A DNA stretch of 40,024 nucleotides from Betaproteobacteria bacterium UBA7395 (GTDB lineage: Bacteria; Pseudomonadota; Gammaproteobacteria; Burkholderiales; Rhodocyclaceae): contig DKNF01000252.1 in NCBI GenBank assembly GCA_002470165.1, positions 1 through 40,024 of the forward strand. Reading direction: 5' to 3'. The notes below the pieces were generated by a model. The model ran no database searches. It worked only from the letters and a program-made list of their open reading frames with translations, and was not told the DNA's origin. Positions 1-40,024 of this stretch are shown one piece after another (position 1 is the stretch's first letter; every line of letters starts with the position of its first letter). Position numbers and translations under genes: made by a program.

Positions 1-194
1 AGACGCCGCAGATGTTCCGTTATGGCCGCCTGGTCGAGGCGCTGGAAAAGCACAATGCCGTCACCGACGAAGCCGGCTCCATCGAGGCGCTGGGGCTGAA
101 ACCGAAACTGGTACGCGGCGATTCGACCAACCTGAAAGTCACTTTTCCGGCCGATCTGGCACTGGCCGCGATGATCCTGAGAGGCCGCAAATGA
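1..194 (+). CDS. ispD: IspD, 2-C-methyl-D-erythritol 4-phosphate cytidylyltransferase (C-terminal end)
   Basis: This is the last 63 or so codons of a gene that enters from the left edge. The frame begins with [10 protein letters not shown], matching the conserved 'TPQ-F' segment of IspD, and continues through an AVTDEA-S-E-LG block and a [14 protein letters not shown] block, both typical of the family C terminus. IspD makes CDP-methylerythritol from CTP and MEP in the cytosolic non-mevalonate isoprenoid pathway. Its TGA stop overlaps the ATG of ispF (ATGA), so the two are translationally coupled, and ispF acts two steps later in the same pathway. The N terminus lies outside the window. Confidence 0.9.
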
Positions 195-673
195 ATATCC
201 GAGTCGGGCAGGGCTACGACGTCCATAAGCTGGTCGAAGGCCGCAAGCTGATCCTCGGTGGCGTCGAGATCGAGCATCCGACCGGGCTGCTCGGGCATTC
301 CGATGCCGATGCGCTGCTGCACGCGATCACCGACGCGCTGCTCGGTGCTGTCGCGCTTGGCGACATCGGCCGCCATTTCCCGGATACCGACCCGCGCTAC
401 GCCGGCGCCGACAGTCGCGTGCTGCTGCGCGCTGCCGTTGCACTATTGGCTGAAAAGGGCTGGCAACCGGTCAATGTCGACGCCACGCTGATCGCCCAGA
501 AGCCGAAACTCGCGCCGCACGCGCCGGCGATGGTCGCCAACGTCGCCGCCGATCTCGGCATCGCCGCCGACTGCGTCAACATCAAGGGCAAGACCAACGA
601 GAAGCTCGGTTATCTCGGTCGCGAGGAAGCGATCGAGGCGCAGGCGGTCGTTCTGGTGGTCCGTGCCGGCTGA
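191..673 (+). CDS. ispF: IspF, 2-C-methyl-D-erythritol 2,4-cyclodiphosphate synthase
   Basis: The 160-residue product has the usual length for IspF. It opens with the GQGYDVHKL signature; Asp10, His12 and His44 (in [10 protein letters not shown]) are the expected divalent-metal ligands, and [13 protein letters not shown] follows. The C terminus has [16 protein letters not shown], the substrate-binding and trimer-contact segment. The enzyme cyclises CDP-ME 2-phosphate to MEcPP in the cytosol. Its start overlaps the ispD stop by 4 bp, and its 3' end overlaps the next gene by 11 bp, indicating one operon. Confidence 0.96.
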
Positions 674-1220
674 GCCGAGCGCCCGCGTTTTCTTCGCTTT
701 ATGGCCGTCGACCGCAGTCGCCGACGAATTGGCCAGTCTGGCGGCTGAACTCGCCGCCAGTTGCGGTGGCCGCCCGACCCGCGCCGGGACGGTTCACCTG
801 ACGCTGGCTTTCGTCGGCAATGCCGCCGAGTCCCGCCTGGACGAATTGGCCGCCGCAGCGCGCGGTATTTCGCTCCCGGCCTTTGACTTGATACTCGACC
901 GTGTTGCCGGCTGGGCGCACAACCGCATCATCTGGGCCGGTTGCACCGCGCCGCCGCCTGCGCTCGGCGAACTCGCCGGGTTGTTGCGCGAACGGCTGAT
1001 TGCCGGCAATTTTGCGGTCGACCGCAGAAAAACGACATTTTTCCCGCATGTCACCTTGCTGCGCAAGGCCCAGCGGATACCGCCGGAAAAACCGCTGACA
1101 CCCGCGCGTGACTGGCACTGCCAGGGTTTCGTCCTGGTCAGTTCGCAGTTGTCTGCAGCGGGTGCGGATTACCGCGTGCTCGCAAGCTATCCCTTCGCCT
1201 CCGGGCAGATGCAAGCGTAG
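663..1220 (+). CDS. thpR: ThpR, RNA 2',3'-cyclic phosphodiesterase (LigT family)
   Basis: The 185-residue protein carries the paired HxTx motifs of the 2H phosphoesterase superfamily: HLTL near residue 46 and HVTL near residue 122. The N-terminal RVFFALWPS is typical of ThpR/LigT. Family members hydrolyse 2',3'-cyclic phosphate ends of RNA to 2'-phosphate and may reversibly ligate tRNA halves. The best start is a GTG overlapping the end of ispF; no later in-frame start would preserve the first beta strand. It is the last gene of the ispDF operon and faces the convergent cyclase gene, whose stop lies 7 bp away. Confidence 0.88.
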
Positions 1221-1227
1221 CCAAGCC

Positions 1228-3378
1228 TTACTTGTCGGCGAGCACGATCAGGTCGCCGCTCTGTCCGTCCTGCAGGCGACGATGCTGCATGGCAACCAGC
1301 TGGTCGTCGGGATGCTCGGCGTGCAACTCGGCAAACAGCCGGGTGGCCGTAGCAGGATCGGCAAGCAGCGCGCGGTAGGCGGTCAGGTAGCGATCAAGCG
1401 GCGCCCGGCCTGCAGCGCTGGATGGACCCAAGGTTTCGAACACGGCGAGGGCGCGGGTCTTGCCCTTGAACACTACCTTGCCGACCGGTCGCACTTCGGC
1501 GCTGGGCACCTCGGCCAGGATGGTTTCCGAGATGCAGACGTAAGTGCCCAGATGCTTGTTGGCCGATTCCAGGCGCGCGGCGGTATTGACTGGATCGCCC
1601 AACGCCCGGTAGTCGAACATCGTCTTGCCGCCGAAGTTGCCGACGATCACCTCGCCGGCATGTACCCCGATGCGGGTGGCGCCGAACGGGATGCCTTGTT
1701 CGTTCAGGCGCCGTGCGTAGTCGCTGGCGAAAACCTCCATCTCTTGCGCGCAGGCCAGCGCCCGGGCACAGTGATCGGCTTGCGCCAGCGGGGCGGAAAA
1801 CATGATCGCCACGGCATCGCCGACAATCCGGTCGAGCGTGCCCTCGTGACTGAAGGCGATGGCGATCATCCCGTCGAGGTAATCGTTGAGCAGCGCGACA
1901 GCGCGTGCCGGGTCGATGCCCTCCATCAGCGAGGTGAAACCGGCCAGGTCGGTGAAGATGAAACTGCAGGTCCGCCGCTGCCCGCCGAGCGCCATGTCTT
2001 CCTGATGCTCGATCAGGTGGGCGACGCGGTTGGGCGAGACGTAACGGGCAAAGGCCGTCCTGATCCAGCGCTGGTCGCGCTCGGTGATGAAATGGTGGGC
2101 CAGGCTGCAGAGGGCGAACGACCACAGGATGCCGAGCAGGGGCAAGGTCGGGTCGATCAGCAGGCGGCTGCCGGCGAACGATAGCCAGGAGCCGGCGAGC
2201 ACGGCAAGCATCAGCAACAGGCAGGCGCCGGCTGCCATCATGGCGCGCGTGCGCAGCGCCAGGAAACCGGCCAGCAGGCCGCCGGCGAGCAGCGCGGCAA
2301 ATTCGAGTCCCTGGGCCCAGGCCGGGCGTTCAAGGTAATGCCCGGTCAGGATCTGCTCCAGCGCTTCGGCGTGAACTTCGACGCCGGGAATCAGGCCGAA
2401 TGGACTGAAGCGCAGGTCCATCAGGCCTTGCGCGGAACTGCCGACCAGCACGATATGGCCGGCCAGCGAAGCCAGTGCGGCATCGTCCTCAAGGACCCGC
2501 CAGGCTGGCAGGGTGCGAGCCTTCTGGTGGCCGCTGTAATGCACCCAGATTTCCCCATGCGGCGTCGTCGGGATGCTCAGTTCGCCGATCCGGATTTCCC
2601 CCAGGCCGGCGTTGTCGCGATTGCCGGTCATCTGTTGCAGATGGCCGGCGCTGCGCAGGAAAATTACCGGCGCCGCCTGGGCTACCCGCAAGCTTTCGCT
2701 GACCAGGGTCGGTAACGGGATGTCGCCCTGGCGCAGGACGAGCGGCACACGCCGGACCACGCCGTCGTTATCGGGCACGAAAGTCAGCGCGCCGTTGCCG
2801 CGAGCGGCGTTTTCCAGTTCAGGCAGGGCGGGGACCGCGCCGGCAAAGCCATGCACCCAGGCGACCTGGCTTTCGCCGAGATTGACGAAGGCGGCCTTGC
2901 GTGCCGGCGATTTCGCCTCGTTGCCGGTGCGCGTCAGGGCAAAACCGAGCACGGCGTCCGACTGCGTCAGTTGTCGGGAAAACAGCCGGTCGTGATCGGG
3001 CAATGCCTCGATTTCCTGCCGCAGGCCGCCCGCCAGCTGCCACAGTTCGGCGATGGCCGTCGGCGATGTGCGGTCGGGTTCGGCGAACATGACATCGAAT
3101 CCGATGGCGGCGACGCCGGCATCCGTCAAACGGGCGCTCATCCGGGCAACGAGGTTGCGCGGCCAGGGCCATTGACCGAAGCGCGCCAGGCTCGCCTCAT
3201 CGATGTCGATGACCCGTACCGGCACCTCGACATAGACACGCGGCTGCCAGCGCTGATACTGATCGAAAACCGCATGGCGGACGACCTGCATCGAGGTATC
3301 GGCGAGCGCCTGGACGACGATGACCAGGACGATGACGGCGAGCGGTAGGAGAAGTGTCCAGCGGGAAACGCTTTTCAT
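1228..3378 (-). CDS. CHASE2-domain class III adenylate/guanylate cyclase
   Basis: This 716-residue membrane protein has an N-terminal transmembrane helix (about residues 8-25), an extracytoplasmic CHASE2 sensor domain (about 35-340), a block of hydrophobic helices (about 350-430), and a cytoplasmic class III cyclase domain (about 465-640). In the cyclase domain, FTDLAGFTSL and GDAVAIMFSAPL supply the two metal-binding aspartates, and DPVNTAARLE carries the conserved Asn/Arg that stabilise the transition state. A substrate-selecting Lys/Asp pair cannot be assigned with confidence by eye, so cAMP is likely but cGMP is not excluded. It is divergent from a FecR-domain gene, a frequent neighbour of CHASE2 cyclases. 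Confidence 0.9.
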   Translation of the reverse strand: MKSVSRWTLLLPLAVIVLVIVVQALADTSMQVVRHAVFDQYQRWQPRVYVEVPVRVIDIDEASLARFGQWPWPRNLVARMSARLTDAGVAAIGFDVMFAEPDRTSPTAIAELWQLAGGLRQEIEALPDHDRLFSRQLTQSDAVLGFALTRTGNEAKSPARKAAFVNLGESQVAWVHGFAGAVPALPELENAARGNGALTFVPDNDGVVRRVPLVLRQGDIPLPTLVSESLRVAQAAPVIFLRSAGHLQQMTGNRDNAGLGEIRIGELSIPTTPHGEIWVHYSGHQKARTLPAWRVLEDDAALASLAGHIVLVGSSAQGLMDLRFSPFGLIPGVEVHAEALEQILTGHYLERPAWAQGLEFAALLAGGLLAGFLALRTRAMMAAGACLLLMLAVLAGSWLSFAGSRLLIDPTLPLLGILWSFALCSLAHHFITERDQRWIRTAFARYVSPNRVAHLIEHQEDMALGGQRRTCSFIFTDLAGFTSLMEGIDPARAVALLNDYLDGMIAIAFSHEGTLDRIVGDAVAIMFSAPLAQADHCARALACAQEMEVFASDYARRLNEQGIPFGATRIGVHAGEVIVGNFGGKTMFDYRALGDPVNTAARLESANKHLGTYVCISETILAEVPSAEVRPVGKVVFKGKTRALAVFETLGPSSAAGRAPLDRYLTAYRALLADPATATRLFAELHAEHPDDQLVAMQHRRLQDGQSGDLIVLADK

Positions 3379-3403
3379 CGCAAGACCTGACAGGGTCGGT
3401 TAT

Positions 3404-3433
3404 TTGGCTGATTATCCGGTACTTTCCTATGAT
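3404..3433 (+). promoter_or_regulatory. Putative sigma-70 promoter for the FecR/OmpA/HD-GYP cluster
   Basis: TTGGCT (3404-3409) and TATGAT (3428-3433) are separated by 18 bp, in the divergent gap between the cyclase gene and the FecR-domain gene. This is a pattern match only; no transcript data. Confidence 0.45.
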
Positions 3434-3493
3434 ACGCTGAAGCCTGATGGCGAGTCGTTTGAGCATGCACGACATTGTTCGGAGGGTTGCAAA

Positions 3494-3928
3494 ATGAAAA
3501 ACAAGATAATGGCATTGATGTTGTCCGCTCCCATGCTTGTGCTGGCTGCGGATTCGCCGGTCGGTTTCGTCAAGACGGTCAACGGCGAAGCCTCGGTCAG
3601 CCATCAGGGCAAAGCGGTCAGGGCCGAGGTGGGTACGCCGGTATTCGCCGGTTCGGTCCTCAGGACGGCAGCCCAGGCATCGCTCGGGGTCACCTTCAAG
3701 GACGAGACGGTGATGTCCTTTGGCCCCAATACCGAACTGACGGTGACCGAATATCTCTACGCGCCCGGCCAAGGCAAGCTCAAAATGGGCAGCAAGCTGA
3801 CCCGCGGCAGCCTCAACTATGTTTCCGGCGTGATCGCCAAACTGCAGCCCGATGCGGTTTCGATAGAAACCCCGACCGGCACCATCGGCGTGCGCGGCAC
3901 GCATTTCCTGGTCAATGTCGGGGAGTAA
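3494..3928 (+). CDS. Exported FecR-domain protein
   Basis: The 144-residue protein starts at the ATG preceded by a GGAGGG ribosome-binding site at 3481-3486; a longer in-frame ORF begins upstream but lacks such a site. MKNKIMALMLSAPMLVLA is a Sec signal peptide. The mature part is a FecR domain: G-A-V/S strands, a GTPVFAGSVLRT segment, D-T-V-SFGPNTEL, and a C-terminal SIETPTGTIGVRGTHFLV signature. It is a stand-alone periplasmic domain lacking the inner-membrane anti-sigma region of true FecR, so sigma regulation should not be assumed. It lies 3 bp upstream of the OmpA-like lipoprotein gene and divergent from a CHASE2 cyclase. Confidence 0.85.
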   Translation: MKNKIMALMLSAPMLVLAADSPVGFVKTVNGEASVSHQGKAVRAEVGTPVFAGSVLRTAAQASLGVTFKDETVMSFGPNTELTVTEYLYAPGQGKLKMGSKLTRGSLNYVSGVIAKLQPDAVSIETPTGTIGVRGTHFLVNVGE

Positions 3929-3931
3929 ACC

Positions 3932-4525
3932 ATGCGCCGAATTCACGCCAAACTGCTTGCCGCATTTCTGAGCATCGGCCTGCTCGGCGGTTGTGCCAGC
4001 AAGTCCTATGTCGTCCTGCTCGACAATCCCGATGGCTCCACCGGTGCAGTGGTGATCAAGGGCAGCAAGGGGGAGCAGGTCGTCGATCAGTCCGGCCACG
4101 GTGCCGCGCTGGACGGCTCGACCCGCGCCGCGCCGGTGGCGGCGGAAACAATACAGCGTGACTTCGGTAGCGCCATGGCGGCCCGGCCGATACTGCCCGA
4201 ACGCTTCCTCCTGTATTTCGAGAGCGGCGGTGCCCGCCTGACCGAAGCCTCGGCAGCGCTGTTGCCGAAAATCATCGCTGCCGCCAACCGGCGTCCGGCG
4301 GTCGACGTCTCGATCATCGGCCACACCGACACCATCGGCAAGGCCGAGGTCAATGAGGCGCTGGCTTTACAGCGTGCCCAGGTGATCGCCGATCTGATCA
4401 AGGCCAGGGGACTGAAAGTCCATGCGCTGAGCGTCGAATCGCACGGCGAACGCAACCTGCTGGTGGCCACGGGGGACGAGGTCAGCGAACCGCGCAACCG
4501 GCGGGTTGAAATTTCCCTGCGCTGA
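3932..4525 (+). CDS. OmpA-family peptidoglycan-binding lipoprotein
   Basis: The 197-residue product has a lipoprotein signal with lipobox LGGC (Cys about residue 22), followed by a low-complexity linker and an OmpA-C domain (about 90-197). That domain shows YFESGGARLTEAS, the VSIIGHTDTIG core, an ALQRAQVIADLI helix and the terminal EPRNRRVEISL segment, which is the diaminopimelate-binding arginine region. It is expected to be lipid-anchored, probably in the outer membrane, and to grip peptidoglycan. It sits between the FecR-domain and HD-GYP genes in one orientation, suggesting an envelope-linked signalling unit. Confidence 0.87.
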   Translation: MRRIHAKLLAAFLSIGLLGGCASKSYVVLLDNPDGSTGAVVIKGSKGEQVVDQSGHGAALDGSTRAAPVAAETIQRDFGSAMAARPILPERFLLYFESGGARLTEASAALLPKIIAAANRRPAVDVSIIGHTDTIGKAEVNEALALQRAQVIADLIKARGLKVHALSVESHGERNLLVATGDEVSEPRNRRVEISLR

Positions 4526-4564
4526 CGTTGAGGAATCGACCGCTGCCTTGAACAGCCGAAAGGA

Positions 4565-7549
4565 TTGATCATGCCCGCAAGGTTCCAGTTCCGTTTTCAG
4601 TACTGGGTGTTGTCGGTACTCATGCTGATCGTCCTGTCGCTGACTGCCGGTTTCCTGTTTACGGTCTTCGGCAAGTTCCAGTCGATGATGGAGGACAACG
4701 CCCGCGAGCGCTTCTCGTTGCTCGCCCGCCAGTCGATCGAAGCCACCGGCGAACTGGTCGGCAAGGCGGGACTGATTGCCGGCAATCGAGCCGAAGACCG
4801 CCGCCCGTTTGATCCGGATGGCGCGGTACCGGAGCTGCTTGCCTCACTGGCGGTCACCCCCGATTTCTACGGTCAGTATTTTGGCCTGCCCGACGATGGG
4901 TTCGTCCAGGTCATCGGGATACGCGGCGACAGCCGGCTGATCGAGACGCTGCAGGCGCCGGCCGACACCTGGTTCGCCATTCGCCGGATCACAACCGTGA
5001 CGGGTGGAGAACGTCAGGAGCGCTGGACCTTCCTTGACCGGCATCGTGAATTGCTGGGCCAGCGGGAAAATGCGGCACGGTTTGCGCCGACCTCGCGACC
5101 GTGGTTCCAGAGCGCCATGAAGAATCCGGGGCTGGCGGTGACGCCCCCGTATCTCTTTGCCTCCACCGGCCAGCTGGGGTTGACCATTTCCCGCGCCGTG
5201 TCCGGCCAGGCCGGCGTATTTGCCGTCGATATCAATCTGTCCCGACTGCAGGATTTTCTCGGCGAGCTTCCCTTGTCGCCCAATGCCGCGATCATGCTGC
5301 TTGACGCCGAGAACCGGGTGATCGGTTACAGCCTGCGCGGCGAGGCTTTTTCGGCTCTGGCAATCGAACCGCTGACCCGGCTCGACGCCATTCCCAACCC
5401 GACCTTGCAGGGCCTGGCCACGCTCAAGGAGCAGGATGGTGCGGCCGTCGTGCAGCTTGCGCAGTCGGGCAAGCCGGCGGATTTCGTGGTTGTCCGGCAA
5501 TTGAGCGAGGCATTTCCGGGAGCGCGTTTCACCGTCATCGCCCTGGCACCGATCAGCGACTTTTCCGGTCCGATCGAGAAAGCGCGCGGCGACGTGATGG
5601 CGGTATCGATCGGCATCACCTTGCTGCTGGTGCCGCTGGCCTTGCTCGGCTCGCGTCGGGTAGTCCATGCACTTGCCGCCCTGGCGCGGAATTCGGAGCG
5701 CCTGAAGCGCCTGGATTTCTCCGTCGAGCCGCAGCAGCCGGCCTCGTTCCTCTACGAGATCAATGCTCTGGGCGATGCCCAGATCGTCCTGCAGCACTCG
5801 ATCCGGGACCGTACCTCGGCGCTGAATGTGGCCCAGGACAAGCTGCAGCACCTGGTTGAAATTGGGCTGATGCTGTCGCGGGAAAAAAACCGTGAGAAAT
5901 TGCTGCGCCACATCCTGAAAAGTGCCCAGGAAATATCCCGTTGTGCGGCGGCGACGCTATATCTGAAAACCGAGCACGATACCCTGCGCTTTGCCCTGCG
6001 TACCGCCAGCGATGACCTGCATGATTTCGAGGTGCCGCTGCACGATCCGGTGAGCGGCGCACCCATGACCGGCTACGTATCGACCTATGTGGCGCTGAAT
6101 AACGAGACTGTCGTCATCGACGATGTATACGGGGATACCCGCTTCGATCTCTCGGGGACCATGCAGTTCAGCGAGAAAACCGGGATGCGCGTGGTGTCGA
6201 TGCTGACCATTCCCCTGTCGCCACGCGAGGGCGAGGTGATCGGGGTGCTGCAGTTGATGAACGCCCTCGATCCGGAAAGCGGAGTAGTCATCCCCTTTGC
6301 CCCGGAACTGGTGAGTTTCGTCGAGGCCCTGGCCGCACAATCGGCAGTCACGCTGGAGAACGTCAATCTGCTGGAGTCGCAGAAGCAGTTGATGGATGCC
6401 CTGATCAAGCTGGTGGCCGGCGCAATCGACGCCAAGAGTGCCTATACCGGCGGTCATTGCGAACGGGTGCCCGAACTGGCGATGATGCTCGCCGAAGCGG
6501 CTGCCGCGGTCGACAGCGGACCGCTGGCCGATTTTCGTTTCGCCAGTGAAGATGAGTGGCGGGAATTCCGCATCGGCGCGTGGCTGCACGATTGCGGCAA
6601 GGTGACGACACCTGAATACGTGGTCGACAAGGCAACCAAGCTCGAAACGATTTATAACCGGATTCACGAAGTTCGCACGCGTTTCGAGGTCCTGCTGCGC
6701 GACGCCGAGATCGAGCGCTTGCGAGCGATCCACGAGCGCGGCGAGGATGCGGCAGCGGCCGATGCCCGCTTTGCCGAGCGGCGGGCGCAACTGCTCGACG
6801 ATTTTGCCTTCATCGCCGAGGCCAATATCGGCGGCGAATTCATGGCGCCGGAAAAGGTGGCGCGCGTCGGACAGATTGCCGAAGAGACCTGGCTGCGTCA
6901 TTTCGACGACAGCCTGGGACTGTCGCAGGAAGAAATCCGTCGGCGCGGACCATTCCCGGCCCAGCCCCTGCCCGTGCGCGAGAGGCTGCTGGCCGACAAG
7001 CCGTGGCATGTGGTCCCGCGCGAGCCAGGGCGCCAGACTTTCGATCCGGCGCATGGCTGGAAGGTGACGGTGCCGGAAAACCTCTACAACTTCGGCGAGG
7101 TATACAACCTGGGAATTGCCCGTGGCACGCTGACTGAAGAGGAACGCTTCAAGATCAACGAACACATCATCCAGACGATCCTGATGCTGGAACAACTGCC
7201 GCTGCCGAAATCGCTGCGCCGGGTGCCCGAGTACGCCGGCACGCACCACGAGACGATGATCGGAACGGGGTACCCGCGACGGCTGAACGCCGACGATCTT
7301 TCCATCCCGTCGCGGATCATGGCCATTGCCGACATCTTCGAGGCGCTGACGGCGTCGGACCGGCCGTACAAGCCGATGAAGACGCTGTCGGAATCGATCA
7401 AGATACTTTCCTTCTTCAAGAAGGATCAGCATATCGATCCGGTGTTGTTCGATCTGTTCCTGACCTCCGGCATTTACCGCGTCTACGCCGAACGTTTCCT
7501 CAAACCGGAGCAGATCGACGAGGTCGATATCAGCCGCTTCATCGGCTGA
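4565..7549 (+). CDS. Membrane sensor with GAF and HD-GYP cyclic-di-GMP phosphodiesterase domains
   Basis: The 994-residue protein has a transmembrane helix at about 14-35, a large periplasmic Cache-like sensor to about 345, a second helix near 345-365, a HAMP-like linker, a GAF domain (about 430-600) and an HD-GYP domain (about 620-985). The catalytic region shows GHCERV, LHDCGKV (HD about 674-675), a long charged insertion of about 150 residues, NEHIIQT, HHE (894-896) and RIMAIADIFEALTASDRPYK. Metal ligands are present, but the usual HHExxDGxGYP reads HHETMIGTGYP, with Ile in place of the DG aspartate. Family role: hydrolysis of c-di-GMP. Confidence 0.9.
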   Translation: MIMPARFQFRFQYWVLSVLMLIVLSLTAGFLFTVFGKFQSMMEDNARERFSLLARQSIEATGELVGKAGLIAGNRAEDRRPFDPDGAVPELLASLAVTPDFYGQYFGLPDDGFVQVIGIRGDSRLIETLQAPADTWFAIRRITTVTGGERQERWTFLDRHRELLGQRENAARFAPTSRPWFQSAMKNPGLAVTPPYLFASTGQLGLTISRAVSGQAGVFAVDINLSRLQDFLGELPLSPNAAIMLLDAENRVIGYSLRGEAFSALAIEPLTRLDAIPNPTLQGLATLKEQDGAAVVQLAQSGKPADFVVVRQLSEAFPGARFTVIALAPISDFSGPIEKARGDVMAVSIGITLLLVPLALLGSRRVVHALAALARNSERLKRLDFSVEPQQPASFLYEINALGDAQIVLQHSIRDRTSALNVAQDKLQHLVEIGLMLSREKNREKLLRHILKSAQEISRCAAATLYLKTEHDTLRFALRTASDDLHDFEVPLHDPVSGAPMTGYVSTYVALNNETVVIDDVYGDTRFDLSGTMQFSEKTGMRVVSMLTIPLSPREGEVIGVLQLMNALDPESGVVIPFAPELVSFVEALAAQSAVTLENVNLLESQKQLMDALIKLVAGAIDAKSAYTGGHCERVPELAMMLAEAAAAVDSGPLADFRFASEDEWREFRIGAWLHDCGKVTTPEYVVDKATKLETIYNRIHEVRTRFEVLLRDAEIERLRAIHERGEDAAAADARFAERRAQLLDDFAFIAEANIGGEFMAPEKVARVGQIAEETWLRHFDDSLGLSQEEIRRRGPFPAQPLPVRERLLADKPWHVVPREPGRQTFDPAHGWKVTVPENLYNFGEVYNLGIARGTLTEEERFKINEHIIQTILMLEQLPLPKSLRRVPEYAGTHHETMIGTGYPRRLNADDLSIPSRIMAIADIFEALTASDRPYKPMKTLSESIKILSFFKKDQHIDPVLFDLFLTSGIYRVYAERFLKPEQIDEVDISRFIG

Positions 7550-7555
7550 GCGTCT

Positions 7556-8854
7556 TCAGTCTGCGCGCAGTATCAACCGGGCCAGCAGGCCGCCGCCCGG
7601 GTTGGCCAGCAATTCCAGCCGGCCGCCGTGCAACTGGGCGATGCGCTCGACGATGGCCAGGCCGAGTCCGGTCCCGCTGGCGTCGGTGCGGGCGTTTTCC
7701 AGGCGGGTGAACGGACGCTTGAGGCGCTCGGTTTCGCCTTCCGGAATGCCGGGGCCGCAATCGGCGATTTCGATGCGGATTTCCCGGTCGACCGCAACAG
7801 CCTTCAGGCTGATGGCGCCGCCGCCGTATTTCCAGGCGTTGTCGAGCAGATTGACCACGGCACGGCTGATGGCGCGCGGGCGGACGCTGGCGGTCGATAC
7901 GCCGTCCAGGTCGATTTTCAGACCGCGGCCGATGGCCGCCTGGCGCTCGCCGATGGCGGCGAGCAGGGCGGCCAGGTCAGTCGCTTCCGGCGCCTCGCCG
8001 GACTCGGTGCGGGCGTAGTCCATGAACTGCGAGATCACCGCTTCCATCTGCTCGATATCCGCGACGATGCCCTGGCGGGCGCTTTCGTCGGCGACGCTCA
8101 TTTCGGCTTCCAGGCGCAACCGGGTCAGCGGGGTGCGCAGGTCGTGCGAGATGCCGGCCAGCACTTCCGAGCGATCCTTCTCATGGCGGGCCAGATCGCT
8201 GGCCATGGTGTTGAAGGCAGAGGCTAGTGCCCGCATTTCTTCTGCCCCATCCTCGGGCAAGGGCGACGGTGTCTGGCCGCGGCCGACGGCCTGTGCCGAA
8301 CTGGCCATGGCTTTCAACGGGCGGGTAATGCGCGAGGCGATCAGCCAGGCGACCAGCAGGGCCAGTGCCACGGCCAGCGCCGCCCAGCTCAGCCAGCGGG
8401 TGGCGAAATTCCGGCTGACCCGCTCGCGTGGCAAAACCAGCCAGTATTCGTCTTCGTCGCGCTCGTCGAGCCGGAAGCTGATCCAGAAACCCGGTTCGTC
8501 ATTGACCTCGGCGGCGATCCGCGTCGCCGGGCCGAGCCGGGCGACGACCGCTTCGCGCATCAGCTGGTGAAAGCGCGAATCCGGCATCGGCAGGATGCGA
8601 TCCTGGGGTTCGGCCGGCAGCAGGCGAATGCCCTCGCGCGACGAGAACTCGGCGAACAGTCCGGGGCGCTTGTCCGGCGCCGCGGCGAACAGCGAGGCAC
8701 GGATCAGGTTGACCGCCGAGGTGGCCATGTTGGCGGACTCGCGGGCGCGCGGTTCGACATCGATATGGCTGAACAGCGCCAGCCAGCCAGCCGTGCTGCT
8801 CAGCACCAGCAGGGCCAGCAACAGGAAGGTGCGCGCCAGCAGCGAGCGCGGCAT
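7556..8854 (-). CDS. envZ: EnvZ-like osmosensor histidine kinase
   Basis: The 432-residue kinase has a transmembrane helix at about 8-28, a periplasmic loop to about 155, a second helix (about 160-182), a HAMP domain, and the H box GISHDLRTPLTR with phospho-acceptor His near residue 235. The ATPase domain follows: N box with NAWKYGG, G1 DCGPGIPEGE, and G2 GTGLGLAIVERIAQLHGG. Its start codon overlaps the stop of the response-regulator gene (ATGA). The architecture and partner match EnvZ-OmpR, a membrane sensor that phosphorylates OmpR and so controls porin and other envelope genes. The specific stimulus cannot be read from sequence. Confidence 0.85.
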   Translation of the reverse strand: MPRSLLARTFLLLALLVLSSTAGWLALFSHIDVEPRARESANMATSAVNLIRASLFAAAPDKRPGLFAEFSSREGIRLLPAEPQDRILPMPDSRFHQLMREAVVARLGPATRIAAEVNDEPGFWISFRLDERDEDEYWLVLPRERVSRNFATRWLSWAALAVALALLVAWLIASRITRPLKAMASSAQAVGRGQTPSPLPEDGAEEMRALASAFNTMASDLARHEKDRSEVLAGISHDLRTPLTRLRLEAEMSVADESARQGIVADIEQMEAVISQFMDYARTESGEAPEATDLAALLAAIGERQAAIGRGLKIDLDGVSTASVRPRAISRAVVNLLDNAWKYGGGAISLKAVAVDREIRIEIADCGPGIPEGETERLKRPFTRLENARTDASGTGLGLAIVERIAQLHGGRLELLANPGGGLLARLILRAD

Positions 8855-9582
8855 CAGCTTTCCTTGGCGGCGCCGTCAGGCATGAAGACGTAGCCGAAGC
8901 CCCAGACCGTCTGCAGGTAGCGGGGCTGCGAAGGATCCTTCTCGATCAGCTTGCGCAGGCGGCTGACCTGGACGTCGATGGCGCGGTCGAAGGGGCCTTG
9001 CTCGCGGCCCCGGGCCAGGGTCATCAGCTTGTCGCGCGACAGCGGCTGGCGCGGGTTCTGCAGCAGGACCTTGAGTACGGCGAATTCGCCGGTGGTCAGC
9101 GGCAGCAGTTCGTCGCCGCGCTTCAGGGTACGAGCCGAAAAATCGACTTCAAGATTGCCGAAACGGATGCTTTCCGGGGTTTCCTCCGGGGCGCCGGGCG
9201 GCATGTTGCCCTGGCGGCGCAGGACGGCGTGGATGCGGGCGAGCAGTTCGCGCGGATTGAAGGGTTTGGGCAGGTAGTCGTCGGCCCCCATCTCCAGGCC
9301 GACGATGCGGTCCACTTCGTCGCCTTTGGCGGTCAGCATGATGATCGGCGTGCGGTCGCCCTGGCCGCGCAAGCGGCGGCAGATCGACAAACCGTCTTCG
9401 CCCGGCATCATCAGATCGAGGACGATCAGGTGGTAATGCTCGCGGCTGCGTGCCTTGTCCATTTGCTGTCCGTCGCCGACCGCCTTGACGACAAACCCCT
9501 GCTCGCCAAGGTAGCGGGTGAGCAGTTCGCGCAGGCGGGCGTCGTCATCGACGACCAGGAGGTGTTGGTTGTTTTCGTTCAT
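8854..9582 (-). CDS. ompR: OmpR-family response regulator
   Basis: The 242-residue protein has a receiver domain with acidic residues at 12-14, phospho-acceptor Asp56 in IVLDLMMPG, and the switch residues in MLTAKG and DDYLPKPFNPREL. It ends in a winged-helix DNA-binding domain (about 140-235) with RTLKRGDELLPLTTGEF and the recognition segment DRAIDVQVSRLRKLIE, then VWGFGYVF. Sequence and length match OmpR closely. It is cotranscribed with and upstream of the kinase gene, overlapping by 1 bp. The 161-bp gap to the rightward gene at 9744 must hold divergent promoters. Confidence 0.9.
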   Translation of the reverse strand: MNENNQHLLVVDDDARLRELLTRYLGEQGFVVKAVGDGQQMDKARSREHYHLIVLDLMMPGEDGLSICRRLRGQGDRTPIIMLTAKGDEVDRIVGLEMGADDYLPKPFNPRELLARIHAVLRRQGNMPPGAPEETPESIRFGNLEVDFSARTLKRGDELLPLTTGEFAVLKVLLQNPRQPLSRDKLMTLARGREQGPFDRAIDVQVSRLRKLIEKDPSQPRYLQTVWGFGYVFMPDGAAKES

Positions 9583-9743
9583 GCTCGAAGGATAGCGCCT
9601 GACGGAAAATGGAGTACGGCAAATGGTAACAAAGGATATCGACGAGCCACGCCGGGAAACATTCGATTACAACTTGCCGCGCTGTGGGGGTAACCGTGGA
9701 CGGACAATGAATATGCTCCGAAAAGGATAGAATACGCCGCACC

Positions 9744-10031
9744 ATGAAGTCCCGCTCACTGATCCTGATTCTCTCGCTGATGGCGACCGCGCCGGCTCTG
9801 GCCGAGCCACCGCGGCGCGAACTGCCGCCCGAAGAAAAGCGGGAAATGCGCCAGCAGATGCGGGAGCACTGGTATCGCGAAAACATCGGCCCGCAACGCG
9901 CCGATGATGCACGTCCGGCAAACTGGCGAGATTTACCCCCCGATGAACGCCGCCGCTTGCGCGAGGAAATGCGCCAGCAGAATGACCGCGATGATCGCCG
10001 GGACAAGCGCGGCTCGCGCAAGGGCGACTAA
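9744..10031 (+). CDS. Small exported protein rich in Arg/Glu/Asp (unknown function)
   Basis: This 95-residue protein has a clear Sec signal peptide, MKSRSLILILSLMATAPALA, followed by a very charged mature region containing two related segments, LPPEEKREMRQQMREHW and LPPDERRRLREEMRQQN. The duplicated 'LPP-(E/D)-R--R-EMRQQ' unit suggests a small helical periplasmic protein, loosely like the heat-shock/metal-resistance repressor class of short periplasmic helical proteins, but I do not recognise a family. A TAGAAT -10-like element at 9727-9732 precedes it. It lies divergent from ompR-envZ, so it could be an OmpR target; that is inference only. Confidence 0.72.
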   Translation: MKSRSLILILSLMATAPALAEPPRRELPPEEKREMRQQMREHWYRENIGPQRADDARPANWRDLPPDERRRLREEMRQQNDRDDRRDKRGSRKGD

Positions 10032-10069
10032 TACCGCTGCCTTGGGGCTCTCCGGTAGAATGATGCCCC

Positions 10070-10753
10070 ATGCAGATACTTGCCCTAGAAACCTCCACCG
10101 AAACGGGTTCCTGCGCCTTGTGGCAGGACGGCGCGGTGATCGAACGCATTTGTCCGCCCGGGCGCTCGCATTCGGAAACGCTGTTGCCGCTCGTGCGCGA
10201 ATTGCTGGCTGAGAGTGGCATCGCCATCGGCCAGCTCGATGCGATAGCCTTCGATACGGGTCCCGGTGCCTTTACCGGCTTGCGCGTGGCCTGCGGTGCC
10301 GCCCAAGGGCTGGCTGTCGCCGCCGACCTGCCGCTGCTGCCGGTGGTCAGTCTGGAAGCCATGGCCGCCGCGACCGGGGCAGAGCAGGTGCTTGCCTTGC
10401 TCGACGCCCGCATGGGCGAGGTTTACAGCGCCAGCTATCGGCGCCGGGGCGACGTCATGGTTCTGCAAGGCGGTATCCGGGTCACGGCACCGGACAATGT
10501 CGATCTGCCATCCGCCGACTGGCTAGCCTGCGGCAATGCCCTGACGGCCTATCCGGCACTGGCCGAACGCCTGGGGGCTGCCCTGACATTAATGCCGGCC
10601 ATCCTGCCGGAAGCCTCATGGCTGGCCCGTCTCGGGGCATTGAAATTGGCGGCCGGCGAGGGCATCGATCCGGCGCTGGCGGCACCGCTGTACATCCGTG
10701 ACAAGGTCGCCAAGACGATCAGTGAACGCTTGAGCGAAGGTGGGCGCGCGTGA
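10070..10753 (+). CDS. tsaB: TsaB, tRNA threonylcarbamoyladenosine biosynthesis protein
   Basis: The 227-residue protein begins MQILALETSTETGSCALW and carries the family signature IAFDTGPGAFTGLRVACG at about 60-77, followed by AQGLA. TsaB is the non-catalytic ASKHA-fold partner that dimerises with TsaD and recruits TsaE to make t6A37 on ANN-decoding tRNAs. Length and motif match well. The stop overlaps the rimI start (ATGA-type, 4 bp), and tsaB-rimI adjacency is common in proteobacteria. Confidence 0.94.
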   Translation: MQILALETSTETGSCALWQDGAVIERICPPGRSHSETLLPLVRELLAESGIAIGQLDAIAFDTGPGAFTGLRVACGAAQGLAVAADLPLLPVVSLEAMAAATGAEQVLALLDARMGEVYSASYRRRGDVMVLQGGIRVTAPDNVDLPSADWLACGNALTAYPALAERLGAALTLMPAILPEASWLARLGALKLAAGEGIDPALAAPLYIRDKVAKTISERLSEGGRA

Positions 10754-11217
10754 ATCGTCCGCTTCCGTTGCTGACCGTCGAGTATTTTCCGATGGCCGAG
10801 TCCGATCTCGACGCAGTCGCTACGCTGGAAGCCTCGCTGCAGGCTTTTCCCTGGACCCGGGGTAATTTTGCCGATTCCCTGCATGCCGGCTACAGTGCCT
10901 GGGTAGCGCGTCTGGGCGGCGAACTGATCGGGTTTTCGGTGGTCATGCGCGTGCTCGACGAAGCGCATCTGCTGAACATCGGCGTCGCCGGGAAATATCA
11001 GGGGCAGGGCTACGGCGCCCGTTTGCTGCGCAATGCCATGGACGCCGCCCGCATGGCCGGTACGCACCGAATGTTCCTTGAAGTGAGGCCGAGCAACGCG
11101 CGCGCGGTCGAGCTCTATCGCCATTTTGGCTTCCGGCAACTGGGCGTTCGTCGGGAATACTATCCGGCGGCCATCGGTCGCGAGGATGCGCTGGTTTTCG
11201 AAAAGGAGCTGGCATGA
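10750..11217 (+). CDS. rimI: RimI, ribosomal protein S18 alanine N-acetyltransferase (GNAT)
   Basis: The 155-residue product is a GNAT acetyltransferase. The acetyl-CoA-binding motif A is LLNIGVAGKYQGQGYGARLL (about 75-94), with the Q/R-x-x-G-x-G/A phosphate loop, followed by LEVRPSNARAVELYRHFGF, which is highly typical of RimI. It acetylates the N terminus of S18 in E. coli; substrates may be wider in other bacteria. It overlaps both tsaB upstream and the uracil-DNA glycosylase gene downstream by 4 bp, forming a tight three-gene operon. Confidence 0.92.
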   Translation: MNRPLPLLTVEYFPMAESDLDAVATLEASLQAFPWTRGNFADSLHAGYSAWVARLGGELIGFSVVMRVLDEAHLLNIGVAGKYQGQGYGARLLRNAMDAARMAGTHRMFLEVRPSNARAVELYRHFGFRQLGVRREYYPAAIGREDALVFEKELA

Positions 11218-11945
11218 GCCTGAGCCGGGAACAGATGCTGGTCGAAATGGGCATCTCGCCCCTGTGGGTGTTGCGGGACGCGCCGCCGGCATCGCCGCCC
11301 GAGCCGATACCGGTGGTCGCGGCCGACGCACCGGCCGTGGAGCTAGTCCCGGAGCAGGCATCGCCATCAACCGTCGCCACCGATACGATGGACTGGCCGA
11401 CGCTGGAGGCGGCGATCTCCGAATGCCGCAACTGTGGCCTTTGCCAGCAGCGCAAGCAGGCGGTTACCGGCGTGGGCGACCGCAATCCCGACTGGCTGTT
11501 CATCGGCGAGGGGCCGGGAGCGGAAGAGGACATGCGTGGCGAGCCCTTCGTCGGGCAGGCCGGCAAGCTGCTCGACGCCATGCTGGCGGCGCTCGATCTG
11601 GCCCGCGGCGACAAGGTTTATATCGCCAATGCCGTGAAGTGCCGGCCACCCAACAACCGCACGCCGGAAGCCGCCGAGATGGCGGCCTGCCGCCCCTGGC
11701 TGGTCCGCCAGATCGAGTTGCTCAAACCACGTGTGATCGTGCTGCTCGGCAAGGCTGCCGTACATTCGGTACTGGGCGATGACCGGGCGCTCGGCGCCAT
11801 GCGCGGCCAGTCTTTCGAGTACAAGGGCATCCCTGTGGCGGTGACTTACCACCCGGCTTACCTGTTGCGCAACCTGCCGGACAAGGCCAAGGCCTGGGAA
11901 GATCTACTGTTTGCCCGACGGCTGCTGAAGCGGGTAAATCAATAA
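11214..11945 (+). CDS. Family 4 (Fe-S) uracil-DNA glycosylase
   Basis: The 243-residue enzyme has a variable Pro/Ala-rich N terminus (about 1-60) and then a family 4 UDG domain. Cys71, Cys74, Cys143 and Cys159 have the spacing expected for the [4Fe-4S] ligands. Motif GEGPGAEED (about 98-106) forms the uracil-recognition/catalytic loop and HPAYLLRN near residue 213 is the second active-site motif. It removes uracil from DNA by base excision. The N-terminal extension resembles the SPO1 DNA polymerase-related family annotation seen for these proteins. It is coupled to rimI. Confidence 0.92.
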   Translation: MSLSREQMLVEMGISPLWVLRDAPPASPPEPIPVVAADAPAVELVPEQASPSTVATDTMDWPTLEAAISECRNCGLCQQRKQAVTGVGDRNPDWLFIGEGPGAEEDMRGEPFVGQAGKLLDAMLAALDLARGDKVYIANAVKCRPPNNRTPEAAEMAACRPWLVRQIELLKPRVIVLLGKAAVHSVLGDDRALGAMRGQSFEYKGIPVAVTYHPAYLLRNLPDKAKAWEDLLFARRLLKRVNQ

Positions 11946-12039
11946 AATTAACAGCCCCTAGGGTAATACCCGGTTCCCGCGGCATGCCTTTGTTTTTAAG
12001 CTATGACGAACAACACAAAGAAGAAGAAGGTGTTCGTCC

Positions 12040-12441
12040 ATGTCGAATCCCCTCGACACAAACAACGGCGGGCCAATTTGCAATCTCGATTACCTGCTGG
12101 TGAATCTTGGTCGTAATCGGGCGGCCGCCAACCGGCTGGTTCAGCTATTCCTCGAAAATCATCCCCACTTGCTTGCCCGGCTCGAACATGCGGCAAAGGA
12201 GAATGATATTGCGGCGATGCAGGATGTCGTGCACGACATCCGCGGAAGCTGCGTCCTGTTTTCGGCGCACCGTGCCGTTGCGCTGGCGCGGGAACTCGAA
12301 TACGTCCTGCATTGCCACCGCCAGGATGGAGCGGGTATCAACTGGCTGGCGCGCAGTGCCGCACTGCGCAATGCGCTAGTCGCAGTCCATGACGAACTGA
12401 GGCGTTACCAGGAAGAGAATCCGGCTTCCGATCTCAGTTGA
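12040..12441 (+). CDS. Stand-alone Hpt (histidine phosphotransfer) protein
   Basis: The 133-residue all-helical protein has the Hpt four-helix pattern: a RNRAAANRLVQLFLEN helix, then AMQDVVHDIRGSC, where the His is the likely phospho-acceptor (canonical H-x-(L/I)-K/R-G), then a VALARELEYVL helix. No kinase domain is attached. Such proteins shuttle phosphate between hybrid kinases and response regulators. Its 3' end overlaps by 8 bp with a convergent NarL-type response regulator, a plausible partner by position only; no hybrid kinase is in the window. Confidence 0.75.
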   Translation: MSNPLDTNNGGPICNLDYLLVNLGRNRAAANRLVQLFLENHPHLLARLEHAAKENDIAAMQDVVHDIRGSCVLFSAHRAVALARELEYVLHCHRQDGAGINWLARSAALRNALVAVHDELRRYQEENPASDLS

Positions 12442-13057
12442 GCAGGCCGTTCTGAACGGCGAAACGTGTCAGACCGGTGACGTCGTGGACGCCAATCCGC
12501 TGCATCAAACGCGCCCGATGAAACTCGACGGTTTTCGGGCTGATGCCGAGATCGCGGGCAATTTCCTTGGTGGTGTGCCCGTTGGCAACCAGGCGCAGGA
12601 TCTCGGTTTGCCGTGCGGTGAGTCCATCGCAAGGCGAAGCCGAATCGGTGCCGTGTTGTTCGCTGATTTTCGATGACAGGAAGGGGCGTTGTTCCATGAC
12701 GGCCAGCAAGGCCTGCTGCAACTCGTCGAGGATGAAATCCTTGAGCAGATACCCGTTCGCGCCGGCATCGAAGGCCTGGTCGACAACGTCACGCCGGTCG
12801 ATGCTCGACAGGATCAGGATGCGCACTTGCGGATTGCTGCGACGGACCAGTCGCGCCACCTCAATGCCCGACAGGCCTGGCATGGCAATATCCAGCAGGA
12901 CGACATCGGGCGAGCTACGTTCGATCTCCGCGATGGCCTGCCGGCCGTCAGCGCATTCGGCAAGCACTTGATAGCCGGGGAGCGATTCGAGCAAAGCCCG
13001 AATGCCTGCGCGGACCAGCAAGTGGTCGTCTACTAAAACTATTCGCACGGTATTCAT
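12434..13057 (-). CDS. NarL/FixJ-type response regulator
   Basis: I start this at the ATG at 13057 (207 residues); a TTG 21 bp upstream would add seven residues unlike the family. The receiver begins TVRIVLVDDHLLVRAGI, with phospho-acceptor Asp56 in VLLDIAMPG and a conserved YLLKDF Lys. A LuxR/GerE helix-turn-helix follows from about 145: LTARQTEILRLVANGHTTKEIA, then GISPKTVEFHRARLM. It should bind DNA as a phosphorylated dimer. It is convergent with the Hpt gene; targets and kinase are unknown. Confidence 0.88.
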   Translation of the reverse strand: MNTVRIVLVDDHLLVRAGIRALLESLPGYQVLAECADGRQAIAEIERSSPDVVLLDIAMPGLSGIEVARLVRRSNPQVRILILSSIDRRDVVDQAFDAGANGYLLKDFILDELQQALLAVMEQRPFLSSKISEQHGTDSASPCDGLTARQTEILRLVANGHTTKEIARDLGISPKTVEFHRARLMQRIGVHDVTGLTRFAVQNGLLN

Positions 13058-13108
13058 CGTGCGGACAGAATATGCCAAAACCGCCGCCTTGTGCCACCCA
13101 CTGGGGTT

Positions 13109-13729
13109 TTACCTTGGGGCGCCTAGCACCGGCATGGTGATACCCAAACGCAGGGAGAGCAGGCGCAACAGCAAGACGATACCCATCGCGGCCCAGGCCG
13201 CGTTGACCGCAGGCAGTCCGAGTTCCTGCATGGCGATCAGTGACAGTGCGCCAATCCAGGCTGCCGTTGCATACAGCTCTCCCTTGAGGAAGATGCTGGG
13301 GACGTCATTGCACAGGATGTCGCGGAGCACGCCGCCGACCACGCCGGTGATCACGCCCATCAAGCTGGCGGCCAGCCAGGGCACATGCCACTGCAGCGCG
13401 ATCTGGGTGCCGATGATGGTAAACAGGGCCAAGCCGATGGCGTCGGGTATCTGGAACAACTGCTGCGGCACGTTGATGCGGCGGACCACGAAAAAAGCCC
13501 CCATGCCGGTCGCCAGGGCAGTCATCAGGTAAGCCTGGTCGGCCACCCAGAAAACGTTGCGATCGAGCAGCAGGTCGCGGACGGTGCCGCCGCCAAGCGC
13601 CGTGGCCACGGCGACCAATAGCGCCCCGATGAGATCCATCTGCTTGCGGCTGGCGTCGAGCACACCGGTCAGTGCGTTGACTGCCACCGCTGACATGCCG
13701 ACCCAGTAGAGCAGGGCGTCCATGCTCAT
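13109..13729 (-). CDS. TRIC-type cation channel family protein (UPF0126/YadS-like)
   Basis: The 206-residue protein has about seven hydrophobic helices in two repeated halves. Each half carries the family marker: ALGGGTVRDLLL (about 45-56) and VVGGVLRDILCND (about 131-143), matching the duplicated GGG-RD motif of UPF0126, the bacterial relatives of trimeric intracellular cation channels. Inner membrane; expected to conduct monovalent cations, physiological role unclear. Its start lies 1 bp upstream of the smpB stop, so it is probably cotranscribed downstream of smpB. Confidence 0.85.
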   Translation of the reverse strand: MSMDALLYWVGMSAVAVNALTGVLDASRKQMDLIGALLVAVATALGGGTVRDLLLDRNVFWVADQAYLMTALATGMGAFFVVRRINVPQQLFQIPDAIGLALFTIIGTQIALQWHVPWLAASLMGVITGVVGGVLRDILCNDVPSIFLKGELYATAAWIGALSLIAMQELGLPAVNAAWAAMGIVLLLRLLSLRLGITMPVLGAPR

Positions 13730-13730
13730 G

Positions 13731-14180
13731 TCAGCGCAGGTTTTCCTTCATGGCCCGCTGAGCTTCGCGCTTGCCTTCCTTTTCCTGCTGGTCGGCACGT
13801 TTGTCGTATTGCTTCTTGCCCTTGGCCAGACCGATTTCGAGCTTGATCCGGCCGCGGACGAAATGCAGGTCGAGCGGGACCAGCGCGTAGCCGGCACGCT
13901 CGACCTTGCCGATCAACTTGCCGATCTCGCGCGCATGCAGCAGCAATTTCCGGGTGCGTACCGGGTCGTGGTGGTTATGGGTCGATGCCGTCGACAGCGG
14001 GCTGATGTGCATGCCGATCAGGAACAGCTCGCCATGGCGGATGATGACGTAGGATTCCTTGATGTTCATGCGGCCAGCACGAATCGCCTTGACTTCCCAA
14101 CCTTCAAGGACCATGCCTGCCTCATACTTCTCTTCGACGAAGTAATCGTGAAAGGCTTTTTTGTTGACCGTAATGCTCAT
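13731..14180 (-). CDS. smpB: SmpB, tmRNA-binding protein
   Basis: The 149-residue product matches SmpB in length and sequence: [35 protein letters not shown], then RTRKLLLH and the basic tail ending [12 protein letters not shown] plus a charged helix that reaches the decoding centre. SmpB binds tmRNA and delivers it to stalled ribosomes for trans-translation. The tmRNA gene itself was not found in the window. It is divergent from ratA, an arrangement widespread in proteobacteria (smpB/ratA). Confidence 0.96.
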
Positions 14181-14240
14181 GCCGCCACGCGATCCATTAA
14201 AATCCGCGATTCTACAGGATTACAGGAACGCTGCCGCCGC

Positions 14241-14687
14241 ATGGCCCTGGTCGAAAAAACAGTCTTGATCGAACATTCTGCGCAGCAGATGTTCGAGTTG
14301 GTGGATCGTTGCGAGGACTATCCGGCTTTCCTGCCGTGGTGCAGTCGCACCGAGCTCAAGTTGCGCGACGACACGAAGACCGTGGCGACGCTGCACATCA
14401 ACTACCACGCGGTGAAGTCGAGTTTCACCACCGAGAACGACAAGGAATTCCCGACCCTGATGAAAATCCGTCTGGTCGATGGCCCGTTCCGGCATCTCGA
14501 GGGGGCCTGGCATTTCCGCCCCTTGGCTGAAAACGCCTGCAAGATCGAGTTCAGGCTGCATTACGAGTTTTCCAGCAAATTGTTCGAGAAGATCATCGGC
14601 CCGGTGTTCAGCCACATCGCCAACACCTTCGTCGATGCCTTCGTGCGCCGTGCCGCGCAGGTCTATGGAGCCAACCATGGCGGATGA
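14241..14687 (+). CDS. ratA: RatA-like START/Coq10 domain protein
   Basis: The 148-residue protein starts at the ATG of MALVEKTVLIEHSAQQMFEL; the longer frame upstream runs through smpB antisense. It shows the Coq10/RatA signature DRCEDYPAFLPWCSRTEL and the C-terminal GPVFSHIANTFVDAFVRRA helix. E. coli RatA was described as blocking 70S assembly, while the fold is a lipid/ubiquinone-binding START domain; which role holds here is open. It overlaps rnfH by 11 bp and is divergent from smpB. Confidence 0.9.
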   Translation: MALVEKTVLIEHSAQQMFELVDRCEDYPAFLPWCSRTELKLRDDTKTVATLHINYHAVKSSFTTENDKEFPTLMKIRLVDGPFRHLEGAWHFRPLAENACKIEFRLHYEFSSKLFEKIIGPVFSHIANTFVDAFVRRAAQVYGANHGG

Positions 14688-14997
14688 AATGATCAACATC
14701 GAAGTCTGTTACCCGCTGCCCGACAAGCAGGAAGTTGTCCGTTTGCGTCTGCCGGCCGGCAGTGTGCTGAAGCAGGCGGTTGAAGCTTCGGGGCTGGTCG
14801 AGAAATACCCGGAAATCGATCTGGCGAAGAACAAGTTCGGCATCTGGAACAAGCTGTCGAAACTCGATGCCGCGTTGCGCGACTTCGACCGGGTGGAAAT
14901 CTATCGGCCGCTGATCGCCGACCCCAAGGAGGTACGCAAGCAACGGGCGGCCGAAGGCAAGGTCATGAAGAAGGGCGCCGGCGATGCCGACGCCTGA
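14677..14997 (+). CDS. rnfH: RnfH-family ubiquitin-like protein
   Basis: The 106-residue protein begins MADEMINIEVCYPLPDKQ and has the family markers VVRLRLPAGSVLKQAVEASG, VGIWN-like FGIWNKLSKLDAALRDFDRVEIYRPL, and DPKEVRKQRA near the C terminus, followed by a Lys/Asp-rich tail. RnfH has a beta-grasp fold; the name comes from linkage to rnf genes, and no biochemical role is firmly set. It is coupled to ratA as in many proteobacteria and converges on the DUF4124 gene 3 bp away. Confidence 0.9.
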   Translation: MADEMINIEVCYPLPDKQEVVRLRLPAGSVLKQAVEASGLVEKYPEIDLAKNKFGIWNKLSKLDAALRDFDRVEIYRPLIADPKEVRKQRAAEGKVMKKGAGDADA

Positions 14998-15000
14998 GGC

Positions 15001-15498
15001 TTACTTGCAGGCATCCTGCATGATGCGGCGGGTGCGGTCCATTTCCTGCCGGCGTTGAGCCGGGCTGATGACCGAGACGCTGCCATCCTTGGCGGCCTGA
15101 CTGACCGGCGTATCCGATTGCAGCATGCGGTAATTGTTGCGCGCCCGCTCGCAGGTTTCGCGTTTTTCCTTGAGCGCGGCGGCTTCCTTTTCGGCTTTCT
15201 CGGCTTTTTCCCGCGCTTCCTGCTGACGCTTGCGGAACTCGACTTCCTGTTCTGCCGCCGATTGTGGGGCGGTCTGGGCCGGCGGTTCTGCGTTTGCTTT
15301 TTCGGGCTCAGTCGTGCCGGTCGCCACATTCGGCTGCCGTACGCCAAGCGAGCGAGCGCCGCGCGCACTTGCCGGTGGCGGCGTGTCGGAAATGACTGTC
15401 TTGCCGCTGGCGTCCTTCCACTGGTAAGTCTGGGCCTGCGCGGTCATCAGGCTGACACTCGAGGCCAGTGCCAGTGCAACAATCAGCGATTTCTTCAT
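15001..15498 (-). CDS. Exported DUF4124-domain protein with coiled coil
   Basis: Start chosen at 15498 (165 residues), where [22 protein letters not shown] forms a good signal peptide; the longer frame extends into the guaB promoter. A DUF4124 motif follows immediately: [20 protein letters not shown]. Residues about 75-115 are a charged, Ala/Glu/Lys-rich coiled coil. DUF4124 proteins are envelope proteins of unknown role, abundant in betaproteobacteria. A second, similar protein is at 38017-38532. It is divergent from guaB. Confidence 0.82.
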
Positions 15499-15531
15499 GG
15501 TCCGGTCATCGGGCTTTGCAAAGGATTTCTG

Positions 15532-15537
15532 TATAAT
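15532..15537 (+). promoter_or_regulatory. Consensus -10 box upstream of guaB
   Basis: A perfect TATAAT lies 28 bp before the guaB ATG. No convincing -35 hexamer sits at the matching distance (only weak sequence around 15509-15515), so the promoter may use an activator or an extended element. Confidence 0.5.
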
Positions 15538-15565
15538 ACGATTTTGTGACCTTGGATCAAAGGCC

Positions 15566-17029
15566 ATGCGACTTCTGCAAAAAGCCCTGACTTTCGACGA
15601 CGTCCTGCTCGTCCCCGCCCATTCTCAAGTTCTTCCCCGCGATGTCAGCCTCGCCACGCGCCTGACCCGCGACATCACCCTGAACCTGCCGCTGCTGTCG
15701 GCCGCCATGGATACCGTGACCGAAGGCCGGTTGGCTATTGCCATGGCCCAGGAAGGCGGTATCGGCATCATTCACAAGAACCTCTCGTCCCGTGCCCAGG
15801 CCGCCGAAGTGGCCAAGGTCAAGCGTTTCGAGTCGGGCATCCTGCGCGATCCGATCACCGTGACGCCGAACATGACGGTGCGCGATGTCCTTGAAATCAC
15901 CCGCCAGCACAAGATTTCCGGCCTGCCGGTGATCGACAAGAACGGCAAGGTGGTCGGCATCGTCACCAACCGCGATCTGCGTTTCGAAACCAACCTCGAC
16001 CAACCCGTGAAGTCGATCATGACGCCGCGCAAGCGCCTGGTTACGGTCAACGAGGAAGCCAGTGTCGAGGATGCCAAGGAACTGATCCGTCTGCACCGCC
16101 TGGAGCGCGTGCTGGTGGTCAATGCCAATTTTGAACTGCGGGGCCTGATTACCGTCAAGGACATCCTCAAGTCGACTGAACATCCGCTCGCCAACAAGGA
16201 CGCCAGCGGTCGTTTGCGTGCCGGCGCCGCGGTCGGCGTCGGTGCCGGTACGGAAGAGCGCGTCGAATTGCTGGCTGAGGCCGGCGTCGATGTGGTGGTC
16301 GTCGATACCGCCCACGGTCATTCGCAGGGCGTGCTTGATCGCGTTCGCTGGGTCAAGAAGAACTACCCGCAGATTCAGGTCATCGGCGGCAACATTGCCA
16401 CCGCCGACGCCGCGCGCGCACTGGTTGATGCCGGCGCCGACGGGGTCAAGGTCGGCATCGGCCCCGGTTCGATCTGCACCACGCGCATCGTCGCCGGTGT
16501 CGGCGTGCCGCAGATCACCGCCATCCAGAACGTTTCCGAAGCGCTCAAGGGCACCGGCGTGCCGATGATCGCCGACGGCGGCATCCGTTACTCCGGCGAC
16601 ATCGCCAAGGCGATCGCCGCTGGTGCCGACACGGTCATGCTCGGCGGCCTGTTCGCCGGTACCGAGGAAGCCCCGGGCGAGGTCGAGCTGTTCCAGGGCC
16701 GCTCCTACAAGTCTTACCGCGGCATGGGGTCGCTGGGTGCGATGCAGGCCGGCTCCTCGGATCGCTACTTCCAGGAGAACACCGGTAACGTCGACAAGTT
16801 CGTGCCGGAAGGTATCGAAGGCCGCGTCCCGTACAAGGGCTCGGTACTCGCCGTGATCCACCAGTTGATGGGCGGCCTGCGCTCGTCGATGGGCTACCTG
16901 GGCACGCCGAGCATCGCCGACATGCACGAGAAAGCCTGTTTCGTCGAGATCACCTCGGCCGGCATCCGCGAGTCGCACGTGCACGACGTGCAGATCACCA
17001 AGGAAGCGCCGAACTATCACCTCGACTGA
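15566..17029 (+). CDS. guaB: GuaB, IMP dehydrogenase
   Basis: The 487-residue enzyme has the TIM barrel split by a Bateman module of two CBS domains (about 93-205: [17 protein letters not shown] and [15 protein letters not shown]). The catalytic loop [18 protein letters not shown] places the active-site Cys near residue 304, and [11 protein letters not shown] with RYFQ marks the IMP phosphate and flap regions. It oxidises IMP to XMP with NAD in de novo GMP synthesis. The start is the ATG of [18 protein letters not shown]. guaA follows 60 bp downstream, separated by a hairpin. Confidence 0.98.
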
Positions 17030-17048
17030 TCGTTCCAGTGTCCAGAAG

Positions 17049-17072
17049 GGCGGCTAATTCAGCCGCCTTTTT
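17049..17072 (+). terminator. Rho-independent terminator/attenuator between guaB and guaA
   Basis: GGCGGCT (17049-17055), a 5-nt loop and AGCCGCC (17061-17067) form a perfect 7-bp stem followed by TTTTTC. It lies inside the guaBA operon, so it may lower guaA relative to guaB or mark a separate guaA promoter. Confidence 0.75.
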
Positions 17073-17089
17073 CATTCAAGGTTGTGAAC

Positions 17090-18724
17090 ATGTCCCACCA
17101 GAAAATCCTCATCCTCGATTTCGGTTCCCAGGTCACCCAGCTGATCGCCCGTCGCGTGCGCGAAGCCAAGGTCTTCTGCGAGATCCATCCCTACGACGTC
17201 TCGGATGACTTCATCCGCAACTACGGCGCCAAGGGCATCATCCTGTCGGGCGGACCGAATTCGGTCACCGAGGGCGATACGCCGCGCGCGCCGAAGATCG
17301 TTTTCGAACTGGGCATTCCGGTGCTCGGCATCTGCTACGGCATGCAGACCATGGCGCAACAACTGGGCGGCAAGGTGATGACTGCCGAGGCGGCCGGCAA
17401 GGCGCGCGAATTCGGCTATTCCGAAGTGCGCGCACATGGCCATACGGCGTTGTTGAAGGACATCGCCGACTTCACCACGGCCGAAGGTCACGGCATGCTC
17501 AAGGTCTGGATGAGCCACGGTGATTCCGTGATGGAACTGCCGCCCGGCTTCAAGACCATGGCGTCCACGCCCTCCTGTCCGATCGCCGGCATGGCCGACG
17601 AAAGCCGCAAGTTCTACGCCGTGCAGTTCCACCCGGAAGTTACGCACACCGTGCAGGGCCGTGCCATCCTCGAAAGTTTCGTGCACGGCATCTGCGGCTG
17701 CGGCACCGACTGGGTGATGGGCGACTACATCGCCGAAGCCGTTGCCGCGATCCGCGCCCAGGTGGGCAGCGATGATGTCATCCTCGGCTTGTCCGGCGGC
17801 GTCGATTCCAGCGTTGCCGCGGCGCTGATTCACCGCGCCATCGGTGACCAGCTGACCTGCGTTTTCGTCGATCACGGCCTCTTGCGCCTCAACGAAGGCG
17901 ACATGGTCATGGACATGTTCGCGCGCAACCTCGGCGTCAAGGTCATCCGCGTCGATGCGGTCGACGACTTCATGGGCAAGCTGGCCGGCGTCTCCGACCC
18001 GGAACAGAAGCGCAAGATCATCGGCAAGGAATTCGTCGAGGTCTTCCAGGCCGAATCGAAGAAGCTGGTGTCGGCAAAATGGCTGGCCCAGGGCACGATC
18101 TATCCGGACGTGATCGAATCGGCCGGCAAGGGCAAGAAGGGCGCGCACACCATCAAGAGTCACCACAACGTCGGCGGCCTGCCGGAAGACATGCACCTGA
18201 AGCTGCTCGAACCGCTGCGCGAGCTGTTCAAGGACGAGGTCCGCGAACTCGGCGTCGCTCTCGGCCTGCCGCGCGAAATGGTCTATCGCCACCCGTTCCC
18301 CGGCCCCGGCCTGGGCGTGCGCATCCTCGGCGAAGTCACGCAGAAGGCCGCGCAACTGCTGCAGCGGGCCGACGCCATTTTCATCGATGAGCTGCGCGCG
18401 ACCGTGGCTACCGAACGCGATGTCGCGGCCGGCGCCTGCACCGAAGCTGATGTCGGCAAGACCTGGTACGACCTGACCAGCCAGGCCTTCGCCGTCTTCC
18501 TGCCGGTCAAGAGCGTCGGCGTGATGGGCGACGGCCGCACCTACGAGAACGTCGTCGCGCTGCGTGCCGTCGTTACCAGCGACTTCATGACCGCGCACTG
18601 GGCGCACCTGCCGTATGAACTCCTCGGCCGGGTGTCCAACCGGATCATCAACGAAGTGCGCGGGCTGAACCGGGTGGTGTACGACGTCTCCGGCAAACCG
18701 CCGGCGACGATCGAGTGGGAATGA
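17090..18724 (+). CDS. guaA: GuaA, GMP synthase (glutamine-hydrolysing)
   Basis: From the ATG at 17090 the product is 544 residues (a GTG 6 bp earlier would add two). The N-terminal class I glutamine amidotransferase domain has [15 protein letters not shown] (nucleophile Cys about residue 84) and the His/Glu pair in QFHPEVTHT. The ATP-pyrophosphatase domain begins with the PP-loop [15 protein letters not shown] (about 233-247), and the C-terminal dimerisation domain ends with [24 protein letters not shown]. It aminates XMP to GMP. A strong bidirectional terminator follows. Confidence 0.98.
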
Positions 18725-18737
18725 TCCCGGGAAAATA

Positions 18738-18768
18738 AAAAACGCCCCTGAAACCAGGGGCGTTTTTC
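18738..18768. terminator. Bidirectional Rho-independent terminator
   Basis: ACGCCCCTG (18742-18750), loop AAAC, and CAGGGGCGT (18755-18763) form a 9-bp stem with A-rich sequence on the left and TTTTCTT on the right. It can end guaA rightward and the convergent antiporter gene leftward, which stops at 18770. Confidence 0.9.
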
Positions 18769-18769
18769 T

Positions 18770-20922
<2,153 letters not shown>

Positions 20923-21650
20923 GTTTCGCTGCCGTCTGCGGCAAAGCTTTTCTCGTACAACACCATGTCGCCGGCCGCATTGCGCAGCAGCAGCGTCGAG
21001 GCGCGCGTGCCGTAATCCGGCGATTGTACGAAGACCGCGGACAGCAGCCGTTCCCACGCGAGCGGCACGCCGGTGTCCGGTAGGCGGTCGTCGGTTTCGA
21101 TGCTGCGGTCAGCCAGGAGTTCGAAGAAGGCGGCTTCATCGGGTAGCCGATCGAGCGCCCGGGAAAAGTTCTCGCGCGCCTTGAGCAGTTTCGGCCAGGG
21201 CGTGTCCAGGCGGTGGTTGGATAATCCATAAACACCCGGCGGCAGGCTGCGGTAGCCGGGGTCGCGATTGGAGGCGTAAACCAGCGTTTCCCGGTCGGCA
21301 AGCAGCAGGTTGAAGCCTGAGTAATCGCCCGGCGTCAGCGCTTCGGCGTAGGTCTGGGCCGCTTGCTGGTCGAGCAGAAAACGGGCAGTGAGTTCGCCGC
21401 GCGAGCGCTTTCCTTTGACAGCGCCGGGCTCGCGCACATTGGTGACGGCCGCGAAGCGACCGTCGCGGGTGGCGCCCAGCCAGGTGCCGCCGGCTTCGAG
21501 ATCGCGCCCGCCAAACACCCGCGCATCTTCTTCCCAGAAAGCGGCAGACGCCGTCGGCCGGGCATGAAACTCATCGCGGTTGGCGGCGACCACCAGCGGG
21601 TAAGCCGGATGGACCTGCCAGCCGACCAGGATCAGGCACATCGATCCCGG

Positions 21651-22670
21651 TCAGGCCGGATTGACCGCGCTGGCTGTCACCTGTTGTCCATCGCGGCTGC
21701 CAAGACGCAGGTTGCCAGCGTAGTTGGACTGAACCACCGCCAGCGCCACGTGACCGCCGGCGGGCGAGGGCGCACCCAGCATCACCTTGCCGCTGGCCTG
21801 TTCCAGGTTGTCGGGCGAATAAAGATCGGCACCGGCAGTCAGCGGAATGTCGGCACTCAGTCGGTAGAGATGGCGCTTGACCTTGCCCAGGTACTGCGTG
21901 CGGGCGACGATTTCCTGCCCCGGGTAGCAGCCCTTGTTGAAACTGACGCCGCCGATCTTTTCGAAATCCGCCATCTGCGGCACGAATTCTTCCTTGGTGG
22001 CCAGGCTGACCAACGGGAAGGCTGCCTGCACATCCAGCCAGCGCCAGGCCGGCACGCCGGCCGGGCGTGCCTTGACGCCGAGCTTCTGCCAAAGCACGGG
22101 CAAGGCGGCCACCGGGGCAGCCAGGATGTAGCGTTGGGCGTCGACATGAATGATGCTGGTGCCGTCGCCGCTGCTCGTGGCGCGCATGGTGCCATCGGGG
22201 ATAGGCAGTCCGGCATCGGTCAGCGCTTCGGCGGCTTGCGGGCCGGCCAGGCCGAGCAGGACCGTGTCGCTTTCCACCTGCAGCTTGACCTTGGCGCGCA
22301 GGATGAACATCTGCAGGCGCTTGGCGGTGGCTTCGAGCAGATCGGCTGCCAGCAACATCCGGTAGCTTTCGTTCTCGTGCCAGACGACGAAGCTGGCCTG
22401 CATCCGTCCCTTGGCCGTACACCATCCGGCATGCTGGGCGGCGCCCTGGGCGAGATGATTGACGTCGCTGGTCAGTTGGCCGTGCAGGAAAGTCTTGGCT
22501 TCGTCGCCGCTGGCGCGGAGGATCGCCAGGTGCGTCAGCGGTACGAGGACGGTTTGCCGGCTGGCTGCCAGCAATTCCGCCTGAGCGTCGCCGAAGTGCA
22601 GGACTTCCGGAACATCTGCGGCAAAGCAGGCGTCGGTCGATTCGAGAAAGCTGCGCCAATGGGGATTCAT
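21651..22670 (-). CDS. ygfZ: YgfZ/GcvT-like folate-binding protein
   Basis: The 339-residue protein carries the YgfZ signature KGCYPGQEIVARTQYLGKVKR (about 235-255) with its conserved Cys, and the folate-binding GcvT-like fold (LTHLAILRASGDEAKTFLHGQLTSDV near the N terminus). YgfZ/IBA57 proteins support tetrahydrofolate-dependent maturation or repair of certain Fe-S enzymes such as MiaB. The gene is divergent from mltG. Confidence 0.93.
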   Translation of the reverse strand: MNPHWRSFLESTDACFAADVPEVLHFGDAQAELLAASRQTVLVPLTHLAILRASGDEAKTFLHGQLTSDVNHLAQGAAQHAGWCTAKGRMQASFVVWHENESYRMLLAADLLEATAKRLQMFILRAKVKLQVESDTVLLGLAGPQAAEALTDAGLPIPDGTMRATSSGDGTSIIHVDAQRYILAAPVAALPVLWQKLGVKARPAGVPAWRWLDVQAAFPLVSLATKEEFVPQMADFEKIGGVSFNKGCYPGQEIVARTQYLGKVKRHLYRLSADIPLTAGADLYSPDNLEQASGKVMLGAPSPAGGHVALAVVQSNYAGNLRLGSRDGQQVTASAVNPA

Positions 22671-22782
22671 GAGGGCTCCTTGAGGTTTGGGCTATTATAT
22701 CGCCCGTTTCGGTGCACGCTTTCGTGCGCACATCCATGCTCGTTTCCGACGGGCAAGACCAGCCAAAGCGTCACGAGTTCCC

Positions 22783-23778
22783 ATGCGTCTTGTTTTTCGT
22801 CTTGTTGCCCTGTTGTTGATTGCCGCCATCGGTTTGGCCGCCAGCTTCGTCTGGTGGACCCAGCAGCCGATCGAGGTTTCCGAAAATGCGCTTGAATTCC
22901 GCGTCATGCCGGGCAGCAGCCTGCGGGCAGCGGTCAGGCAAATGAACGAGGCAGGCTTGTCGGTCGATGCCGACCTGTTCGTCCTGCTCGCCCGCTGGCA
23001 AGGAAAAAGTGGCGCGATCAAGCCTGGCACATACGGCACTTCGGTCGGCGAAACACCGCTCAGCCTGCTCGAAAAACTGGCCAGCGGCAAAGTCATCCAG
23101 GCCAGCATCACGCTGGTTGAGGGCTGGACTTTCCGCCAATTCCGCGCCCGGCTCGATGCCCATCCGGCGTTGCGGCACGATACGCTGGGCATGAGCGAGG
23201 CGCAGATCATCGCCCGCCTAGGACTGCCGCTGAGCAGTCTGGAAGGCAGGCTGTTTCCCGATACCTACCTGTTCGACAAGGAGTCGAGCGATCTCGAACT
23301 GATCGCCCGGGCGGTCGCCTCGATGCAGGCCCGACTGGACGAAACCTGGTCGCAACGTCCGGCAGGCCTGCCGTACAAGACGGCGGGCGATGTCCTGACC
23401 ATGGCCTCGATCATCGAGAAGGAAACCGGCCGCGAGGAAGACCGCGCCCATGTTGCTGCCGTCTTCGTCAACCGACTGCGCATCGGCATGCGCCTGCAGA
23501 CCGATCCGACGGTCATCTACGGGCTGGGCGAAGCTTTCGATGGCAATCTGCGCAAGATTCACCTGCAGACTGATACACCCTACAACACCTATACGCGGGC
23601 CGGTCTGCCGCCGACGCCGATCGCCATGCCGGGGCTGGCCTCGCTGCGCGCGGCAATTTCACCGGCTGACAGCACTGCCATCTATTTCGTTGCGCGCGGC
23701 GACGGCACCAGTCAGTTTTCACGAACACTCGACGAGCACAACCGTGCCGTGAACCGTTACCAGAGAGGCGGAAAATGA
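22783..23778 (+). CDS. mltG: MltG, endolytic murein transglycosylase
   Basis: The start at 22783 gives 331 residues beginning with a signal anchor, [21 protein letters not shown] LysM-like N-terminal domain precedes the YceG catalytic domain with [12 protein letters not shown] and [14 protein letters not shown], in which Glu212 is the catalytic acid equivalent, followed by [21 protein letters not shown]. MltG cleaves nascent glycan strands in the inner membrane and sets their length. It overlaps tmk by 4 bp; mltG-tmk-holB order is conserved in proteobacteria. TATTAT at 22693-22698 may be its -10 box. Confidence 0.95.
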
Positions 23779-24386
23779 GAGGCAAATTCATCACTTTCGA
23801 AGGCATCGACGGGGCCGGCAAGAGCAGCCATGTCGAGTGGCTGGCCGAGACCCTGCGCGGTCGCGGTCTCACGGTCCTGGTCACGCGTGAGCCGGGCGGC
23901 ACCCCGTTGGGTGAAAAGCTGCGTGAATTGCTGCTCAACGAATCGATGCACCTGGAAACGGAAACGCTGCTGATGTTTGCCGCCCGCCGGGAACACCTGG
24001 CCCAGCGTATCGAACCGGCGCTGGCGCGCGGAGAATGGGTGATCTGCGACCGTTTCAGCGATGCCACCTGGGCCTATCAGGGTGGCGGACGCGGCCTCGA
24101 CAAAGCCAAATTCCTGGCACTAGAACACTGGGTCCATGAACATCTGCAACCGGATCTGACCCTGTTGTTTGACCTGCCACTCGAAGTTGCGCGGGAACGC
24201 ATCGTTCTGGCCAACCGCGTACTCGACAAATTCGAGCAGGAGCGCGCCGATTTTCATCATCGCGTCCGCCAGGCGTATCTGGATCGCGCTCAGGCCAGCC
24301 CCTCGAGAATTCGCACGGTGGCTGCCGACAACAGCATCGAACAAATTCGCAAACAACTTGAAGTTATTGTTTCAAGTATTTGTTAA
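23775..24386 (+). CDS. tmk: Tmk, thymidylate kinase
   Basis: The 203-residue enzyme has the P-loop [10 protein letters not shown] (about 9-18), the [18 protein letters not shown] dTMP-binding segment, [18 protein letters not shown], and the LID region starting [10 protein letters not shown]. It phosphorylates dTMP to dTDP in the cytosol. The stop TAA shares one base with the ATG of holB, and mltG overlaps its start, so expression is coupled to cell-wall and replication genes. Confidence 0.96.
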
Positions 24387-25414
24387 TGAACATTTTAGAG
24401 ATACATTCCGACACCTGGGAGAGCCTGCAGTCCAGGCGTGATCGCCTGCCGCACGCCTTGTTGCTGATTGGCCAGAAAGGCCTGGGCAAGTTTGCGCTGG
24501 CCCGCGAGTTTGCTGCTTCGCTACTGTGCGAGAGCCGTACCGAGAACGGCACCGCCTGTGGCCATTGCCTGGCTTGCAACTGGTTTGCCCAGGGCAATCA
24601 TCCGGATTTTCGTTTGCTGCAACCGGAAGCGCTCGCTGCGGCAAGCGAGGTGGAAGAGGGCAAGAAGAAGCCCAGCCAGCAGATCACCATTGACCAGATT
24701 CGCGGCCTTGACGAATTCCTGGGGGTTGGCAGCCACCGCGGCGGGCTCAGCATCGTATTGATCAACCCGGCCGAAGCAATGAACCGGAATGCCGCGAATT
24801 CGATCTTGAAAATACTTGAAGAACCTCCACCAAATATATTGTTTTTATTGGTTTCCGGAGAGCCTTCCGGTTTGTTGCCAACGATACGCAGCCGCTGCCA
24901 GATACTGTCCGTGGCAACGCCGCCCCAGCAGGTGGCAGTTGCCGCACTCAAGGCATCCGGTATTGCCGACGCGGAGCGCTGGCTGGCACTGAGCGGCGGC
25001 TCCCCGCGCTTTGCCGAAGAAATGGCCGCCGCCGGGCAGGGGAGTTGGCTCGATGTTCTGGTGACTCGCCTGCAGGAGGGGCGCAACGCATCGCCGCTGC
25101 AAATGGCCGGCGACCTGGAAAAGCTGATCAGGGACAGCAAGGGCAGCCTGCAGCTCAAGCAGGTTGTAGAAGCCATGCAGAAGTGGCTGGTCGACCTCAC
25201 GCTGAGCAAGAACGGCTTCTCTGCGAGATATTTTCTGGCCCAGCAGGCCAAAATCGGCATGCTGGCTGATATGATTCCCACCGTTCGACTGATCACTTTC
25301 TATCGAAACATGAACCTGCGTCGCCAGGAAGCAGAGCAACCGCTGAATGCGAGACTCTTCCTGGAAAGCATTTTTCTGGACTACCGAGCACTGTTTTCCG
25401 CAGATCGAGGATGA
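24386..25414 (+). CDS. holB: HolB, DNA polymerase III delta' subunit
   Basis: I use the ATG at 24386 (342 residues), not the TTG two codons upstream, because it overlaps the tmk stop. The AAA+ domain has a Walker A-like GQKGLGKF (29-36), a zinc module with Cys48, Cys58, Cys61 and Cys64, and a NAANSILKILEEPP sensor helix followed by the SRC motif (SRCQIL). Delta' is a fixed, non-hydrolysing part of the clamp loader that opens and loads the sliding clamp. pilZ follows with a 4-bp overlap. Confidence 0.95.
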   Translation: MNILEIHSDTWESLQSRRDRLPHALLLIGQKGLGKFALAREFAASLLCESRTENGTACGHCLACNWFAQGNHPDFRLLQPEALAAASEVEEGKKKPSQQITIDQIRGLDEFLGVGSHRGGLSIVLINPAEAMNRNAANSILKILEEPPPNILFLLVSGEPSGLLPTIRSRCQILSVATPPQQVAVAALKASGIADAERWLALSGGSPRFAEEMAAAGQGSWLDVLVTRLQEGRNASPLQMAGDLEKLIRDSKGSLQLKQVVEAMQKWLVDLTLSKNGFSARYFLAQQAKIGMLADMIPTVRLITFYRNMNLRRQEAEQPLNARLFLESIFLDYRALFSADRG

Positions 25415-25773
25415 GCGAAGCCAAAACCGCCCCGCAGCGCCCCAGCGTCCTGTCGCTGAACATCAACTCGAAATCCGCCCTATACGCGGCCTTCATGCCG
25501 CACCTCCGTCATGGCGGGATATTCATTCCGACAACACGCGGCTACACCCTGGGCGACGAAGTCTTCATGCTGCTCTCCCTGATGGACGACCCGACCAAGC
25601 TGCCGATTGCCGGTACCGTGATCTGGGTCACGCCGGCCGGCGCGCAGAATGGTCGCGCGCAGGGGATCGGTGTGCATTTCAATGATGACGAGAGTGGCCA
25701 GGAAGCGCGCCGCAAGATCGAAGGTCTGCTCGGCGGCGTCCTGCAGTCGGCTCGCCCAACCCACACGCTCTGA
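25411..25773 (+). CDS. pilZ: PilZ, type IV pilus assembly protein
   Basis: The 120-residue protein is the true PilZ, recognised by context (holB-pilZ-tatD, as in Pseudomonas and Xanthomonas) and by LSLNINSKSALYAAFMPHLRHGGIFIPT and GIGVHFN. It lacks the RxxxR and D/NxSxxG residues that bind c-di-GMP in canonical PilZ domains, as the founding PilZ does. In Xanthomonas, PilZ bridges the PilB ATPase and the EAL protein FimX in pilus extension; pilus genes are not in this window. Confidence 0.93.
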   Translation: MSEAKTAPQRPSVLSLNINSKSALYAAFMPHLRHGGIFIPTTRGYTLGDEVFMLLSLMDDPTKLPIAGTVIWVTPAGAQNGRAQGIGVHFNDDESGQEARRKIEGLLGGVLQSARPTHTL

Positions 25774-25781
25774 TCCGACCG

Positions 25782-26549
25782 ATGCTGGTCGACTCGCACT
25801 GCCATCTCGATTTTCCCGGACTCGCCGAGCGCTTGCCGGACGTCCTGTCGGCCATGCAGGCCAACGATATCGGCGCCGCGCTGTGCATCGGCGTCAATCT
25901 CGAAGATTTTTCCCGCGTCCTGGCCGTTGCCGAGCAATCTCCGATTCTCTACGCGACGGTGGGCGTTCACCCCGAATACACCGATGCCGAAGAACCGGAC
26001 GAGGAGCGGCTGCTGGCGCTGGCCCGTCACCCGAAAGTCCTCGGTATCGGCGAAACCGGGCTGGATTATTACTGGCACAAGGATAAGCCCGAGTGGCAGC
26101 GGGCCCGTTTCCGCACCCACATCCGCGCTGCCTTGCGCTGCGGCAAGCCGCTGGTCGTGCATACTCGCGAATCGGCCGAAGACACCATCCGCATCCTGCG
26201 CGAGGAGGGGGCTTCCGCGGTCGGCGGGGTCATGCATTGCTTCACCGAGAATTGGGAAATCGCTCAACAGGCGCTGGACATCGGCTTCCATCTCTCCTTT
26301 TCCGGCATCGTCACATTCAAGAATGCGCACATCGTCAAGGATGTGGCACGCCGGTGTCCGCTCGACCGTCTGCTGATCGAAACCGACGCGCCGTACCTGG
26401 CGCCCGCACCATATCGCGGCAAACAGAATGAACCGGCTTACGTGCGCTATGTTGCCGAGGAAATTTCCCGGCTGCGTGAACAGCCGCTTGAAACCATTGC
26501 CGCTGCAAGCACCGAGAATTTCAGGCGCCTGTTCCGTCCGGAGACATGA
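25782..26549 (+). CDS. tatD: TatD-family metal-dependent deoxyribonuclease
   Basis: The 255-residue TIM-barrel hydrolase opens MLVDSHCHLDF, where His6 and His8 are metal ligands; GIGETGLDYYW supplies the bridging Glu, and VVHTRES, GVMHCFTEN and IETDAPYLAP give the remaining His and Asp ligands. The family shows 3'-5' DNase activity; despite the name it is not part of the Tat translocase. It follows pilZ by 8 bp and overlaps the ankyrin-repeat gene. Confidence 0.94.
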   Translation: MLVDSHCHLDFPGLAERLPDVLSAMQANDIGAALCIGVNLEDFSRVLAVAEQSPILYATVGVHPEYTDAEEPDEERLLALARHPKVLGIGETGLDYYWHKDKPEWQRARFRTHIRAALRCGKPLVVHTRESAEDTIRILREEGASAVGGVMHCFTENWEIAQQALDIGFHLSFSGIVTFKNAHIVKDVARRCPLDRLLIETDAPYLAPAPYRGKQNEPAYVRYVAEEISRLREQPLETIAAASTENFRRLFRPET

Positions 26550-27205
26550 AAATGCTGAAGAAAACGCTGGTTGCCGTACTGTTCGCCACCACCATGCCGC
26601 TGCTTGTCCATGGCAGCACCTACGACGATCTGATCCAGGGGGCCAGACTGGGCGACACCAACGCCATTGGTCGACTGCTGGCCCGTGGCGCTTCGGCAGA
26701 CACGACGGACATCGAGGGCAATACGCTATTGATGCTGGCTGCCCGCGACGGCCATGCGCAATTGGCCGAATTACTGGTCAATCACCGAGCCAAACTCAAC
26801 GCCCGTAACGCCGCCGGCGACACGGCCCTTGGCTTGGCGGCATTGCGTGGGCACCAACGCATTGTCGAGATACTGGTCGCGGCAGGAGCATCCCAGGAAG
26901 TTCCGGGCTGGCCGCCGCTCGTTTATGCGGCTTTTGGCGGCCATTCGGAGATCGTCGCCTTCCTTTTGCGCCACGGCGCCAACGTCGATGCAGTCAGCGA
27001 AAGCGGCATGTCTGCGCTGATGGCGGCAGCACGGGGAGGTTTCCGGCCCATCGTCAACGCCTTGCTTGCAGCGAAGGCGAACACGGAACTGCGAACCGAC
27101 CGCGGTGAGTCTGCGCTGGATATCGCGCTTCGCTTCAACAATACGGATATCGCCGAACAATTACGCGCCGTGTCAGCCCAGCAAGCAACGAAGCCGGCTC
27201 AGTAG
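26546..27205 (+). CDS. Exported ankyrin-repeat protein
   Basis: The 219-residue protein has a signal peptide, MKMLKKTLVAVLFATTMPLLVHG, followed by five or so ankyrin repeats: GNTLLMLAARDGHAQLAELLV, GDTALGLAALRGHQRIVEILV, WPPLVYAAFGGHSEIVAFLL, GMSALMAAARGGFRPIVNALL, and GESALDIALRFNNTDIAEQL. It probably acts by protein binding in the periplasm. The start overlaps the tatD stop (ATGA), making it the last gene of the mltG operon. In the prophage-free chromosome its stop would lie about 70 bp from dif. Confidence 0.9.
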   Translation: MKMLKKTLVAVLFATTMPLLVHGSTYDDLIQGARLGDTNAIGRLLARGASADTTDIEGNTLLMLAARDGHAQLAELLVNHRAKLNARNAAGDTALGLAALRGHQRIVEILVAAGASQEVPGWPPLVYAAFGGHSEIVAFLLRHGANVDAVSESGMSALMAAARGGFRPIVNALLAAKANTELRTDRGESALDIALRFNNTDIAEQLRAVSAQQATKPAQ

Positions 27206-27276
27206 TTAGAAATACTAAGGTTCTGATGATGGGAGAAGGCGGCAGGCGGAAAAACACCTTTTTCCCCACTTCAACA

Positions 27277-27306
27277 ACTTCGTATAATTGGCCCCCTATG
27301 CAAAAC
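27277..27306 (+). other. attL: XerC half-site of dif joined to phage sequence
   Basis: The XerC arm ACTTCGTATAA (27277-27287) is identical to that of the right-hand dif. After TT the sequence diverges to a degenerate phage half (CTATGCAAAAC at 27296-27306 keeps 7 of 11 positions of the XerD arm). Integration therefore left a hybrid, probably weak, site on the left. Confidence 0.8.
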
Positions 27307-27348
27307 GCATCGTTGCGCGATGTGAAAACCCACAGATTTTGGGGATAA

Positions 27349-27376
27349 GGCCGGGGATAACCCGGCCTTTTGCTTT
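27349..27376 (+). terminator. Rho-independent terminator of the phage regulator transcript
   Basis: GGCCGGG (27349-27355), loop GATAA, CCCGGCC (27361-27367), then TTTTGCTTT. In the circular phage this lies 24 bp after the stop codon (27323-27325) of the regulator whose body is at 33700, so it is correctly placed to end that message; in the lysogen it can end the upstream ankyrin operon. Confidence 0.75.
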
Positions 27377-27399
27377 CCGGTCAATCGCTTGCGCTCTTG

Positions 27400-27632
27400 T
27401 GTGAATTCCAACGGTAAATGCAACTCATGAGGTGTTTCGGCGCTCCGTACACATCGCTATTTGCAACTGGTAACAACGATCTGTGCGACTAAAACCATCC
27501 TCACATCGATAGATGCTACTGACCACGAAATGCGAGATTTCGTAAGGCATTGAATTTACTTGCGACCTCAAGATTTTTCCGCATCCAGTAGCGAAAACGG
27601 AAGTTGAGTTGCACAAACCAATGGAATTCACA
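27400..27632. repeat. 233-bp element bounded by 27-bp imperfect inverted repeats
   Basis: The ends 27400-27426 and 27606-27632 pair at 22 of 27 positions: an 11-bp perfect outer stem (TGTGAATTCCA / TGGAATTCACA), a 3-bp stem (GGT/ACC) and an 8-bp inner stem (TGCAACTC / GAGTTGCA) separated by small symmetric internal loops. Near its middle is a further perfect 7-bp hairpin, ACGAAAT / ATTTCGT (27525-27543). In single-stranded phage DNA, or as RNA, this would form one long rod-like stem. Confidence 0.7.
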
Positions 27633-27846
27633 TCTTGCCTACGGAATGAGCAGCAGACCCGCCGAATTGGTCTGTAGAGAGGGGGAGCAGGGGAAACGGA
27701 CCTGCGGATTACCTGGGCGGCGTCACGGCGACCCGCGACGGCGACCGGGCCACCCTACGGGCGGCACAGCCGGGACGGCCGGCTGTCTGGATCGCCTGCT
27801 AGGCGTGCGTTTCGTTGGTGCCTTGCCGTTCGGGGGGAAGCTATAG

Positions 27847-27863
27847 CGCCGCCAAGTGCGGCG
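27847..27863. repeat. 6-bp GC hairpin
   Basis: CGCCGC (27847-27852), loop CAAGT, GCGGCG (27858-27863), in the GC-rich part of the phage intergenic region, 25 bp from the larger hairpin beyond the zot stop. Confidence 0.5.
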
Positions 27864-27887
27864 AACTGCCCCAGTCAGCAGCAGACC

Positions 27888-27913
27888 GGACCCCCGGCCA
27901 GTGGCCGGGGTCC
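27888..27913. repeat. Strong hairpin just beyond the zot stop codon
   Basis: GGACCCCCGGCC and GGCCGGGGTCC pair around an AGT loop with a single bulged C, giving an 11-bp GC-rich stem 8 bp past the end of zot. No T run follows on either strand, so it is more likely a structural element (packaging signal, origin or transcript stabiliser) than a classic terminator. Confidence 0.6.
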
Positions 27914-27920
27914 CCCCCGG

Positions 27921-29093
27921 TCAGCCGCTGACGCTGGCTGAAGTCGGCGTAACAGATTGTGTTGGCGTGTCGCAGATAACCCAGCGAGCGGAGCCATTCC
28001 ACGCGATACGGACGGCGCAAGGCGTAGCCTGATCGATGGTGTAGCCTAGCTCAATGAGTTCGTCAGTCTGCAACGTGCTGACGATCTGACCGTTTTGCGA
28101 GACGGCGAACAGGTGGCGAAGGGTTGCGCCCTTCACCGAGCCGACTACATGAAAACCCCGACCGGCGAACGGTTCCGGTGGCCCCTCGCTGGTGGTATGA
28201 ACGGCAACGGTGGTTTCGTCTGGTTGCGGCTGCGCCGTGTCAGAGACGACAACGCCATTGACGGTTTCAACGACGCGCACCGGCTTGGGTTTGTCGTCGT
28301 CTTTCGCCATACCGTTTTTGAGCGGGTTGAGAGACACGCCAGTGCCGAACAGGATGGCGAAGAACAGGACGAAGGAAACAGCCGCGCCGATGAACGGCCA
28401 GCGCATCCAGATCGGGACGATATCCTGTGCAGCCAGTTCAGAGCCGCCGCCCCTTGTATGCGACTTATAGAGGCCGAAATACTTGGAGTGGTATTCCCGG
28501 ATCGACGTATTGACGACCTCACCGCGAACACCGTCCTGCACCTTGCGGATGTATTTGTCCTCGCGGCCAAAGGCAGTGGCCTTCTTGACGCGGTAGCAGA
28601 CTTGAACCAGATCGATGATCGACTTGCTGACCTTGCCGTAACTCTGCGTAATCAAGAGGACGTCGGCGGACTCGTGCCGGTGTAGGGAATACCATTCCTC
28701 AACGTCGCGCCGAGTGGCCCCACGAGGCAAACACAGGTGGCATTCATCGATGACATACAGCGGTCCGCTGCCGTTGTCTGGATGCCGCCACGGATCGCCG
28801 TAGTCTTCGGGATTGGCGAAAGGCCGGTCGAGAAATTCCGGGCCAACGTTGCGCATGAAGCGCATGAACGTTGCAGGATCGCGGGTGCCGGGTATCGGTT
28901 CCGGGGGCTTGCCGAGGGTCTTGGTCCGAATCTCGATCAGCGATGTGTCGAAGCCCAGCTGGTCGAAGCGGTCCAACTCAAGCGGCAGATTAGTGATTAC
29001 CTTGCGGCCAAGGTTTAGCGCCTTGATGACGTGGTAAACGGTTGCCTCGTAGGACTTGCCGCCGCCGGGCTGGCCGATCAACAGGTTAATCAT
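27921..29093 (-). CDS. zot: Zot-like phage assembly ATPase (pI)
   Basis: Start at 29093 (390 residues), where ATG overlaps the stop of the acidic ORF; a longer frame adds 13 Thr/Ser-rich residues with no role. The N-terminal cytoplasmic ATPase has Walker A GQPGGGKS (7-14) and Walker B YVIDE (113-117) followed by CHLCLPRG. A transmembrane helix spans about 233-254, with a periplasmic C-terminal domain after it, rich in Thr/Pro. This is the pI/Zot inner-membrane motor that drives virion extrusion. No outer-membrane pIV secretin is in the phage, so a host secretin is presumably used. Confidence 0.94.
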   Translation of the reverse strand: MINLLIGQPGGGKSYEATVYHVIKALNLGRKVITNLPLELDRFDQLGFDTSLIEIRTKTLGKPPEPIPGTRDPATFMRFMRNVGPEFLDRPFANPEDYGDPWRHPDNGSGPLYVIDECHLCLPRGATRRDVEEWYSLHRHESADVLLITQSYGKVSKSIIDLVQVCYRVKKATAFGREDKYIRKVQDGVRGEVVNTSIREYHSKYFGLYKSHTRGGGSELAAQDIVPIWMRWPFIGAAVSFVLFFAILFGTGVSLNPLKNGMAKDDDKPKPVRVVETVNGVVVSDTAQPQPDETTVAVHTTSEGPPEPFAGRGFHVVGSVKGATLRHLFAVSQNGQIVSTLQTDELIELGYTIDQATPCAVRIAWNGSARWVICDTPTQSVTPTSASVSG

Positions 29094-29265
29094 GATCGCA
29101 GTCGACTTCGCCGTCGTCGTCGTCGAATTCAACGTCGTCAGGATCGGCGAGCATGTAATCGATCATGTCATACGCTTCCTCGCAGGTATAGCCGTCGTCC
29201 ATGAGTTCCTGAACAAGCTGTTCCGGGTCTTCTTGGGCCATAGCGAGATAGTCAGGACGTGGCAT
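29086..29265 (-). CDS. Small acidic protein upstream of zot (unknown)
   Basis: A 59-codon ORF begins with an ATG that overlaps the stop of the pVI-like gene (TAATG) and ends in ATGATTAA, overlapping the Zot start by 8 bp. The tight coupling on both sides supports real translation. The product, starting MPRPDYLAMAQEDPEQLVQ, is strikingly acidic, about 24 of 59 residues Asp or Glu, with a C-terminal run of FDDDDGEVDCDHD. No membrane segment. I do not recognise a family; position suggests a role in assembly or in modulating Zot. Confidence 0.62.
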   Translation of the reverse strand: MPRPDYLAMAQEDPEQLVQELMDDGYTCEEAYDMIDYMLADPDDVEFDDDDGEVDCDHD

Positions 29266-29600
29266 TAGCTACCGAGCCTCACAAATGGGATCAGTTGAAG
29301 AATCAGCCGGATGCCAATGGCAGCGGCGACGATGGCAAAACAGTCGGCGAGGCCAATCAAGCCGAGGACGTTGATAACCTCACCGGGGAGCGCGCCCCAT
29401 GCACCAATTGAGGCATCAAATGCAGCGACGTTGATCGCATTCAGGAGGCCAACAACGAAGCCTAGAATCTGGTCGAGGACGTAGGCGACCAGATCAACGG
29501 CCATGTCCCAGACGGCAGTAAATACAGCCTTCACCAGTCCAAAAATCCACTCAGCAAAGCCGATGATGGCTTCCCAGATCGCCTCTATGACGTCGAACAT
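29265..29600 (-). CDS. Hydrophobic minor coat protein, pVI-like (DUF2523 type)
   Basis: The 111-residue protein has about three hydrophobic segments (about 10-30, 38-62, 78-108) and aromatic-rich WEAIIGFAEWIFGLVKAVFTAVW at its N terminus. Its size, hydrophobicity and place between the adsorption protein and Zot match the gVI-type capsid end protein annotated as DUF2523 in inoviruses of Neisseria and relatives. It should sit in the inner membrane before assembly and then cap the pIII end of the virion. It lies 1 bp downstream of the adsorption gene. Confidence 0.78.
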   Translation of the reverse strand: MFDVIEAIWEAIIGFAEWIFGLVKAVFTAVWDMAVDLVAYVLDQILGFVVGLLNAINVAAFDASIGAWGALPGEVINVLGLIGLADCFAIVAAAIGIRLILQLIPFVRLGS

Positions 29601-29601
29601 A

Positions 29602-30990
29602 TCAACCCCCGAATATCAGTCGACGCGCCAGCAGCAGCGCGGATATGAGCATCACGACACGAATGAACGTCCAGACGTAGCAGGGGAATTCAATATTCCC
29701 GCCGCCGAAGTTCATGCCTGCGCCGATGTTCATGGACATGGAGAACGGCGAGCAGGTGCCAGAGTTCGGCACGTTCGTGGGGATCAGCTTCCCGACAAGG
29801 CTGAATAGCTGGCTGTTCTGGACTTCGGCATATCGGGCATCGAGGACGCCCTGTATGCCGTTTTCGTACTTCTTCGTATAGAGGCCTTCGGTTTCGGGGA
29901 ATTCGCCGGGCGTGTATTCACCTTCGCCGCAGTCGTCGCCCTCGCAATCACCGTCGCCGTCGCCGCCATCACCATCACCGTCGCCGGTTTCGCTTTCTGT
30001 GCCCTCAGTGGTGCCAGCAGGGCCAGCCATGCCGCCCGTAGAGGTGGTCGTGGTGTGGGTGTGGCTGGCGCTGGTCTTTGGGTCCGTGGTCTTGGTTTCG
30101 GTGGTGGTCTTGGTGGAGTTGTCGGGAAAAGTTTCCTTTTTCTCCCGTACCTTGACGTCAGGCTTGCGCGGTGATGGCGTGCCTTCGGGGATACAAGCGA
30201 CTTTGCCACTACTGGAGGTCAAGACACCCTCGGAAGCACCGCAGGGCGGTTCCTTGGGTTTTTGTGGCATTTCAGGCGCAGCGGCTGGCGGTGTTTCGCC
30301 AGAGGTTTGACAGGCCCAACCTGTGTTTGTGGCAGGGCTGGACACAGAGCCGTCATCGTATTGGAAGGACTCTCCGCCGCCCTGCTGCACGACGCAGCCA
30401 TTCGAGCAGGCTTCAAGCTGACCCTTGGGAAACACGAAAGGCCAACCGGCATTGACGACCTCACCGGTGCCATACGATGAAGTACATTTTTTGCGGCATC
30501 CGTTCATCGGCACCCATTCGTGACCGGACGGACAATTGCAAGATGCAGGCTTATCGACTGGTGCCGTGTTGCCTTCGGGCGTGCCGTACATGGGGCAGGT
30601 AGCTTCGGGATCACACATTGTTCCGTTGAGGACATAGCCGGACGGGCATGAATACACGGTAGGCGTACAGCCGATGGTTTGCCCGGACTGAGAAACCGGA
30701 AATTGACCGGAGGCACATCGCAACGTTGCGATGCTGTTATAGGTGGAGTATTGACCGACGCAGGAACCGACAACAGCCTGCGCGTTATAAACGGTCGGCA
30801 TAGGCGTCGAATTGCGTTGAAAAACGGAATTTTGAGGACAGACGCCGCCAGGGGAGTCCCAACTCGTTAAACCGCTGTTCGAGGTGTAATAAAGAACAAA
30901 CGGCGAAGGGCCGGGAGTCGCAGGTATCGACTGAGCAAAAGCCGGAATGGAGAAAAAAAGCGCAAAGGCGAAAAAAAGCCGATTAACCAT
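29602..30990 (-). CDS. pIII-like adsorption protein (TspB family type)
   Basis: The 462-residue start at 30990 gives a signal peptide, MVNRLFFAFALFFSIPAFAQ; the longer frame places it internally. A Cys-rich N-terminal region (about 20-240, many paired Cys in short loops) is followed by a Thr/Lys/Asp low-complexity linker with repeated GDGDGDGG-type sequence (about 330-365), a domain with YAEVQNSQLFSLVGKLIPT, and a C-terminal membrane anchor (IRVVMLISALLLARRLIF). This layout (receptor-binding head, flexible linker, anchored tail) is that of filamentous-phage pIII, and the C-terminal half resembles Neisseria TspB. It should set host range. Confidence 0.85.
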   Translation of the reverse strand: MVNRLFFAFALFFSIPAFAQSIPATPGPSPFVLYYTSNSGLTSWDSPGGVCPQNSVFQRNSTPMPTVYNAQAVVGSCVGQYSTYNSIATLRCASGQFPVSQSGQTIGCTPTVYSCPSGYVLNGTMCDPEATCPMYGTPEGNTAPVDKPASCNCPSGHEWVPMNGCRKKCTSSYGTGEVVNAGWPFVFPKGQLEACSNGCVVQQGGGESFQYDDGSVSSPATNTGWACQTSGETPPAAAPEMPQKPKEPPCGASEGVLTSSSGKVACIPEGTPSPRKPDVKVREKKETFPDNSTKTTTETKTTDPKTSASHTHTTTTSTGGMAGPAGTTEGTESETGDGDGDGGDGDGDCEGDDCGEGEYTPGEFPETEGLYTKKYENGIQGVLDARYAEVQNSQLFSLVGKLIPTNVPNSGTCSPFSMSMNIGAGMNFGGGNIEFPCYVWTFIRVVMLISALLLARRLIFGG

Positions 30991-31087
30991 GCCAGCGGCC
31001 CCACGCCATGACGAAAACAAAACCGGAGAGCGCCCCTAGCGTTGCTATGAGTGCCCAGAACAACGCGAGGAGCGCCCCGGTGGCCAT
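30983..31087 (-). CDS. 34-residue single-helix minor coat protein candidate
   Basis: A 34-codon ORF starts at 31087, a few bases after the major coat gene, and overlaps the adsorption protein start by 8 bp. The peptide, MATGALLALFWALIATL and a continuing hydrophobic stretch, is one transmembrane helix ending in a short Arg/His-containing tail. Size and place fit pVII/pIX-class tip proteins. Too short for standard ORF filters. Confidence 0.6.
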   Translation of the reverse strand: MATGALLALFWALIATLGALSGFVFVMAWGRWHG

Positions 31088-31090
31088 GAC

Positions 31091-31225
31091 TTAGGCCTTC
31101 TTGACGCCGCGCTTGCCCAGGTCGATGCCCTTGAAGGCCATTGCGATGCCGATCACGAGGACGCCGGTAGCGCCAACCCAAGTGGCAACGGTGGTGAGGT
31201 CGACTGCTGCGAAGATATCTGCCAT
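31091..31225 (-). CDS. Major coat protein (pVIII), 44 residues, no signal peptide
   Basis: The ORF at 31225-31091 encodes a 44-residue protein starting MADIFAAVDLTTVATW, with an acidic N terminus (Asp3, Asp9), one central transmembrane helix (about 14-32), and a basic C terminus (GKRGVKKA) to hold DNA. It has the strongest ribosome-binding site of the phage, AAGGAG 8 bp upstream. Length and the lack of a leader peptide match the Pf3 coat protein, which inserts through YidC; the Ff coat has a cleaved leader. It is expected in thousands of copies per virion. Confidence 0.85.
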   Translation of the reverse strand: MADIFAAVDLTTVATWVGATGVLVIGIAMAFKGIDLGKRGVKKA

Positions 31226-31291
31226 TTGAACTACTCCTTAAAAAATACCGGATAGCGCCGGTTCGCTTTTTCCCTAGTAGGCGGGAAACCG

Positions 31292-31435
31292 TTACAGCTT
31301 GCGAATGACACCGGTAGCGATGCCAATCACAGAGCCGAGAAAGTGGAAAAAGACCACGGAGCCAAAGCCCCACGACCAGACATAAAAGATTTGGGCGGCG
31401 TCGATGCCGAGCAGGGCGAGTTCTTCAGCGCTCAT
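31292..31435 (-). CDS. 47-residue small membrane protein (minor coat candidate)
   Basis: This ORF starts at 31435, overlapping the stop of the preceding ORF (ATGA), and encodes a peptide beginning MSAEELALLGIDAAQIFYVW, with a transmembrane helix of about residues 24-42 and a basic RKL end. It lies just upstream of the major coat gene. Size and topology match inovirus minor coat proteins of the pVII/pIX class. Confidence 0.65.
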   Translation of the reverse strand: MSAEELALLGIDAAQIFYVWSWGFGSVVFFHFLGSVIGIATGVIRKL

Positions 31436-31656
31436 TTGCTGTTTTCCTTGCAGGAGAGCGAGAAGCCAATGACGCGGCCCTCTTTGTCGGTAACAGGACA
31501 GCCGACTTCCAGCGGTTTAGCGGCACGATATTTAGCGTCCTGTACCGAACCCGGAACATCCGTGTAATGAGTCGGCGTAACGTGCCCAACAAGATCGACC
31601 GGAGCGACAGCGACCCAGAGCGCGGCGGTTGCGGTAGCCACATAATGACCCGGCAT
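31432..31656 (-). CDS. Small exported phage protein (unknown)
   Basis: The 74-residue ORF begins directly after the replication-protein stop. Its N terminus, MPGHYVATATAALWVAVAP, is a plausible signal peptide or membrane helix; the rest is polar with two Cys near the C terminus (GCPVTDKEGRVIGFSLSC) that could form a disulfide in the periplasm. It is coupled to the next small membrane ORF. I do not recognise a family. Confidence 0.6.
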   Translation of the reverse strand: MPGHYVATATAALWVAVAPVDLVGHVTPTHYTDVPGSVQDAKYRAAKPLEVGCPVTDKEGRVIGFSLSCKENSK

Positions 31657-32847
31657 TTAAGCCGCCCTCAGTTCCGGCAGGCCGTACCATTCCGGCGCGG
31701 CCAAGGGTTTGAGGGAGTGCTGGGGCAGGGCATCCAACATGCGCTGCAATGCTTCCTCAGCATTCGGGCGACCATCGAGACGGCGCGGTTCGGATACGTC
31801 AAGACCGTATTCAAGCAGGGCTTTGCGGTGGCGCTTCCATGTCCGTTCAGACAGGAGGCAGCGAAGGTCACGACCGTCGATCCACGACAGTGCGGACATG
31901 CGCAGTTGCCGGGGCATGTCGGCGACAAGGCGCACAGAGTTGTCAGAGCGAGCGAGCAACAGGGGGGCCGTTTCGGCGTTGTATAGGGCAATCAGTTTTG
32001 CCATGGTGATATCTCCCGTGTAACGGAGGTTTTTCCCGCGTAGGTAAAGGGCGCCGCATTTCACTTCGACGCGAACTAGGCCAAGGTCCATGGCCATCTG
32101 ATATTCCTGCGATTGCTTGACAGCGGCCTTGGCGTCGTCGCCCTTGGCATGTGCCAGCATTTCAGGCCCCTTCCGGTAGCAGACAACGCCACGGTGCAGG
32201 CGCTGCCCCTTCTTGTTCGGCATGCCGAAGGACACGGACTCGTTGCCAAACGCGGACTTGCTGACGCGTGCCAGTCGCCGGCCTTGCATGTCGCGCATGA
32301 TTTCGACGGCCAGTGCATCGCTGCCGGCGTACCAGTTGCGCGTCACATGCAGTTCATTGACGACAGCGCCGGTCCATTTCCACGGGCTGACGCCCTTGCG
32401 GCGGTCGTCTTCGCTGATGGTTTCCCGCAGGACGTTTTCGCCATGGCTGAAGGCCGGCAGGCCGTGGGCGCGGCATTCGACGTTGGCGAGGTGTAGCGTG
32501 TCGTTCCACGCGTAGTTCCAGAGGTTGTCCGGGCGGTCGAGCCGGCCAACGTTGCCGGATATACGGACGTTGCGACCGTCCGAATGAAGAAGCACGCTAG
32601 TGGCGTGCGAGCCTTCGCGCCGACCGGGCAGGGTCTTGAATCCGCACTTGTCGCCGGTATTGGACGAAAGCAGGTAATAGACTTTCCCGTCCTCGGTGAC
32701 GGCTTCGACTTCCTTGCCGGTAGCACGCACTCCGCCGATGAATTCCGGGTGACCTGCATACACGGTGCCGGCCTGACGCATGGCGTGGGTGTAGGCGTGG
32801 TCTTGGCGAAGATCGAGCCAATCGATAAAGATTTCGTCAGCGTTCAT
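31657..32847 (-). CDS. Phage replication initiation protein (gene II/X family)
   Basis: The 396-residue protein begins MNADEIFIDWLDLRQDH and shows the pattern of the inovirus gene II-type initiator: FIDWLDL N terminus, NVRISGNVGRLDRPDNLWNY, a central ELHVTRNWYAG segment, RLHRGVVCYRKG, and VRVEVKCGALYLRGKNLRYTGDIT. These nick the plus-strand origin via tyrosine and start rolling-circle synthesis; I cannot assign the catalytic Tyr with certainty (Tyr173 region or the CYRKG Tyr are candidates). Its start overlaps the upstream 71-residue ORF (ATGA). Confidence 0.87.
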   Translation of the reverse strand: MNADEIFIDWLDLRQDHAYTHAMRQAGTVYAGHPEFIGGVRATGKEVEAVTEDGKVYYLLSSNTGDKCGFKTLPGRREGSHATSVLLHSDGRNVRISGNVGRLDRPDNLWNYAWNDTLHLANVECRAHGLPAFSHGENVLRETISEDDRRKGVSPWKWTGAVVNELHVTRNWYAGSDALAVEIMRDMQGRRLARVSKSAFGNESVSFGMPNKKGQRLHRGVVCYRKGPEMLAHAKGDDAKAAVKQSQEYQMAMDLGLVRVEVKCGALYLRGKNLRYTGDITMAKLIALYNAETAPLLLARSDNSVRLVADMPRQLRMSALSWIDGRDLRCLLSERTWKRHRKALLEYGLDVSEPRRLDGRPNAEEALQRMLDALPQHSLKPLAAPEWYGLPELRAA

Positions 32848-33059
32848 TCACGGATTTCCTGAAACGCGGAGGTGCCAAAATGGCCCTTGGGATCACTCTT
32901 TACTAGTTCGTGATCCCACCCCGTCGCCGGGGTTGCTGTGAAGCTGTGGCAAACGTTCGACGGGGCAACCGTGGAACGCTTGACGAAGCACCACAACGCA
33001 CCCGCACGCGCCCCGGAATGGAGGACGCGTGCAGAGGTGCAGGAGAGGCAGGCGGACAT
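32844..33059 (-). CDS. 71-residue Cys-containing phage ORF (unknown)
   Basis: This ORF overlaps its neighbours by ATGA at both ends (start with the 62-residue ORF stop, stop with the replication-protein start), strong evidence that it is translated. The product starts MSACLSCTSARVLHSGARAGALWC with a CxxC pair and further Cys residues, possibly a small zinc-binding or regulatory protein. No family recognised. Confidence 0.55.
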   Translation of the reverse strand: MSACLSCTSARVLHSGARAGALWCFVKRSTVAPSNVCHSFTATPATGWDHELVKSDPKGHFGTSAFQEIRE

Positions 33060-33247
33060 CAGGCAGACTTCGGTTGAAGCGCCATGAGCGCCTGATAGAC
33101 CTGATCGAAAGAGACGCCTTGAGGAGCCAAGAACGTCAGGATTTCGAGAATGGCGTAAATGTCATAAACCGCGCTGCACTCGTTGATCATCATGACGAAT
33201 TGCTGCGACTGTTCGTCATGCGGGACCAGGTTCGGAAGTGCCGTCAT
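33059..33247 (-). CDS. 62-residue phage early protein (unknown)
   Basis: The ORF starts 2 bp after the ssDNA-binding protein stop and is coupled to the next ORF. The product is predicted helical (SQQFVMMINECSAVYDIYAILEILTFL) and lacks a clear membrane anchor, though one segment is quite hydrophobic. Position in the replication block suggests an accessory replication role; no family recognised. Confidence 0.6.
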   Translation of the reverse strand: MTALPNLVPHDEQSQQFVMMINECSAVYDIYAILEILTFLAPQGVSFDQVYQALMALQPKSA

Positions 33248-33249
33248 GG

Positions 33250-33555
33250 TCAGTCCTCGATGGCCGACAGGGCAACGTCACAGCCGTAACGGTCCTCGCC
33301 GGTGGCCTTGTCCTTGTACTTGCGGCGGTAGCCCTTGAGCGCCACGCGTTGCGTCACATCGTCGCCGGGCTTGCCGAGAAGACGGGCGGACACAATGCGG
33401 ATGGTCTGGGGCTGGCTCCATTGGTCGGGAGCCGGGAGCGTCACATCGGTATAGACGGCGTTTGCCGTGCGATTGACTTCGAGAATGCGACCGCGCACGA
33501 CGGCTTGATTCGCGGCCAGCGGCGGTTGTTTGGTGACTTCGGCGACGTTGCTCAT
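33250..33555 (-). CDS. Phage ssDNA-binding protein (gene V-like)
   Basis: Start at 33555 (101 residues) follows a GAGGAAA ribosome-binding site; the longer frame extends through the operators. The protein is basic with an OB-fold-like strand pattern: VVRGRILEVNRTANAVYTDVTLPAP, QTIRIVSARLLGKPGDDVTQRVALKGYRRKY. Size and place first in the leftward operon match inovirus ssDNA-binding proteins that coat the single-stranded genome before assembly and repress replication-protein translation. Assignment rests on context and character, not on a diagnostic motif. Confidence 0.72.
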   Translation of the reverse strand: MSNVAEVTKQPPLAANQAVVRGRILEVNRTANAVYTDVTLPAPDQWSQPQTIRIVSARLLGKPGDDVTQRVALKGYRRKYKDKATGEDRYGCDVALSAIED

Positions 33556-33581
33556 TTTCGGTTTCCTCGTAGGTAAGGTGG

Positions 33582-33650
33582 CACTCCAAAATCGGAGTGT
33601 GCGTAGTGGACTCCAAATTTGGACTGTAGTCAAGCACCAGTTTTGGAACT
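33582..33650. promoter_or_regulatory. Three operator-like palindromes between the regulator and the phage operon
   Basis: Spaced about 27 bp apart: CACTCC-n6-GGAGTG (33582-33599), a perfect 12-bp palindrome TCCAAATTTGGA (33612-33623) within ACTCC..GGACT, and AGTTTTGGAACT (33639-33650). The recurring half-site is ACTCCAAA/TTTGGA. On the minus strand a -35-like TTGACT (33628-33633) lies between the second and third, so the regulator at 33700 could block leftward transcription. Confidence 0.6.
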
Positions 33651-33699
33651 ACAGTGAACACCTGCTGCCATACGCACAGAATCAACGCTGGAGAAGACC

Positions 33700-34182
33700 A
33701 TGACCCCTAATGAATACCTGGACGCCGCCAAGGCAAAAATGGGCGTGGAGAGCGATTACGAGCTAGCCCGGCGACTGGAGTGCCCGAACGGACATGTGAC
33801 CGAAATGCGCAACGGGAAACGAGGGGTGCCGCTGGCGATTGCTTTCAAGCTTGCGATCACGCTGGAGCTAGACCCGGCAACAGTCGTTGCCGATCTTGAG
33901 AGCCAGCGGGAAAAGAACATGAAGCGCCGGGAGTTCTGGACGGGTTTTATTCGGCGTGCCGCAGTAGTCGCGGCTTTGGCGTGCACGCTGGCGTTGAACT
34001 TTTCCGCTACCTACGAGGGCGCAGCCGCCACGATTGGTGGCGTCGCGGCGGCTAGTGCCGCCCTTTGGCTGGTTCTACGACTTCGTATAATTTGTATTAT
34101 GTTAAATTGTGTTTGCGCAAGGGATATCGATTTGGCCGCTGAACGTGTGGGATGGATACGATCAGCGGCGATCAATGCTTAG
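33700..34182 (+). CDS. Phage HTH regulator with C-terminal membrane helix (DUF3693-like), tail altered by integration
   Basis: The 160-residue protein has an N-terminal Cro/XRE-like HTH (about 17-60: SDYELARRLECPNGHVTEMRNGKRGVP), a basic linker (EKNMKRREFWTGFIRRA) and a hydrophobic region (about 86-128), so it is probably a membrane-tethered repressor-like protein of the type encoded divergent to inovirus early genes. Codons from about 132 on are read out of host dif and flanking DNA. In the circular phage the frame would instead run into the left end, ending IIGPLCKTHRCAM at 27323-27325 (142 residues), just before a terminator. Confidence 0.78.
   Translation: MTPNEYLDAAKAKMGVESDYELARRLECPNGHVTEMRNGKRGVPLAIAFKLAITLELDPATVVADLESQREKNMKRREFWTGFIRRAAVVAALACTLALNFSATYEGAAATIGGVAAASAALWLVLRLRIICIMLNCVCARDIDLAAERVGWIRSAAINA
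34080..34107 (+). other. dif site (attR) for XerC/XerD
   Basis: XerC arm ACTTCGTATAA (34080-34090), 6-bp centre TTTGTA, XerD arm TTATGTTAAAT (34097-34107). The XerD arm is identical to that of E. coli dif, and total length is the canonical 28 bp. It is the chromosome dimer-resolution site rebuilt at the right end of the prophage, and implies that the window spans the replication terminus. Confidence 0.9.
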
Positions 34183-34631
34183 TGTTTGTTCCGAATCACC
34201 GGTAGCTGGAATATATCGATGCCTTCGTCCAGCAAGGCTTCGCGTTCATCGCTGGTGGCCTGGCCGCGGATCGAGCGTTCCGGGGCTTCGTTGTAGTGGA
34301 TGCGACGGGCTTCCTCGGCGAAGCTGCTGCCGACGTCCTCCGCGCTTTCAACGATGGCGTCGACCAGCGCCTGGTAGGCTGCGGCCACTTGCGAGTTCGC
34401 CGGCACCATCGCCGTGCTGACCGTGCTGGCTGAACGGGATTCGGTCGGCACTTCCCTGTCCTCGGCATGGCCGCCGATAGCCACGGCCGATGGTATGCGG
34501 CGCACATTGGCGCTGTCGCATTGCGGGCAACGGATGAATTGGCGTGCGTTTTGTGCTTCGAAATCGTCGGGGCTGCGGAACCAGCCTTCAAAGCGGTGAT
34601 CGTTGTCGCAACTCAGGTCGTAGATGATCAT
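34179..34631 (-). CDS. DUF1178-family protein with zinc-ribbon-like Cys motif
   Basis: The 150-residue protein begins MIIYDLSCDNDHRFEGWFRS, then has an FIRCPQCDSANVRRIPSAV Cys pair, the hallmarks of DUF1178 (a short N-terminal zinc-ribbon with paired Cys). The C-terminal half is helical: AYQALVDAIVESAEDVGSSFAEEARRIHYNEAPERSIRGQA, then the typical EALLDEGIDIFQLP. Function unknown. It is the first host gene to the right of dif. Confidence 0.9.
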   Translation of the reverse strand: MIIYDLSCDNDHRFEGWFRSPDDFEAQNARQFIRCPQCDSANVRRIPSAVAIGGHAEDREVPTESRSASTVSTAMVPANSQVAAAYQALVDAIVESAEDVGSSFAEEARRIHYNEAPERSIRGQATSDEREALLDEGIDIFQLPVIRNKH

Positions 34632-34642
34632 GACTGGCCTAG

Positions 34643-34664
34643 TGGTGCCGGAACCGGGGTCGAA
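34643..34664 (-). other. tRNA-3'-end-like fragment (possible att remnant)
   Basis: On the minus strand these 22 nt read TTCGA, then ten bases, then CCGGCACCA: the order T-loop to CCA of a tRNA, one base short of the canonical 23. It shares TGGTGCCGG (34643-34651) with the tRNA-Thr end at 37887-37895, in the same orientation. About 65 bp further right are tacccccaaaagtaccccc repeats of the kind seen beside integrase genes. It may be the distal attachment site of the accessory island. Confidence 0.35.
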
Positions 34665-34820
34665 TTATCGGCGAAATCAATTGGTATCTGGCAAAACGCC
34701 GGGTAGGTGAAAATTAGATACCCCCAAAAGTACCCCCGTTTTTGTCGTGCTAGTGCTTTCAGGGAGGGCGGATGATATCACCGGGATCCCCCTTTCTCCC
34801 CTCCTCTACGAGCCAGCTGA

Positions 34821-35342
34821 TTATTGCTTCTGCACCAACTTGAATCGATCATCAACTTCAGCGCGGTGATCCTTAGCTTGCTTCAATTCTGAGCTGGTCG
34901 AGTCAATCGGCCAGAGCGTCAGAATGACTGCCGCCATTTCAGCCAACGTCAAACCCACGAGAAGGCCGAAGCTACCGCCTCTGGCAATCGGTAGCCAAGC
35001 CGTGTCAGTAACTACATGCTTAAGCAAAACAGAGAGCGGACCAACCATAAGCACGGCGACCAAGACCCCAGTCGACAATTTAACGGGCAGCAGAAGCGCC
35101 CGAACGCGTCCTTCTTCAATCCCTGCAGCCGTGTAATCACGTTTCAGAATTGACTCTAGCGCCCTAGGATAAATGATAGTGACCCATGCCCCCATCACAC
35201 CGAAAACAATGGCAGCAGTAGTTCGCAACGCCTCATAGAAAGGCCATTGCTCGGAAAACGGTATATCAGGCCCCCAGCTAGCAGCCGCAACTGATAGCAG
35301 GCAGACAATAGTGAACAGTATCAGGGGGCGCTTATTGCTCAT
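34821..35342 (-). CDS. Four-helix membrane protein, RexB-like partner
   Basis: The 173-residue protein has four predicted transmembrane helices (about 7-24, 38-58, 86-108, 120-144) and a charged C-terminal tail (KQAKDHRAEVDDRFKLVQK). Its start overlaps the end of the RexA-like gene by 11 bp, so the two are coupled. Small four-helix topology, gene order (sensor first, membrane protein second) and coupling match lambda RexB, a depolarising ion channel; primary-sequence similarity by eye is weak. Otherwise an unknown membrane protein. Codon and base use are more AT-rich than the core genes. Confidence 0.65.
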   Translation of the reverse strand: MSNKRPLILFTIVCLLSVAAASWGPDIPFSEQWPFYEALRTTAAIVFGVMGAWVTIIYPRALESILKRDYTAAGIEEGRVRALLLPVKLSTGVLVAVLMVGPLSVLLKHVVTDTAWLPIARGGSFGLLVGLTLAEMAAVILTLWPIDSTSSELKQAKDHRAEVDDRFKLVQKQ

Positions 35343-36360
35343 TCGGGATTTCAGAAACGATGGAATCTATTCGCTTTGACAGTGCGGCAAGTAGATCTGT
35401 TGCACTCACGCTTCCCTCATTGGTTCGCGTCACATCGATTTCGAATTGCTGCTTCACCAAGGCACTGGTAAGCCAGTGAATTTCGCTGCTTCCCTTCAGT
35501 TTGAACCCGATGTCTTTGCCAAAATCATGTTCCTCCGCTTCGTATTTTACAAGCGTGGAAAACTGTTCCTCGGTTAGCTGGCAATCCAGTTCGAAGCTGA
35601 AGCGGATGTTCTTCTTCAGCGGCATTGCCGGCTGGTCGATATTGAACCACTTCCAGATGGTGCTCATCTTGCTCATTGCGCTAGCTCCACCGATGCTTAA
35701 GTCATCCTTGCGAACCAGCTTCCGGATATCTGCACAGCGTTCCCGAAGCCAATCAATCTTGCCAGGAATTTTGGTCAGACGCGTGCGATAGCCTGGAAAA
35801 ACGTTTGCCGGTTGGCTTCCCGGCTTTTCCACATAGGCGGTTATCTCCACGCCATCGGCGTTCTCCTTTAGAGATACATGTTTTGAGTAACGTCCCATGA
35901 ACTCCAAGATATAGCGCGCCATGCCGGGCTGGCCACCATGGTTTTGATCACTGAAACGCAGATTAATCAATGCGGAGCGATTGGGAATGAACAGAAAATA
36001 GCAGGGAAATCCAGGTATCGAATTTTTTGGCACCCCCACCAGCGAAACCTCAACACTCCCCACCGGATCATCTCCGGCTGCAGCTGCGACTTTGCCATTG
36101 ATTGATGGCGTTTCGTTCCAGGTGACGATGACGGCATTGCCGGTTACTGCGTCTATCGCCATATCGGCAATGTACACTGGAAACATAGGGTCTTCTTTGC
36201 CCGGATCAAACGCCTTGGTCTGGCGCAATGTCTTGCCCTTAGTCCAGCCCTCAATTTCCGTCAGCGTTTCCTGTAGGGAACCAAATACTGGTTGAGGGTT
36301 GCCAGGCGCATAGTAGCCACAACGGCTAACTGTGAAATAAACCAGCCTAATTTCTTCCAT
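35332..36360 (-). CDS. Unknown protein with RexA-like architecture
   Basis: I take the ATG at 36360 (342 residues; a longer frame from 36411 lacks a ribosome-binding site). No signal peptide or membrane helix: probably cytosolic. By eye the order of segments follows lambda RexA: an N-terminal beta region, a GFPCYFLFIPNRSALINLRF strand pair (RexA has GFPSFLFVEGDTIGFAR), an ARYILEFMGRYS helix (RexA DLTDFLIGKG), a middle domain with IRFSFELDCQL, then a paired-strand region (IGFKLKGSSE) and a final helix. RexA senses phage and activates RexB. The resemblance needs a structural search; an unrelated family remains possible. Confidence 0.55.
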   Translation of the reverse strand: MEEIRLVYFTVSRCGYYAPGNPQPVFGSLQETLTEIEGWTKGKTLRQTKAFDPGKEDPMFPVYIADMAIDAVTGNAVIVTWNETPSINGKVAAAAGDDPVGSVEVSLVGVPKNSIPGFPCYFLFIPNRSALINLRFSDQNHGGQPGMARYILEFMGRYSKHVSLKENADGVEITAYVEKPGSQPANVFPGYRTRLTKIPGKIDWLRERCADIRKLVRKDDLSIGGASAMSKMSTIWKWFNIDQPAMPLKKNIRFSFELDCQLTEEQFSTLVKYEAEEHDFGKDIGFKLKGSSEIHWLTSALVKQQFEIDVTRTNEGSVSATDLLAALSKRIDSIVSEIPNEQ

Positions 36361-36484
36361 GATGGAGCTGCCTTCATTTTTATTTTGAACAGGGACCGTG
36401 GCAATATCCATAAAACATGGAGCTATTGCATACGCATACAGCCTCCACTATTAATTAACGACGGCTGCATGGCAACAGTTTTGT

Positions 36485-36703
36485 TTATTTCCCGGTTATA
36501 TCCAAGACTCCGGCCTCCGCAATGCCGTATGGAATTTTGTCCGGCAACTGCGATTGCTCCAGATGCGCCGTGCTGAATACCTTGGACCAGTCCGCGTATT
36601 TCTTCAGGTCGGCTGCAATCTTCCGGCAGTCATTGCTCGATATCAGCACAACGAGGCCCCGTGCTATTTTTGCCTGGCTTCCCAGGGTGATACGCTGGCG
36701 CCG
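36485..36703 (-). pseudogene. 3' remnant of an unknown gene
   Basis: A 73-codon open frame with coding-like composition but no good start ends at a TAA at 36485. It translates to a segment including RGLVVLISSNDCRKIAADL and KKYADWSKVFSTAHLEQ, then PDKIPYGIAEAGVLDITGK. It is bounded upstream by an in-frame TAG (36704-36706). This looks like the C-terminal end of a protein whose 5' part has been lost, consistent with rearrangement in the island. No family recognised. Confidence 0.4.
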
Positions 36704-36754
36704 CTACTCCTCATCTCCTGCCTCCAAGCGAAGCGGCTTCGATGAAAAGCTAGG

Positions 36755-37387
36755 TCAAAAATCCGTCACATCAGTGACCTTACTGGCGGCATGCTTCGAC
36801 TTCGAGACGTCTGCAATAATTTCATCCAGATGAGACTCAAGGTCATAGCTGTCGTCGGGGTCAATTGATGCAATGACCGGAGTTGCTCCATGCCGCACTC
36901 TCAAGTCCTGAGCCAACTTCAGTGCAGCTAACCCCAAGTGCCCAAACTTCAAACTACGCTCAGAGTAATACGCCTCGTAAAACGGTGGATCTGCACAAAA
37001 CTCGCTTACCCAAGCAATCGACGTGTGGGCTCGCTGGACCAAATGAGGCATCTCTAGCACTCTCAGCAAAAGGTCCTTTGGAATTAGGCGCCATTCATAT
37101 TCCGAGTAGATAATCTCAAATTTTGGGGTGCTATAGCGCGCGATGTATTCTTCTTGGCCGTGTGATTGGATTTGTGGCTCTCCATGGTCCCCTGCTGCTA
37201 ATGCGCAACGAATAGCGAAATCTTCAAACTCTGCAGCTAGTCGAATGGCCACAAATGTCCTTTGTTCACCATCCTTAAGTCGCTGGACGAACCAGTCGCG
37301 ACCAAATGACAACGCAGTTCCAAGCAATGCTGCGCCAGCACCGATAACAGCTGCAATGATAGGGACCGATGCAGGAATTTCGTCCAT
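36755..37387 (-). CDS. Membrane-anchored unknown protein
   Basis: The 210-residue protein has one N-terminal transmembrane helix (about 8-28, IPASVPIIAAVIGAGAALLGTAL) followed by a Trp/Arg-rich stop-transfer segment and a cytosolic helical domain ending in an acidic region (SIDPDDSYDLESHLDEII) and a basic tail. Its ATG shares one base with the TAA of the DUF2513 gene (TAATG), so the two are coupled. I do not recognise the family; N-anchored helical proteins of this kind are common in phage and defence islands. Confidence 0.7.
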   Translation of the reverse strand: MDEIPASVPIIAAVIGAGAALLGTALSFGRDWFVQRLKDGEQRTFVAIRLAAEFEDFAIRCALAAGDHGEPQIQSHGQEEYIARYSTPKFEIIYSEYEWRLIPKDLLLRVLEMPHLVQRAHTSIAWVSEFCADPPFYEAYYSERSLKFGHLGLAALKLAQDLRVRHGATPVIASIDPDDSYDLESHLDEIIADVSKSKHAASKVTDVTDF

Positions 37388-37773
37388 TAAATTTTCACCC
37401 CTGTCAGATCCTCAATCTGCTTCTTGATGAACCCCTTCGCGAGGTCTTTCAGCAGATCGACAGTAAAACCACCTGCTGCTTCTGCCCCCCTCTTCGTCTT
37501 AACCCAGACCTCGGGACTGCGAACAGAGTCCACAAAGTCATGGCCTGCCCAGGTTAATGATCTGAACATAAAACCCTGCATGGCGCCTCCGCCTGGTTCA
37601 ATCAGGCCGGCTTCAATCAACAGTCTTGCGTGATATTCGATGTCTTCCGGGCTGTAGCCTGCTATCTGTATTTCCTCATCGTCCGGCATAAAATGCATGA
37701 TTGCGCCGGGGCGAAGTTCCATAGCTTCTAGCTTGAGCATCAGCTCGCGGATCAAATCCATGTCGCGCCTCAT
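37387..37773 (-). CDS. DUF2513-family protein
   Basis: The start at 37773 (128 residues) has a GAGGAA ribosome-binding site; nine more residues in the longer frame do not fit. MRRDMDLIRELMLKLEA is the DUF2513 N-terminal signature, followed by IQIAGYSPEDIEYHARLLIEAGLIEPGG, a winged-helix-like unit, and RSLTWAGHDFVDSVRSPEVWVKTK. DUF2513 proteins are small and common in mobile elements; function is unknown. It is the first gene of the leftward island block. Confidence 0.85.
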   Translation of the reverse strand: MRRDMDLIRELMLKLEAMELRPGAIMHFMPDDEEIQIAGYSPEDIEYHARLLIEAGLIEPGGGAMQGFMFRSLTWAGHDFVDSVRSPEVWVKTKRGAEAAGGFTVDLLKDLAKGFIKKQIEDLTGVKI

Positions 37774-37857
37774 TGGAGATTCCTCGAATGAAAGCAACAT
37801 GATATTCGAATGATGCGCTTATTGGGGTTGTGCTCATCTGTTAGAGAGCGGACGGTC

Positions 37858-37885
37858 GGGGGTTCGAGTCCCTCCGTCTCTCCCA
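37858..37885 (+). other. T-arm-plus-CCA tRNA remnant, tail to tail with tRNA-Thr
   Basis: GGGGG (37858-37862), TTCGAGT loop, CCCTC (37870-37874) make a proper T arm; CGTCTCT-C-CCA follows at exact tRNA spacing (66-72, 73, 74-76). No matching 5' acceptor strand, D arm or anticodon arm lies upstream. It ends 1 bp before the CCA of the tRNA-Thr on the other strand. Probably the 3' end of a tRNA gene left by an integration or deletion. Confidence 0.45.
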
Positions 37886-37886
37886 A

Positions 37887-37962
37887 TGGTGCCGGGTATC
37901 CGAATCGAACGGATGACCTGCGCTTTACAAGGGCGCTGCTCTACCAACTGAGCCAACCCGGC
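37887..37962 (-). tRNA. tRNA-Thr (anticodon TGT)
   Basis: The minus strand from 37962 gives acceptor GCCGGGT paired with ACCCGGC, discriminator A and encoded CCA (37889-37887); D arm GCTC..GAGC; anticodon loop CTTGTAA with anticodon TGT; T arm ATCCG-TTCGATT-CGGAT. The anticodon stem GCGCC/AGCGC has one C-A mismatch next to the loop (31-39), otherwise complete. It decodes ACA, and ACG by wobble. The 3' end faces the accessory island, as expected for a phage or island attachment site. Confidence 0.93.
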
Positions 37963-38016
37963 ATCGGCCAATTTTGCGGCCCTATCCGGCAAGGCTTGTT
38001 CTCTTGGCAATTGCCA

Positions 38017-38532
38017 TTACCAGCAGAAGACCTGCCCGGTTGACTTGATCTTGCAGTTTGTGGGGCCGCCCCGATTCGCAGCGGCAGCAGCGTTTTCAGC
38101 AGCCTGCGCAGCTCGACGCGCAGCTTCCGCGGTCTCGGCCTGCTCACGGCGCAGCGCTTGTATCTCGTCGGCCATGCGCTGACGCTCCGCTGCCTCCTGT
38201 TGCCGCTGTTGCTGCTCGCGCATCTGCGCCCGTTTCTGAGCGGCGCGCTCTGCAGCAGCAGCCTGCTCCTCGGCTTCCATCATTTCGCGTTGCTGAAGTC
38301 GCTGGGAACCGCGCTGAAGCCATTCCGAAGAAGAACGACGCTGTTCCTCAGAGATATGTTCCCGGCCGACCGCCTTTGCCGTTGCTGCCGGCGACCTGCA
38401 GGGCTGGTCACTGAACTGGTAACCACCACTTGGCGTCTTGCACTTGTATGCTTGGCCGAATGCAGGGGACGCGATGACCGAGACAGCAAATAGCGCGGTG
38501 GCAAACCTTCGCAATTCGTTACGCGGAAACAT
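38017..38532 (-). CDS. Exported DUF4124-domain protein with long coiled coil
   Basis: Start at 38532 (171 residues) after an AAGGGGG ribosome-binding site. MFPRNELRRFATALFAVSVIASPAFG is the signal peptide, followed by a DUF4124-like motif, AYKCKTPSGGYQFSDQPCRS, here with Cys at both ends. Residues about 65-150 are a Gln/Glu/Ala/Arg-rich coiled coil; the C terminus GPTNCKIKSTGQVFCW has two more Cys. It is a second member of the family beside 15001-15498. Envelope protein of unknown function. Confidence 0.8.
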   Translation of the reverse strand: MFPRNELRRFATALFAVSVIASPAFGQAYKCKTPSGGYQFSDQPCRSPAATAKAVGREHISEEQRRSSSEWLQRGSQRLQQREMMEAEEQAAAAERAAQKRAQMREQQQRQQEAAERQRMADEIQALRREQAETAEAARRAAQAAENAAAAANRGGPTNCKIKSTGQVFCW

Positions 38533-38674
38533 TTTGCCCCCTTGGGTTATGACCGAGAAATAGTACATCGACAAGGCTATTTCGATAAAGCCAATCGCGA
38601 CTCTAAAAACAGCCGCGACCTGTGACTGGCCCGAAGGGTCGCATTTGAAATCGCACCCTTTGAAACACCCTGCT

Positions 38675-38962
38675 TCAGGGCTGCTGATCCTTCAGCAACT
38701 CCCGAAGCTCCTTCCCTGCCCTGAAGTGCGGGCTGTATCTCCCAGGCACCGACACCTTCTCACCGGTCTTCGGATTTCGCCCAACACGCGGCGGCCGGTA
38801 GTTCAGCGAGAACGAACCGAAGCCCCGAATCTCGACGCGATGGCCTTGCACCAGCGTCTGCTTGATCGCTCCAAGGATGTGATTTACAGCGATTTCAGCA
38901 TCAGCCGCGACCAACTGGGGAAACCTGGTTGCCAGGGCTTCAACCAACTCAGAGCGGGTCAT
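38675..38962 (-). CDS. IHF beta-like DNA-bending protein
   Basis: The 95-residue protein starts [17 protein letters not shown] and has the IHF/HU signature [25 protein letters not shown] (about 46-70), with the beta-arm proline and arginines, ending [12 protein letters not shown]. It resembles IhfB more than HU ([19 protein letters not shown]). It is translated from an ATG that overlaps the stop of the HTH/CPCC ORF, a coupling not expected of the housekeeping ihfB (usually downstream of rpsA), so it may be an accessory copy of a mobile element. Confidence 0.87.
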
Positions 38963-39171
38963 GATTCGCTGCTCTTCAGCACGCTGTGGTCGATCTTCTC
39001 CGCCGGCACGACTGAGCCGCAGCAGGGACAGCTCGCCATATTGCCCTTTGCCTCTTCCCGCTTGATGGCAGCGTAAAGCGTTGTCGGCGTGATTCCAGCC
39101 TCCTTCGCCGCAGCGTATGGCGTCAGCCCTTTTTCGCGCAGCAGGCGCAGCGCTTCCTGTGTCTTGCTCAT
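38959..39171 (-). CDS. Small HTH protein with CPCCG cluster
   Basis: The 70-residue ORF starts at 39171 ([15 protein letters not shown]), the part of a longer frame that has coding character. Residues 14-35 read [22 protein letters not shown], a helix-turn-helix like those of small phage transcription factors, and [18 protein letters not shown] near the end holds a Cys-x-Cys-Cys group for possible zinc binding. It is coupled to the IHF-like gene (ATGA) and divergent from the ORF at 39326, so it may regulate the intervening promoter. Confidence 0.72.
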
Positions 39172-39205
39172 GTCGATCGTCCAAACAACGGAATGCCGTA
39201 ACTCT

Positions 39206-39259
39206 AGCGCTCTATATAGTGCTTGACAACACAATATAGCGCACTCTATATTGCACTCA
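39206..39259. promoter_or_regulatory. Divergent promoter with repeated TATATAG/GC motifs
   Basis: TTGACA (39223-39228), 18 bp, TATATT (39247-39252) form a good rightward sigma-70 promoter. Three related motifs overlap it: CTATATAGTGC (39212-39222), AATATAGCGCA (39233-39243) and CTATATTGCAC (39246-39256); outer halves ATATAG and CTATAT also pair as an inverted repeat around CGCACT. These are likely operators, perhaps for the HTH protein encoded leftward. Confidence 0.6.
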
Positions 39260-39325
39260 ACACAGCAGCACATTACAACCCTGCCGCCGGTCATCACGAC
39301 GGCGGCGAACCTTAAGGAAGCGAAC

Positions 39326-39604
39326 ATGAAAAACACGAACATCGACAGCAATAGTGCCGTCGTACGAAAGAATGTGGCCGACCAATTCATTGCCGAATTT
39401 GGCGCCGCCTACCTTAACCCGCTGCTCGGAATGTCGGCCGGTGCGACCTGCAGCAAGGTTGAGTCAGTCATGGAACTGCTTTACCACCTGACCACCCAAC
39501 CCGATCTGGTCCACGAAGACACGCTTCCCGGAATCACCTTGGTCATTCAAACCACCTGGGCAGCGATGCAGTACGAACGGGAAGTTTTCAAACAGGAAAG
39601 GTGA
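39326..39604 (+). CDS. Unknown small protein of the right-hand element
   Basis: The 92-residue ORF starts at the ATG following an AAGGAAG ribosome-binding site (39314-39320), 75 bp below the start of the longer frame. The protein (MKNTNIDSNSAVVRKNVADQ...) is soluble and helical, with a VESVMELLYHLTTQPDLV stretch. Loosely similar in pattern to small mobile-element proteins of the DUF3077 type, but not confidently assigned. The next gene is 5 bp downstream. Confidence 0.6.
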   Translation: MKNTNIDSNSAVVRKNVADQFIAEFGAAYLNPLLGMSAGATCSKVESVMELLYHLTTQPDLVHEDTLPGITLVIQTTWAAMQYEREVFKQER

Positions 39605-39609
39605 ACAGC

Positions 39610-39879
39610 ATGAGCCACAACACGAACACCCCCAGCGCCGCCGACATCAACAAGCTGCATCTCTTCGACAACATCAGCCAAGACCTGAACAAGGCGAAGG
39701 CAATCACTTGCCTCATGGCTTATGCAGTTGCAGAAGGATCGTTCTCCCTTGGCGATGAAGTCATCTGGGCACAGCAAGTCGTCAGCGGCCTGATTGACGA
39801 CGCCATGAAGTCGGCCGAAATCCTGGCAGCCCGGAACAGCGGAAGCGACGACGATGCGCCAAGCCTTGATCCCGCCTGA
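39610..39879 (+). CDS. Unknown small acidic protein of the right-hand element
   Basis: ATG at 39610 (89 residues) with AGGAAAGG as ribosome-binding site, preferred over a GTG at 39601. The central part (LFDNISQDLNKAKAITCLMAYAVAEG...) is two helices with a GDEVIWAQQVVSGLIDDAMKSAEIL segment. Paired with the gene before it, possibly as interacting small proteins. No family recognised. Confidence 0.6.
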   Translation: MSHNTNTPSAADINKLHLFDNISQDLNKAKAITCLMAYAVAEGSFSLGDEVIWAQQVVSGLIDDAMKSAEILAARNSGSDDDAPSLDPA

Positions 39880-40024
39880 ATCCCTGCGCGCGGAACTGCG
39901 CCGCCGGCTGGAGATGATCAGCAGGCAGCACCCTTTCCCAGGCCGCAGCATTGGAACCTTCGGCGGGCCGGCACGAGTCCCCGCCATTCATATCGAGGAA
40001 AACACCATGAACACCGAAGCACAC
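39854..40024 (+). CDS. Partial ORF running off the right end
   Basis: An open frame without a stop begins at 39854 (MRQALIPPESLRAELRRRLE), overlapping the previous gene by 26 bp, and continues to the window end. An alternative start is the ATG at 40006, which has a GAGGAA box 6 bp upstream; the frame is the same. Arg-rich with a Pro/Gly segment; function unknown. Confidence 0.4.
   Translation, partial: MRQALIPPESLRAELRRRLEMISRQHPFPGRSIGTFGGPARVPAIHIEENTMNTEAH

What the first reader, a model, noticed from the sequence alone, without database searches (positions are those of the whole stretch)
33700..34182. Attachment site lies inside the regulator gene, so integration swaps the regulator's C-terminal tail
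In the lysogen the frame crosses dif and reads about 29 host-encoded residues, ending at 34182. Joining the att repeats as in a circular phage gives instead 11 phage-encoded residues (GPLCKTHRCAM) and a stop at 27323-27325, followed 24 bp later by a perfect terminator (27349-27371). That the phage-form gene has its own stop and terminator strongly suggests this is its native end. Integration could thus act as a molecular switch, giving different proteins in phage and lysogen.
Basis: partly seen in the sequence, partly recalled or inferred. Interest (0 to 1): 0.8.

Follow-up and report, generated by a model that had tools for sequence, protein, structure and literature searches.

The report
Phage attachment site inside regulator gene
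A small filamentous phage sitting in a bacterial chromosome has its insertion point inside the end of its own control gene, so the control protein ends differently in the free phage and in the inserted phage; this arrangement is known from a few other phages, and whether the change matters here is not shown.

Summary
A 6,803-bp filamentous prophage sits at dif (XerC arm at 27277 and 34080) and its HTH regulator (33700-34182) reads across dif. Joining the att sites gives 142 aa ending GPLCKTHRCAM, stop 27323-27325, then a 9-bp-stem terminator. A metagenomic homologue (P0007) naturally ends in exactly these 11 residues.

A switch is not shown for this phage. The lysogen tail is host spacer DNA: a near-identical host with an empty dif would give a different, shorter tail. 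Across the family the frame over the XerC arm has changed many times; in 78 of 119 classed homologues (mostly judged from protein ends) the arm itself appears to supply the stop, so integration would change nothing.

The arrangement is in print (phiRSS0 ORF13, XacF1 ORF12), and mycobacteriophage BPs uses it as a proven switch. In a sister, phiRSS0-like class the case is better: the phage-side end carries a terminator in 12 of 15 loci (lysogen side 2 of 15), and one basic tail family shows signs of protein-level conservation, so integration there probably removes a selected tail.

Verdict: new member of a known kind; switch plausible, unproven.

The parts
33700..34182 (+). Regulator gene, lysogen form, 160 aa: HTH (about residues 3-70), two hydrophobic segments (about 87-103 and 110-126), tail
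   Evidence: PHROG 638 transcriptional regulator 1.7e-19; AlphaFold of homologue P0007; hydropathy
34080..34107 (+). attR = intact host dif: XerC arm 34080-34090, central 34091-34096, XerD arm 34097-34107
   Evidence: the 26-base pattern (one free base) occurs in 6 of 76 genomes of the genus, the window's own included
34093..34182 (+). Lysogen-specific 29 codons and stop (dif-coded, then host spacer)
   Evidence: empty-site relative differs
27277..27304 (+). attL: XerC arm 27277-27287 followed by phage central region and degenerate XerD half
27290..27325 (+). Phage-specific tail GPLCKTHRCAM and stop, read by the regulator only in the circular phage
   Evidence: identical natural tail in P0007
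27347..27376 (+). Intrinsic terminator of the phage-form gene, cut off from it in the lysogen
33582..33623 (.). Two palindromes (33582-33599, 33612-33623) between the divergent regulator and ssb genes: likely operators
   Evidence: function inferred
33250..33552 (-). Single-strand DNA-binding protein
   Evidence: PHROG 8473
31657..32847 (-). Replication protein
   Evidence: PHROG 702, PF05155
31091..31225 (-). Major coat protein
   Evidence: PHROG 3354
29265..29600 (-). Minor coat protein
   Evidence: PHROG 974
27921..29093 (-). Zot-like (pI) assembly protein
   Evidence: PHROG 197, PF05707
34179..34631 (-). Host DUF1178 gene, convergent with the regulator; its end overlaps the lysogen-form stop
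   Evidence: PF06676

Best explanation
A filamentous phage integrated at dif by host XerCD (exchange beside the XerC arm; mechanism inferred from the att sequences). attP overlaps the last codons of its HTH regulator with hydrophobic segments, which is transcribed away from the rest of the phage and is probably its immunity or lysogeny repressor (inferred). Integration swaps 11 phage-coded residues, the native stop and the terminator for dif-coded residues and host spacer (shown from sequence). DNA-binding and hydrophobic parts stay intact, so the lysogen should keep a working regulator (inferred). In this lineage the new tail is most likely a tolerated by-product of packing attP into the end of a gene, not a selected switch.
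For: att repeats, frame, stop and terminator. Natural phage-type and lysogen-type pairs in sublineages: P0007/P0004 v P0001/P0002; P0006 v P0012; P0005 v P0016; P0008 v P0003. Lysogen tails follow the host: the empty-site relative L099 (DUF1178 100%, Ank 96% identical) would give IICIMLNYVCAR* in the same phase; P0003 and P0032, different phages, share (Q/K)EFIRVR. Frame classes 78 stop-in-arm, 27 frame 2, 14 frame 3 of 119 classed; 13 changes on the full tree (starred branches force 5, 3 and 6), 18 on a tree of the first 100 residues (4, 5 and 6). P0020, P0023 and P0024, in the window's 14-row group of the full tree (support 93, not starred), have no tail after the arm.
Against: The 11-residue tail is identical in P0007 (11 of 11) and 9 of 11 in P0004, although the hydrophobic stretch just before it differs; this may be protein selection or only attP DNA constraint, and no phage-form DNA of these homologues was obtained. 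The phage form has its own terminator. A sister class shows signs of selected tails. BPs proves that such swaps can be switches. The trees have few columns and many unresolved forks. Most stop-in-arm calls rest on protein ends, not DNA, and a few frame labels were set by eye.
Confidence: 0.6

Rival explanations
1. A true integration-dependent switch as in mycobacteriophage BPs: the phage-form tail makes the regulator unstable or less active, and integration removes it, giving a stable lysogenic repressor.
For: attP in the regulator 3' end and a native phage-side stop and terminator; BPs precedent; Yamada's Hypothesis 1 for phiRSS0; XacF1 prophage unstable when the 5' part of ORF12 is deleted; tail identical in P0007.
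Against: Here the lysogen form is longer (160 v 142 aa), the phage tail ends CAM, not an ssrA-like AA, and the lysogen tail is host spacer. Homologues with the stop in the arm cannot switch in this way.
Confidence: 0.25
2. The consequence is at RNA level: integration removes the terminator, so the lysogen transcript runs on, antisense into DUF1178, and regulator mRNA level or stability changes while the protein tail is irrelevant.
For: Terminator after the phage-form stop, none found within the searched 110 nt after the lysogen stop; in type I loci 0 of 10 attR ends have one, 4 of 8 phage-type ends do.
Against: Terminators further off or Rho termination are possible; no RNA data.
Confidence: 0.12
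3. The prophage is a decayed relic and the crossing frame is an accident of decay.
For: The assembly is a fragmented draft (84% complete); G006 carries only a remnant at the same site.
Against: Ssb, rep, coat, minor coat and Zot genes match their families over most of their length; att sites are clean; P0007 has the same phage tail.
Confidence: 0.03

Closest known systems
Ralstonia filamentous phage phiRSS0, ORF13 (Yamada 2013, PMC3816273; passages read)
   Same: Inovirus at dif by XerCD; reverse-oriented HTH regulator; attP at its 3' end; integration changes the C-terminus; a before/after functional difference was proposed.
   Different: By my reading of the printed att core phiRSS0 shares the XerD side of dif, and the lysogen form is shorter (156 to 130 aa); here the XerC side is shared and the lysogen form is longer (142 to 160). 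Homology of ORF13 was not tested: record not held under the two accessions tried.
Xanthomonas filamentous phage XacF1, ORF12, and Cf (PMC4076744, PMC5666396; passages read)
   Same: attP inside the coding region of the regulator; ORF split on integration; by my reading the printed attP core includes most of the XerC arm.
   Different: Host and sequence differ; a 5' deletion of ORF12 destabilised the prophage there; no such test here. An exact match to the core was not found in Cf1c's regulator gene.
Mycobacteriophage BPs integration-dependent immunity (PMC4557955; passages read)
   Same: attP within the repressor gene; two repressor forms; native 3' end on the phage side.
   Different: Has its own integrase; phage form longer, with an ssrA-like degradation tag; the switch was shown by experiment.

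Membership tests
dif-integrating inovirus with attP inside its regulator gene (phiRSS0/XacF1 kind) | Filamentous phage gene set without integrase, flanked by dif-derived repeats | tested here: met
   ssb, rep, coat, minor coat, Zot; no integrase among the 9 phage ORFs searched, smaller ORFs not searched; XerC arm at both ends
dif-integrating inovirus with attP inside its regulator gene (phiRSS0/XacF1 kind) | Reverse-oriented HTH regulator whose 3' end contains attP | tested here: met
dif-integrating inovirus with attP inside its regulator gene (phiRSS0/XacF1 kind) | Integration changes the regulator C-terminus | tested here: met
   from sequence; not seen in protein
dif-integrating inovirus with attP inside its regulator gene (phiRSS0/XacF1 kind) | Regulator homologous to phiRSS0 ORF13 | not tested
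   record not held under the two accessions tried
BPs-type integration-dependent immunity | attP within the repressor reading frame | tested here: met
   that it is a repressor is inferred
BPs-type integration-dependent immunity | Phage form is longer and ends in an ssrA-like tag | tested here: not met
   142 v 160 aa; ends HRCAM
BPs-type integration-dependent immunity | Phage form unstable, lysogen form active | not testable with these tools
   needs protein half-life and repression assays
BPs-type integration-dependent immunity | Phage-encoded integrase next to the repressor | tested here: not met
   none among the 9 phage ORFs searched; neighbours of the regulator are ssb and, across att, host DUF1178

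The most novel reading that the evidence does not exclude
Filamentous phages of the window host's order run integration-dependent regulator switches through the host's own dif site. In the phiRSS0-like class the free phage makes a regulator with a selected, basic C-terminal tail that ends at its native stop and terminator; on integration the host dif supplies a stop codon (8 of 15 loci) or leads into unrelated residues and the tail is lost, so the host site itself reports to the regulator that it is integrated. Other lineages made the gene integration-proof by placing the stop codon inside the XerC arm. The window's phage is a read-through member with a short version of this tail.
Probability: 0.3. 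Interest if true: 0.75.

Novelty: new member of a known kind. Interest (0 to 1): 0.5.

Why it matters
How a filamentous phage with no integrase of its own links integration to repression is, to my knowledge, open (recalled). If the tail swap matters, the host's chromosome-dimer-resolution site doubles as part of a phage regulatory gene. The homologues give natural phage-form, lysogen-form and apparently integration-proof versions of one regulator family, so Yamada's 2013 hypothesis becomes directly testable in harmless hosts.

Tried and rejected
Considered and rejected: chance frame (natural P0007 and P0004 tails); assembly artefact (clean att sites; same host context in the empty relative).

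Led nowhere: phiRSS0 record not held under two accessions; its printed att core in viral contigs hit four contigs with the same flanks and no regulator-like ORF across it, judged by eye; attP pattern of the window in viral contigs, no match; solved-structure sequence search gave only three weak HTH hits (E 0.07-0.09); NCBIfam only sub-cutoff HigA; Pfam none for the regulator; the host's tmRNA, sought with one family (RF01850) to compare its tag with the tail, not found.

Against the sister-class claim: over all 24 tail codons the true frame is little better than the +1 frame (dN/dS 0.24/0.54 v 0.27/0.46) and variable sites by codon position are not significant (15, 7, 13; p 0.23). Only codons outside the DNA pattern used to collect most of the sequences are telling, clearest in the first 10 (amino-acid identity 0.69 v 0.36 and 0.28; synonymous 124 v nonsynonymous 112 differing codon pairs, against 34/208 and 13/219 off frame; dN/dS computable for 20 of 36 pairs). 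Five of those nine tails (L191, L203, L205, L207, L209) have no in-frame regulator of their own on the contig. Tail charge is higher in frame (mean 4.8 v 1.9 and 0.9; Wilcoxon p 0.004 and 0.0007), but one reverse frame also averages 3.6. Tails of 18 or more codons: 13 of 13 in frame, 14 of 26 off frame (Fisher p 0.002). The loci are related, so these p-values are too small. L141 is in these 13 but was left out of the 15 loci (poor attL); also left out there: L137 (attL gave the lysogen tail), L041 (type I; no terminator) and L244 (found, tail NRRRLWRWLQAALHTVQAQPHPAPG, not scored for a terminator). In the frame count P0116 and P0062 were reassigned by eye and P0048 was left out.

Full report
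What is there. The window (contig of a draft genome, 84% complete) holds a 6,803-bp filamentous prophage between a host TatD-ankyrin gene pair and a host DUF1178 gene. Its ssb, replication, coat, minor coat and Zot-like genes run leftwards; one regulator runs rightwards and ends at the right att site. The host dif, ACTTCGTATAA|TTTGTA|TTATGTTAAAT, is intact at 34080-34107. The XerC arm alone recurs at 27277, followed there by phage sequence TTGGCC|CCCTATGCAAA. This is what XerC-side exchange between dif and a phage site with a poor XerD half would leave; that mechanism is inferred from the sequences and from recalled knowledge of VGJphi-like phages. A related tandem prophage (L031) shows a natural phage-phage junction of the same build.

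The two ends of the protein. In the lysogen the frame reads through dif and ends at 34182 (160 aa). In the joined circle it reads GPLCKTHRCAM and stops at 27323-27325 (142 aa), followed by a perfect 9-bp-stem terminator. The search of 5.8 billion proteins returned 150 relatives, the best 120 listed. P0007 (143 aa, contig of 6,409 bases) ends RIIGPLCKTHRCAM and P0004 (142 aa, contig of 6,174) RIIGTLCKTHHCAM. Others of the same sublineages end RIICIMLN..., the dif-coded lysogen type: 12 lysogen-type and 15 phage-type among the 27 frame-2 proteins (with P0116 moved into this class and P0048 left out). The predicted junction is therefore seen in a relative, though not in this very phage.

What the regulator is. 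PHROG 638 transcriptional regulator, E 1.7e-19. AlphaFold of P0007 gives a confident five-helix HTH (residues 3-70), a long helix 74-104 and a low-confidence helix 113-140. Foldseek has no match with E up to 0.001; after one unrelated model, its top rows are mostly XRE/HigA/P22 c2-like HTH proteins, E about 0.01-0.07. Two hydrophobic segments, about 87-103 and 110-126, lie before att; the lysogen tail adds a further hydrophobic stretch, 124-140, overlapping the second. Two palindromes lie between the regulator and ssb. A repressor of the divergent phage genes is the natural guess; no call shows it.

Is the swap a switch in this phage? Four results speak against selection on it. (1) The lysogen tail is host spacer: in L099, an empty site with DUF1178 100% and ankyrin protein 96% identical, the same phase ends IICIMLNYVCAR*. 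(2) Different phages share a tail after dif that looks host-coded: P0003 and P0032, (Q/K)EFIRVR (no DNA seen). (3) Across the family the XerC arm is crossed in all three frames: stop apparently inside the arm (CGCATAA gives ..A*) in 78, frame 2 in 27, frame 3 in 14 of 119 classed proteins; the labels need 13 changes on a tree of all kept columns and 18 on one of the first 100 residues, of which starred branches force 5, 3, 6 and 4, 5, 6 per class. Stop-in-arm was seen in DNA only for some loci. (4) P0020, P0023 and P0024, in the window's 14-row group of the first tree (support 93), stop in the arm and have no tail. Against this, the 11 residues are identical in P0007 although the stretch before them has diverged; that may be DNA constraint on attP or protein selection, and I could not obtain the DNA to tell.

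A wider pattern, found on the way. In many related prophages the regulator runs into central-XerD sequence of dif instead. Of 92 distinct regulator ends scanned, 5 have no stop on the contig; 29 of the other 87 have a XerD-like arm (up to 2 mismatches) in the last 160 nt before the stop (the window itself among them), against 5 of 1,079 other ORFs of the same loci. For a first 13 loci an upstream dif gave the phage-side reading. Their phage forms carry 18-39 residues after the arm, all of net positive charge. In 15 loci (12 of those 13, and L184, L185, L188) the lysogen form stops inside the host arm in 8 (..CIM*..CVM*..VLC*..YYV*); the phage-form stop is followed within 110 nt by an intrinsic terminator in 12, the lysogen-form stop in 2; random positions 45 of 1,500. 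In type I loci, phage-type ends have one in 4 of 8 (window, L031, L040, L058; not L041, L045, L059, L060) and attR ends in 0 of 10.

Is the sister-class tail a real protein segment? L184, L185 and L188 share RRRIW-RLQ-ALRAIQ-type tails with the same following terminator; L192, a contig with a natural phage-form junction, carries a tail of the same kind although its regulator crosses dif in another frame, with one extra base restoring the frame (spacer 42 against 41). A second tail family (RKIF/RRIF) is in frame in three of three loci, with spacers 11, 11 and 13 counted by hand (arithmetic). Four further contigs have spacer 43, but no regulator end was found on them. L191 is out of frame: its regulator stops at the arm and the tail follows in another frame, possibly a junction of two phages. 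In the first 10 tail codons of 9 sequences, in-frame identity is 0.69 against 0.36 and 0.28, with synonymous changes abundant only in frame; over all 24 codons the signal is weak, and part of the tail was fixed by the search pattern. AlphaFold makes the L192 tail part of a helix 115-145 (pLDDT means 66, 78 and 62 over residues 121-150), from an alignment whose other rows lack the tail. So in that class integration probably removes a selected tail. A few phage-type ends resemble degradation tags (L049 ..QIAA, P0136 ..SLAAA, L177 ..GAAAA); most do not.

Known work. Yamada 2013 (passages) reports attP inside phiRSS0 ORF13, a change from 156 to 130 aa on integration, and proposes different functions before and after. 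Ahmad and co-workers (passages) report attP inside XacF1 ORF12, and an unstable prophage when the 5' part of ORF12 is deleted. Villanueva 2015 (passages) describes BPs, where the phage form is degraded through an ssrA-like tag and the integrated, shorter form represses. I found no paper that generalises this to inoviruses at large; the searches were in an open-licence library, judged mostly from listings, so papers in subscription journals or passages not shown may be missed.

Judgement. The window's phage is a new member of the phiRSS0/XacF1 kind. It resembles them in layout; that it works like BPs is not shown, and two BPs features are not met (longer, tagged phage form; own integrase). I put a by-product reading at 0.6 and a real switch in this phage at 0.25. 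The sister class gives the more novel reading and the better test case.

Noticed in passing
L038 (G078:C33) 2957-17708: Two different filamentous prophages stand in tandem at one dif: a type I phage (2957-9669) and a phiRSS0-like phage (9669-17708).
   Followed up: partly
L031 2606-16124: Tandem copies of one prophage in a metagenomic contig; the inner junction at 9365 is a natural attP.
   Followed up: yes
L045 (G033:C325) 1-9171: Three regulator copies or pieces on one 9-kb contig, suggesting stacked filamentous prophages.
   Followed up: no
L036 (G006:C98) 7868-10682: Prophage remnant at the same dif-DUF1178 site: regulator, ssb and a truncated rep, then a long unrelated ORF; no second att found.
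   Followed up: partly
L199/L200 (OR402836, OL791267): Records named (Lentisphaerae) phage WC36-1 match parts of this betaproteobacterial prophage at 73% DNA identity and a sister-class regulator at 62%; the host assignment may deserve a check.
   Followed up: no
window 27205-27376: In the lysogen the phage terminator is stranded downstream of the host ankyrin gene and may now end that operon.
   Followed up: no
L177 6731-7207: A phage-type regulator end ..TDGAAAA resembles a degradation tag.
   Followed up: no
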